Shown here: in pieces, positions 1 through 43,405 of the stretch
Layout: every line of letters begins with the position of its first letter
Position numbering within the stretch: the first letter of the stretch is position 1
IMG/VR virus record: IMGVR_UViG_3300033141_001123
Span: 1-43,405 of that record
Source of the DNA: a virus
Length of the DNA stretch: 43,405 bases
Direction: 5' to 3' (one strand)
Made by a program: the position numbers and the translations under genes
The notes under the pieces: generated by a model
The model's input: the letters and a program-made list of their open reading frames with translations, nothing else
Database searches by the model: none
What the model was told of the DNA's origin: nothing

Positions 1-598
1 ATGCCCTTGTAAAACCATTCGTGTCTTCAGAGAAAGCGGCACCAAACTCATCAAGAGTTGAAGGGTTAGCAGACAGTGTATAAACAAACTCACCGACAGA
101 ACCACCTTCCATTGGTGCGGGTCTAACTGCCACTTTTGCATTTAACACAAAGTATGTCTGCCACACACGCTGACCGAATGACGCGCTACCCTCTTCTGAG
201 TCAATAGCTTCGCGCGAACCCCAAAGCATAATTGCCTCTTCTTCCCCAACTTTATCGGTAGCAAAACCGATGCGCCGTTCAGACTCGGAACCAAACGACG
301 TAGTAGATGTCAGAATAGCAATCGCATCCACATTAGTTTTTGTTACGCGCAATTCGCCACTAGGATTTTCCGTAGGTGGAAGCTGAAAAGTAAAGTAAGG
401 CTGATCATCTCCCAACGCTGTAATCCTTTGAGGATCGGGCACATTCAACGTCAGCGCCACAGCACCCTCAATAGGTTCACCACTATATGCTACACCAGCA
501 CCAGGAGAACCCTGTGTTTTCGGTGTACCATCGGTGTCCCTAACAAACACCCGTACAGCCCGTAGTCCAACTCCGGTTGTGACCTCATAAATCGACAT
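1..598 (-). CDS. Tail tube-like protein, C-terminus cut by window edge
   Basis: The reading frame opens at an ATG at 598 and runs off the left end without a stop, giving about 199 visible residues beginning MSIYEVTTGVGLRAV. A GAGGGAGGA ribosome site lies about nine bases upstream, and the start sits two bases from the stop of the preceding gene. The visible protein is soluble, rich in Thr/Val/Gly beta-type segments and free of membrane segments. I infer a major tail tube protein because it directly follows the neck and tail-terminator-like genes in an otherwise canonical morphogenesis order. No diagnostic motif confirms this, so another early tail or decoration protein is possible. Confidence 0.5.
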   Translation of the reverse strand, partial: MSIYEVTTGVGLRAVRVFVRDTDGTPKTQGSPGAGVAYSGEPIEGAVALTLNVPDPQRITALGDDQPYFTFQLPPTENPSGELRVTKTNVDAIAILTSTTSFGSESERRIGFATDKVGEEEAIMLWGSREAIDSEEGSASFGQRVWQTYFVLNAKVAVRPAPMEGGSVGEFVYTLSANPSTLDEFGAAFSEDTNGFTRA

Positions 599-600
599 GA

Positions 601-1095
601 TCAATTTTCCTCCCTCATCACTAGCAAAGCATATGTAAGCACCTCATAATCAAGCGCCAAAGCCCTATCGCGCATGTGTCCGCTCCTTCCTACCCATCTA
701 ATTGTTAATATTCCAATACCTTGATTGTCTGATACGTTAACTCGGAAGTTGTTAGGTTTCAAACGCTCCATCAATTCAACTCGCGCTGTCCTTATATTAT
801 GATAACCCTTTCCTCTATCCAACAGTCTGATGTGTACAACTTGTTCAGAAAGATATTCCTGCCTGCGACTAGGTTTCTCCGATGCGTCTTGAATCGACAC
901 TGCTAGTATTTTTGTTGGTGTGACATCGGATCTGCGTTGCTCGACTTCCCGTGATAGTATTACACTCGTTAAGTCTCCAGCTTCGTAAACGCCATCAGCG
1001 CCAGAAACTATCATAGCGCGAAACGATGCCAAATCTGCATGAGTCTTTAGATAATTCCAGATACAGGTTGCACCGTCTACGATGGTGATTGCCAT
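601..1095 (-). CDS. Tail terminator / neck-like protein
   Basis: This 164-residue protein has no recognisable catalytic motif. The segment RTARVELMERLKPNNF followed by beta-strand-like sequence, the size, and the place between head-closure genes and the tail-tube-like gene match tail terminator (tail completion) proteins, which cap the tail tube and join it to the neck. Its ATG overlaps the stop of the upstream gene (TAATG on the minus strand), so translation is probably coupled. The role is inferred mainly from position; an additional connector protein is the main alternative. Confidence 0.45.
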   Translation of the reverse strand: MAITIVDGATCIWNYLKTHADLASFRAMIVSGADGVYEAGDLTSVILSREVEQRRSDVTPTKILAVSIQDASEKPSRRQEYLSEQVVHIRLLDRGKGYHNIRTARVELMERLKPNNFRVNVSDNQGIGILTIRWVGRSGHMRDRALALDYEVLTYALLVMREEN

Positions 1096-1283
1096 TACGC
1101 ATTCTTTTCCGTGGGCAAGATTACAGGCACATATTGATAATTAGAGCAATTCAGACAAACAAGTATAGTTTTATCGTCTTTAGTAGTAACCACCAACTCC
1201 GATGACCCACACACAGAACATGTAAAGGTTTCAGGCGGCGCTACGAAACATCCTTCAGCGGAGAACACATCAATCTCGCTCAT
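1095..1283 (-). CDS. Small zinc-ribbon protein
   Basis: This 62-residue protein has one zinc-ribbon-type set of cysteines, CSVCGSSE followed about 20 residues later by CLNCSNYQ, enough to bind one zinc ion. I chose the ATG at 1283 because a GGAG site lies about nine bases upstream and it overlaps the preceding gene by 14 bases, a normal coupling distance. A start at 1310 would add MAINRRLFS but has a weaker ribosome site. Small zinc ribbons occur in the neck region of many phages, but the function here is unknown. Confidence 0.55.
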   Translation of the reverse strand: MSEIDVFSAEGCFVAPPETFTCSVCGSSELVVTTKDDKTILVCLNCSNYQYVPVILPTEKNA

Positions 1284-1632
1284 CGAGAATAATCTCCTGT
1301 TTATAGCCATTCTGTCCTAGGTGTGTTACCACGATAAAATTGCGTGCAATACCCGTAGAATCCTGAATGGCACGAACTTCATCATCGCTCTGCAACACGT
1401 CGGCATCATGTTCAAGAAGCAACAACACAAGTGACATCCCAACTGGAGCCTCACCACCGAATGTAGCTCTTGTTATTGCACGCGAGCTGGCTGGCATAAG
1501 AGTTCCAGTCATGGTGAATGTTCGCACGGGATCATCACGTGTTTCACCACGACGATATGCAGTGATACTCCACGGGTCTTGCGAGATAATGTGAGCGGTA
1601 TCCCTGCGGCGCACAACCAGATTTAGCCCCAT
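1270..1632 (-). CDS. Head-closure / stopper-like protein
   Basis: This 120-residue protein starts MGLNLVVRRRDTAHI and contains DPWSITAYRRGET. A short N-terminal segment followed by beta-rich sequence is typical of head-tail joining or stopper proteins that seal the connector after packaging. It sits directly after the putative connector adaptor gene, as head-closure genes do. I placed the start at 1632 because this ATG overlaps the stop of a tiny upstream reading frame (ATGGGGCTAA). A longer frame beginning with TTG at 1686 would add a hydrophobic leader but has no ribosome site of its own. Function is inferred from context. Confidence 0.45.
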   Translation of the reverse strand: MGLNLVVRRRDTAHIISQDPWSITAYRRGETRDDPVRTFTMTGTLMPASSRAITRATFGGEAPVGMSLVLLLLEHDADVLQSDDEVRAIQDSTGIARNFIVVTHLGQNGYKQEIILDERD

Positions 1633-1691
1633 GGAAGCACCCATGCAAACGCAAAAAGGAATATCACACAAATAATAAACGAGCAAATCAT
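1623..1691 (-). CDS. 22-residue hydrophobic micropeptide
   Basis: The frame encodes a 22-residue peptide starting MICSFIICVIFLFAFAW, almost entirely one membrane segment. An AGGGGGA ribosome site lies nine bases before the ATG. The stop codon overlaps the start of the head-closure-like gene (ATGGGGCTAA), an arrangement that couples translation of the two. It fills a gap between genes that would otherwise be empty. It could be a real membrane peptide or a translated leader that sets the rate of the next gene. Two similar peptides occur elsewhere in the same operon. Confidence 0.45.
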   Translation of the reverse strand: MICSFIICVIFLFAFAWVLPWG

Positions 1692-1704
1692 GAAAATTGT
1701 CCCC

Positions 1705-2397
1705 CTATCCCACCGCAACGGCTGATGCACCGTACTTATCGCGAACGCTATTGCGCAGCATAGTGATATGTTCGCGTAGAGCCTTTGGAATAAAATGCTT
1801 GGTGACGCGCGATTGCCCCTCAGAATAATCAGGCTCAAAGGCTATCTCGGCACTTTTACTGCCTAAAAACTCGGCAACCACTAAATCACAAACGATCTGC
1901 AAATCCTCATCAGGGATGTAATCGTAACCATCACCGGCATCATTGAGACTATGCTTTGCAGCATATAAGAGTACAATACCATCACTATCGTTTGCTGTTG
2001 GTTCCGGTGCTATGTAAATCGTCTTGTTTCTTTGCTCCCAATAACCAACAACACGATCAATATACTCGCCTTGATTAATGTCATCAATGACACGCTCAGA
2101 AATTAAGTGGTAGCGTGAGGGTTGATTAAGCATGAAAGCCTGTTCCGCCCCTGCACGCAGCTCAGCAAACATTTCACCCATCGGCCACCAATAACAACTG
2201 AGTACAGTCAAACAATCGGAAGGTAGAGCATATATAGTTTGATCCTCTACAATGTCAAGCGTCGTAGCTGTTATGATTCCATTGTAGCGACTGTAATAAT
2301 CAATTGCTTTGGCAATAAACCTGCTCAAACGAGCATCAGCAACGGTTTCAGTTGTGATAACGTCAGTGAAAGCTTGCACTATGTCAGCGGTTAGCAT
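1705..2397 (-). CDS. Head-tail connector adaptor protein
   Basis: This 230-residue protein opens with an alpha-helical segment, MLTADIVQAFTDVITTETVADARLS in outline, including a tyrosine-rich stretch AIDYYSRYNG. A beta-containing middle part follows (YALPSD, then YIAPEPTANDSDG) and a helical C-terminus. This pattern resembles the adaptor family that docks under the portal ring (gp6/gp15-like). The gene lies among the capsid and neck genes in the expected order. A GAGGTAGG ribosome site precedes the ATG. Family assignment is moderate because no single signature motif defines these proteins. Confidence 0.5.
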   Translation of the reverse strand: MLTADIVQAFTDVITTETVADARLSRFIAKAIDYYSRYNGIITATTLDIVEDQTIYALPSDCLTVLSCYWWPMGEMFAELRAGAEQAFMLNQPSRYHLISERVIDDINQGEYIDRVVGYWEQRNKTIYIAPEPTANDSDGIVLLYAAKHSLNDAGDGYDYIPDEDLQIVCDLVVAEFLGSKSAEIAFEPDYSEGQSRVTKHFIPKALREHITMLRNSVRDKYGASAVAVG

Positions 2398-2406
2398 TTC
2401 AATTAC

Positions 2407-2526
2407 CTACCTCTTACGACGGGATGGTCTACCTATTGGGCCAGAACCCTTACCACGACCTAGACCTTTTCCTTTACCACCACTTCTGATCTTACCGCCA
2501 GGGCACTTAGGTGTGCGCTTTACCAT
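2407..2526 (-). CDS. Small, very basic glycine-rich peptide
   Basis: This 39-residue peptide starts MVKRTPKCPGG and then alternates Gly with Lys/Arg (GGKGKGLGRGKGSGPIG) before ending RPSRRKR. Nearly half of its residues are Lys, Arg or Gly and there is essentially no acidic residue, so it should bind nucleic acid or another polyanion. A GGGGGA site precedes the ATG, and the ATG lies one base from the stop of the upstream glycosyltransferase. An in-frame upstream ATG at 2604 lies inside that glycosyltransferase and is less likely. I do not recognise a family. Confidence 0.5.
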   Translation of the reverse strand: MVKRTPKCPGGKIRSGGKGKGLGRGKGSGPIGRPSRRKR

Positions 2527-2527
2527 G

Positions 2528-3109
2528 TCAATCCCCCTTCCATTCCTTGTAAAACTGATTTTGTTGCTCTTGCCTTTCCACGCTTTTAAAGTGTTCCAAT
2601 ACACACTCGTAAGGCGCGGATGCTACCAGCAGATGGATTGATCTGTTAATGTCAATCCTCTCATGCAAGTCGCCCTCAAACCTAAAATTGTAACGGAACA
2701 AACGTGTGTGCCATTCATGTGTCATTTCGCCTATATCATTACCACCAACAGTATTGTGTCTATGGACGTTCACACCTTCATATATTGTGCTGCTTCTACT
2801 GTCCACAAAAGATGCCAACCAAGCAAGCAGGTCTTTTGTTGGCCACTCATCAGCATCAATGTGTAAAATCCACTCCTTTGTAGCTTTTGAGAGTGCTATG
2901 TTGCGAGCGACGCTAAAGCTGTGAGCAAGTGGTATCTGATACACTTTATCCGTAAACTGCCTTGCAATATCAAGTGTACCATCGGTAGAACCAGTGTCGG
3001 CAATGACAATTTCGTCAACATAGTTTTTAAGGTACTCCAACAACCTCGGTAGAAGTAAGGCTTCATTTTTGACCAGCAAATGCAAACTGGTATTACGTAT
3101 CCTTTCCAT
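2528..3109 (-). CDS. Family 2 glycosyltransferase (GT-A fold)
   Basis: This 193-residue enzyme has GT2 hallmarks: an N-terminal LLVKNEA strand (residues 11-17), the nucleotide-sugar motif DTGSTDGT (38-45) and the metal-binding DADEW (85-89). It should transfer a sugar from a nucleotide-activated donor to an unknown acceptor in the cytoplasm. The DADE form and the SVARN segment resemble the LPS-core/WaaE-like branch of GT2. I set the start at MERIRN because GGGGGA lies five bases upstream; an earlier ATG at 3136 would overlap the preceding gene. It lies inside the head gene cluster between the capsid gene and the connectors. Confidence 0.85.
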   Translation of the reverse strand: MERIRNTSLHLLVKNEALLLPRLLEYLKNYVDEIVIADTGSTDGTLDIARQFTDKVYQIPLAHSFSVARNIALSKATKEWILHIDADEWPTKDLLAWLASFVDSRSSTIYEGVNVHRHNTVGGNDIGEMTHEWHTRLFRYNFRFEGDLHERIDINRSIHLLVASAPYECVLEHFKSVERQEQQNQFYKEWKGD

Positions 3110-3120
3110 ATTTTCCCCCG

Positions 3121-4959
3121 TCAATCTGGATGCCACACACCCTGCAAAACACGCCCAGGCTGCCGTACATAAAAGGCGGCTGTGCTATGATCCTGACCAG
3201 TCACGCTGAACATAAAGAATCTCTTATCTTTCCCATATGGCTCAAGCTCGTAAACAAAGCGGTGTAAGACTCTGCGCCACTGATTTTCACGCATCAGTAT
3301 TGAGTTATTATCATAATACTCAGGATAGTATACAGACGGGACATTGAAGAAAACCTTGTCACTGAAACTAAGCGCCTTAGCAATCAAAGCCCTTATTTCC
3401 TTTGGCCCAAACCTCTGCAAATTACAACAGAAGATGCAGGCATCAGGTTGTAACCAACCACCACGTAGTATTCCTCGCTTATTCTCAACAAAAATGTTGC
3501 AAGACTTGACAACAAATCCAGTGGTACTTACGGATTGAGTGTCGTCGAGTAATGCAAATACCTTATAGCCAAGGTCTTTTAATTGCTGATGTAGAGTCTT
3601 AGAGCCCAAACCAATATCCCAGATAACCGAACCTTTTGGAAGATTTCTCTGTAGCAGTTCAATAAAAGGCGTGTGTTCCTTTAGCAAGAATCTAGCTGGC
3701 TTCCTGTTATGGCGCGAAGCACTTGTAGTAGGATCAATCATATTGACGATTGACATTAGCTTCTCGGCTGCTTTCTGCGTACTAAACTCATTAGCATACC
3801 ACTTGGCACCACGATAAGCTTTATCGAATGCCTTCTCTCTATTGCGGTAAACATCGCGCATAACATCAATCAGATAATCCCAATCAGCTACGTGCCACGT
3901 ACCACCTAGTGGAGAATCCTCTACGTGGTGTGTGGGAATCGGCCAATTGTACTTGCTGTTTACAAAGTCCAGCATTCCGGTATTAGCAGTAAAGATAGTA
4001 GGCAAACCTGTCGCCATTGCCTCTCTTGGTGGTAATGCGTAACCCTCACCTTTCGACGGAAAGACCATAGCATCCGCGTTGAGCAACCACTCCAACAATC
4101 GATTCGGAAGCCAATCCTCACTTATGATAGTTATGCGTGGATCGTCGAGGTCTGGTAACATATTCTCACCCCAACCGAACAATCCCAAGCGTGTCTTAAA
4201 CTGCATGGTTACTTTTGGATAATCTTTGTGTGGAAATGCACGCTTGAACACTTCCATAAGCTCAAGTGGGGCTTTTCTACCTGTTAAGGAGCCATAGGAA
4301 ACAAATTGGAAACTTTCATCATCTTTTGGTTTCCTACGTGTTGGTTTGAAATACATCTCATTCAGTGCCAACGGACACACCTTTATCGGAACGTTAACAA
4401 AAGATTCAAACGCATTCTTACTGTATTCACACGGTACAACAAGCATATCAACATTATAGCAATCATGCCGCCATTCAGGATGATTGACCAGTGGTTTGTC
4501 CGATTCATACATCGTGAATCCGATTCTGTATGGTGTAGGCAGTTTCTTAAACTCTCCTGGCGTTGCCATACAAATGCCTACACGATAAATATCAGTAAGA
4601 TTTTCGCTGAGCTTTGCGTGTGTAATCTCATCAAGGTTAGTTCTATCTATGAACCAGCACTGCCGCACAAACAAGTCAACATCAAGCTTTATTAACGCCA
4701 AAACCATGTTCTCAGCGGCAGTTCCATAACCATCACCCATACTGAAGGGTGACAGCCAATACAGTGACGTTCTACCATTTTGTTTCCAACGAAAGTCCTC
4801 GCTGTCAAGTATGCCATCAATGTCGGCCATTCTAGCAGTTAACATCCATATTGCATCAGCATAGCTGACCTGGGAAGGAACCAGCAACCATTTTAAAGGT
4901 GGTAGGTGGCTCCCTCCAGGTGCAACCTGCGTAATTGCAGTGATGTTCCGAACACGCAT
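3121..4959 (-). CDS. GT4 glycosyltransferase fused to a methyltransferase-like domain
   Basis: This 612-residue protein has two parts. Residues about 64-405 form a GT-B, GT4-type glycosyltransferase: SMGDGYGTA near the start, SYGSLTGRKAP (221-231), and PSKGEGYALPPREAMATG (301-318), the donor-binding region. Residues about 425-600 look like a SAM-dependent methyltransferase fold: GSVIWDIGLGSK (443-454), with a later FNVPSVYYPEYYDNN segment. The first 60 residues are unassigned. The start is supported by GGGGGAG seven bases upstream. The product may add and cap or methylate a sugar chain. The gene directly follows the major capsid gene, so virion proteins are plausible acceptors. The methyltransferase call is weaker than the GT4 call. 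Confidence 0.8.
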   Translation of the reverse strand: MRVRNITAITQVAPGGSHLPPLKWLLVPSQVSYADAIWMLTARMADIDGILDSEDFRWKQNGRTSLYWLSPFSMGDGYGTAAENMVLALIKLDVDLFVRQCWFIDRTNLDEITHAKLSENLTDIYRVGICMATPGEFKKLPTPYRIGFTMYESDKPLVNHPEWRHDCYNVDMLVVPCEYSKNAFESFVNVPIKVCPLALNEMYFKPTRRKPKDDESFQFVSYGSLTGRKAPLELMEVFKRAFPHKDYPKVTMQFKTRLGLFGWGENMLPDLDDPRITIISEDWLPNRLLEWLLNADAMVFPSKGEGYALPPREAMATGLPTIFTANTGMLDFVNSKYNWPIPTHHVEDSPLGGTWHVADWDYLIDVMRDVYRNREKAFDKAYRGAKWYANEFSTQKAAEKLMSIVNMIDPTTSASRHNRKPARFLLKEHTPFIELLQRNLPKGSVIWDIGLGSKTLHQQLKDLGYKVFALLDDTQSVSTTGFVVKSCNIFVENKRGILRGGWLQPDACIFCCNLQRFGPKEIRALIAKALSFSDKVFFNVPSVYYPEYYDNNSILMRENQWRRVLHRFVYELEPYGKDKRFFMFSVTGQDHSTAAFYVRQPGRVLQGVWHPD

Positions 4960-4990
4960 CTTATAGCTCCCCCTTGCTACCTAGATGACA

Positions 4991-6178
4991 TTACGATGTG
5001 ACAGTAATTGTGGCGTACATGTCCGACACGACCATTTTCTTACCATTTCTGGTACGGATATTTCGCGTCCATTTGTCCTTATTCTCGTAAGCCCCTGGAT
5101 GTGTTGCATCGTTAGGCCCGCGATAGTCTGCATAAACCAATGGCATTGCTGCTAGAGGAATATACGGAGCAAACACGTAGCCAGTATCAATGGTAGTTCT
5201 CGGATACGTTCCCATGATACCCTTTGCGGCAGGAATGTATGGCGTCATATAGATGTCCCAGAAGCCTTTGATGGAACCCATAAGCTGCACACCAGTTGAC
5301 ATTGGGCCAGGTGGAACCATACGCTCAAGTGGTACAAAGTCGGCAGCTTTCATAATAAAACCTGCCAACGTGGTGCCACAGATCACCCAATCTGCATTGC
5401 GAAATCTGTTGTTATAGATCAACATTTGAGCGTCGATCAGCGCATGGAAGATAGTCTCATACCAATCCTTAGCCTTAGTGTAGGCAGCAGGAACAGTCTG
5501 AGACCAATTCACATTACCGGCGCTAGCACCAGCAAGAATTTCATTGAGCATTCTGTGTTCAAGCTCACGTAGAATCTCACTACCAGCTGCTGCAACCAAT
5601 TCAGCACCAACGTCAAGATTCAAAGTACCTCGTGCATCCTCCTGTACTTCAGTAGACCATGTAACACCAAGGATGTCCTTTTCAGCGGTGAGAGTATCCT
5701 TTGTCACAGTCATCTTCATTCGTGCAGGAACAGCGTTCTCCTCAGAATATGAGTAGTCACTGTCAGGTGTCGTAACGTTAGTATTCGGCGTTACGTCCTC
5801 CCGCAAGAAGTCAAGATAGAAAATCTCACCAGTACCACCAGAGCTGAATGGCATAGGTTGAATGGAGGCGATTTTAGAGATGATAAGCTGCGGAAACACA
5901 TCGCGCACGATTGGTAGCGCGTATCGTACTGGCATCGAGACATCCGTAGTAAGCGTCACTTCAGCCCTGTTACCCATAGAACTGGCAATGGACTGATTCT
6001 CAAAGATGACCGCCATTATTCGATGAAGGTGTTCTGGAATCGGCTTCAGTGGATACTTTTTCGTACCACTACCAAGGTAGAACTCCCACTTATCGACAAG
6101 TCCATCAACATAAGCCCTCTGTGCTTCCTCGTACTGTTCAATGGTAGAACCCATCGGCATGATTATGTTAGCACTCAT
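4991..6178 (-). CDS. Major capsid protein, T4 gp23-like
   Basis: This 395-residue protein carries the stretch around residues 88-120, LPIVRDVFPQLI then IQPMPF and GTGEIFYLD, which matches the conserved block of gp23-type capsid proteins (R-x-x-x-P-x-L-I, the QPM motif, then G-x-G-x-I-F). Such proteins adopt the HK97 fold and build the icosahedral shell. It lies directly downstream of the protease-scaffold gene, the canonical order. It is shorter than T4 gp23 (about 520 residues). Two glycosyltransferase genes follow it closely, which raises the possibility that the capsid is glycosylated. Confidence 0.9.
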   Translation of the reverse strand: MSANIIMPMGSTIEQYEEAQRAYVDGLVDKWEFYLGSGTKKYPLKPIPEHLHRIMAVIFENQSIASSMGNRAEVTLTTDVSMPVRYALPIVRDVFPQLIISKIASIQPMPFSSGGTGEIFYLDFLREDVTPNTNVTTPDSDYSYSEENAVPARMKMTVTKDTLTAEKDILGVTWSTEVQEDARGTLNLDVGAELVAAAGSEILRELEHRMLNEILAGASAGNVNWSQTVPAAYTKAKDWYETIFHALIDAQMLIYNNRFRNADWVICGTTLAGFIMKAADFVPLERMVPPGPMSTGVQLMGSIKGFWDIYMTPYIPAAKGIMGTYPRTTIDTGYVFAPYIPLAAMPLVYADYRGPNDATHPGAYENKDKWTRNIRTRNGKKMVVSDMYATITVTS

Positions 6179-6204
6179 TTCATTTCTCTCCTTTATAACA
6201 GTTG

Positions 6205-7620
6205 TTATCGAATCCTGGAATTTCTTAGCATTCGCTCTACCTCTTCTGAATACACTGGCTCTTCAGGTACTAAGTCATCGTCTGGATCGTTGTTTCTGTC
6301 ATTAACAACACCCTTTGCCGATGAAGGTGTTCCAAAAGACGCATGATAGGTTGCAAGAGCACGCTCCTTAATCCCAGGCAACTTCTCAGCAATCTCGTCG
6401 ATGCTAGTAACTTCCTGCATCAAAACCTCTGCAATTGTAGAGCTCAGCCCCGCCTGCGAAGCTTTCAAAACAGCAAGGTCAAACTCATACTTTGACAGCT
6501 TAGCATTGGATTCGCTGAGAAGTCCCGTTAGCTCGGCAACATGCTCCTGGAGTTTGACATTAGGATCAGGAGCTTTAGTAGCCTTAGCCAGAGCAGTCTT
6601 GGTGTCCGCAAGCTCAGTCTCCAACGCTTTGATCTGTTCTTTTGCAGCATCTAGGTGTTTTGCCAGGTATTCATCAAGCAAATCCCTAGCATTGCTTTCT
6701 ATCTCTTCCAAAGTAACGTTTTCCCAGTTATCCATGTCGCTTTCCTCTCCTTTAACATCCAGCGTAGAAATATCCCTACCAAGTTCTTCAGGTTTAAACA
6801 CTCCTGCTCCAATTATACCAGCTTCATCGCAAAAGTCAATTCCAATAATTTTCGCATTCACCATCACCTCCAGATACCCAGTAACCTCTTTTTCACCATC
6901 GGCATTTACATCCTCTATCGGCTGTGTAAAACCTGTGACCTCATTCATGCGAACAGAAGTTTCCCTGACTACTTTATCGTAGTAAAGTTGAATCAAATCC
7001 CTGCCTTCTGATGTAGGTGAAATAAACGCAGCATAACGAATGACATCTCCATCTCTCCACAAAGGTTTAGTAACTCTACCAACAGGATTTTTGGTAGGCA
7101 TACCATAGAAGCCTTGACCATATGCGCTACCATGTTTGTTGTAAACGGTAATGGTGTGACCAAGTTCCATGTGTGCGTTGGTATTCTCCATGCACAGATC
7201 ATTAAACTCCGGTGAGTAAAACCGTTCACGCCCTGTACCTTGCTGACTGATTATATTGTCAATCAGCGCAATACCCTCATAGTGTAAGCCGTTACTTAGC
7301 GCCTCTGATAGCGAAAGTTCCTCAGCAACTACGCCCTGACCAAAAAGACTAACTAGCGTGTCACTGTTGATTTGTTCCTCAAGAACGGAAGCAAATGCCT
7401 CACCTTTGCGAGCCTTACGCCACTTACCATCAACACCTTTTCGATAACCGGCCTTGCGAAGAGCTTTATTCATAGCAGAATAGGCGATCCTGAAACGTCG
7501 AGCAACGTCTTTGTATCTTTTCACAAGTGAATTGTATGTGCTAATGAATATGTTAATAAACCTCTGTGGTATTCCTTTACCCCTCAATTGCCTTGGAGTC
7601 ACTCCCTTTTTGTATGGCAT
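6205..7620 (-). CDS. ChaB-like / prohead protease / scaffold fusion protein
   Basis: This 471-residue protein appears to have three parts. Residues 1-70 resemble the ChaB family: MPYKKG at the start, a helical middle, and AGYRKGVDGKWRKA at the end, like the ChaB Y-x-K-x-x-dG-x-W ending. Residues about 110-275 look like a prohead serine protease, with candidate catalytic residues His155 (ELGHTI), Ser222 (ETSVRM) and Asp262 (GIDFCDEAG); the IDF...AGIIGAGV stretch is typical. Residues about 300-400 are a charged coiled coil expected of scaffold. The protein would shape the procapsid and then cleave itself and its partners. It lies between portal and capsid genes, as expected. The ChaB portion is the least certain call. 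Confidence 0.8.
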   Translation of the reverse strand: MPYKKGVTPRQLRGKGIPQRFINIFISTYNSLVKRYKDVARRFRIAYSAMNKALRKAGYRKGVDGKWRKARKGEAFASVLEEQINSDTLVSLFGQGVVAEELSLSEALSNGLHYEGIALIDNIISQQGTGRERFYSPEFNDLCMENTNAHMELGHTITVYNKHGSAYGQGFYGMPTKNPVGRVTKPLWRDGDVIRYAAFISPTSEGRDLIQLYYDKVVRETSVRMNEVTGFTQPIEDVNADGEKEVTGYLEVMVNAKIIGIDFCDEAGIIGAGVFKPEELGRDISTLDVKGEESDMDNWENVTLEEIESNARDLLDEYLAKHLDAAKEQIKALETELADTKTALAKATKAPDPNVKLQEHVAELTGLLSESNAKLSKYEFDLAVLKASQAGLSSTIAEVLMQEVTSIDEIAEKLPGIKERALATYHASFGTPSSAKGVVNDRNNDPDDDLVPEEPVYSEEVERMLRNSRIR

Positions 7621-7632
7621 CGTCTCATCCTC

Positions 7633-7818
7633 CTAAACACCTATGAACTGTTTGATTAAACCAAGAGAGACCGCTAGAAAGACAGCACAAACCAACCATT
7701 TGAGCCACTTAATATCATTCTGTACAACACCCAGTTCATGATTGGTTTTTATAATGTGTTCACTAAGCGTTGCCCACCCATCTTTAAACTCCGCTATCTG
7801 TCTTTTACTTATCCACAT
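7633..7818 (-). CDS. Small membrane protein, XhlA-like
   Basis: This 61-residue protein has a helical N-terminal half followed by QNDIKWLKWLVCAVFLAVSLGLIKQF, a single C-terminal membrane segment. Helix, then IKWLKW, then membrane resembles XhlA/hemolysin-associated small phage proteins. I chose ATG at 7818 because a perfect AGGAGG lies six bases upstream. It overlaps the end of the portal gene by 14 bases. Its place between portal and protease is unusual for a lysis protein, so it could instead tether procapsid assembly to the membrane. The function is not established. Confidence 0.55.
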   Translation of the reverse strand: MWISKRQIAEFKDGWATLSEHIIKTNHELGVVQNDIKWLKWLVCAVFLAVSLGLIKQFIGV

Positions 7819-9244
7819 CATCACCCTCCTTTTGACTGTTTGTATTTAATGCAACGTCCTTTTCTATTCCCTCCATTTCGAGTAATTCTTTCTGCGTCAT
7901 CTTCAGGTAGTTACTGCGAATGTACTTATGATCTGCAAGACCAAGCTTCAGAAGCTTCTCGCTTGCATCAGCATAATTTTTCAGCGCCACACTCTCCTCA
8001 ACGTTATCCTCCCAGCTGGGAACAGGCCAAACAACTTTATACTCTATACTATTAGGATCGTACCCCCAAAGCAACAACTGAAGGTTAATGGTGTTTCTAA
8101 CAGATAAGCTCAACATTGACTGCACACGTCTAACAGTGCGAGCAAAACGACGATCCTGTTGTTGTAAAGTTGCCTTAGCATTAATATCACGCTCGATACC
8201 AAGATGCGCCTTTGGAACCTTTAATGACGTGATGATTTTGTTTTGATAATACTCAATGGCCGATAAATTCCAAAAACCCGTATTGCTAGTATCAAGAACC
8301 CTCACGTCAGTCAAACCAGGTACTACCTTGCCACCTCTTTCGTCATAAGATGTTGCTATGAAAACATCCTTGACAACTGAAACTTGCTGCACGCCCTTAG
8401 TGTCTGTAGCGACCTCGCGCGTCTTCAGTGAATGTTTAAAGTCCTCGATAGCCTTTCTAGCCTCTGGCCCTCCTTTACCAGTAGTATCAATGATGAAAAG
8501 CAGACGAGCAAAAGCGCGAGTAAGCCAGTTAATAACAAGGGCTTCCTCCATTGCTTGCAATTTCTTCCATGCTGTACGCGCTGCAAAAAGCAAAGAGCGA
8601 CCATATTTCCTATTACCAGCACGATTCCAACGCATATGATCAATCTGCCACGGATAGAATCCAGCATAGAACTTAGTACCACCATTTATATACTGCTCGA
8701 AAGCCCACTCCCCCTGCTTACTACCAGTCAAGAGAATGCCCTGTTTATCCTCAAGACGTTTCATGGTATTTGCAGGCATATCCATCAGGCGCACGACATT
8801 TAAATCCTTGTCTAGGACACGCTGAATAAAACAGTCGCCATACTTGAGCGCCTGCCTAGCAAACGAATAGGCTTTCTCCGCCCACCTTGTGCGCTTCAAC
8901 ATTAACTCAATGTTTTCTATGAGCGCATCTGGAACATTGGTATATACTACAGTGAACGATTGACCTGCGCCGTGCTCTGCGTTCACAGCGTTATCAGCCA
9001 GAATGTCAAGGGCTGACGAGACTTCATCTACAGTGTCATCCATCTCATCAACGTCAATGTAAATGTTTGCCCGCCGCGTTGAGACGTTATAGAAGTGTTG
9101 CTCCATCATATCGAATGTAACTTCGACAGTACCTATGGCACTTGTTGGCTGTGTCTCAGGGACAAGTGGCGTGTCAAGAATCTTCCTTATTCGTGTCATT
9201 ATTCGCTTAATGAAACCAACCTTCTTTGGCACGTCTACAGTCAT
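7805..9244 (-). CDS. Portal protein, T4 gp20-like
   Basis: This 479-residue protein matches the gp20-like portal family in length and order: IDVDEMDDTVDEVSSALDIL near the N-terminus, FARQALKYGDCFIQRV, and a long helical C-terminal half with KVPKAHLGIERD and NAKATLQQQDRRFARTV. Portals form the dodecameric ring through which DNA enters the head. The gene sits immediately upstream of the protease and capsid genes. Its ATG overlaps the stop of a 25-residue upstream micropeptide (ATGA), suggesting translational coupling. Confidence 0.85.
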   Translation of the reverse strand: MTVDVPKKVGFIKRIMTRIRKILDTPLVPETQPTSAIGTVEVTFDMMEQHFYNVSTRRANIYIDVDEMDDTVDEVSSALDILADNAVNAEHGAGQSFTVVYTNVPDALIENIELMLKRTRWAEKAYSFARQALKYGDCFIQRVLDKDLNVVRLMDMPANTMKRLEDKQGILLTGSKQGEWAFEQYINGGTKFYAGFYPWQIDHMRWNRAGNRKYGRSLLFAARTAWKKLQAMEEALVINWLTRAFARLLFIIDTTGKGGPEARKAIEDFKHSLKTREVATDTKGVQQVSVVKDVFIATSYDERGGKVVPGLTDVRVLDTSNTGFWNLSAIEYYQNKIITSLKVPKAHLGIERDINAKATLQQQDRRFARTVRRVQSMLSLSVRNTINLQLLLWGYDPNSIEYKVVWPVPSWEDNVEESVALKNYADASEKLLKLGLADHKYIRSNYLKMTQKELLEMEGIEKDVALNTNSQKEGDDVDK

Positions 9245-9318
9245 GTTAATCCTCCTACATTATGGCTCGACTGATACCAATATAGCGTAGACACAACAAT
9301 CGCCAATACAATTTGCAT
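9241..9318 (-). CDS. 25-residue hydrophobic micropeptide before portal
   Basis: The frame encodes 25 residues starting MQIVLAIVVSTLYWYQ and then a polar tail ending GGLT. The first 15 residues form one hydrophobic segment. A GGAAG site lies about eight bases before the ATG. The TGA stop overlaps the portal start in the ATGA arrangement, and the frame exactly fills the gap between a glycosyltransferase gene and portal. The tail sequence NVGGLT is encoded by the portal ribosome-binding site (GTAGGAGGATTAAC), so translation of the peptide necessarily passes through that site. It may be a membrane peptide or a translated leader. Confidence 0.45.
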   Translation of the reverse strand: MQIVLAIVVSTLYWYQSSHNVGGLT

Positions 9319-9320
9319 GA

Positions 9321-10046
9321 TTAACTTCCAGCGTTGAAAATTAGAGTAACAGGAGTTGGCACATGATACACATGCTTTCCATGCTCCCAGTCAATCACTT
9401 TAATCAGGCTGCTGAGATGCTCACCAAAACCAAAATTATTAACCAAGTCGTGCTCTGGCAATGCCATCATATAACCACCAGCCTGAACAGCCTCTTTGAA
9501 CACCATGTCCTCAGAGAAATTATGTCCAACATTTTCTGACCACGGGCCAAACTCATCGTAGATTTCACGGCGCATACAAATGGCGCTACCCACAAAATCC
9601 TGCACTTCATAGAAGTGAGGCTCTTTCTCAAAACACTCTGTAATCAGCTTGTCAGAAAAGTTCACAGGTGGATGCCAATACTTGAACAAACCCAAGCAAC
9701 CTATATTCTCCCAAGCACGCAACAGCCACATTACATGAGACAACCAACCTGGAGAATATTCCAAATCAGCATCGAGCTTCAGCAGAAAGTCACCGCGAGC
9801 AATCTGAAAACCCCTATTGACCTGAATACCAAGTCCCATATTGTGACCGCAGTTAAAAAGTGCCGTTGACACTTTCTTCGCACGAACCAATCCATAGATG
9901 TAGTTCTGTGTTGCTTCGTCACTGCCGTCATCCATGACGATTAGCTCGTATGGCGCTTGTGTGCTCCGAAACATGGACTCCAAACTGCGTTGTAGACTTT
10001 CCTTGCGATTGAACGATAGGACAACCAAACTTGCAAACATGGTCAC
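9321..10046 (-). CDS. Family 2 glycosyltransferase
   Basis: This 241-residue protein has a GT2 GT-A domain: VVLSFNRKESL (8-18), DDGSD (39-43), NMGLGIQVNRGF, and the metal-binding DAD (92-94). GSAICMRREIYDEFGPW and the downstream SEDMV fit the acceptor-side and catalytic-base region. The frame opens with GTG at 10046, which has GAGGGGG seven bases upstream; an in-frame ATG at 10040 is an alternative with a longer spacing. The gene ends the main sugar cluster, next to portal. Donor and acceptor are unknown. Confidence 0.85.
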   Translation of the reverse strand: MTMFASLVVLSFNRKESLQRSLESMFRSTQAPYELIVMDDGSDEATQNYIYGLVRAKKVSTALFNCGHNMGLGIQVNRGFQIARGDFLLKLDADLEYSPGWLSHVMWLLRAWENIGCLGLFKYWHPPVNFSDKLITECFEKEPHFYEVQDFVGSAICMRREIYDEFGPWSENVGHNFSEDMVFKEAVQAGGYMMALPEHDLVNNFGFGEHLSSLIKVIDWEHGKHVYHVPTPVTLIFNAGS

Positions 10047-10058
10047 TATTTGACCCCC

Positions 10059-10130
10059 TCAGAAATTTCCATACGGATGTGAAGCATCAGCAACATCTTT
10101 TGTGATGTGTGGCTTGAAAAGTTGTATCAT
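10059..10130 (-). CDS. 23-residue peptide, possible remnant of a DegT-type aminotransferase
   Basis: The frame starts at an ATG that overlaps the stop of the upstream glycosyltransferase (ATGA) and has AGGGA just before it. It encodes MIQLFKPHITKDVADAS then HPYGNF and stops. The first 15 residues resemble the usual beginning of DegT/DnrJ-family sugar aminotransferases (hydrophobic-LFKP-x-I-x-x-x-V-x-x-A). The rest of such an enzyme is absent. It may be a deletion remnant or an independent small peptide. The resemblance is short and could be chance. Confidence 0.3.
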   Translation of the reverse strand: MIQLFKPHITKDVADASHPYGNF

Positions 10131-11062
10131 AATTCCCTGGTCTCTTTCATTGCTTGCTCAAAGCGCACTGCGAACGTGTGTTCTCTCTTTGTACGCATCT
10201 GTGCGCCGTGCTTCAGCATAACGCACCTCGCTGGATTTTTTAACAGGCTGTTTACCTGCATTACAAAATCCCTAGCATCGGTAAACACCACAATCTCATC
10301 GTTTGTAAAGTATTCCCACAATTCTGGACACCTGCTGGAGTCTACCAGTTGTGCACATCCAACCATAGCTTGCATGAAAAGGCGACCATTGGGTGACGAT
10401 GGACGTATTTTATACCTATTAGCATGATCCACGTCGTTCATGCGATGCAAGTTCAGCACAACCTTAGCACCAACAATAGCCGCTATGTACTGTTCTCCTC
10501 CATAGTGTTCCTCTGTTCTTGCCCACGGTGCTGCCTGCTTCCAACCAGACCCAACTAGAAGGACATCGTGCTTTCTCAACTCACTGGAAACCTCTTTAAT
10601 CAGTTTGACTCTACTAGGAAAGGCGTTGCCGACAAAGCAGACATCGCTGTTTATCAGTCTCTTAGGTGTGAGACTAACGGTGGACGGATAGAAACAGGCC
10701 GGAGAATGTATAACTCGCTTTCCAAGAACCCTACTCAAATGCTCTGCCGAGTTGCGATCTGTGTCCCAGAGTAGGTCAACTTCTCTACCGGCGCGTTCAA
10801 TAATATCAATCTCATATGGACTCTCTAATGACCACAAGATTGACACATTACCGAGAGAGCGTGCCACGCTGGTTGGAATGTCACCGTGCCAAGGATGATA
10901 AAAGATCACATAGTCAAAATGCCTGTGCATGACTTCAGGTAAACTACCCGCATGGACAACCGTGGCCGAGTATTTTGACATCATGTTTAGACCATTCATT
11001 ATATTCTCAATGAATATAGGTGTGTCCCACACCACGATAAGTATGTCGGTTATTGCCTTCAC
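10127..11062 (-). CDS. CgeB-like glycosyltransferase
   Basis: This 311-residue protein resembles the CgeB/Glyco_trans_1_2 group of GT-B enzymes: an N-terminal half with YVIFYHPW and ILWSLESPYE, the segment VCFVGNAFPSR, and near the C-terminus YKIRPSSPNGRLFMQAMVGCAQL followed by FTNDEIVVFTD, where the conserved glycine-rich donor loop and acidic pocket lie. CgeB relatives modify the surface of spores or cells with sugars. The start is a GTG whose last bases form the TGA stop of the preceding gene. Donor and acceptor are unknown. Confidence 0.75.
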   Translation of the reverse strand: MKAITDILIVVWDTPIFIENIMNGLNMMSKYSATVVHAGSLPEVMHRHFDYVIFYHPWHGDIPTSVARSLGNVSILWSLESPYEIDIIERAGREVDLLWDTDRNSAEHLSRVLGKRVIHSPACFYPSTVSLTPKRLINSDVCFVGNAFPSRVKLIKEVSSELRKHDVLLVGSGWKQAAPWARTEEHYGGEQYIAAIVGAKVVLNLHRMNDVDHANRYKIRPSSPNGRLFMQAMVGCAQLVDSSRCPELWEYFTNDEIVVFTDARDFVMQVNSLLKNPARCVMLKHGAQMRTKREHTFAVRFEQAMKETREL

Positions 11063-11781
11063 AACAGGTCGCCTTCCTCGCGCAATCGCTTAAAGGCAAC
11101 GCTGCGATCTATTTGTCTACACATTGAAGTGTGGGGGGAATCTTTGTAGATACCAAGCTCTACCGGAATGTGATGGAAAGCGTGCCCCTGCGCTAAGATA
11201 CTATCAAAAAACACTCCATCAGCACATCCCCAGAACCTTGGCTCCTCAGGCCAACCATTGCCAAACACCTCTCTTCGATGCGCTACCTGATTGTGATCTA
11301 ACAGCCCACCAGCATTTAGATTAACAGTACCTCGAATATGTCGAACATCGTGCATTTCAGTTACTCTGCCAGTTTTCCAATCAACCATGCAAGTGCGATG
11401 ACGAAAATAGGCAGCGTAAACTTCTGGATGCTCATCAAAGTAATCACAGACCACCTCAAAACATCTAGGATAAAACTCATTGTCATCACATAAGTATAGG
11501 ATTATGTCACCCTTGGTCATGGGAAATGACTTGTTGATGTTCACTGCAAATCTAGTAAGCTTGGGGCGATCCTCTTCTGAAACATCAGAAGACCACCATG
11601 AGCATCGCGGATCACCATCAAGGAGATCATGTAAAATAGCCCTAACACCTGGCCCAGAATTATCATCGGCGACCACTAACTGCCAGTTTTTCTCTGTCTG
11701 AACCAGAATGGACTTGATACTAGCCCTTAACAGTGCTGGGCGATTGTAGGATGTTAAGATAACACTACATCTTGGCTTCAT
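11059..11781 (-). CDS. Family 2 glycosyltransferase
   Basis: This 240-residue protein has the GT2 opening SVILTSYNRPALLRASI (6-22), VADDNSG (38-43 region), and the metal site LCDDNEF. The form DDN in place of DxD is unusual but seen in the family. I chose ATG at 11781 because AAGGAGAG lies just upstream and the start is one base from the stop of the epimerase gene. A longer frame reaching 12081 would read through the epimerase gene in another frame and is rejected. It belongs to the coupled sugar cluster. Confidence 0.85.
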   Translation of the reverse strand: MKPRCSVILTSYNRPALLRASIKSILVQTEKNWQLVVADDNSGPGVRAILHDLLDGDPRCSWWSSDVSEEDRPKLTRFAVNINKSFPMTKGDIILYLCDDNEFYPRCFEVVCDYFDEHPEVYAAYFRHRTCMVDWKTGRVTEMHDVRHIRGTVNLNAGGLLDHNQVAHRREVFGNGWPEEPRFWGCADGVFFDSILAQGHAFHHIPVELGIYKDSPHTSMCRQIDRSVAFKRLREEGDLL

Positions 11782-11782
11782 C

Positions 11783-12604
11783 TTACTCTCCTTGGAGTGG
11801 TATGGCACGCTTAAACTCAGGGTGATAATTAAGATATTTTTGTGCACGCGAGATGTCAACAAGTGTCTCCTGACCTGTAGTAAAGTTGGGTACATCAGGC
11901 CATGCGCTTTTAATCCACTTTTGAATGTCAACGTATTTAGCAGGAGTAGTTGGTGTAGCAATATTACACACCACATAACTTTTAACCTTCTCTGTTTCCA
12001 CCGCAAGGCCAAAAGCCTCCTGTAAATCCACCCAGAGGATGTAAGCGTAAAGCCAATCAGCCTGCCTACCATGTGGAGCATTAAAGTAATTGTCTACATA
12101 TGGTGTATGTGGCCAAATCCGCAGACCGATAATGACCATATCTGTTGCATTGGCAAAATTCTTGGCCCACTTGTCAGCGGCGATTTTAGTCTTTGTGTAC
12201 ACATGCAGTGTATCCTCTGGTGGTGGAGGAGTATCCTCGTGTAACGGAAAGCGCGTCGGCGTCAAATTTCCATGCGTTGGGCCGTATACAGCATCAGAGC
12301 TTGCGTATATGAGTTTTGGAACATTAGCGTAAGATGCAGTTCGCAATACTGTACGAAAACCATCCCCATTTATACGTTCATAGCTGTATGGATTGGGTCT
12401 ACGGCCTGGGCCACCAATTGCGGCAAGATGAATGACAGCATCCTTTCCTTGCATCCTCTTGAAGAGTTTTGGCACGTCGAAAACATCATCACCACTCTTG
12501 TAGTCATAAACGTCAATATTAAAACCGAAACGCCTTTTGTCCAAAAGGCCAGGGCGCACTATTCCACCTATTTCACCACTACCGCCTGTCATTAACACAT
12601 TCAT
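11783..12604 (-). CDS. NAD-dependent nucleotide-sugar epimerase/dehydratase (extended SDR)
   Basis: This 273-residue protein has the Rossmann NAD-binding motif GGSGEIG at residues 7-13, the HLAAIGGPG segment, SSDAVYG (102-108) and the catalytic pair Tyr136 and Lys140 in YTKTK. These define the extended short-chain dehydrogenase family that epimerises or dehydrates UDP/GDP/dTDP sugars. It is somewhat shorter than typical members (about 310-340). I chose the ATG at 12604, which overlaps the stop of the preceding gene (ATGA); one at 12616 would add MGNA. It probably makes a donor for the neighbouring transferases. The exact substrate cannot be read from sequence. Confidence 0.85.
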   Translation of the reverse strand: MNVLMTGGSGEIGGIVRPGLLDKRRFGFNIDVYDYKSGDDVFDVPKLFKRMQGKDAVIHLAAIGGPGRRPNPYSYERINGDGFRTVLRTASYANVPKLIYASSDAVYGPTHGNLTPTRFPLHEDTPPPPEDTLHVYTKTKIAADKWAKNFANATDMVIIGLRIWPHTPYVDNYFNAPHGRQADWLYAYILWVDLQEAFGLAVETEKVKSYVVCNIATPTTPAKYVDIQKWIKSAWPDVPNFTTGQETLVDISRAQKYLNYHPEFKRAIPLQGE

Positions 12605-13449
12605 CGCGTTTCCCATCCTTTATAACTCCCTGGAGGTCTCCCGTCGTTAAATCTACCAATGTGAAAGAATCGCTCAAACCTCTCAACCTCGACCTGACTC
12701 TGCTTAATGATGAACGCCAAATTGCGCGGATGATAAAGATGTCCGCCGATTATCCGCCTGTCAAAACTAATTGAGTGGCCTGCAAAGTACGCAGCCAAAC
12801 CTGATGCGCCATCTTCGACAAGACCAGCACTAAGCTCGTTCCAAAAACCGCCAGTGTCCCAGAAAATGTCTTTAGGCCAGCAAATGTTACCACTGAAAGC
12901 GCCGAGCAACATCTCTCTGGTGTGAAAGACCTCGTGTGGTTCCACGGCGTTAAAAGTAGCCATGCGGTAGTCACGACAAATACTGTGTGTCGGTGGTATA
13001 CTAATCTTACGTGGTGGGAGTTTCTCGGCAATGATGTCATCAAAACGCTGTTCGACATCACTGGTAGTGATGTGCATAGGTGTAAGCCAGTGATAGATGC
13101 CAGCTATGATGCGATTTGGATTCAAATTTAAATCCTCCACATACAATTCCAGAACATCGGAACGCAGGATCACATCACTGTCGGCGAAAACGTAAAAGTC
13201 ATGACGCGCGAGTTGGGCACCCACATTTCGGGGTTGTATGCCTACGCCTGGAACAAATTTCGGTATTCTAACGTAGTGAAGATCAAGTCCATGAAATCTG
13301 CGAATCAATCTCTCTATATCTACACCACCACCATCGTTAATCACAATGACCTCGAAATCCTTGAATGTCTGACATGTAAGGCTAGTCAAGACCAGTCGCA
13401 GATTTTCAAGTCTATCAGATGCGACAGGAATAATAACGCTTAGTCTCAT
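12601..13449 (-). CDS. Family 2 glycosyltransferase
   Basis: This 282-residue protein has the GT2 start RLSVIIPVASDR, the motif INDGGG (37-42), PRNVGAQLA and the metal site ADSD (89-92). A later GLVEDGASGLAAYFAG segment provides the catalytic acidic residues. The start at 13449 overlaps the stop of the upstream gene in an ATGA. An earlier start at 13497 would overlap that gene by some 50 bases and is less likely. It lies in the tightly coupled part of the sugar operon. Confidence 0.85.
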   Translation of the reverse strand: MRLSVIIPVASDRLENLRLVLTSLTCQTFKDFEVIVINDGGGVDIERLIRRFHGLDLHYVRIPKFVPGVGIQPRNVGAQLARHDFYVFADSDVILRSDVLELYVEDLNLNPNRIIAGIYHWLTPMHITTSDVEQRFDDIIAEKLPPRKISIPPTHSICRDYRMATFNAVEPHEVFHTREMLLGAFSGNICWPKDIFWDTGGFWNELSAGLVEDGASGLAAYFAGHSISFDRRIIGGHLYHPRNLAFIIKQSQVEVERFERFFHIGRFNDGRPPGSYKGWETR

Positions 13450-14417
13450 GTGAATAATCCTAACCAGAGCAACATCGCCTCTCGTAGCTTTTTCCAATAA
13501 ACACCAGTTGGAAAGGAAATTTTATGGACAATCTCGTGGTAGCACTCAATTGGTTCACTACTGCTAAGAACAACATTATCGACCAGATGCCACAACTCCT
13601 CGTTGATGGCAATGCCAGGAGCCTCTTTGATTAAATTATTGAACACGTTAGACTTGCGTATGTGTTCGACAATCGGCTCACCAACAGACACAGACAAACG
13701 TAGATGGTCACAGATTCTCTTTACAAACAAACCAGCCCAAATGTCGCCAAAACGATCATAAGGATAATCTCGCCCCATCAACAAAAAATACATCGCTGGT
13801 GCCAGCTTGGATTTAAAAGCCAAGTTCATGCCCGACATGGGAAAGTATCTACTAAATGGAATGACCTGCTGTATAGGACTAAATCTATCTGTATGTGTCA
13901 GCCTCGACTGCACAAGCTGAGTTGACGCATCTATGTCTGGAACACGTGACCAAAGCCCAACATTTAGAACAACCTCACATTCTCGATCAGTATTGAAATA
14001 TGGCACTCCACGTGTCACAGGGCCAGCGCCCACTGTTTTCCAGGCGCGGGCGACAGCTCGTGTCTGTAGCGCCTTCCAATGTGTGTCTAAGAAATTGGCA
14101 CTGTCAGGCCAACAATCATCGTCAAGTGTCACAATCATATCCGGTTTCATAAGCCAAGCACGGTAGTAACCAAACGAACGGATACAGTCGGTGCGTCTAG
14201 GAATAATCCAAGCATGTTCGCCTAATATCTTATCAATCTCAGTCCAACTGAAGTGTAGAACATTTGAGTGATTAATACTAAAAGTACATTCGGCATGATC
14301 CTCCATCACGATTACTTGATGCTGCTTAAATTCGTCTTGCCACACATCGAGGAACAAGCCTATACATTCCTCTCGAATCGAAGGGACTACAATAACAGCC
14401 TTGTACGTATTAGACAT
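13446..14417 (-). CDS. Reversibly glycosylated polypeptide family protein (UDP-arabinopyranose mutase-like, GT75)
   Basis: This 323-residue protein resembles the RGP/UAM family over most of its length. It has RSFGYYRAWL (80-89) then LDDDCWPD (98-105), matching the R-x-F-GY and DDDC signature. GVPYFNTDRE leads to VGLWSRVPDIDASTQLV, matching the family's GLW-x-x-xPD-x-DA-x-TQLV. FPMSGMNLAF (192-201), AMYFLLMG and RFGDIWAGLFVKRICDHL (222-239) follow. In plants these enzymes interconvert UDP-arabinopyranose and UDP-arabinofuranose and become self-glycosylated on an arginine; Arg145 appears to align with that residue. It is a surprising gene for a phage and suggests a pentofuranose or related donor. 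Confidence 0.8.
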   Translation of the reverse strand: MSNTYKAVIVVPSIREECIGLFLDVWQDEFKQHQVIVMEDHAECTFSINHSNVLHFSWTEIDKILGEHAWIIPRRTDCIRSFGYYRAWLMKPDMIVTLDDDCWPDSANFLDTHWKALQTRAVARAWKTVGAGPVTRGVPYFNTDRECEVVLNVGLWSRVPDIDASTQLVQSRLTHTDRFSPIQQVIPFSRYFPMSGMNLAFKSKLAPAMYFLLMGRDYPYDRFGDIWAGLFVKRICDHLRLSVSVGEPIVEHIRKSNVFNNLIKEAPGIAINEELWHLVDNVVLSSSEPIECYHEIVHKISFPTGVYWKKLREAMLLWLGLFT

Positions 14418-15285
14418 CTGGCTCTTGTCCTATTGGTAAAATTCCCATTACACCTTTCCTTTCCCAAACGTAGAGACCAACCTTATGTAAATCATGTTTT
14501 GCTGCAATATACTGAATGTTCTTATTACATGAGGCTTGATTAACTGCCTGATCCCTATCGTGATAGATGTGATAGCCGTGAACTAAGCTTGTAAAAATCA
14601 CAGGATGGCCAGCCAACTGTGCACGAATACCTATCTCACAGTCTTCACCACCGTGCCCGACAAAACTCTCATCGAAACTGCCAAGTGTTTCAAATATCAC
14701 CCTCGGAAACATCAAAACACCAGTGTACAAATAGGCAGCAAACCCCTCCCACTGAACTTCGCCATCGAAAATTGAAGGTTGTGCTTTATAGCGGGGATCG
14801 ATGCCAACGATACCCTTCGGATTGCCACCAAATTGCGCCGGAGGAAGTGTGCCAGCAACTATCTTGTCCCAGTTATGATAAACATCGTATGGGCGAATGT
14901 TCATTGGTAACATCCAATCGTAACGGCAGGCAATAATAACCGTTGGATTTGCACGAGCAATGTTACTTAGATGAGCAAGTGATTTTGGTGCTAGGAGGAT
15001 GTCAGAATCTATGAATAGGAAATTACGTCCACGTGCAATAGCGCAACCCCGATTTCGTGTAAGTGCGGTTCTATTACCAGCATGTGGTAGCCAGCAATAT
15101 TGCAACGCGAATTTATCCTGAAACTCAAACATAACCTCAAGTGGACTATCTGTAGAGCCGTCGTCAGAGACAATCACCTCGATTGACTCAGCATAATGTG
15201 CACGTGTTTTATCCAGAGCACAAAGCGTGAGATACAGGTTCTCGCGTCTGTTATAAACTGGAATGATTACTGAGAATTCAAACAT
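14410..15285 (-). CDS. Family 2 glycosyltransferase with C-terminal acceptor domain
   Basis: This 291-residue protein has SVIIPVYNRRENL, SDDGSTDS (40-47), ALTRNRGCAIARG and the metal site FIDSD. FVGHGGEDCEIGIRAQLAG fits the C-terminal Glyco_transf_7C-like motif that supplies the catalytic base. I chose the ATG at 15285, which has AGGAGA eight bases upstream. It overlaps the next gene by eight bases. It is one of the most complete GT2 enzymes in the cluster. Confidence 0.88.
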   Translation of the reverse strand: MFEFSVIIPVYNRRENLYLTLCALDKTRAHYAESIEVIVSDDGSTDSPLEVMFEFQDKFALQYCWLPHAGNRTALTRNRGCAIARGRNFLFIDSDILLAPKSLAHLSNIARANPTVIIACRYDWMLPMNIRPYDVYHNWDKIVAGTLPPAQFGGNPKGIVGIDPRYKAQPSIFDGEVQWEGFAAYLYTGVLMFPRVIFETLGSFDESFVGHGGEDCEIGIRAQLAGHPVIFTSLVHGYHIYHDRDQAVNQASCNKNIQYIAAKHDLHKVGLYVWERKGVMGILPIGQEPDV

Positions 15286-15296
15286 CAATCATTCTC

Positions 15297-16082
15297 CTAT
15301 GTGAACAGATGCTCATCTGAACCCTGATTACCCCATATTTTTATCAAGCGATCTCTGTTACGCTTGCTAGAAAACATGGCAGCCTCCTCACCTGATCCAT
15401 GCTCATAATGTAGAAGAGTAGCTTTGGGCTGATACACAACTTTCCAACCCGCTTTTCGCGCTCTCCAACAGAAATCAATGTCCTCGAATTGTCCCAGAAT
15501 ATACGCTTCATCAAGACCACCCAATTCATCCCACATCTTTCGACGAATGAGAACACACGCAAAAGTTACAGCATTCAATTCTCGGCGCTTGTTGGCTGCT
15601 GGTAGATCAGATGGTTGACCACCATATATGTGATACGGAAGGCCCTCGCTGTTGCGTGCGACTCCGGCGTGCTGAATTGAGCCACCAAGACTATAACCTT
15701 TTTGGGGCGGATACATCAATTTAGCACCGACAATGCCAACGTCCTCATTGTTGTCAACCTCTTCGAGCATATAAGTTAGCCACGAGAAGCCGGCCTCGGT
15801 GTCAGAGTTAAGTAGACATATATATTTGGTGTCGGTTTTCAAAACAGCATGATTGCAAATGCCAGCAAAGCCCTTGCGTGTACGCAGCAAAATAACATGA
15901 TACTTGTGTTCAAGCTCATGCAAATACTCGCGCATTACAATCTCCGAACTGCGATCATCAATGATGATTAGTTTGTAGGGCGCAAGTGTGTTACGTTCAA
16001 GTGACGATAAACACCGGCTCAAAAAATCCGATGCGTTATAGGTGGGAATAATGATCGTGACTGATGGTTGCTTCTCGCTCAC
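15297..16082 (-). CDS. Family 2 glycosyltransferase, rhamnosyltransferase-like
   Basis: This 261-residue protein has VTIIIPTYNASDFL, IDDRSS (41-46), RKGFAGICNHAV and LNSDTE as metal site. GQFEDIDFCWRARKAGWKVVY is the typical ED...R-x-G-W segment of WbbL/RfbN-like GT2 enzymes that act on polysaccharides. It opens with GTG after a GAGGA site and overlaps the stop of the preceding gene (GTGA). It is the first gene of the main sugar cluster in transcription order. The actual donor is unknown. Confidence 0.88.
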   Translation of the reverse strand: MSEKQPSVTIIIPTYNASDFLSRCLSSLERNTLAPYKLIIIDDRSSEIVMREYLHELEHKYHVILLRTRKGFAGICNHAVLKTDTKYICLLNSDTEAGFSWLTYMLEEVDNNEDVGIVGAKLMYPPQKGYSLGGSIQHAGVARNSEGLPYHIYGGQPSDLPAANKRRELNAVTFACVLIRRKMWDELGGLDEAYILGQFEDIDFCWRARKAGWKVVYQPKATLLHYEHGSGEEAAMFSSKRNRDRLIKIWGNQGSDEHLFT

Positions 16083-16348
16083 GTTTTATCCTCGCTTTTA
16101 AAGCCATATACCTGAACGGGGCGCACTACACCGTTCAGCACATTCGCTCTATGTTGTCTGTCACGAAGAAGAATACCCTTACTAGCCGCTAGATGCAATA
16201 GTTTCGTCATTCTGTATGATGATACTCCTAGCAATTCCTTCCACTCTTTGAGCGTGTGAAATCCAATGTGCTCTTGCTGGCCCTGCACATCAAGTACATT
16301 CAGTAGATCGTCTAATGTGAAATCTGTTGGTAACATAATCTCAGTCAT
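16079..16348 (-). CDS. Small winged-helix-like protein
   Basis: This 89-residue protein has a helical region with GFHTLKEWKELLGVSSYRMTKLLHLAASKG, consistent with a helix-turn-helix, followed by VVRPVQVYGF that could be the wing strand. A DNA-binding role is inferred from this pattern only. The ATG at 16348 has GGAG upstream and overlaps the end of the preceding gene by eight bases. It sits between packaging-side genes and the sugar cluster and could regulate either, but nothing in the sequence shows this. Confidence 0.4.
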   Translation of the reverse strand: MTEIMLPTDFTLDDLLNVLDVQGQQEHIGFHTLKEWKELLGVSSYRMTKLLHLAASKGILLRDRQHRANVLNGVVRPVQVYGFKSEDKT

Positions 16349-16685
16349 TGCGCTCCACACCTTGCATAGACTCATTAAGATCGTTATACGCCGTGATGAC
16401 AGCTTCCGCGAAAGACTCCAAATATTGGGCCGCCGTGCAATACCCACACTCCGTAAGCCGAATACTTAGCATCACAATGTATACAAGAACGTCCGCGACC
16501 TCTTCATCGAACATGAGAGAAAGTCGATCCATCGGAATTATCTCAAACGTCTGTTGATTGCCAAGCGAATACTGACTGTTCCCTGGGCCAAGAACGCGCT
16601 CTTTACAAAGCCGCAATAACTCTGGTGGTAAGACAAAGCGTTTGCAGTAATCCTCAACAATGTTTGACAACTCGTCGCTTGTCAC
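16341..16685 (-). CDS. Unrecognised small helical protein
   Basis: This 114-residue protein is predicted mostly helical. The segment DEEVADVLVYIVMLSIRL resembles one half of the acidic motif of MazG-like nucleotide pyrophosphohydrolases (EE-x-x-D), but the first acidic motif is not evident, so I leave it unassigned. It starts at a GTG a few bases from the stop of the metallophosphoesterase gene and overlaps the next gene. Co-transcription with the late operon is likely. Confidence 0.5.
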   Translation of the reverse strand: MTSDELSNIVEDYCKRFVLPPELLRLCKERVLGPGNSQYSLGNQQTFEIIPMDRLSLMFDEEVADVLVYIVMLSIRLTECGYCTAAQYLESFAEAVITAYNDLNESMQGVERND

Positions 16686-16686
16686 G

Positions 16687-17520
16687 TTATTCCCCCTTAG
16701 ATTGGATAACTTCTACACGTGGCATAGGTGCTCGATAGAATCTCGGCTTAACCACAAGGTCAAAACCATCCCATTCAATCATAGCGTAGCCAATTTGTGG
16801 TATCTTACCGCTAACTGATCTCATAGCATACGCCGTTGGAAGCTGCCAACCAGGAATGACCAACGTTTGAATATCAGGAGCGGTTTGTACGTGAATGAAT
16901 TCATGTCGATGAGCGCGAACCATCATGTTAAGATGTGGTGCATCTTCGCGATACCATTTGTATAAGTCAGTTAGAAGCATCAGCACATCTCTCAAAGGCG
17001 CTGTAGCAGCGTACCAACTAACACGTGTGAATGCAATGTGATGGGCAAAATGTATCACGGGCTTGTTGGTGCCACCTGGAGGCTGCAAATATAGTTGCCA
17101 CCAAGAATGTTGACCCGTTACTGGACTTGGCTCTGCTCCCAGTAATTTAGCAAGTGCATTTATGTTCTCTGATGCTGCTCCTTCGTGCCATTCTGTACCT
17201 CTAATGATGTAAAGCGTACCAACCGCATCCGCGAAAGGTTCGACAAGAATATGTGCTGCTGCTGCTTGCAAGTCTAATCTGTTTGTTACTAACTGTCCAT
17301 CCTTCTGATGTGACCCTTGAATCATGTCGCCCAATATAACGCCAACATCTGGCTTCGCATCTATTATACGCTCCATAGCATCTTGCCACTGAGCGTAGAG
17401 CCACTGCTGTCCAGCATTCTGCCTTACGTAACCACCATCTGCTATTGGAAAGTTTGGTGGACTGAGACCAACTGTACTACCAGTGTGCATGTCACTAATA
17501 ACAGCGATTTTATATACCAT
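16687..17520 (-). CDS. Calcineurin-like metallophosphoesterase
   Basis: This 277-residue protein has the metallophosphoesterase motif order: SDMH (Asp10, His12), GDMIQG (Asp65), RGTEWHEG (108-114, in place of the usual GNHE/D), FAHH (His160/161) and RAHRHEF (His204, His206). These residues bind two metal ions that hydrolyse phosphodiesters or phosphomonoesters. The change of GNHE to GTEWHE is seen in some phage members. It lies between the large terminase and the sugar cluster. Its substrate (nucleic acid end, nucleotide or sugar phosphate) is unknown. Confidence 0.8.
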   Translation of the reverse strand: MVYKIAVISDMHTGSTVGLSPPNFPIADGGYVRQNAGQQWLYAQWQDAMERIIDAKPDVGVILGDMIQGSHQKDGQLVTNRLDLQAAAAHILVEPFADAVGTLYIIRGTEWHEGAASENINALAKLLGAEPSPVTGQHSWWQLYLQPPGGTNKPVIHFAHHIAFTRVSWYAATAPLRDVLMLLTDLYKWYREDAPHLNMMVRAHRHEFIHVQTAPDIQTLVIPGWQLPTAYAMRSVSGKIPQIGYAMIEWDGFDLVVKPRFYRAPMPRVEVIQSKGE

Positions 17521-17586
17521 GTTAAATCCTTACACTAGATGTATTCATTATCACAGCTCCACTTTACGACTCATAATATCACTCCT

Positions 17587-19401
17587 CTAATAAAACATCT
17601 GAGGTACAAATGCCGGTTCAGGCAGAGGTTCAAGACCATTTTCCATACGCTGGCTGTTGATTTTCTCACGAGATAATCTATCATGCTCAGCATAGGGATC
17701 AGGCCGACTAATTGGTATGTAATCGTATGACATAGATCGCTGACCAAAGTTGTGTGGTTCAGTTTGCATAATTTCAGCACCAACTACAGCTGACCAATCT
17801 CGTGCTATCGTGCGGCAACCCTCCAAAGCATCAGGCCCATCGTCATGTGCTCCAATCGGAAACTCTGTCAGTTGCTGTTTCAGTAAATCTTGACCGCCCT
17901 CAAGTAGCAACAAGTAACCGTTCTCCAAGTCTGGCTGTAAGGATTGAATGCGAAGTTCTTTGTTGCTGTGTTGATTAACCTGAATGAATGGAATGTTAGT
18001 CCCAGCCCTCATACTAGCACGCGCGGACTCTGATGCGAAGAAAGCCTGAAATTGTGTGCTCTCAATTCCCCAACGCGAGAACATGTACGTGTTAGCATAC
18101 TCGTTCTGATCGTTCATTATAACTGTTGGAGTACGCCTTGACAAGTCCGCTTCAAGAACGAACATTTGTTTGCTAGGCGCTTTAGCAATGACGACTATTG
18201 CGGAGTAGTCGGAAGTTGATGTTCTACCTAATGATGGATCTGTAAAGCCGAATATCTTACAATCTACAAGTCGAACAGATGCGCCATCTTTGTTTGGAAT
18301 TAACCAAAGTTCAGGCACGCCATCTTCATTAGGCTTAAACACTTTTCTGTATGTGTACCAACGATTGAAGATACATCTTGACGGGTCACGAGGATTGTTC
18401 ATTAACTCGGTATAGAAGGACACATCACCTTCAGATACTTTAGTCACCATAAGATCATAGTAGGAATAACCTTCAGGCCACGCGCTTACAGCACCGCGCA
18501 ACATCTCCTCTCTGTTTAGTTCAAAGAACGCACGTGCTGTTTCATCTTTATGCTCATCGCTAAGGTCAGTCAACAATTCACGCCATGCGTCCCAAAGAGC
18601 CTGATTTTCAGCCCATGAAACCACAGCCTGGAAGACTTTATTCCTAAACATCGGATTGGCAACCACACGCTTCAACAAACAGTCAAAGTGTAGGAAGTTA
18701 CCAACGATGAAGATTTTAGTGTCACTCCAGCCTGCACGTATGACAGATTGTGTCAACCATGAGTATGTAGTCTCACGCTGTGTCTTAGATTGTACACTTT
18801 TCAAGTTCTCAATATCATCAAGAACAATGAGGTCGGGCCTGAACTGAAGATACTTGCGCCCGCGTATCTTCATGCCCGAACCTAGTGCCTCAATACGGAC
18901 ATGATTAGCAAGCTCAACCTCTGAACGCTGCCAGACGCGCCCTTTCATGTCCCCGAAATCTTCACGTATACGCTCGTTGTTTTCAATCTCACTTTGTAGA
19001 TTGGCAAGCTGCTGTTTCGCCTGATCGTGTGAATCTGAGACGATTAAGATAAAGCGTCGCTTCTTTAGCAGGCTACACCACAGGGGAAGTGCTAATGTAA
19101 TAGTGGTTGTTTTGCCAAAACCACGAGGCCATACAACTGCGCTGTAGATTTTCCCCTTCGTGCGCATTACCTCCTCTATCTCACTGACAATCTCGTGGTG
19201 CATAAGACCAAATGGTAAATAGAAATGATGCTTAAGATAGAACTTCATAAAGAACTCGAAGTCAACTTCAGACAGCGCAAGACGAACCAACCTGCTGTCA
19301 ATGGCCTCATTAATGAGACCAGTAGCATCAAGCTGCTCAATCGTGAAGTTGCGCATAAGTGCGGCGCGAATTAGCGTGAGATCACTGGATGTTAGTTGCA
19401 T
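17587..19401 (-). CDS. terL: Terminase large subunit
   Basis: This 604-residue packaging motor protein has an ATPase domain with WPRGFGKTTT as Walker A (91-100) and LIVLDDIEN as Walker B plus catalytic glutamate (191-199). A C-terminal RNase H-like nuclease follows, with GFTDPSLG and DYSAIVVI providing acidic residues and HDDGPDALEG near the end. I chose the ATG at 19401: AGGA lies seven bases upstream and the protein then starts MQLTSSDLTL; the frame extends further upstream but without a ribosome site. The gene follows the small-terminase-like gene and precedes the phosphoesterase. Confidence 0.9.
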   Translation of the reverse strand: MQLTSSDLTLIRAALMRNFTIEQLDATGLINEAIDSRLVRLALSEVDFEFFMKFYLKHHFYLPFGLMHHEIVSEIEEVMRTKGKIYSAVVWPRGFGKTTTITLALPLWCSLLKKRRFILIVSDSHDQAKQQLANLQSEIENNERIREDFGDMKGRVWQRSEVELANHVRIEALGSGMKIRGRKYLQFRPDLIVLDDIENLKSVQSKTQRETTYSWLTQSVIRAGWSDTKIFIVGNFLHFDCLLKRVVANPMFRNKVFQAVVSWAENQALWDAWRELLTDLSDEHKDETARAFFELNREEMLRGAVSAWPEGYSYYDLMVTKVSEGDVSFYTELMNNPRDPSRCIFNRWYTYRKVFKPNEDGVPELWLIPNKDGASVRLVDCKIFGFTDPSLGRTSTSDYSAIVVIAKAPSKQMFVLEADLSRRTPTVIMNDQNEYANTYMFSRWGIESTQFQAFFASESARASMRAGTNIPFIQVNQHSNKELRIQSLQPDLENGYLLLLEGGQDLLKQQLTEFPIGAHDDGPDALEGCRTIARDWSAVVGAEIMQTEPHNFGQRSMSYDYIPISRPDPYAEHDRLSREKINSQRMENGLEPLPEPAFVPQMFY

Positions 19402-19402
19402 A

Positions 19403-19459
19403 TTATGTCCTAATGGCACAGTGAAACACGAAGAGCACCAGTAGCAGCACAATGCTCAT
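19403..19459 (-). CDS. 18-residue hydrophobic micropeptide before terL
   Basis: The frame encodes 18 residues starting MSIVLLLVLFVFHCAIRT and is essentially one membrane segment. It begins four bases after the stop of the small-terminase-like gene, with AAAGGA about eleven bases upstream, and its TAA ends one base before the terL start codon. It fits the pattern of the two other micropeptides in this operon (1623-1691 and 9241-9318). It may be a leader for coupled translation of terL or a real peptide. Confidence 0.35.
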   Translation of the reverse strand: MSIVLLLVLFVFHCAIRT

Positions 19460-19463
19460 AACA

Positions 19464-20159
19464 TCACACATCCTTTTCTGTAACATCGACGGGTGATGCG
19501 TCGATTACATCAACTGGTTGACTTGTGCGGCGCTCTTTTGCTGGCATGATCTCTAATAGTGCTCTAATGGTTGGTATCTCACTTGGGGGTGTTCCTGCTG
19601 GTAGTAAGTTTTGCATCGGTACTGTATCAGCAGCAAAGAAGCCTAACCCCTTTTGAACTGCGAGATACTGCTTGAGCAAATTCCAATACTCGTTTAGCTG
19701 TTGATCCACAATAGCCGCTAATGGGTGTGTAACGCTTTCTATGAATAGCGCGGTGTCCAAACGTTCAGCCTTCAATTTGAGTAGACGAGCGAGTTCGCCA
19801 ATAGCATCAACTTCAATATCAAGCTCTTTGAACTTGCTCTGAAGATAGGTGATTGGCAGGAAATCGGACTCATTTAATTGCGCACGAAACTCCTTGATTG
19901 CAGCAACTGGGATATTAACATCAGCCGTTTGCATCAAGTAAACGTGCGTGCGTTCAGCTGACCAGTTGTTAACGAGACAATTAAAGACAGTCTGTTTGTG
20001 CTCGCTGTTCTCAATTGCGTGTACATTCGTCTGTGGTGCACCAGGTGTTCCACGCCGCTTCAGGGCATCGAGAAACTTCTTATGCTCTTCAGCTAAGTCA
20101 GCAGTTGTATCTATCTTTTCTGGCACTTTGGGTGCTTCAGGCACTTTAGTATTTGTCAT
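19464..20159 (-). CDS. Terminase small subunit-like protein
   Basis: This 231-residue protein is predicted helical and is the first gene of the late operon, directly upstream of terL, where a small terminase is expected. The N-terminus has a Pro/Lys-rich run (VPEAPKVPEK); FNCLVNNWSAERTHVYLMQTADVNIPVAAIKEF could form a helix-turn-helix for DNA recognition; the middle helix LARLLKLKAERLDTALFIESV could oligomerise. AAGGAG lies nine bases before the ATG. The call rests on position and general pattern; a direct family match is not visible. Confidence 0.5.
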   Translation of the reverse strand: MTNTKVPEAPKVPEKIDTTADLAEEHKKFLDALKRRGTPGAPQTNVHAIENSEHKQTVFNCLVNNWSAERTHVYLMQTADVNIPVAAIKEFRAQLNESDFLPITYLQSKFKELDIEVDAIGELARLLKLKAERLDTALFIESVTHPLAAIVDQQLNEYWNLLKQYLAVQKGLGFFAADTVPMQNLLPAGTPPSEIPTIRALLEIMPAKERRTSQPVDVIDASPVDVTEKDV

Positions 20160-20177
20160 TTAGAACTCCTTACGCCT

Positions 20178-20206
20178 ATTTTATCACAGAAAAGTATATA
20201 CGTCAA
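20178..20206 (-). promoter_or_regulatory. Sigma-70-type promoter for the late (minus) operon
   Basis: Reading the minus strand, TTGACG (20206-20201) is followed after exactly 17 bases by TAAAAT (20183-20178). This is five of six bases of each consensus hexamer at ideal spacing. Transcription would start near 20171, almost at the ribosome site of the first late gene, giving a very short leader. Confidence 0.5.
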
Positions 20207-20253
20207 AACCAAGTCCTGGGGTAGTCGGCTGGATACTTTCAGTCTGACATATG

Positions 20254-20271
20254 TTGTCACGAATGCGACAA
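20254..20271. repeat. Inverted repeat TTGTC-N8-GACAA
   Basis: TTGTC at 20254-20258 is mirrored by GACAA at 20267-20271 with eight bases between. It lies upstream of the minus-strand promoter within the divergent control region and could be an operator. The sequence alone does not show binding. Confidence 0.3.
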
Positions 20272-20351
20272 TTTTTGGTAACGTTGATATTTTAGCAGAA
20301 AAGTGTGAGAGATAGGCTCCCCCTGTTTTCATGGCATACCACATAATGTTC

Positions 20352-20413
20352 CGCAGCCGTGGCCCGTGACCTGATCCGGTCGGTGGCCTCGGACGCCACC
20401 GCGAGACGGCGCG
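20352..20413. ncRNA. GC-rich three-way-junction fold in the divergent control region
   Basis: A 62-base GC-rich block inside an AT-rich intergenic region folds as a closed three-way junction. CGC(A)GCCGT (20352-20360) pairs with ACGGCGCG (20406-20413), leaving one bulged A. Inside are GACC-TGATCC-GGTC (20368-20381) and GGTGGC-CTCGGAC-GCCACC (20382-20400). The fold is possible on either strand. It may be a noncoding RNA, a 5' leader element or a terminator separating the two operons. No known RNA family was recognised. Confidence 0.4.
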
Positions 20414-20450
20414 AACACTGAAAGGTTAGCTGACCGTAGCACTTTACATT

Positions 20451-20460
20451 AGCATATGCT
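20451..20460. promoter_or_regulatory. Perfect 10-base palindrome AGCATATGCT
   Basis: A perfect palindrome lies in the control region about 55 bases upstream of the plus-strand promoter. It is a candidate operator half-site pair for a dimeric regulator. A palindrome of this size can arise by chance. Confidence 0.25.
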
Positions 20461-20514
20461 CATAGAATTGACAACACTTGACGGCAATTGGCAGCAGTCA
20501 TTTTGCGATATGTG

Positions 20515-20543
20515 TTGACACTTGCGGCGATCAGCTATACAAT
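20515..20543 (+). promoter_or_regulatory. Strong sigma-70-type promoter for the early (plus) genes
   Basis: TTGACA at 20515-20520 matches the -35 consensus exactly and is followed after 17 bases by TACAAT at 20538-20543, a five-of-six -10 match. It drives toward the first plus-strand gene at 20623. Additional TTGAC motifs at 20468 and 20478 lack good -10 partners and may be remnants or binding sites. Confidence 0.7.
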
Positions 20544-20566
20544 TGACTCAAGGTTCTCGAGGAACT

Positions 20567-20590
20567 GCCGATACTAGTGATAGTACCGGC
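20567..20590 (+). promoter_or_regulatory. 5' leader hairpin with GTGA loop
   Basis: GCCGATACTA pairs with TAGTACCGGC, a ten-base stem with one A-C mismatch, closed by a GTGA tetraloop (GNRA class in RNA). It begins about 20 bases downstream of the expected transcription start of the early promoter. It probably stabilises the transcript or its 5' end; there is no T-run, so it is not a terminator. Confidence 0.5.
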
Positions 20591-20622
20591 AACACCGACA
20601 ACACAAGCAAAGGGGGACTGAT

Positions 20623-20814
20623 ATGACAAACAAGTTTGAAAGTCGATGCGCCAGCCTTGATCTTGCGCAGTTGCGCAAGCTGTCAAGGCAGATTTATCAC
20701 AAGCTACGGCTAAGGCCGCAATCAAAGCGGCTGAACACAAAACACAACATAGTCTATCACTATATTGTGTTGCGCCGTGATCAGCAGCAGCGAACACAAG
20801 CAAAGGGGGACTGA
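20623..20814 (+). CDS. Small basic early protein, unrecognised
   Basis: This 63-residue protein starts MTNKFESRCASLDLAQ and is strongly basic throughout, ending QQQRTQAKGD. It is the first gene behind the early promoter. The ribosome site AAGGGGGA sits in the sequence ACACAAGCAAAGGGGGACTG, which is repeated almost exactly before the next gene. No family is recognised; the charge suggests nucleic-acid or host-protein binding. Confidence 0.5.
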   Translation: MTNKFESRCASLDLAQLRKLSRQIYHKLRLRPQSKRLNTKHNIVYHYIVLRRDQQQRTQAKGD

Positions 20815-20990
20815 TGCAAACAATCAAAGCGTGCGCGGGGCTACAAGTACAAGTAGTTCCACACAAGCGTACTTGGCAAGCAACGCTGGACATACACAAG
20901 TGTATGTTCTGCAATGAACGCCACGATTGCATGATTGCAAATGCAGTGGCGAAACGTCAAACAAAGGAGACACATAATGACACAGGATGA
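20814..20990 (+). CDS. Small Cys-containing early protein, unrecognised
   Basis: This 58-residue protein starts MQTIKACAGLQVQV. KCMFCNERHDC (29-39) has C-x2-C and a later H/C that could bind zinc. The ATG overlaps the stop of the preceding gene (TGATG) and has the repeated leader with AAGGGGGA nine bases upstream. It overlaps the start of the next gene. It is short but carries every sign of translation seen in its neighbours. Confidence 0.5.
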   Translation: MQTIKACAGLQVQVVPHKRTWQATLDIHKCMFCNERHDCMIANAVAKRQTKETHNDTG

Positions 20991-21468
20991 GCAGATTGAT
21001 CGCGCGTTCAGAGCGTTTGCACTCGAACAAAGTTTGCACGTAGAGGATACAGTCGATGCTGCGTTCAGTGACATACAAGTAGTTTGCGTCGATCCTGCAA
21101 TGCTCGACGCTATCATAGAGCAAGCGCAGGTTGAGTATGTCAATCAGCTGTATCGCGGCGTTGAGCCGTGGACGCTCACGGAGAGGAGTGCTAACGTGAC
21201 AGGCAAGATATATCTTGAGACAAGCGACATACACGTGTATGTGTGCGTGGAGGAGGGCAAGGAGGGCAAGGCGGACGGGCACTACTCTCTTTGCCACGTG
21301 GTGGACATAGAGCAAGTTCCACGGCTCGCGCTCACAAATCGTCTCGCTTGCACGTTAGAAGAGCGTGTGCTGGCAGACGCGCGAGACGCGCTGGACTTCT
21401 TTGACTTCTGCAACGCGCGCAGCGCGCGCACGATACTGATGGAGGATAGCATGTATTTGGATGCATAA
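20977..21468 (+). CDS. Hypothetical early protein
   Basis: This 163-residue acidic protein starts MTQDEQIDRAFRAFAL. An AAAGGAG site lies eight bases upstream; the frame extends back to 20935 but with no ribosome site. No motif is recognised. The last third (about 21340-21430) is rich in GCGCGC runs, giving higher GC than surrounding genes. It ends just before a structured RNA fold. Confidence 0.55.
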   Translation: MTQDEQIDRAFRAFALEQSLHVEDTVDAAFSDIQVVCVDPAMLDAIIEQAQVEYVNQLYRGVEPWTLTERSANVTGKIYLETSDIHVYVCVEEGKEGKADGHYSLCHVVDIEQVPRLALTNRLACTLEERVLADARDALDFFDFCNARSARTILMEDSMYLDA

Positions 21469-21492
21469 TCAACAAAGTCCGACAACTTAATA

Positions 21493-21541
21493 GCCCGCCG
21501 CCGTTGAGCGGCCTGGGGTGGTGCAAGTCCACTCGGCGGGC
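21493..21541 (+). ncRNA. Compact three-way-junction RNA fold
   Basis: In 49 bases, GCCCGCCG (21493-21500) pairs perfectly with CGGCGGGC (21534-21541). Enclosed are CCG-TTGAG-CGG (21501-21511) and GTGG-TGCAAGT-CCAC (21518-21532). It lies between two early genes, 32 bases before the next start codon, in a region with no reading frame. It could be a leader regulating the next gene or a processed small RNA. No known riboswitch or ribozyme core was recognised. Confidence 0.5.
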
Positions 21542-21572
21542 ATGGGGACACACACAAGCAAAGGAGGTTACC

Positions 21573-21896
21573 ATGGCACGGATGGTAGCGTTTTGTAACA
21601 AGTGTGGCGCACACTATGACGCTGCGCAACCGCATACGTGTAAAGCCGCTGACGCCGAGGAGCACCAAAGGTTGCTCACCGAGTGGGCAGAGGCGGAGGC
21701 ATTGTTTGCAGAGCCGCCACCGCCGGTCATCTGCGAGCGGTGCGGTCGGACAATCGACGTGGACGGCGGCGAGCGGGCAGAGACGCTGGATACACAGGCG
21801 GGTTACTTGACGGTCTGCACGGAGTGTCTCGCAAAGGCGTGGGGACTGACGGTCGAGGAACTAGAGAGCGACTTGGAGGAGGAGCATATGATCTGA
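21573..21896 (+). CDS. Zinc-ribbon early protein
   Basis: This 107-residue protein has two cysteine clusters: CNKCGAHYDAAQPHTC (9-24, with His residues) and CERCGRTID followed later by CTECLAK, together two likely zinc sites. The C-terminus is acidic (EELESDLEEEHMI). The ATG at 21573 has a perfect AAAGGAGG seven bases upstream; an earlier in-frame ATG at 21504 lies within the RNA fold and has none. Zinc ribbons suggest binding of nucleic acid or a host protein; the actual role is unknown. Confidence 0.65.
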   Translation: MARMVAFCNKCGAHYDAAQPHTCKAADAEEHQRLLTEWAEAEALFAEPPPPVICERCGRTIDVDGGERAETLDTQAGYLTVCTECLAKAWGLTVEELESDLEEEHMI

Positions 21897-21950
21897 CACT
21901 ATCGGCGTTCACCTCCATTTTCACACACACACACACAAAGGAGACACACA

Positions 21951-22307
21951 ATGGCTAAGGATCGTTTTGTGAACTTGCAACGCGCGAAAGCGTTGCTGAA
22001 AGGCAGCGGCGCGGTTGCGTTGCTGAAACCGGCTTGGGCAAAAGAGAACGGGATACGTTGCGGCAAAATAGAAGGCCGCTACGTGTACAGTGTGACCGAC
22101 CTGCAAGCGTATGTTGAGAGAATTGTCGCCGAGCGCGCCGCAAACGCGTTGCAAAGTGATGATGTTCGGCTTTGGCAGTTTGTAGTTGATACTGCTATCG
22201 AGGACGCCAATGATGCTGCCGAAGCTTGGGCAAATCAGCACTTGCTAGACGCAATCGCGACAAGTGACGCTGACGCAGTGTACAGTGAGAATATCACACT
22301 GATCTGA
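21951..22307 (+). CDS. Possible helix-turn-helix early protein
   Basis: This 118-residue protein starts MAKDRFVNLQRAKALL. The stretch LKPAWAKENGIRCGKIEGRYVYSVTDLQAYVERI resembles the excisionase/HTH_17 pattern, in which a short helix-turn-helix is followed by a strand and the D-L-x-A-Y-V-E-R helix. The remainder is acidic and helical. AAAGGAG lies seven bases before the ATG. DNA binding is a weak inference. Confidence 0.5.
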   Translation: MAKDRFVNLQRAKALLKGSGAVALLKPAWAKENGIRCGKIEGRYVYSVTDLQAYVERIVAERAANALQSDDVRLWQFVVDTAIEDANDAAEAWANQHLLDAIATSDADAVYSENITLI

Positions 22308-22334
22308 TCGACCAGCACCGCACCGCGCAATCTG

Positions 22335-22364
22335 AAAGACGCTAGCTTGATAGCTAGCGTCTTT
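22335..22364 (+). terminator. Terminator-like hairpin
   Basis: AAAGACGCTAGC (22335-22346) and GCTAGCGTCTTT (22353-22364) form a perfect 12-base stem with loop TTGATA, 28 bases after a stop codon. The downstream T-run is only three bases, so termination may be partial. Its core stem CGCTAGC is shared with the next hairpin at 22729. Confidence 0.6.
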
Positions 22365-22383
22365 CGGCGTTCTAGGAGACAAT

Positions 22384-22692
22384 ATGTTTGATCAGCGCAA
22401 AGCTTTACGTCTTGCGTATAGAACCGCAGCGCATGACTACATGCAAGCCGCAAGCGCCGACAAGTCGACACTTGCTAGCATACTGCTGTACTTTCGCACA
22501 AAAATAACCAAGTCCCCCGCTCCGGACATTTTTGCGATCCTCGGTCGCAACACCGGACACTTGCGTTGCGCCGAGTGCGGTCGCCGTTTTGGTGATACTG
22601 ACGTATTGCCCCACCAAGGCCGCCGGCGCTACTTGCAGCCACCGTCTTGCCCGCACTGCGGTTGCACCAAGTACACCACCACCACCACATAG
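22384..22692 (+). CDS. Zinc-ribbon early protein
   Basis: This 102-residue protein has a helical N-terminal half, starting MFDQRKALRLAYRTAAHDYM, and a zinc ribbon in its C-terminal half: CAECGRRFGDTDVLPHQG, later CPHCGC. TAGGAG lies six bases before the ATG. It is alone between two sister hairpin terminators, so it may be expressed independently of its neighbours. It ends in a run of threonines (KYTTTTT). Function unknown. Confidence 0.6.
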   Translation: MFDQRKALRLAYRTAAHDYMQAASADKSTLASILLYFRTKITKSPAPDIFAILGRNTGHLRCAECGRRFGDTDVLPHQGRRRYLQPPSCPHCGCTKYTTTTT

Positions 22693-22728
22693 CCCCACCC
22701 GCAATACCCGCAATAAAATTGTATCACC

Positions 22729-22761
22729 AAAGCCGCTAGCAATTGGCTAGCGGCTTTTTTT
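22729..22761 (+). terminator. Rho-independent terminator
   Basis: AAAGCCGCTAGC (22729-22740) pairs perfectly with GCTAGCGGCTTT (22746-22757) around AATTG and is followed by a seven-base T-run. This is a textbook intrinsic terminator closing the first early gene group. Confidence 0.85.
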
Positions 22762-22897
22762 GTGCAAGGACAACACACCACCGCAATTCTGATGATACAA
22801 CTATGCAAGCAATAGACCAAACGCAAAGTATGCACCCCGATAGCAGACAACACGAAAAAACAGCACACCACTGGAGTAGGGGCATTTTAGGCGTCGC

Positions 22898-22947
22898 CCT
22901 ATAAGGACACTTTTCATTGAAAACCCTTTTGAGATTGCCTTTCGGCA
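22898..22947 (+). repeat. CCTATA leader element, copy A
   Basis: CCTATAAGGACACTTT (22898-22913), then AAAACCCTTTTG, then the hairpin ATTGCC-TTTC-GGCAAT (about 22934-22949). The same order of motifs recurs at 27898. No sigma-70 promoter precedes this copy, and no gene follows it directly. It may be an operator, promoter or structured leader used by a phage-specific factor. Confidence 0.45.
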
Positions 22948-23024
22948 ATTCCAATTTGCATTTAGAAAAAGTAAATCCGGAGTAAAGACAAGAGAAAATA
23001 AAAATTATTATTATTATTTTTAGT

Positions 23025-23173
23025 ATTGCTATTATATATTATATTTTTTTTTTGTACCCTGTGCACTTCCATATAACGGTTTGTCAAGTAAATAACTAGG
23101 TTGTAAAGTTAGCTTTACCACTTATCTCTCCTAACGTCTCTGTCCTAGACAAAAAATAATATATAATAGCAAT
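23025..23173. repeat. AT-rich perfect 18-base inverted repeat
   Basis: ATTGCTATTATATATTAT at 23025-23042 recurs as its exact reverse complement at 23156-23173, 113 bases apart. Both arms are flanked by A/T-runs. Such an arrangement in the most AT-rich part of the window suits a duplex-unwinding or origin-like element, but a transcriptional role is equally possible. Confidence 0.5.
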
Positions 23174-23352
23174 CAGTAAAGTAAATCATTCTCAATACAT
23201 ATCAGTAATCAGTATTTTTTCACGTAGAAAAGGCCAAACGCCACCAATCCACCGCACCCAACAATAATACGATACCGACATTTTCACCGCAGTAGTGATA
23301 ACGCAAAAGCCTTGCTACTATTATATGATAGCGAATGGTATTATATAATTTT

Positions 23353-23440
23353 TTGGCCTGGCAGGGAACACCCCGAAAGTAGGCTAGACAACAGACCGCC
23401 GCAGTCAGCGGTAAAGGGAATCAGAGGACTAGAGAAGTCA
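23353..23440 (+). other. Run of small hairpins upstream of an early gene
   Basis: GGCCT...AGGCT encloses GGG-AACA-CCC (about 23356-23386). CCGC-AGTCA-GCGG follows (about 23399-23411), then GACT-AGAGA-AGTC (about 23427-23439), with a possible outer GCCGC/GCGGC pairing. None has a T-run, so they do not look like terminators. A structured RNA leader is possible; each helix is short and could be chance. Confidence 0.25.
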
Positions 23441-23454
23441 CGCGGCAATAAACG

Positions 23455-23482
23455 ATGATATAATGATATAATGATATAATGA
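23455..23482 (+). repeat. Tandem repeat of ATGATATA
   Basis: Three and a half copies of the eight-base unit ATGATATA occur in tandem (23455-23482), just before the next ribosome site. It is a short AT-rich direct repeat that could act as an iteron or simply reflect slippage. Confidence 0.6.
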
Positions 23483-23500
23483 CCATTTAGCAATGAACAC

Positions 23501-23521
23501 AAAGGAGGATTACATATGTGA
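23501..23521 (+). promoter_or_regulatory. Ribosome site followed by a start-stop (ATG TGA)
   Basis: AAAGGAGGATTACAT is followed by ATG at 23516-23518 and then directly by TGA. The ribosome site is as strong as those of the real genes, yet the frame contains no sense codon beyond the start. It resembles a minimal translated leader or ribosome-stalling element. It could also be the wreck of a lost gene. Confidence 0.45.
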
Positions 23522-23570
23522 ATTAGACATTTGATCGGACAAGCACAAATTCAACAAAGGGAGGCACAAA

Positions 23571-23843
23571 ATGTCACAAGTACAAAAAGCTACAAGCGCA
23601 GCAAAGTGTTACATCGCCAGAAAAAACAGAACCGAACATCCTGATGGTAAATGCGATAGTGGTGGCCGTTGGTATCCCACAGAAGGTGAGAGACAAGCGT
23701 GCTGCCATAACATTCGCACACCATCTAGAAGATGGCCATGGAGCCTTGTAAAACATTGCCGCACGAAAAAGCACGTAGCAAATCTGTTTGGCGTTACGGT
23801 AGCAGAGATAAACAAAGCTATAAAGGAGATGCAAGACAAATGA
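23571..23843 (+). CDS. Small Cys-rich early protein
   Basis: This 90-residue basic protein has conserved-looking Cys/Trp/His positions: AAKCYIARKN, GKCDSGGRWYP, RQACCHNIR, RRWPWSLVKHCRTKKHVANLFGV. Cysteines at about 13, 28, 44-45 and 63 could form a metal site. The C-terminus (HVANLFGVTVAEINKAI) is helix-turn-helix-like. AAAGGGAGG precedes the ATG. I do not recognise a named family. Confidence 0.6.
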   Translation: MSQVQKATSAAKCYIARKNRTEHPDGKCDSGGRWYPTEGERQACCHNIRTPSRRWPWSLVKHCRTKKHVANLFGVTVAEINKAIKEMQDK

Positions 23844-24562
23844 ACGAGCAACAAGCACGTGAGTGGCTTGCGGAGCGTGACTGCTACGTGAGCGAATACG
23901 ATGGCGAAACTTTTGTCATTGTAGAATGTCAATATGACGATCCAGTAGATGATCCACTTTTCGAGCAAGTTTTGTTAGCCCTTGGGATTGATGAGGCCGA
24001 TTTATACTACCAGTGGGGTTACAGCGACAATTATACAACTTGCAGTAACTGCTGTGAAGTTATTCGCACATCGCCAACCCATGCTTGCTGGACGCCGGAC
24101 TATTGGGTCAATATTGACGATGGAGAAATCCTTTGTCAAAAATGTACCAAAGAGAATAGCGACGATTATTTTGCGTGGCTTGCAAAAGCTACAGCAGAGG
24201 TACGTGCTATTGGTTGCGTGCTAAGGCCACTCGAAGACTATGGCTTCACAAAAGTAGTGAGCGATTTGCGCTACGGCCTACACCCAGGTGAAAGCGACGA
24301 TCCACATAAACTCATCACTTGGGCGCATGAACACAACTTCGAGATCGCTTTCGATGTCAGCCAAAATCCATTTACAACAGAGTTCGACGTTTACTTGCGC
24401 AAACAACCATCGAGCGCCGATAAAGTTGTCAACGTCGAGCAAGTTCGCAAGGCTCTTCTTGTTACGCCACAAAACGAATATTCAAGTTTGCGCTCACAAT
24501 TCCGCCAGTACCCAACTCCCGCAATGATTTGTGAAGTACAACTAAAAGGAGGCCACAAGTAG
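23840..24562 (+). CDS. Hypothetical early protein with Cys pairs
   Basis: This 240-residue protein starts MNEQQAREWLAERDC. CSNCCEVI and CQKCTKE form two Cys pairs that could hold a zinc ion; the rest alternates acidic helix and strand without a known motif. The ATG overlaps the stop of the previous gene (ATGA), so I prefer it over the longer frame from 23732. Likely part of the same early transcript. Function unknown. Confidence 0.6.
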   Translation: MNEQQAREWLAERDCYVSEYDGETFVIVECQYDDPVDDPLFEQVLLALGIDEADLYYQWGYSDNYTTCSNCCEVIRTSPTHACWTPDYWVNIDDGEILCQKCTKENSDDYFAWLAKATAEVRAIGCVLRPLEDYGFTKVVSDLRYGLHPGESDDPHKLITWAHEHNFEIAFDVSQNPFTTEFDVYLRKQPSSADKVVNVEQVRKALLVTPQNEYSSLRSQFRQYPTPAMICEVQLKGGHK

Positions 24563-24565
24563 AGA

Positions 24566-24772
24566 ATGATAGAAGCACAATGGGTTGACACCAAAACATA
24601 CAGGTACAATACTTGTCCTGTATGCGAGGACACCAAAGTAAAAATGCTAAACGAGGACTTTGATGGTAGCTACATAGTTACTATTGAGTGTAAAACCTGC
24701 GGCGCATTATGGGTAGAGCTTCATACACTCACGGGCGTGTACGTCATCAGCGAAAAAGAGATCGTAAAGTAG
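24566..24772 (+). CDS. Small zinc-ribbon protein
   Basis: This 68-residue protein has one clear zinc ribbon: CPVCEDTK (17-24) and CKTCGALW (42-49). The rest is beta-type. An AAAAGGAGG site lies further upstream (about 24544-24553) and overlaps the end of the previous gene. A role in nucleic-acid or protein binding is likely, but nothing is specific. Confidence 0.6.
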   Translation: MIEAQWVDTKTYRYNTCPVCEDTKVKMLNEDFDGSYIVTIECKTCGALWVELHTLTGVYVISEKEIVK

Positions 24773-24839
24773 TGTAGCACACAACGTGCAGCAGATAAAA
24801 CAACACGCACAAAACTGTGCAGAAAGAAGCGATGACAAT

Positions 24840-25145
24840 ATGGAAATGTTTATATTTTATCCATCACCTAGAAACACCAAACTGGTATGCGTCGAACTCC
24901 AGAGGCAAGACAATCGCGACTGGCTTCTGGTGTACTTTTCCTACGACACAGCTGTTGCATTCTATTCATGTAAGCGCGAGATCATAGTCTCACAGAATGT
25001 GTGGTCGAAAACAACTGGTCGACATTTGAATGAGATAGATGGGGGTGCAAAAGAAAAGAGAGTGCCATACAACGAGTTCAAAAAACTGCTAGCAAAAGCC
25101 TTACAGGCATTCGTGACCAAACAAAGCAAAGGAGAGAACAAATAA
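24840..25145 (+). CDS. Hypothetical early protein
   Basis: This 101-residue protein starts MEMFIFYPSPRNTK. It contains a beta-rich first half (LVCVELQRQDNRDWLLVYF) and a basic helical C-terminus (FKKLLAKALQAFVTKQ). The frame opens earlier at a GTG (24786), but AGAAAGAAG before 24840 makes the later start plausible; neither is certain. It is the last gene before a strong terminator. Confidence 0.5.
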   Translation: MEMFIFYPSPRNTKLVCVELQRQDNRDWLLVYFSYDTAVAFYSCKREIIVSQNVWSKTTGRHLNEIDGGAKEKRVPYNEFKKLLAKALQAFVTKQSKGENK

Positions 25146-25173
25146 AGGAGACGCCATTCTAAAACTATCTCTC

Positions 25174-25204
25174 AAAAAGCCCTCTCTTCGGAGAGGGCTT
25201 TTTT
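25174..25204 (+). terminator. Rho-independent terminator with TTCG loop
   Basis: AAAAAGCCCTCTC pairs with GAGAGGGCTTTTTT around the stable TTCG tetraloop (25187-25190). The A-tract before and T-tract after make it usable on both strands. It ends the 23571-25145 gene group. Confidence 0.9.
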
Positions 25205-25243
25205 AGTGTAACGAAGCCATCTCACAAAGAAAAGGAGTGCACA

Positions 25244-25612
25244 ATGTTGACACCCACCAACGAAAAGCGAACGAAAGACCTTGGAGTTTTGCGTGAACAA
25301 TTGCACCTTATGATCGAGTTCATGGACAACACTCCAAATGTCAACGGAAGTTATGCAGCAACAGAATGGTGCAATGAACTGCCAGCATACCCAAATCACT
25401 ATACAGTGGAAGAGTGGCAATCTCAACCTGACAACATTCCGGTGTGGTATATCTGGTGGTTCTACAAGGCTGAGCTGGAACTTGCTGGCTTTTATGACCT
25501 CCACAAAGAAGCTGAGGAACTTCCTATTGCCGACCTCTTGGCTGCAAGCAGAGTGTTGAGCGAAACAACTTTAGGCGACAAAATGTTCTCAACAAAGGAG
25601 GAACAACAATGA
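25244..25612 (+). CDS. Hypothetical early protein
   Basis: This 122-residue protein is acidic and aromatic, with WYIWWFYKAELELAGFYDLHKEAEEL in the middle. It has no metal motif. AAAGGAG lies seven bases before the ATG. Its stop overlaps the start of a 17-residue peptide (ATGA). Function unknown. Confidence 0.6.
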   Translation: MLTPTNEKRTKDLGVLREQLHLMIEFMDNTPNVNGSYAATEWCNELPAYPNHYTVEEWQSQPDNIPVWYIWWFYKAELELAGFYDLHKEAEELPIADLLAASRVLSETTLGDKMFSTKEEQQ

Positions 25613-25662
25613 GATCCACAACTGAATCGGATACACTTGCCGCGCTAAAAGCGGCATGGTAA
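25609..25662 (+). CDS. 17-residue micropeptide
   Basis: The frame encodes MRSTTESDTLAALKAAW and then stops. AAAGGAGG lies seven bases before the ATG, and the start overlaps the stop of the preceding gene (ATGA). The peptide is amphipathic helix-like. The strong site and overlap argue that it is translated; its role is unknown. Confidence 0.45.
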   Translation: MRSTTESDTLAALKAAW

Positions 25663-25693
25663 ATTGACAACGATAACAAAGGAGAGCAACGAA

Positions 25694-26068
25694 ATGACAG
25701 GCGAAATGTACTCAATCAATCAGGATGGAGAGGATAGCAGTGGCAACACATGGCCATTACACGCTGCTATCGCAAAAACATTGCGGGCCGACGGTTATGA
25801 TGCTACGCTGCAACCTTTCGACCAATATCAAGGCCCATACATTCTTGTGGGCAAAGATGTTCGAGTCGGAAACGCCCCGTACAGATTAGCAGTTCAAAAC
25901 GCAGGCGTTATCAGATTGTGGATTGGCGCTGCTAATAATACACAGGAGGGACTATTGCTTATCTATCGTGAGGACACGGAAACTCTCAGTGACTCGTTTT
26001 GGTGTGAGGACATTGAGAGCGCAGTAGCTTGTGCCAGAGAATTGCTGACACAAAAGGAGGTTACGTGA
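25694..26068 (+). CDS. Hypothetical early protein
   Basis: This 124-residue protein starts MTGEMYSINQDGED. VGKDVRVGNAPYRLAVQNAGVIRLWIG suggests a small beta fold. AAAGGAG lies nine bases before the ATG at 25694; a TTG at 25664 is not supported. Its stop overlaps the GTG of the next gene. No family recognised. Confidence 0.55.
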   Translation: MTGEMYSINQDGEDSSGNTWPLHAAIAKTLRADGYDATLQPFDQYQGPYILVGKDVRVGNAPYRLAVQNAGVIRLWIGAANNTQEGLLLIYREDTETLSDSFWCEDIESAVACARELLTQKEVT

Positions 26069-26298
26069 GTCAATGGCGAGCAGTTGCCGACGAAAAAGTG
26101 CCAGTGCATATAGATGTTATTATATGCTACAAGAATCCCAGCACATTTGCTAAGGACGGAAATTGTATCACCTTAGCAAGGTCTTGGAAAAAAGACGGCC
26201 TAAATTATGTGTGCTGGCCACGTAACACATTGATCCCTCATTCTTGGATCACATTTTGGATGCCATTTGAGTTGCCACCACAACCGGAGGTCACATGA
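26065..26298 (+). CDS. DUF551-like small protein
   Basis: This 77-residue protein starts with GTG (VSQWRAVADEKVPVHIDVIIC) and ends with HSWITFWMPFELPPQP. The W-x-x-x-x-x-E-x-x-P start, the central strand, and the T-x-W-M-P-x-x-x-P-P ending match the DUF551 family, common in phages and of unknown function. AAAGGAGG lies five bases upstream and the start overlaps the previous stop (GTGA). Confidence 0.65.
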   Translation: MSQWRAVADEKVPVHIDVIICYKNPSTFAKDGNCITLARSWKKDGLNYVCWPRNTLIPHSWITFWMPFELPPQPEVT

Positions 26299-26561
26299 AA
26301 GGCTGGCGTTTTTACGAGGAGTTTGAGACAACCAAACGTAAAGTATCAACGGGAAATGTGATCGCACTTGATATAGACCCATTGACACTAGCGTTCACAG
26401 GATATACGTGTGTATCTGCGCTATACTTTGAGCCAAACTCGCCCGTTGCATCAAGTAGTGCCTTTTTCTGTTATATTCAACACTACTGCAAGCGTGTGAG
26501 TGAAGCCAGAGCACGTAAAATTCACCCAAAACTTTTTGAGTACCTAGAAAGAGAGGACTGA
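26295..26561 (+). CDS. Hypothetical early protein
   Basis: This 88-residue protein starts MKGWRFYEEFETTKRK. GNVIALDIDPLTLAF and YTCVSALYF suggest beta-strands; the C-terminus is basic and helical. The ATG overlaps the previous stop (ATGA) and GGAGG precedes it. Function unknown. Confidence 0.55.
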   Translation: MKGWRFYEEFETTKRKVSTGNVIALDIDPLTLAFTGYTCVSALYFEPNSPVASSSAFFCYIQHYCKRVSEARARKIHPKLFEYLERED

Positions 26562-26563
26562 CA

Positions 26564-27082
26564 ATGCCACGCAAATGTGTGTATGACTACTATGACGTGT
26601 ACATTCCACGAGACGCAGTTCCAGATGATGCAGAATGTGAGTTCGAGAATCAAGATATTTTCGAGATCGCATTTGTGGAGGCTAGAATGCGCACACGCAT
26701 CTATGCAATGCCTTGTGTGTGGACAGCAACATTGATCGACGATCCTGATTCTGCTAACTATCACGTGCGCGTCAGGCGTAAGCGTTACAGTGTACCACAT
26801 CTACACTATCATGTGCTAATTGGTGTGCCTGGCTACATGCCAGTCACAAATGATGTCTGCAAATCCAGGACTGAGGCAGAATGTTGTGCGCTTTGGTACG
26901 CCAAAAACTTCCGTAAATGCTGGGACAGTTATAATGATCGCGCAGTATATCACGTTGAAGGCAATAAGCGCGACGGTTATGAGATTTATTGTCCCAACGG
27001 TATACGTCCAGAGGATGTGTATATGACAATTCACATAACGGCATGTTCCGAGGAAGAGTGCCTGAGAAAAACGGAGGACTAA
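26564..27082 (+). CDS. Hypothetical early protein
   Basis: This 172-residue protein starts MPRKCVYDYYDVYIP. It has an HLHYHVLIG stretch and several cysteines in the C-terminal half (ECCALWYAKNFRKCW, CSEEEC). The repeated acidic N-terminus and scattered Tyr do not match a family I know. It starts three bases after the preceding gene. It could be a DNA mimic or metal-binding protein, but this is a guess. Confidence 0.55.
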   Translation: MPRKCVYDYYDVYIPRDAVPDDAECEFENQDIFEIAFVEARMRTRIYAMPCVWTATLIDDPDSANYHVRVRRKRYSVPHLHYHVLIGVPGYMPVTNDVCKSRTEAECCALWYAKNFRKCWDSYNDRAVYHVEGNKRDGYEIYCPNGIRPEDVYMTIHITACSEEECLRKTED

Positions 27083-27091
27083 GACATTACA

Positions 27092-27313
27092 ATGAAAGTT
27101 ATCAGAGCATTAGCAGAGGCTCAAACAGATGCTGCGAATCTGCTCGAACAGTTGGTAGACATCGAACATGGTCTATACCAAGCGAGTGCTGGTGAACACC
27201 ACATTCAAACTATCAACAAACTATCAATACAGTTGATTTACATTGAGAGAGATCTTTTTGCCGTGCAGCGTGCTTTGTGGAAGCGCCTGCTAAATAATAA
27301 GGAGCAAGTATAA
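27092..27313 (+). CDS. Small helical early protein
   Basis: This 73-residue protein starts MKVIRALAEAQTDAANLLEQ and is predicted entirely helical, with a coiled-coil-like heptad pattern. It ends in a TAATG overlap with the next gene. Function unknown. Confidence 0.55.
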   Translation: MKVIRALAEAQTDAANLLEQLVDIEHGLYQASAGEHHIQTINKLSIQLIYIERDLFAVQRALWKRLLNNKEQV

Positions 27314-27564
27314 TGAATCCCATTCGCACGGCGGTTAGTATTTTCAGAAGCGGCAAGATTTGGCAAGGCTATGCGCTTTACGGCGACAAAACAAAGGTGG
27401 CAATTCAATCGCAAGGGTTTGTCATACAAGTAGAGATGACACAACGCGAGGACGGTAGACCACAAGCTACAGTACAAGTTTGTGGCAACACAATTTTCAA
27501 CACCGAAGACCATTTGCTAGAAGCGCCAGAGATTGCTGACAGCTCGAGCGTCGTCATACTCTAG
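27313..27564 (+). CDS. Small beta-rich early protein
   Basis: This 83-residue protein starts MNPIRTAVSIFRSGKIW. The alternating strands (GYALYGDKTKVAIQSQG, FVIQVEMTQ, ATVQVCG) suggest a small beta-barrel. It is the last gene before a 405-base noncoding stretch. Function unknown. Confidence 0.5.
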   Translation: MNPIRTAVSIFRSGKIWQGYALYGDKTKVAIQSQGFVIQVEMTQREDGRPQATVQVCGNTIFNTEDHLLEAPEIADSSSVVIL

Positions 27565-27632
27565 CAAAGTAGGCGCGTGCTTCTGTGGCATCGACTAGTC
27601 AATAACATCCACCCCCTTATAACCTCTAAAAA

Positions 27633-27701
27633 ATAGGCGAACGGTTTTTCAGACACAATTGTAATTTACCGACAACAAAACCTGAAAAACCGTTCACCTA
27701 T
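27633..27701. repeat. 20-base inverted repeat
   Basis: ATAGGCGAACGGTTTTTCAG (27633-27652) is mirrored at 27682-27701 by CTGAAAAACCGTTCACCTAT, 19 of 20 positions matching, with 29 bases between. There is no clean T-run after the second arm. It may be a regulatory cruciform, a transcript end or part of an origin. Confidence 0.6.
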
Positions 27702-27805
27702 CCCCAAACCATAACAAAACCATAACCTATCGCACAACACCTAGACATTCACCTACATCATAAATCCTCACACCAACACCTATTCACATTCTATCAATTT
27801 GCCTA
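27696..27805 (+). repeat. C/A-rich stretch with repeated ACCTA
   Basis: ACCTA recurs at 27696, 27725, 27739, 27751 and 27778, with GCCTA at 27801, in a stretch almost without G on the plus strand. Spacings are irregular (12-29 bases). It may be a protein-binding array or a strand-biased single-stranded DNA region; the short unit makes chance possible. Confidence 0.3.
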
Positions 27806-27846
27806 CAGGTCATTGCAACTTTCACATTCCACAATCGCTGACAGTC

Positions 27847-27875
27847 TTGACCCTAAAGACATTCTGTGCTATACT
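27847..27875 (+). promoter_or_regulatory. Sigma-70-type promoter
   Basis: TTGACC (27847-27852) and TATACT (27870-27875) are separated by exactly 17 bases. Each hexamer matches five of six consensus bases. Transcription would start near 27882, giving an approximately 88-base structured leader before the gene at 27970. Confidence 0.7.
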
Positions 27876-27893
27876 ATATGCACCGTGAGCGAG

Positions 27894-27947
27894 GTGTCCT
27901 ATAGGGGCACTTTGCGCCAAAAAACCTTTTGGACTATATGCAAGTCC
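27894..27947 (+). promoter_or_regulatory. CCTATA leader element, copy B, with competing hairpins
   Basis: Right after the promoter start point lies GTGTCC-TATAG-GGGCAC (27894-27910, one wobble pair). Next is CCAAAA-AACC-TTTTGG (27917-27932), then GGACT-ATATGCA-AGTCC (27931-27947). The last two share GG at 27931-27932 and cannot form together, as in attenuators. The CCTATA(A/G)GG(A/G)CACTTT core also occurs at 22898. The gene behind it encodes a putative DNA-binding protein. Confidence 0.5.
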
Positions 27948-27969
27948 AAACAAATGAAGGGGGACAAAA

Positions 27970-28356
27970 ATGGCAGTGCAAGAAATTGATGGTCAGTTGA
28001 GTATCGTCATCGAAATTGACGAAGATGGTTATTTTGACGTGCGCAACGCAGCCCTGTATCTGGGCAAGACGGCTAGCTACGTAAGGGTGCTGGCAAAAAA
28101 GGGTGTGCTTGACTTTGTGGAAGATGACGAAGGTGGTATGCTATTCCACCGCGATGCCCTCGATGCCTACGCAGCTTTGCCAAAACGTAGCGGTCGAAGA
28201 GCTGGAGCAATTCCTTACACCACACTGTCAAGTGTTGGCCGTAAGCTGCGATCAGTTATCTTGATGGTAGAACGAAGCGACATTGACGAAAGCGATAAGG
28301 AAACTACACTCAAGGTATTGCAAGCTCTGCTCGACGCTAGCATAGCAGAAAGCTGA
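27970..28356 (+). CDS. Putative DNA-binding regulator (HTH_17/excisionase-like)
   Basis: This 128-residue protein has DEDGYFDVRNAALYLGKTASYVRVLAKKGVLDFVEDDEGGMLFHRDALDAYAAL, which matches the excisionase/HTH_17 pattern: entry helix, recognition helix, turn and a D-A-L-D-A-Y closing helix. The remainder is basic then helical. It has its own promoter and a structured leader, and ends before two strong hairpins, so it is an isolated transcription unit. It may control the phage switch or repress its own promoter. GAAGGGGGA lies before the ATG. Confidence 0.6.
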   Translation: MAVQEIDGQLSIVIEIDEDGYFDVRNAALYLGKTASYVRVLAKKGVLDFVEDDEGGMLFHRDALDAYAALPKRSGRRAGAIPYTTLSSVGRKLRSVILMVERSDIDESDKETTLKVLQALLDASIAES

Positions 28357-28425
28357 ATCAAATTAGACCCCGTGGAAAGAAGGGTCAAAATAGACCGATG
28401 GACATCACCTTTCCACTATTATCTG

Positions 28426-28463
28426 GGAAATGCCACGGATTGATTGCGTCCGTGGCATTTTCC
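28426..28463 (+). terminator. Terminator-like hairpin
   Basis: GGAAATGCCACGGA (28426-28439) and TCCGTGGCATTTTCC (28449-28463) pair with one bulged base, loop TTGATTGCG region. A four-base T-run is built into the stem. It lies 70 bases after the stop of the regulator gene. Confidence 0.6.
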
Positions 28464-28476
28464 ACCTCCTCTGATT

Positions 28477-28519
28477 TGGGATAACATCAAGGTTTAGCAG
28501 GGGCCTTGATGTTATCCCA
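28477..28519. terminator. Perfect 16-base hairpin
   Basis: TGGGATAACATCAAGG (28477-28492) is the exact reverse complement of CCTTGATGTTATCCCA (28504-28519), loop TTTAGCAGGGG. A T-run (TTTTT at about 28524) follows after a few bases, so an intrinsic terminator is possible. It may instead be a strong operator. It is one of the longest perfect stems in the window. Confidence 0.6.
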
Positions 28520-28531
28520 CTAGTTTTTCAC

Positions 28532-28669
28532 ATGAGTCAATGTAAGTCAGTTCAATTTCCAACATGGCGCGGTTGGCGTTCTGGCGAAAACGCTGATAGA
28601 ATCTCAAATGCACGCCCATGGGTCAGTAAAGTCGTAAAAAATCTCTGGCAAGGATATACAAATAAGTGA
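28532..28669 (+). CDS. 45-residue hypothetical protein
   Basis: The frame starts ATGAGTCAATG and encodes a small basic protein with several tryptophans (PTWRGWRSGEN, ARPWVSKVVKNLWQGY). Its TGA overlaps the GTG of the next gene. No good ribosome site precedes the ATG, which follows a T-run. The overlap is the main support. Confidence 0.35.
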   Translation: MSQCKSVQFPTWRGWRSGENADRISNARPWVSKVVKNLWQGYTNK

Positions 28670-28992
28670 GCCTAAAAGTTTACGTAGCGGGCCCTTATAC
28701 CAAAGGCGACAAAACACAAAATGTTCGTGTAGCAATTGGCGTAGGAGAGCGTTTGGCTGCACTCGATTTTGTCCCCTTTATTCCACATCTAACACACTTC
28801 TGGCACATATTATATCCGCACCCTATAGAGTTTTGGTATGCCTACGACATGTTATGGTTAGAGACTTGCGATTGTGTGCTTCGCATTCCAGGCGAGAGTA
28901 GAGGCGCGGATGCTGAAGTATATCGCGCTAAGGCATGTGGGATACCAATCTACTATAGCATAAAAGAACTAGTAACATCTGAGAAGGAATAG
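28666..28992 (+). CDS. DUF4406 / nucleoside 2-deoxyribosyltransferase-like protein
   Basis: This 108-residue protein starts with GTG (SLKVYVAGPYTKGDKTQNV). VAGPYT-x-GD, RLAALDFVPFIPHLTHFWHI and the acidic/aspartate pocket CDCVLRIPGESRGADAEVYRAKACGIPIYY match the DUF4406/NDT-like fold. Such enzymes cleave or exchange the N-glycosidic bond of nucleotides. It may salvage nucleotides or degrade a signalling nucleotide. It overlaps the preceding frame (GTGA). Confidence 0.75.
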   Translation: MSLKVYVAGPYTKGDKTQNVRVAIGVGERLAALDFVPFIPHLTHFWHILYPHPIEFWYAYDMLWLETCDCVLRIPGESRGADAEVYRAKACGIPIYYSIKELVTSEKE

Positions 28993-28993
28993 A

Positions 28994-29104
28994 ATGACGA
29001 TTTTGGACTGGTTACTTGTTCCAATATCCGTAGCGCGTGGCGTTTTATCTATCCTCCTTGTTATTGTCTTCATTTTGCTTGCCCGCGAAAAGATGGACTA
29101 CTAA
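28994..29104 (+). CDS. 36-residue membrane peptide
   Basis: The frame encodes MTILDWLLVPISVARG followed by a hydrophobic segment VLSILLVIVFILLA and a charged end (REKMDY). GAAGGAA lies six bases before the ATG, and the start follows the stop of the previous gene by one base. It is a plausible single-span membrane protein. Confidence 0.5.
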   Translation: MTILDWLLVPISVARGVLSILLVIVFILLAREKMDY

Positions 29105-29119
29105 TAGACACGTGCTAAC

Positions 29120-29440
29120 ATGGAGATGCCATTGCCTCAGATAACAAAACTCAGCACCTATAGATGTTTGCTGTTTGCTACAACCTTTTGCGCCACTGGC
29201 AAATGCCCTCATCTACCAAAATGCTACACTGATCCGACGTGGCCAGACGATGTTGCCTGCTTCATAAAGGGTAAGAAACCTTGCCCAGAATATCACCACT
29301 GTATTTGCACGCAACCAATTCCTCCATCTCCAGAACTTCAAAAGGCATACTTCGCTTGGAAGGAAAAGTACACCATCGACAATCCAGAGTATGATGAATC
29401 AGCAGAGCTTTATGGTTCCTACAAGGACTCTATGCTTTAA
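29120..29440 (+). CDS. Cys-rich hypothetical protein
   Basis: This 106-residue protein has many cysteines in its first 65 residues: RCLLFATTFCATGKCPHLPKCY, DDVACFIKGKKPCPEYHHCIC. The pattern suggests metal binding. The C-terminal half is acidic and helical. Its stop overlaps the next start (TAATG). Function unknown. Confidence 0.55.
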   Translation: MEMPLPQITKLSTYRCLLFATTFCATGKCPHLPKCYTDPTWPDDVACFIKGKKPCPEYHHCICTQPIPPSPELQKAYFAWKEKYTIDNPEYDESAELYGSYKDSML

Positions 29441-29697
29441 TGAGAAGCGTAAAGGAACCATCGCCACTGAAAGTACACTTTGAGGAAGTAGAGATAGGTA
29501 ACATTCCGTGTCCTGCTTGCAACGCCAAATTGCTTTTACCGATGGGTGTGCTTCCATTTGCTTTTTGCCCCAAATGTGGTCGATACTTCAAGATGTCATT
29601 TGAATGTCGCTATTGCCATGAACTATTTAATCGAATAAGCGCAGATGGTCTCTGTTCGCTGTGTCAAACCAGGGCCTTCACATTCGGAGAGAACTGA
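29440..29697 (+). CDS. Double zinc-ribbon protein
   Basis: This 85-residue protein has four C-x2-C knuckles: CPACNAKL, CPKCGRYF, CRYCHELF and CSLCQTRA. They would form two zinc ribbons. Such proteins often bind nucleic acids. It lies just upstream of the DNA methyltransferase. AATG overlap with the previous gene. Confidence 0.65.
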   Translation: MRSVKEPSPLKVHFEEVEIGNIPCPACNAKLLLPMGVLPFAFCPKCGRYFKMSFECRYCHELFNRISADGLCSLCQTRAFTFGEN

Positions 29698-29701
29698 TAC
29701 A

Positions 29702-30547
29702 ATGAATTGTATCTACAACAAGTCCTGCGAATTTTTGGATGAGGTTCAAGAAGACAGTGTTGCTCTGACTGTGACTTCGCCTCCGTACTGGAATGCAATT
29801 GACTATAATATACATGCTCTTGGTGAGGACGCTTGGTATCGTGAAAGAAAACACGTCTTCAATTACGTTGAATACCTGGAATGGCTTGGTTTGTTTTTTG
29901 GATACGAAGTCCACCGTGTGACAAAGCCTGGTGGATTCTGTGCAGTTGTAGTGGGAACCATACTACTAGATGGTAAGATGTATCCGATGCCATTTGATTT
30001 CACCGCTCAAATGTGTGCAGGTGACTGGATTCTGCATCAGGACATCGTGTGGCACAAATGTACTGCGGGGGTAAAACGAGCGGGCGTTTTCATTCAACAT
30101 CCTTACCCTGGATACTTTTATCCCAACATAATGTGTGAGTATATTTTGATCTTCCGAAAGGAAGGCCCCAAAATTTACGAGAAGCGAACCCATCAAGAGA
30201 AGGAAGCAGACAAATCTCCCATAGATAGTCTGTTCAAGATGGATATTGCCAACAACATTTGGCACATCGCGCCTGTTCCACCTAAAACCATTGCCCACCC
30301 TTGTCCCTTTCCAGAGGAGATTCCGCATAGACTGATTAGTCTGTACTCCTATAAGAACGATTTGATTCTCGATCCATTTGTCGGTTCTGGACAGACCACA
30401 AAAGTTGCCAAGCTCTTGGGGCGTAGGTTTGTGGGCTACGACATCGTTAGCGAGTACGTTGATCTGGCAACTAAAAGACTTGACGAACCATCAGCCTTAC
30501 GAGATAAACAGCTGGTCGTGCGATTTGACAAAGTGAGTCTAGTTTAG
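29702..30547 (+). CDS. Beta-class DNA methyltransferase (N4-cytosine or N6-adenine)
   Basis: This 281-residue enzyme has the catalytic motif TSPPYW at residues 25-30 and the SAM-binding motif LILDPFVGSGQTT at 221-233, in the order of beta-class enzymes. HPCPFPEEIPHRLISLYS just before it is also typical. It methylates exocyclic amino groups in specific DNA sites. SPPY favours N4-cytosine but N6-adenine cannot be excluded. I chose ATG at 29702 with GGAGAG upstream. No restriction enzyme lies nearby, suggesting protection of the phage genome rather than a restriction system. Confidence 0.85.
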   Translation: MNCIYNKSCEFLDEVQEDSVALTVTSPPYWNAIDYNIHALGEDAWYRERKHVFNYVEYLEWLGLFFGYEVHRVTKPGGFCAVVVGTILLDGKMYPMPFDFTAQMCAGDWILHQDIVWHKCTAGVKRAGVFIQHPYPGYFYPNIMCEYILIFRKEGPKIYEKRTHQEKEADKSPIDSLFKMDIANNIWHIAPVPPKTIAHPCPFPEEIPHRLISLYSYKNDLILDPFVGSGQTTKVAKLLGRRFVGYDIVSEYVDLATKRLDEPSALRDKQLVVRFDKVSLV

Positions 30548-30973
30548 ATGTCCATTACATCATGGCTCATGTCACTCTTTTTGGGTATCACACCATTGAG
30601 TAACAACGGTATTGCCACATGGTATGGCAACGAGTTTATTGGCAAGCATCACGCCGCCCATTGGCACAATGAAACGCCAATTGGTGCTCCAGAAGTTGTC
30701 ACTGATAGTTACTTGGGTGTTGCCGCACCATCAAACATTCCCTTTGGAACAAAACTGCTTATCATACGCAAGTCAACCTGCATGGGACACGAATCCCCTT
30801 ATGACGGAGCATTTGTGATTGCGACTGTTATTGATAGAAAAAAGAATCATACGATTCCACATTACTACGATTTATGGCCTATGACTGCTAAAATGTTGGG
30901 ATTTGGCCCTTTATCTGCCACCGCCGATGATGGTTGTGTGAAAGTTAAAGTGTACATTCTAAAAGGAGATTGA
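30548..30973 (+). CDS. RlpA-like double-psi beta-barrel protein
   Basis: This 141-residue protein starts with a hydrophobic stretch (ITSWLMSLFLGITPL) that could be a signal or anchor. It continues with ATWYGNEFIGKHHAAHW, AAPSNIPFGTKLLII, FVIATVIDRK and YYDLWPMTAKMLGF. The motif order (A-x-WYG, P-x-GT, V-x-DR, D-L) matches RlpA/barwin-like domains, which bind or cleave peptidoglycan. It precedes the endolysin region, so a role in cell-wall access is likely. It starts directly after the methyltransferase stop. Confidence 0.7.
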   Translation: MSITSWLMSLFLGITPLSNNGIATWYGNEFIGKHHAAHWHNETPIGAPEVVTDSYLGVAAPSNIPFGTKLLIIRKSTCMGHESPYDGAFVIATVIDRKKNHTIPHYYDLWPMTAKMLGFGPLSATADDGCVKVKVYILKGD

Positions 30974-30974
30974 G

Positions 30975-31070
30975 GTGAAGAAGTTACTGGTTCTACTGTC
31001 TTTGCTTTCAGTCATAGGGTGCATCACTTCAGGAAGAATACAGAGGAAAACATGCGCAATCAAAAGTTGA
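30975..31070 (+). CDS. 31-residue lipoprotein-like peptide
   Basis: GTG-started frame encoding (M)KKLLVLLSLLSVIGC then ITSGRIQRKTCAIKS. A positively charged N-terminus, hydrophobic core and VIGC lipobox predict signal peptidase II processing into a short lipid-anchored peptide. GGAG lies eight bases upstream. It may act in lysis (spanin-like) or in superinfection exclusion; both are inferences. Confidence 0.55.
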   Translation: MKKLLVLLSLLSVIGCITSGRIQRKTCAIKS

Positions 31071-31123
31071 GTGAGCGAATAGTCGGGATACCACGTAATC
31101 CAGTAAAGGAGAAGAGTACCACA

Positions 31124-31312
31124 ATGAACAACAAAGAGATTCAAAAGGTTCTCGTGTTGAACGCAACTCAGAAGGTCAAAGTAGATAATGGCTTCAACCT
31201 CGGCTTCTCTATATTCTGGGGATTCGTAGTTGGAGCACTTAGCTTGGTTGCAGTTGGTGTAGGCATCTTGCTGGGCATTTTTATGCTGATTTTGTTATTC
31301 GCAGCATTATGA
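31124..31312 (+). CDS. Small membrane protein
   Basis: This 62-residue protein has a polar N-terminus (MNNKEIQKVLVLNATQKVK) and a long hydrophobic C-terminus (FSIFWGFVVGALSLVAVGVGILLGIFMLILLFAAL) able to cross the membrane once or twice. AAAGGAG lies about twelve bases before this ATG. An in-frame ATG at 31052, with AGAGGA close by, would add 24 residues and overlap the lipoprotein frame; the start is ambiguous. It sits in the lysis region. Confidence 0.5.
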   Translation: MNNKEIQKVLVLNATQKVKVDNGFNLGFSIFWGFVVGALSLVAVGVGILLGIFMLILLFAAL

Positions 31313-31336
31313 CACTCGCAAGGTCGAGATGGCTGC

Positions 31337-31561
31337 ATGTATAACATGACTGACAAAATGTGCATAACACGAACATGGCATCCCTTCAAAAATCATGTAC
31401 GCATCAAGCTCTCATGGCGCTCTAGCAAATGTCTATGGGGACGTTTCGGTGGTGGTTGGCAATGGAGCCTCGGATTCCAGGCTGGTGGTAGCACCATCAT
31501 TTTCAATCTATTGTTCTGTAGCTTAAGATTATCGTGGTACAAAGATGAGGAGACAAAATGA
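31337..31561 (+). CDS. Hypothetical protein
   Basis: This 74-residue basic protein starts MYNMTDKMCITRTWHPFK. WGRFGGGWQWSLGFQAGGSTIIFNLLF suggests a compact beta sheet. It overlaps the start of the endolysin gene (ATGA). Function unknown. Confidence 0.5.
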   Translation: MYNMTDKMCITRTWHPFKNHVRIKLSWRSSKCLWGRFGGGWQWSLGFQAGGSTIIFNLLFCSLRLSWYKDEETK

Positions 31562-33300
31562 GCACAGCACCAGTAATAGCTGGCTGGCACGCATGTAACA
31601 ATAATGCACTGACTGGAAAAGATCGTGACATTATTCGCATGACAGAAGCGGGTGCTATCACGTTTCTAACTGGCATGGGACAGAACTTCTCTGTGGATGA
31701 CGTAAAGTGGTGTTTATCCATCAACCCGAACTGTCATTTTTTCCTTCGGGAATACCTAGACCCGCGTAGAATTGGTGACAAGAGTCGCCGTTCAACCTGG
31801 GACTACAGCGTTCTCAATCAATACTTTGATGAATGCAAACGTACCATCGAAAAGTACAGACCAATTATTCCGATGGGGCAAATGCACTTCCAGATTTTCA
31901 ATGAGCCAAACATGCCCACTTGGGCACAATGGGAAGGTTTTGGTGACACCACTGATGACATGAAACGTTTCAATGAGTGGTTCGTGAAGGGTATTCATAC
32001 TCTCAGGCCATTCGCTCCTACTGTTAAATTTGGCCTAACTCCCTTGACACCAGGAAACAGGGATGTTTGGTTTTCTAGTAACGTGTCGCATGTTCACTAT
32101 TATTTGCACGGCCCAGAGGGAGCACAGTATCGTCCCCTTACAAAAGTTTCGGCGAAAAGTTGTCTTTGTCGAGAGGCTATAGACATATCGGACGAATATT
32201 ATTTCCATGTTTACATACACGAAGATTCCTACAAAATAGACAACCTTGCTTATGGTCTTCGTTATATGACATACTTGCAATTCCTTCCACAAAAACCTTT
32301 TTGGCTCCTTGAGTGCGGTTATCCTAATGCTACTATGTGGAAAGGTGACGAACGTTTACTTAGCTGGTTCAAGCTCCTTGATCTACAAGGCGCTGAATAC
32401 CGTCCCAACGGAGTTACCTTCTGGATTCTTGGTGCGAAAAAAGATTGGGGCAACATGTTCGCTCCTGATGGTCACATACGCCCGTTTGTTTATGACCTGA
32501 AAAAGTATTTAAATGAACGAGAAGATGTCATATCGACACCTCAGCCCGCTCCCACACCGCCTATCTCTACCCCTGAGATTACAATATGCGTGCAAGACCG
32601 TGGCTACACTGCTGAAGAGTTTAGATTTTATCTATCAGAACTCAGATTTTCTCCACCAGAAAGTGAATCAATCACGGACATTGAAAAGATATTTATTCAT
32701 CACACTGTCAATCCTACACCCGAAACTTGGCGTGGTAGGGACTCCATACTTGCTATGAAACGTGTGTACGAACAAAAAGGTTGGACAGCAGGCCCACACA
32801 TCTTTGTAGCCCCCGATGGTATATGGATTTTCACCCCTGTGAATAAGCAGGGCATTGGCGTGAAGGGACACAACGAACACGCTATACATATAGAGATAGT
32901 CGGCAACTATGAGGAAAACAAACTCGAAGGCATTATGTTTAGGAATGCCATTGACACTTTCACCACAATATGCGAATGGTTTCAATATGATCCACTGGAT
33001 TTATGCTTCCACAGAGATTACAACAACACGAAATGTCCTGGAAAGCACATAGGTAACGAGTTCAGGTATGATGTGCTACACAACATGATATTACACGAAA
33101 CAGCCAAACGTATCGGAACAGAGCCAATAAGGATTAATAAAAGCGCGGCGCTATATAAAGAGGCCCACATGGAATACTGTGGAGCACCGTTAACCAACGA
33201 GTTTGAGCTCTTCAATCGCTATGTGATTCAAGGCTTCGCTGAAGGTATTTTATCATGTCTCAAGGGCGATTGGAAATATATAATGTTCACATCGTGGTAG
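31558..33300 (+). CDS. Endolysin: glycosidase-like domain plus N-acetylmuramoyl-L-alanine amidase
   Basis: This 580-residue protein has two lytic domains. Residues 1-315 look like a clan GH-A (beta/alpha)8 glycosidase: QIFNEPN carries the acid/base Glu116 and FWLLECGYPN the nucleophile Glu252. A Pro-rich linker (328-339) follows. Residues about 375-500 form an Amidase_2 domain with IFIHHT (His381/382), CFHRDYN (His485) and KCPG (Cys493) as zinc ligands. The last 75 residues may be a wall-binding or dimer region. It would cut both glycan and peptide-glycan bonds. The bond cut by the first domain is not defined by sequence. Confidence 0.8.
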   Translation: MSTAPVIAGWHACNNNALTGKDRDIIRMTEAGAITFLTGMGQNFSVDDVKWCLSINPNCHFFLREYLDPRRIGDKSRRSTWDYSVLNQYFDECKRTIEKYRPIIPMGQMHFQIFNEPNMPTWAQWEGFGDTTDDMKRFNEWFVKGIHTLRPFAPTVKFGLTPLTPGNRDVWFSSNVSHVHYYLHGPEGAQYRPLTKVSAKSCLCREAIDISDEYYFHVYIHEDSYKIDNLAYGLRYMTYLQFLPQKPFWLLECGYPNATMWKGDERLLSWFKLLDLQGAEYRPNGVTFWILGAKKDWGNMFAPDGHIRPFVYDLKKYLNEREDVISTPQPAPTPPISTPEITICVQDRGYTAEEFRFYLSELRFSPPESESITDIEKIFIHHTVNPTPETWRGRDSILAMKRVYEQKGWTAGPHIFVAPDGIWIFTPVNKQGIGVKGHNEHAIHIEIVGNYEENKLEGIMFRNAIDTFTTICEWFQYDPLDLCFHRDYNNTKCPGKHIGNEFRYDVLHNMILHETAKRIGTEPIRINKSAALYKEAHMEYCGAPLTNEFELFNRYVIQGFAEGILSCLKGDWKYIMFTSW

Positions 33301-33326
33301 ATTCTTAAACATGGAGGGAAAAACAC

Positions 33327-33539
33327 GTGGCGCAAGAATTAGAGTTCCCCATTGACAAGATTGGTTTCGTTGAGTGGAGAGATAAAAGCTCAATCTGGGT
33401 TGTAGAACTAGAGGATGAAGATGTTTTCATGGAATGCACGCTATTCGCCGCTAACACAGAGAAATGCTTCGTTTGCTGCGAAAACATTTTCGGTGTGTTG
33501 CCAAACTATGTTGTGCCAATGAAACCGAAAAATGAATAG
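33327..33539 (+). CDS. Small hypothetical protein
   Basis: This 70-residue acidic protein starts with GTG (AQELEFPIDKIGFVEW). CFVCCEN holds several cysteines. GGAGGG lies nine bases upstream. It overlaps the following membrane protein gene by eight bases. No family recognised; it may be a partner of the putative holin. Confidence 0.5.
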   Translation: MAQELEFPIDKIGFVEWRDKSSIWVVELEDEDVFMECTLFAANTEKCFVCCENIFGVLPNYVVPMKPKNE

Positions 33540-33777
33540 ACTTATACTATACGCATACCCGCCACTTGCAATGTTGGCTTGCATATTCACTGTGCTAAGT
33601 GGAAAAGATACTGCATTATGCTCCGGTGGTATACTTGCATTGATTTTTCTACTATTACCACTTTGGCTTCTTGCTGTAGCCACCTATGTCAATGAATCCG
33701 CTGCCGATGATGACTTGTATGATAACTACTCGATAGAGATTTCATATCGAGGAAGGAAAAGAGATGGCGATCATTAG
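33532..33777 (+). CDS. Putative holin
   Basis: This 81-residue protein has two hydrophobic segments, ILYAYPPLAMLACIFTVL (5-22) and ILALIFLLLPLWLLAVATYV (34-53), then a charged C-terminus (RGRKRDGDH). Size, topology and position two genes after the endolysin fit a class II holin that permeabilises the membrane. Holins have no conserved motif, so the call is contextual. Another membrane protein at 31124 is an alternative. Confidence 0.5.
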   Translation: MNRLILYAYPPLAMLACIFTVLSGKDTALCSGGILALIFLLLPLWLLAVATYVNESAADDDLYDNYSIEISYRGRKRDGDH

Positions 33778-34357
33778 TTTCGACTTGAAAAACTTGCCAC
33801 GAGAAAGTCTTAGCAATGACTGCAAGGTGCTAAATGCTCTAACAGCTAATGATGGAGTAGTTAGTGTAATTGCAAAATCCACTAGGCTATTTGATGTATG
33901 CAACGCATTTGTAGATGCACTGCACAATACTAATGCAGCAAACACAAGCGCAATAGACATGGCCATTCTAAATCTCATCAGTCAAGGTGGTATACCACGC
34001 ATTCCAGAGCTAGCAGAAGGTGAGATACTTGAGTTCATCCAGAAAATTGCCTTTGCTTACAGCAGCACGGCCAGATTGACAATACTGAGTACGATACACA
34101 GAGTTAATCCGATAACTGTGTCGAGACTAGAAATGTACACGGGAATTGCTAATCAAACTCTCCGCCGTCATCTTAAAACACTGGTTGCATGTCGCCTTAT
34201 CAGTAGAACGCGCGTCGGCCAAACGTTTCTTTATGACAAGATGTCGCATAGACTATCAACGATGATTTACCTATACAACGCGCTTTTTTATCCGAACTCT
34301 ACGAAACACGATGAAATGTCAGACGAGGATTTGTACGATTTTGGTTCCTTGCTCTGA
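33764..34357 (+). CDS. Winged-helix transcription regulator
   Basis: This 197-residue protein has an ArsR/MarR-type winged helix at about residues 100-160: LTILSTIHRVNPITVSRLEMYTGIANQTLRRHLKTLVACRLISRTRVGQTFLY, with recognition helix QTLRRHLKTL and wing RVGQTFLY. The N-terminal half is helical and could dimerise or bind a ligand. The C-terminus is acidic. It probably controls the replication module behind it. GGAAGG lies before the ATG. Confidence 0.65.
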   Translation: MAIISFDLKNLPRESLSNDCKVLNALTANDGVVSVIAKSTRLFDVCNAFVDALHNTNAANTSAIDMAILNLISQGGIPRIPELAEGEILEFIQKIAFAYSSTARLTILSTIHRVNPITVSRLEMYTGIANQTLRRHLKTLVACRLISRTRVGQTFLYDKMSHRLSTMIYLYNALFYPNSTKHDEMSDEDLYDFGSLL

Positions 34358-34378
34358 TGAATTGCATGAGGACAGATA

Positions 34379-35518
34379 ATGCCCAGAATACGCTCGATTC
34401 ACGTGTCTGACATTCGTGAGTATAAGAACTGCCGCCTAAAGTGGTACTATAGCTCACCATTGCGATTGAATCTTACGTCTAAACATGTGCCAGTAGCTTT
34501 ATATGGAGGAAGCCTTGCTCATGTTGGACTGGAGGCTTTGTACGATTCTAACCCTATATCGCTTGAACGCTGTCTCTCTGCATACGATCAATGGGTAGAG
34601 AGTAAAAGCGACGAATTAAATCGCGTAAGTAACTCACAGAAGCTTTTCGATATTGTAGAGCTAATGCGCGGCATTCTTACGCACTACCATAGCTGGGCAC
34701 TAAAACATGATGACTTTCATGTGCTTGCAAGCGAGATACCTTTCAAGTTTCCACTCCCACATATAGGCCACAATGTGTATTTCGAGGGAACAGCAGACGG
34801 CTTCGTGCAACGTAAAGACAAAAAGTTCTGGTTTTTAGAGCACAAAACAACGAGTAGGTTTCCTGATCCAAAAGTTCTTTTCCTAGACGATCAGTGCCGA
34901 GGCTATCCCTGGGCAGCCAGAGTGAGTGGACGTTTCGTAAAGCGCGAACCAATTGGGATGATATACACGTTCCTATTCAAGGCATTACCAGAACGTCCAC
35001 GCTTGTTAAAGAAAGGCAATCGTTTGTCAAAAGACAGGCGCATAAAGACAACTGCTGAAATCTATGAGCAAGAAATCGAACGACAAGGCTTAGAGATCAC
35101 AGAATATCGTGATTTCCTTGCGTATCTAAGATCACAGCCTCATCGCTTTTTTAGACGCCACTACATCGAGATAGCAGAACGTTCATTGCAGGCGTTTGGT
35201 CAAGAGCTTATGAATGTGGGCGAGGAGATGATTAATCCTACTACGCCTATTTATCCCAACAGAAACTGGCAGACATGCAATTACTGTCAGTTTGAGATTC
35301 CTTGCAATATGCGAAGCGCAGGCTTTGACGACACACCTATTCTCAAGGCACTCTATAAGAAGCGCGAGCGTTATCGCAAATTGAAGAGCAAGCGTTGTAC
35401 AAAGTGCAAGCAATGGAAACCAATTTCAGAGTTCAACAAGCGAGGAACATCAAAGGATGGACTGCAAAGCTGGTGTAGAGAATGTCAACGCGCCTACAGG
35501 AAAAGGAGAAAAGCATAG
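34379..35518 (+). CDS. PD-(D/E)XK nuclease (Cas4/RecB-like) with C-terminal zinc finger
   Basis: This 379-residue protein has VSDIREYKNCRLKWYY (Cys18), the nuclease core YFEGTADGF (Asp140) and FLEHKTT (Glu154-x-Lys156). A C-terminal cluster CNYCQFEIPC (Cys300, Cys303, Cys309) would pair with Cys18 as in the 4Fe-4S nucleases AddB and Cas4. It then carries an extra zinc finger, CTKCKQWKPISEF...WCRECQ (340-370), typical of HNH-associated phage zinc ribbons. It should process DNA ends for recombination. It lies next to a Sak4-like ATPase. Confidence 0.8.
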   Translation: MPRIRSIHVSDIREYKNCRLKWYYSSPLRLNLTSKHVPVALYGGSLAHVGLEALYDSNPISLERCLSAYDQWVESKSDELNRVSNSQKLFDIVELMRGILTHYHSWALKHDDFHVLASEIPFKFPLPHIGHNVYFEGTADGFVQRKDKKFWFLEHKTTSRFPDPKVLFLDDQCRGYPWAARVSGRFVKREPIGMIYTFLFKALPERPRLLKKGNRLSKDRRIKTTAEIYEQEIERQGLEITEYRDFLAYLRSQPHRFFRRHYIEIAERSLQAFGQELMNVGEEMINPTTPIYPNRNWQTCNYCQFEIPCNMRSAGFDDTPILKALYKKRERYRKLKSKRCTKCKQWKPISEFNKRGTSKDGLQSWCRECQRAYRKRRKA

Positions 35519-36403
35519 ATGGTTGTTAAACTAGGGACAAAGCCTTCTCCATTGAGAATTGTAAAGCCTAACTACAATCTTGGTCACATGCGTATGTTGA
35601 TTCATGGTGAATCAGGAGTTGGCAAGACGTATCTGGTGATACAAGCCCTTAACATCCCAGAAATGTGTCCCGTTCTCTTCTGCGACTGTGATAAAGGCAC
35701 GATGACATTTGCCAGCAAAGACATTGACGTTGAACCAATCGGAGACCGAGAGCCGAAAGATAGAATGAATGCTTTATTGAACGTGGCAAACTATGTACGT
35801 CACTATCCAGATGCGTATAAGACTGTAATCGTAGATTGTCTAACATCAGTTTATCTGGACATCATCCAGACACGTGTCGAAACTGGAATCGGACGTGGTG
35901 CGAAAGCTCCAGACTATGCCCCAACGCAAGGCGATTGGATGCACGCTACATTTCGTATGCGTGTAGTAATAGCCAAGTTTAAGGCAGCACCCATCAACTT
36001 TATAGCTACAGCCATAAGTGATGATTTCACGAGTGAGGAAACTGGCCTTCGTAAGACACGTCCAAGTTTATCAAAAAAAATATCAGAGGAAATACCAAAG
36101 GACTTCGACATTGTTGGGTATCTTTTTGCCAAAATTAGAAGGGGCACAGTTACGCGGTATTTACAGGTTGAACCTTTTGGCGGAGTAGTTGCAAAAAACA
36201 GAGCTGAGTACAAGCTCCCAAGTACCTTCGAGATATTCTCAGATGACGCGACTATGTTGCGAAGGATTTATGAGCGTATAATCGAGGGTAAGTCGTTAGA
36301 GGAGGTTGGAATTGTAGGCGCAAAGACGAAAGGAGTCGTGCATTTGAGCAAATCCACACAGGCGTCCAAGAGTAAGAAAGGAGGTGATGTCAATTCAACC
36401 TAG
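35519..36403 (+). CDS. Sak4-like RecA-family ATPase
   Basis: This 294-residue ATPase has Walker A GESGVGKT at residues 30-37, LFCDCDKGT, and Walker B TVIVDCLTSV. These with the total length match the phage AAA_24/Sak4 group of single-strand annealing or RecA-like proteins. It starts one base after the nuclease gene and is followed by a putative ssDNA-binding protein, forming a recombination set. The C-terminus is basic (SKSKKGG). Confidence 0.75.
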   Translation: MVVKLGTKPSPLRIVKPNYNLGHMRMLIHGESGVGKTYLVIQALNIPEMCPVLFCDCDKGTMTFASKDIDVEPIGDREPKDRMNALLNVANYVRHYPDAYKTVIVDCLTSVYLDIIQTRVETGIGRGAKAPDYAPTQGDWMHATFRMRVVIAKFKAAPINFIATAISDDFTSEETGLRKTRPSLSKKISEEIPKDFDIVGYLFAKIRRGTVTRYLQVEPFGGVVAKNRAEYKLPSTFEIFSDDATMLRRIYERIIEGKSLEEVGIVGAKTKGVVHLSKSTQASKSKKGGDVNST

Positions 36404-36459
36404 CGCGTCTCGTATTAGCGTTTCATTCATATCTCATTCCCAGAAGGGGGAAAAACAAA

Positions 36460-36855
36460 ATGACCATCAGCGTTAACTTGACTGGAGTAAAAACCACCTT
36501 TGATCCGCTACCACAGGGGTATTACCAAGCAATGGTGGCAGGCTGTGAGCAAGTGTTGTCAAGAGAGACAAAGAAGCCGATGATTAAGTGGACATTCCAT
36601 ATCACGGAACCAGAAGAGTTTCTTGGTCGAAAGGTATGGCATAACACCATGCTTGTCGGTGATGGAAGATTTGCCACAAAGCTTGTTCTTATGGCACTTG
36701 GTATGGGAACAGAGGAATCCCTTACAGGTGATATTGACTTCGAGGAAGAGGACATGCTTGGTGAACCTTGCACACTTGTCATAGTTCCCGAAGAGTACGA
36801 GGGCAAAACACAGTCTAGGGTCAAGGCAGTTCTTGAAGCTGGCATAGAGGAATAG
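36460..36855 (+). CDS. DUF669-like single-stranded DNA-binding protein
   Basis: This 131-residue protein has PLPQGYYQAMVAGCEQVLSRETKKPMIKWTFHITEPEEFLGRKVWHNTML, an OB-like pattern used by DUF669 proteins that bind ssDNA next to Sak-type ATPases. The acidic C-terminus (EAGIEE) could contact partners. AGGGGGA lies before the ATG. Co-occurrence with the Sak4-like gene supports the call. Confidence 0.65.
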   Translation: MTISVNLTGVKTTFDPLPQGYYQAMVAGCEQVLSRETKKPMIKWTFHITEPEEFLGRKVWHNTMLVGDGRFATKLVLMALGMGTEESLTGDIDFEEEDMLGEPCTLVIVPEEYEGKTQSRVKAVLEAGIEE

Positions 36856-36867
36856 ACTAACCGCTCA

Positions 36868-36903
36868 GGGTAGTATAGAACAGCACCATGTTCTATACTA
36901 CCC
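36868..36903. terminator. Perfect 15-base hairpin
   Basis: GGGTAGTATAGAACA (36868-36882) and TGTTCTATACTACCC (36889-36903) form a perfect stem with loop GCACCA, 12 bases after a stop. There is no T-run (CATCTTG follows), so it may end or stabilise the transcript, or bind a regulator. It separates the recombination set from the helicase gene. Confidence 0.5.
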
Positions 36904-36963
36904 ATCTTGTCCCAGTAGCGTTGTAGATGGGACACTCTCACACCATCAACGGAAAGGCCATTA

Positions 36964-39399
36964 ATGCTCGATGCCATATTCAGCGACCTTGAGGAAAATG
37001 AGCGTGTAACTATTTATGTAAGGGATTTACATGGTACTCTATTGGAAACGCTACAAATGTCTTCCGCGAAAGAGATAAGGATAGTATCCAACAAAGAGTA
37101 CAGCTTTGACCTGGAAATAAAAACAGACAACCCGTTAAATATAAGTGCATTACAGGTTGAGATTCCATATGACAATGTACATGAGAAGTCGGAAGCAATA
37201 AGAGTCCTGCATGAAATCGTTATTCCGCCAACGTTTGTGGTTGACGCCGTATACTCAATACAAACGTATTGGCTGCTTACTAAGCGCATCAACAGCGATG
37301 CGGCGAACAGTCTCACCGAACTTATTCGCGTTGAATTGAACGCACCAATTCTAAAAACAAGGAACATAGTACCAGGCAGTCAAGTCGCTGGCGCACTAGA
37401 AAGAAAACAATCCACTCTAATTAGAAATAGTGTTGGACTAAGATTCAGTTCTGAAGATTTGCGACTACTGCTTCAATTAACAAAAGCAAATAAGCACGCA
37501 ATCAACACAGTAGCAAGCGGCGAAGAAGCTGGATGGAGTGTCTCACTGGAGCTACGCGATTTTGGTATATCCAGAGAGGGTATTAAGACACTATTTGCTG
37601 AAAAACCTGTCGGTGGTCGAAGCACGAAGCACTTGCTCAGCAGGAAAGCAAATGACTCCATTAAATTAACGCGCATCTTCTTTGAGCGAGATGACTGTTA
37701 CTTTGTTAACAAGCGCGGAAGTAGTGAAATAGTATCTACTTTCGTATTTGAACCGTTGCTGCTACTAGAGGGAGAGCAAGAGGACACGTTTATAGGCAAC
37801 ATCAGATCACAGGGCACTGTGTGGGAGAATGTTCGTTTGCCTAAAAGCGCATTCAGCAGCGGGAACACTTTGTTGAAACAACTTGGCCGTGCATCCTGGG
37901 CCTGGCTAGGTACAGACAAAGAGGTTCGCTACCTACTCCCACATATTACAGCTCAATGGGAGATGTTAGGCGGAGAGAAGTCGCTCGCTACCAGTGTTAT
38001 CGGAAGGCATGGAAACTTTTGGGTAACGCCAGATGCTGTGCTAGACCAAGATGGTATTTTAGACTTGTATAACTCTAGCATACTCTACGTTGACTCTGGC
38101 AGAACAGCACCCAATGTTACATTTGCATACATTCCAGACGATGATGAACTTGTTAGACTGCTTAAACCACTAGCTGCAAATATACAAAACTTAAACGTGG
38201 AGTTCGTCTTGTGGCCTATGCTTGGCTGGTTTATGGCTACACCATTTAAACCTCTTCTTAGGTCTTTGCGTATACCATTTCCACACTTAGCCATTTATGG
38301 TAGCACTGGCGCAGGTAAAACATCAACCATAGAATCCATTTTTATGCCACTAATTGGCTACAAGGAACCAGCGCACTCACACGATTGTGATACCACATCA
38401 TATGCACTAATGGCATTGATGTCGTCAACTAACGCCGTACCGATTTCATTGGCCGAGTTCCGCCAGAGTCTACTTGGTGTACATGCTTTCAAAGCCCTGC
38501 GTAGAATGCTACTATTAGCATATGACTCCGCTGAAGACACACGTGGCACAGCAGACCAGTACACAATTGAGTACAAATACACCGCACCTATCGTGCTTAG
38601 CGGTGAGGACATAGTATCAGACAAAGCGATAAGACGCCGAACGATTATTATTAGTATGAACCCTCTCTCTGTGAGAGAGGCAAAGCACCAAGAAGCATTT
38701 GCAGCACTTACAAGATTGCCACTCAATCTTTTCGCTTCCAGGTACATTCAGTATACCCTCGAACAGAGACTTACCACTGTTAAAAAGATGTTAAACGCTT
38801 GTTATGACGAGATTGGCACTGCGCTACCCAACATTAGCGATAATAGAGTTAAAAGGAATTATGCTATTGTGCTGTTAGGTACCAAGTTCTTTCAAAGATT
38901 TCTTGCTAGACACAACATACCTATAGATGTTCCAGGTGCAAATTTCCTTGATCCCGCATTCTCAGAAATACAAAATGTAGCATTGCAACGTGGCTATCTT
39001 ATGATTGACGAGTTCATCGTTGATTTGATAAATGTAGTAACCAACGCCACTGACGAGTTTCCTTACAGAATAGATAATGACGGTAGAGTTTTGTGGTTTC
39101 AGTTGCGAAAGGCTTATGATTGGTGGCGAAAGTTTAGGCTCCAACGTAGGCTAGAAGTTTTCAGTTATCGAGCAATATCAGCAGAGCTGCGTGAGCTTAG
39201 GCGGGAAGCGACAAATCCGAACAGCTATATTATGTCCCCAAGAAACATGAGCATTGAGGGCACAACGTATCGAGCCTATGGCATCGATGTGCAAAAGTGC
39301 TTTGAAATAGGTTTCGATGTACCCGACTCTCTGAATGTTAGGGAAATAGTATTCAAACTAAGGAGTGAAAAGAGACAATCGGGATTGGAGGGAAAGTGA
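36964..39399 (+). CDS. Replicative helicase (DUF927/superfamily 3-like ATPase)
   Basis: This 811-residue protein has an ATPase core in its middle: YGSTGAGKTST as Walker A (445-455), AVPISLAEFRQS as Walker B-like (491-502), APIVLSGEDIVSDKAIRRRT as sensor and arginine finger (541-560). This arrangement matches DUF927-like and superfamily 3 phage helicases. The first 400 residues include beta-rich segments and unassigned regions; the C-terminus (YDWWRKFRLQRRLEVFSYRA) is basic and may bind DNA. No primase motif was seen. It lies upstream of the polymerase. Confidence 0.7.
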   Translation: MLDAIFSDLEENERVTIYVRDLHGTLLETLQMSSAKEIRIVSNKEYSFDLEIKTDNPLNISALQVEIPYDNVHEKSEAIRVLHEIVIPPTFVVDAVYSIQTYWLLTKRINSDAANSLTELIRVELNAPILKTRNIVPGSQVAGALERKQSTLIRNSVGLRFSSEDLRLLLQLTKANKHAINTVASGEEAGWSVSLELRDFGISREGIKTLFAEKPVGGRSTKHLLSRKANDSIKLTRIFFERDDCYFVNKRGSSEIVSTFVFEPLLLLEGEQEDTFIGNIRSQGTVWENVRLPKSAFSSGNTLLKQLGRASWAWLGTDKEVRYLLPHITAQWEMLGGEKSLATSVIGRHGNFWVTPDAVLDQDGILDLYNSSILYVDSGRTAPNVTFAYIPDDDELVRLLKPLAANIQNLNVEFVLWPMLGWFMATPFKPLLRSLRIPFPHLAIYGSTGAGKTSTIESIFMPLIGYKEPAHSHDCDTTSYALMALMSSTNAVPISLAEFRQSLLGVHAFKALRRMLLLAYDSAEDTRGTADQYTIEYKYTAPIVLSGEDIVSDKAIRRRTIIISMNPLSVREAKHQEAFAALTRLPLNLFASRYIQYTLEQRLTTVKKMLNACYDEIGTALPNISDNRVKRNYAIVLLGTKFFQRFLARHNIPIDVPGANFLDPAFSEIQNVALQRGYLMIDEFIVDLINVVTNATDEFPYRIDNDGRVLWFQLRKAYDWWRKFRLQRRLEVFSYRAISAELRELRREATNPNSYIMSPRNMSIEGTTYRAYGIDVQKCFEIGFDVPDSLNVREIVFKLRSEKRQSGLEGK

Positions 39400-39401
39400 C
39401 A

Positions 39402-39467
39402 GTGAATCTACATAAACCACAAATCAGGCTCCAGGGCACTCCTGGGTCTAAAGGAAAAGGAAAATGA
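39402..39467 (+). CDS. 21-residue micropeptide
   Basis: GTG-started frame encoding (M)NLHKPQIRLQGTPGSKGKGK. GGAGGG lies about ten bases upstream, and the stop overlaps the next start (ATGA). It is very basic. Its short size keeps confidence low. Confidence 0.35.
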   Translation: MNLHKPQIRLQGTPGSKGKGK

Positions 39468-39688
39468 ATAAGCCACCCCCGACTTTTAGCTTTCGTCACC
39501 ATCACACGCCTGGCGTCTACCTCTACGGCATTCAGCTTCTCCACAGACCAGTTCGTGGTGGACGTAGACTTATCGTTCTCGCCCTAGATTTCGCGGAACA
39601 CTGTTGGGAGATCACCTTTCGGGGAAAGGACACGGCCCCATGCCTGACAAAAGCTGGAAAGCATTCAAGCGCAGAGGGGACAACATGA
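39464..39688 (+). CDS. Small hypothetical protein
   Basis: This 74-residue basic protein starts MNKPPPTFSFRHHHTPG. The region has a higher GC content than flanking genes. Both ends overlap neighbours by ATGA, and GGAAAAGGAAA precedes the start. No family recognised. Confidence 0.45.
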   Translation: MNKPPPTFSFRHHHTPGVYLYGIQLLHRPVRGGRRLIVLALDFAEHCWEITFRGKDTAPCLTKAGKHSSAEGTT

Positions 39689-39933
39689 CCGAAACACGCG
39701 CTGAGAAGGCGCAACGACTGGTGAACGAGGGATGTGTGCGCATCTGGGAAAGGACCGAGTACGTGATACGCGCCTATGTCAAGGATAATAGTTGGCATCT
39801 TACCATTCTTTACCCCCAGCATCACTATTTCTGCGAATGCTCTATAGGTAAAGCCCACTTGGATTCTACTGACCTTTGCGCTCACGCACTCGCGGTCAAA
39901 CTGGCCGTGGAAAGGAGAAACGAATCATGCTAG
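39685..39933 (+). CDS. SWIM zinc-finger protein
   Basis: This 82-residue protein has the SWIM motif C-x-C...C-x-H: CECSIGKAHLDSTDLCAHALAV (60-78 region). SWIM domains bind DNA or protein in recombination and transposition factors. I chose the ATG at 39685, which overlaps the previous stop (ATGA); an earlier start is not supported. It may assist the nearby recombination or replication proteins. Confidence 0.65.
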   Translation: MTETRAEKAQRLVNEGCVRIWERTEYVIRAYVKDNSWHLTILYPQHHYFCECSIGKAHLDSTDLCAHALAVKLAVERRNESC

Positions 39934-40010
39934 AGGAAATCAGAAATTTGCTTGACGACCTCAGTGTAAGCCTAGATACGCTCTGGCACGAAAGGAAAAA
40001 GAAAGAATGA
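39927..40010 (+). CDS. 27-residue helical micropeptide
   Basis: The frame encodes MLEEIRNLLDDLSVSL then a basic tail (WHERKKKE). AAAGGAG lies nine bases before the ATG, and the stop overlaps the start of the methyltransferase gene (ATGA). It is an amphipathic helix with good support for translation. Confidence 0.45.
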   Translation: MLEEIRNLLDDLSVSLDTLWHERKKKE

Positions 40011-40600
40011 GCAGGAAAAATTGGACTGGCAACAGGCGTAGCACATTCGTAACACTAGGGGCAAGCAGTCATACAGAGGAAGAGCGTGAGGTGAATGATT
40101 ATTATGCTACTGAACCAAAAGCAGCCAAACTGCTTATGGAACTTGAACCGCTTTGCCAAGACATTTGGGAATGTGCGTGCGGTGAAGGACATCTGTCCAA
40201 AGTGTTTGAGGAGGCGGGTTACATTGTCAAAAGCACTGACCTCATTGACAGAGGATTCGGTGTTGGTGGTGTGAACTTTCTTAGCGAAAACATACAGCAT
40301 TGGCGCGGCGACATAATCACAAATCCACCATACAGATACGCGCAGGAATTTGTCGAGAAGGCACTAAGTATCGTTGACAGGGGAATGAAGGTTATCTTTT
40401 TCCTAAAGTTAACATTCCTGGAGGGTAAGCGCAGGAAAAAACTGTTCTCGAAATATCCACCAAAGATTATCTATGTTTCAAGCTCTCGGTTACGGTGTGG
40501 TAAAAATGGCGTGTTCAAGGGTAGCAGTGCAGCAGCCTATGCTTGGTTCGTCTGGGTGAAAGGTTTCAAAGGTGCGCCAATCATAAGGTGGTTTAACTGA
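40007..40600 (+). CDS. N6-adenine DNA methyltransferase-like protein
   Basis: This 197-residue protein has WECACGEGHLS (54-64) as SAM-binding motif I, STDLIDRGFG as motif II and ITNPPYRYA (104-112) with the NPPY catalytic motif IV. These are the order and motifs of small phage adenine methyltransferases. The target site cannot be read. It overlaps the upstream micropeptide and abuts the polymerase gene. Confidence 0.75.
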   Translation: MSRKNWTGNRRSTFVTLGASSHTEEEREVNDYYATEPKAAKLLMELEPLCQDIWECACGEGHLSKVFEEAGYIVKSTDLIDRGFGVGGVNFLSENIQHWRGDIITNPPYRYAQEFVEKALSIVDRGMKVIFFLKLTFLEGKRRKKLFSKYPPKIIYVSSSRLRCGKNGVFKGSSAAAYAWFVWVKGFKGAPIIRWFN

Positions 40601-43035
40601 TGGACGCAGAGTTAGCCCCATCTAATTCTAAATCCGTCAACAGAACATCTACACATCCTGACTGTGAGCACTGCTCTCTCCAACATAGAAAAGCAAGGCA
40701 CTACGTGCCATCTTTTGGCCCCAAACGTTGTCGCGTTGCTTTTGTTGGCGAGGCACCAGGTGCAATAGAGGTAATCAAACGAAGACCATTCGTTGGTAGA
40801 AGCGGTGAATGTTTGCGTCTGACACTAAGAGCGTTAGGGTATGATGATGAAACATTCTTTTATTGTAACATATGCAAGTGTAGACCAAGGGGTAATAAAA
40901 AACCTTCTATAAAGGATGCACGCGCATGTGGCGTCACATTGGAACAGGAACTTATTGATCGTGGAATAGAGATCATCATAACGCTGGGTAACGTTCCGCT
41001 CAAATTCTTTTTTCCAAAGGCTAAGGGAATCACAAAAGAGCGCGGCATTGTCAGGACATATAAGTGCTGGACTCTTATGCCAACATTTCACCCCGCGTAT
41101 GTGTTACCTAGCCGTCGATACGACAAGTGGCCGGACTTCACTGCTGACATCGAGACGGTTCTCGAACCTAAACCGACAGCACAGCCAAACGAACAATTTT
41201 CAGTGTCATTTATCACCAATCCAATCAAAGCCGCTAAGTTCTTTAAAGGACTTAGACGACATGAGTTCGTATACTTTGATATTGAAACCACTGGATTGAA
41301 GGTATACGATGTCGACATTCTATGTATTTCGTTCTCCACGGACTCACACAGCGCAGTAGTTGTTGACAATTCAGCATTGAACAGTGAATCTATCAAACAG
41401 TTACGCATAACAGCAAACTACGACAAATTAAAGTGGGGAGGACACAACACGCAGTTTGACGTAACACGATGTTATACACAGCTTGGTGTCCGTCCCAAGA
41501 TTTCAGAGGACACTATGCTGTTGAGTTATGCGTTAGACGAGCGTGGCGACATTCACGGGCTAAAGTCACTGGTTCAACGTCTACTACAGTATCCTGACTG
41601 GGAAATTGATGTTACCAAGTTCGTGAAAGACCCAGATAGTAGAGAGTATGGTAGTGTCCCAAAGAGACTACTGTGGCAGTACAATGCGCTCGATACAATT
41701 TATGGATTTGCATTGTGGGAGCACTTGCGTCCACAAGTACGTGCAGAGAGCGACCTAGAAAGATTGTACAATACGCTACTGATACCATCAGCAAATGCAA
41801 TTGTGGATTTAACGGTTGATGGCGTCAACATAGACGAAGAAGCTCGCAGCACGCTATACAATAAATTGATGCGCGACAATTACTACATAACACTCATCAT
41901 GCGCGACATGACAGGTAGACCAGAATACAATCCCCGTTCGTATAAACAAACGCAAGAGATACTATACGAGTTCTACAAAGCGCCTACCTTTAGGCATAGC
42001 AAGCCAGTACCAAAAGAAGATGTAACGGCTATGGCTCCAAATGTTGCCGACGACACTACAGCGAAGATTCAGCTTCAGCGTCTAGCCTACTGGGATTATG
42101 CCTGCAAAGAGTTCGCTGCGTGGTTACTTCGCTACCGAGAGAATCAACAACTTGCAAGAACTTACCTGAAAAATTACACGCCCGAATCTGATGGTCGAAT
42201 CCACCCTGGCTATTTAATTCATGGTACTGTAACTGGTAGATGGTCTAGTAGCAGACCGAATGTCTTCAATATGAGAAGGGGAGGCCCACTAAGAGGATTA
42301 ATTATACCAACAAAAGAGCACATACTTGTATCCATCGACTACAGTGGAGCAGAATTACGCACGGGTGCTGCACTAGCAAACTCCAAGGTTTTAGCAGATG
42401 CCTTCAGTGCTGGCGATGATGTGCACGCGCTCATCGGCCAAGTGATTTTTGGGGATAACTATGATAATGCAACACATAGAGTGTTTGCCAAGTCTGTGAA
42501 CTTTGGTACGTTCTATGGTGCAGGCCCATACAAATTAGCCGAGACACTTGGTATTTCAATTGAGCAAGCACGTGACGTTCAACAACGAGTGAAAGACAAT
42601 TTAGGGGTTGGGGAGTGGATTGAACGTGAGCAAGAGTTTGCGCGCTCCCACGGTTATGTTACAACACCAACTGGTAGACGTAGACGATTTCCATACATTG
42701 ACTATGACAACATAGATGAGATTTTGCGTCAATCTGTGAACATGCCAGTACAGGGCTCCAGTTCAGATTTAACAACATACAGCTTAATTGAAATCAACAA
42801 GTGGATTCACGACTATGACAGTTGGATTTATTTTCCGACTTATGACAGTTTGCTACTGAATGTCAAGATTGAACATTTGAACGAAGTCATCCGACGTGCT
42901 ACACGAACAATGCTAGACGCACCAAAGCACATACTAAAAACTAACATCCCATTTGAAGTTGATGTGGAAGTTGGAATGAACTATTCTAAGAGTGAAATGA
43001 AGGAGTATGACGATGAGTACAACGTACACGTGTAG
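40600..43035 (+). CDS. Uracil-DNA glycosylase / family A DNA polymerase fusion
   Basis: This 811-residue protein begins with a family 4 uracil-DNA glycosylase: Cys22, Cys25, Cys94 and Cys110 fit its 4Fe-4S ligands, with GEAPG (50-54), PFVGRSG (63-69) and HPAYV (164-168). A 3'-5' exonuclease follows: FDIETT (226-231), NTQFD (283-287) and YNALD (361-365). The polymerase has motif A DYSGAELR (580-587), motif B with Arg627, Lys631, Phe635 and Tyr639, and motif C YDS (748-750) instead of the common HDE. It copies the phage genome; similar N-terminal glycosylase-like parts are known from SPO1-type phages. Confidence 0.85.
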   Translation: MDAELAPSNSKSVNRTSTHPDCEHCSLQHRKARHYVPSFGPKRCRVAFVGEAPGAIEVIKRRPFVGRSGECLRLTLRALGYDDETFFYCNICKCRPRGNKKPSIKDARACGVTLEQELIDRGIEIIITLGNVPLKFFFPKAKGITKERGIVRTYKCWTLMPTFHPAYVLPSRRYDKWPDFTADIETVLEPKPTAQPNEQFSVSFITNPIKAAKFFKGLRRHEFVYFDIETTGLKVYDVDILCISFSTDSHSAVVVDNSALNSESIKQLRITANYDKLKWGGHNTQFDVTRCYTQLGVRPKISEDTMLLSYALDERGDIHGLKSLVQRLLQYPDWEIDVTKFVKDPDSREYGSVPKRLLWQYNALDTIYGFALWEHLRPQVRAESDLERLYNTLLIPSANAIVDLTVDGVNIDEEARSTLYNKLMRDNYYITLIMRDMTGRPEYNPRSYKQTQEILYEFYKAPTFRHSKPVPKEDVTAMAPNVADDTTAKIQLQRLAYWDYACKEFAAWLLRYRENQQLARTYLKNYTPESDGRIHPGYLIHGTVTGRWSSSRPNVFNMRRGGPLRGLIIPTKEHILVSIDYSGAELRTGAALANSKVLADAFSAGDDVHALIGQVIFGDNYDNATHRVFAKSVNFGTFYGAGPYKLAETLGISIEQARDVQQRVKDNLGVGEWIEREQEFARSHGYVTTPTGRRRRFPYIDYDNIDEILRQSVNMPVQGSSSDLTTYSLIEINKWIHDYDSWIYFPTYDSLLLNVKIEHLNEVIRRATRTMLDAPKHILKTNIPFEVDVEVGMNYSKSEMKEYDDEYNVHV

Positions 43036-43405
43036 ATTGTATATTGGCGATGGTATTATGACAGAGGAGGAATTTGCAAAGTACAAAGAGATATTCAATC
43101 CTGACGCAGAACTCAGAGAGTTGCGAGAGAATGAGAAACCACGTACTGACGGTAAAGTAAATATAGCCTATGGATCACGAACATTCGCCGCCGATCCAGC
43201 ACATTTTAAGCAGGTGTTCCCTAATATTGATATAACTATTGGTAGTGAAATACCGGCCAATCATGCGTATGAGATCAGCAAGTCACTCTCTAACATAGAG
43301 AATACCCTAGACGCATTTCGTGATGCTGTAGACAAAATGCTAAGTAATAAGGGATCACCAGGCATACCAAATAAATCCAAGTATCAGAACCTTACCGTGG
43401 CTAAA
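43013..43405 (+). CDS. Hypothetical protein, C-terminus cut by window edge
   Basis: An ATG at 43013 with AAGGAG eight bases upstream opens a frame that runs to the end of the window without a stop, giving 131 residues starting MSTTYTCRLYIGDGIM. It overlaps the polymerase end by 23 bases. The visible part is acidic and helical (MTEEEFAKYKEIFNPDAELRELREN). No family recognised; it probably continues the replication module. Confidence 0.6.
   Translation, partial: MSTTYTCRLYIGDGIMTEEEFAKYKEIFNPDAELRELRENEKPRTDGKVNIAYGSRTFAADPAHFKQVFPNIDITIGSEIPANHAYEISKSLSNIENTLDAFRDAVDKMLSNKGSPGIPNKSKYQNLTVAK

Follow-up and report, generated by a model that had tools for sequence, protein, structure and literature searches.

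The virus record IMGVR_UViG_3300033141_001123 encodes a full-length, well-conserved member of the Pfam reversibly glycosylated polypeptide (RGP) family, CAZy family GT75. The protein is likely to be a metal-dependent, flavin-free NDP-pyranose/NDP-furanose mutase that supplies a furanosyl donor to the GT2 glycosyltransferases of the phage. Its gene lies in the window (the whole analysed stretch of 43,405 nucleotides, from a linear and maybe incomplete record of 58,972 b) and reads 14417→13446 on the minus strand, with an ATG start, 323 codons and a TGA stop. The first-pass annotation had placed an RGP/UDP-arabinose mutase-like protein at exactly these coordinates, leaving the strand unstated, and all the conserved blocks it quoted are present: DDDC (residues 99-102), GLWSRVPDIDASTQLV (154-169), FPMSGMNLAF (192-201) and WAG...ICDHL (227-239). 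Membership of the family is evidenced by a PF03214 match to residues 9-320 (137.4 bits, E 8.7e-40, cut-off 23.8), and a six-frame search of the whole record returned the same single match. DDDC and R136, whose loss had been named together with a missing HMM hit as grounds for rejecting the assignment, are both kept in the 71-sequence alignment. No family for this protein was found in PHROGs or NCBIfam. Its solved relatives by phmmer are MtdL (1.6e-25) and rice UAM2, 8cid (3.2e-18).

The gene belongs to a sugar block (16082 to 9321) of five GT2 genes, one GT1-type gene, one SDR gene and the RGP gene, located between terminase and portal (Table 1).

Table 1. Sugar-related genes and head genes around the RGP gene, with the evidence for each
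Feature	Coordinates	Strand	Evidence and remarks
GT2 glycosyltransferase, 202 aa	2528..3136	-	PF00535 3.1e-17
GT4-type glycosyltransferase, 612 aa, beside capsid gene	3121..4959	-	PF00534 4.4e-9; phrog_2170 8e-32
gp23-like major capsid protein	4991..6178	-	PF07068 3.5e-24
T4-like portal protein, downstream border of main sugar block	7805..9244	-	PF07230 4.5e-32
GT2 glycosyltransferase	9321..10046	-	PF00535 7.9e-21
GT1-type glycosyltransferase	10127..11062	-	PF13524 4.9e-21
GT2 glycosyltransferase	11059..12081	-	PF00535 3.4e-19
Short extended SDR, nucleotide-sugar epimerase/dehydratase-like	11783..12616	-	PF01370 5.4e-16
GT2 glycosyltransferase	12601..13449	-	PF00535 1.1e-10; longer mechanical ORF starts 13497
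GT75/RGP, NDP-pyranose mutase-like	13446..14417	-	PF03214, MtdL phmmer, residues, AF2 fold
GT2 glycosyltransferase	14410..15288	-	PF00535 8.6e-18
GT2 glycosyltransferase	15297..16082	-	PF00535 1.5e-21
Terminase large subunit, upstream border	17587..19452	-	PF17289 4e-5; tblastn annotated phage terminases E ~1e-99

At its start the RGP gene has 8 nt (ATGTCTAA) in common with the stop of the upstream GT2 gene, and at its stop it has 4 nt (ATGA) in common with the ATG start of the downstream GT2 gene. The SDR is the only PF01370 match in the record, which holds six GT2 matches, and NCBIfam gives it weak, generic SDR matches only. The true start of the GT2 gene at 11059..12081 is probably inside the frame, because its GT domain begins near residue 103. 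The GT2 protein bordering the portal gene matches the GlfT1 model at E 9e-4 only, and none of the neighbouring glycosyltransferases is demonstrably a furanosyltransferase. The FAD-type UGM family (PF03275) has no match in the record. The GT4-type and GT2 pair lies outside the main block, between the gp23-like capsid gene and an adaptor gene, so the head module is interspersed with glycosyltransferase genes. The same gene order, from terminase through portal, is found in a sister contig (L002). Between the two phages the RGP protein is 74% identical in amino acids, with dN of 0.17 and dS saturated near 3, a comparison that points to strong purifying selection.

The head genes are mosaic: the capsid and portal proteins are T4-like, the closest named capsid matches being jumbo phages (about 24%), whereas the terminase finds its best matches among those of Mu/B3-type and Faecalibacterium phages (32-39%). 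Beyond the terminase gene, the region 20000-22000 has a G+C content of 0.52 against about 0.45 elsewhere, contains many overlapping frames, with no tRNA found, and marks the change of transcription from the minus to the plus strand. A perfect 8-base tandem repeat, ATGATATA (3.5 copies, 23455-23482), lies past this strand switch.

To compare active-site residues, the query and its phage and bacterial relatives (71 sequences in all) were aligned with MtdL and 8cid; the roles and mutants of MtdL residues are those of PMC9937993. Kept in the phage protein are D77 (MtdL D87), R80 (R90), the metal motif D99-D100-D101 (D109-D111), R136 (R159), D161 (D195), R222 (R257), D225 (D260), H252 (H287) and R254 (R289). 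R136 corresponds to the glycosylated arginine, R158 in OsUAM1, and H252 and R222 to the Mn and phosphate ligands of active members. R136, D161, M197, D225 and H252 are identical in 71/71 sequences, and D101 is likewise invariant. MtdL S228 and Q229 are replaced by G196 and M197, Gly196 occurring in nearly all of the sequences; the AtRGP2 equivalent of Ser228 is also a glycine, Gly216 (PMC9937993). As judged from this alignment, the catalytic residues mapped in MtdL are all kept, except for substitutions common to nearly all relatives. Two points speak against a mutase: Gln229 is required in MtdL (PMC9937993), although methionine stands here in all relatives compared, and certain plant members of GT75 lack activity. 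The inactive AtRGP5 no longer has the equivalents of His287 and Arg257, and OsUAM2 is listed without UAM or RGP activity (PMC9937993); the structure 8cid, titled Oryza sativa UAM 2, carries other residues at both positions, whereas the phage protein keeps both.

The predicted fold is consistent with this assignment. An AlphaFold2 model based on 56 aligned sequences (pLDDT 95.4, pTM 0.93) agrees with a GT-A domain having the GT75 core and C-terminal helices. The structure comparison proposed in the first-pass annotation, performed with VIA-align, matched the model to MtdL with GDP-fucose (Z 33.7, rmsd 2.4 Å, 293 of 323 residues) and to rice UAM2 (Z 32.5, 3.0 Å, 300 residues), with Z of about 16 or less for all other GT-A enzymes.

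Following the scheme proposed for MtdL (PMC9937993), the diphosphate of the nucleotide sugar would be bound through Mn2+ (held by Asp101 and His252), Arg222 and Arg254. Arg136 would then attack the anomeric carbon, forming a short-lived adduct between arginine and sugar; the ring would open and re-close with the help of Asp225 and Asp161, and the furanosyl unit would be returned to the nucleotide. The NDP-sugar probably comes from the pool of the host, perhaps after adjustment by the SDR of the phage. At least one of the GT2 enzymes encoded by the overlapping genes would probably receive the furanosyl donor and may use it to build a glycan, either on proteins of the virion or at the surface of the host.

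The mutase-like RGP identity given in the first-pass annotation thus stands on sequence, residues and fold, while its UDP-arabinose/pentofuranose substrate is not established. The sugar-pocket pair is Thr76-Asp77 in the phage protein (MtdL positions 86-87) and in most rows of its bacterial clade. This pair matters, because MtdL D87S is inactive and AtRGP2 S91D abolishes mutase activity; MtdL Ser86-Asp87 corresponds to Asp-Ser in active plant enzymes (PMC9937993). The plant-type Asp-Ser pair is absent from the phage protein, and its Thr76-Asp77 is therefore evidence against a plant-type UDP-Ara pocket. The guanine-contacting Thr13 and Asn42 of MtdL are replaced by P12, as in plant RGPs, and A42, so that two of three guanine-selectivity positions differ; these two were placed by motif, because residue 81 was the first that the tool alignment to MtdL covered. 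The T13P mutant of MtdL has a GDP affinity about 28-fold lower (PMC9937993), and GDP is therefore not favoured either. For the donor, the balance tips slightly towards a uridine nucleotide, either UDP-galactose or UDP-arabinose.

Gene contexts of homologues bear on the same question. In a bacterial relative with 54% identity and the same TDC motif (L020), the SDR gene ahead of the mutase gene overlaps it, and its product most resembles UDP-glucose 4-epimerase, which leans to a UDP-sugar. In a Patescibacteria locus of TSA type (L028, 5122-9023), a UDP-glucuronate-decarboxylase-like SDR, a UDP-glucose 4-epimerase-like SDR and the GT75 gene stand in a row, plausibly a UDP-L-arabinofuranose route in a reduced genome. 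Given the differing contexts and pocket types of these two loci, the GT75 family probably covers several donors. A rule assigning Ser77 to UDP-Ara and Asp77 to other sugars was dropped: neighbours do not sort the pocket types cleanly, because one locus with a plant-like DSA motif (L042) has a GDP-fucose-synthase-like gene 1.6 kb away on the other strand. On that viral contig (L042, 7440-8435) the GT75 gene is accompanied by one for a near relative of GDP-L-fucose synthase (308 bits), which suggests that certain phages produce deoxyhexose donors themselves.

Two narrower forms of the mutase reading follow from these data. It is possible, if doubtful, that the enzyme is specifically a UDP-L-arabinopyranose mutase forming UDP-L-arabinofuranose. 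The fold shared with rice UAM2, the plant-like P12 together with A42, and the decarboxylase-like and 4-epimerase-like SDRs adjoining the Patescibacteria homologue, which would make UDP-L-Ara, all fit this form, but that homologue is of a different type and the Thr-Asp pair is the kind of change that inactivates AtRGP2. Moreover, no UDP-glucuronate decarboxylase is recognisable in the phage record, where PF01370 finds a single SDR of uncertain type; as to linked UDP-xylose synthase and 4-epimerase genes, the maybe incomplete record offers this one SDR only, and host genes could supply UDP-Ara. An MtdL-like GDP-hexose mutase, converting GDP-L-fucose or GDP-L-galactose to the furanose form, is unlikely. 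MtdL is the best match both by sequence and by structure, and Asp77 corresponds to the aspartate essential in MtdL; however, the altered guanine-selectivity positions, the lack of any match of the single SDR to GDP-mannose dehydratase or fucose synthase models, and the epimerase-like SDR overlapping the gene of the close bacterial relative all weigh against this form.

A more distant alternative is that the protein is no mutase, acting instead as a self-glycosylating primer or sugar carrier, or as a genuine glycosyltransferase that modifies an external acceptor. The GT-A fold and membership of GT75 would allow this, and plant RGPs autoglycosylate the same arginine; with UDP-glucose, AtRGP2 shows transferase activity and no other (PMC9937993). 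It is improbable nevertheless, with the residues required for the mutase reaction kept and autoglycosylation being itself a step of the proposed mutase cycle.

In the tree, the query and its sister phage fall within a 23-row set of which 17 rows are bacterial (support 97/87), with L025 nearest to them (88/86). The nearest relatives are bacterial, from surface-polysaccharide loci, and not plant. Transfer from plants is ruled out, because the query groups with bacterial sequences. A single viral clade is ruled out as well: on well-supported branches the viral rows call for three or more changes of label, each a gain or a loss. Read most simply, the gene moved several times between bacteria and phages, the direction of these moves being inferred. 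The species genomes contain 23 matching loci, with identities up to 56%. The bacterial homologues sit among GT2 genes, SDR genes and a Wzt/ABC exporter, and of 69 loci, 14 have a nucleotide-sugar SDR no further than 1.5 kb from the GT75 gene, in each case on its strand. As to the host, a TerL search of 301 Chloroflexota genomes, run without a positive control, gave no match, and searches of named phages with TerL and capsid returned only distant relatives with mixed hosts. The bacterial ancestry and the metagenomic record could also fit a host gene that is decaying or carried as a passenger, of no use to the phage, but the intact frame, the overlaps with its neighbours, and the synteny and purifying selection shared with the sister phage make this highly improbable.

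RGPs are already named among phage proteins in databases, and GT75 is not rare in viruses. INPHARED holds one relative only, from a 595-kb uncultured phage, while IMG/VR contains at least 51 matching loci, a lower bound because the scan uses short peptide patterns. Among the IMG/VR records with relatives, a PF03237 terminase is present in 16 of 50 and a GT2 in 35 of 50. A BFVD entry from an uncultured Caudovirales phage is titled "Reversibly glycosylated polypeptide", and phage GT75 in soil has been mentioned (PMC12016548). The view that such a protein is unusual for a virus is weakened accordingly; a literature search covering few subscription papers found no report of a characterised viral RGP. 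The first-pass annotation is partly supported: right in kind, too specific as to substrate, and overstated as to viral rarity.

A close known counterpart is MtdL of Marinactinospora thermotolerans, a GT75 GDP-L-fucose/L-galactose mutase (PDB 7xpr-7xpv, 7yua), which shares the fold, the metal motif, the catalytic Arg and Asp residues and the Asp at position 87. It differs in sequence (about 29% identity), in the T13, N42, S228 and Q229 positions described above, and in serving antibiotic biosynthesis, whereas the phage protein sits in a sugar operon. The family is best known from plants, as had been remarked, which holds for the literature; the phage protein itself nests among bacterial proteins. 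With plant UAMs/RGPs (OsUAM1, AtRGP1-3 and the solved rice UAM2) it shares the Pfam family, fold and catalytic arginine, but it is only about 25% identical to UAM2, has Thr-Asp in place of the Asp-Ser pair, and possesses the Mn and phosphate ligands that UAM2 lacks. Uncharacterised bacterial RGPs from Chloroflexota, Planctomycetota and Acidobacteriota MAGs (L035, L020 and L014, for example) are closer, at up to 56% identity, with the TDC motif and with GT2 and SDR genes alongside as in the phage; unlike the phage gene, they lie on chromosomal-looking contigs with an exporter, and no phage structural genes were seen nearby. The FAD-dependent GLF and the Campylobacter UDP-L-arabinopyranose mutase HS:15.16 (PMC10615251) belong to the same chemistry class but are flavoproteins of another family.

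The position among head genes suggests virion glycosylation, for which mycobacteriophages provide a precedent of virion modification by phage glycosyltransferases (Freeman 2023, as cited in PMC11256854); modification of the host surface is an equally open destination. Phage RB69, with its arabinosyl-hmC, is a precedent for a phage-encoded glycosyltransferase using an unusual sugar, and no mutase is mentioned there (PMC6024577). DNA modification as in RB69 is less likely here, because the genes lie outside the replication region. Only tentatively can the full scheme be put forward, in which an SDR-GT75-GT2 cassette within a head-gene operon makes a furanosyl donor for a furanose glycan on the virion, the protein being the first viral pyranose/furanose mutase and its Thr-Asp pocket and non-guanine contacts marking an undescribed GT75 specificity.

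Few routes lead to furanose sugars, and the characterised GT75 enzymes are limited to a handful (plant UAMs, MtdL and Hyg20). The phage and bacterial GT75 proteins form a large branch with a different substrate pocket and linkage to SDR and GT2 genes, and this branch therefore offers candidates for new donor specificities. The gene set described here, within a head-gene sugar operon, is a little-described setting for a known family. A furanosyl glycan on the virion, or a host surface altered by the phage, could, if true, affect adsorption, competing phages and defence.
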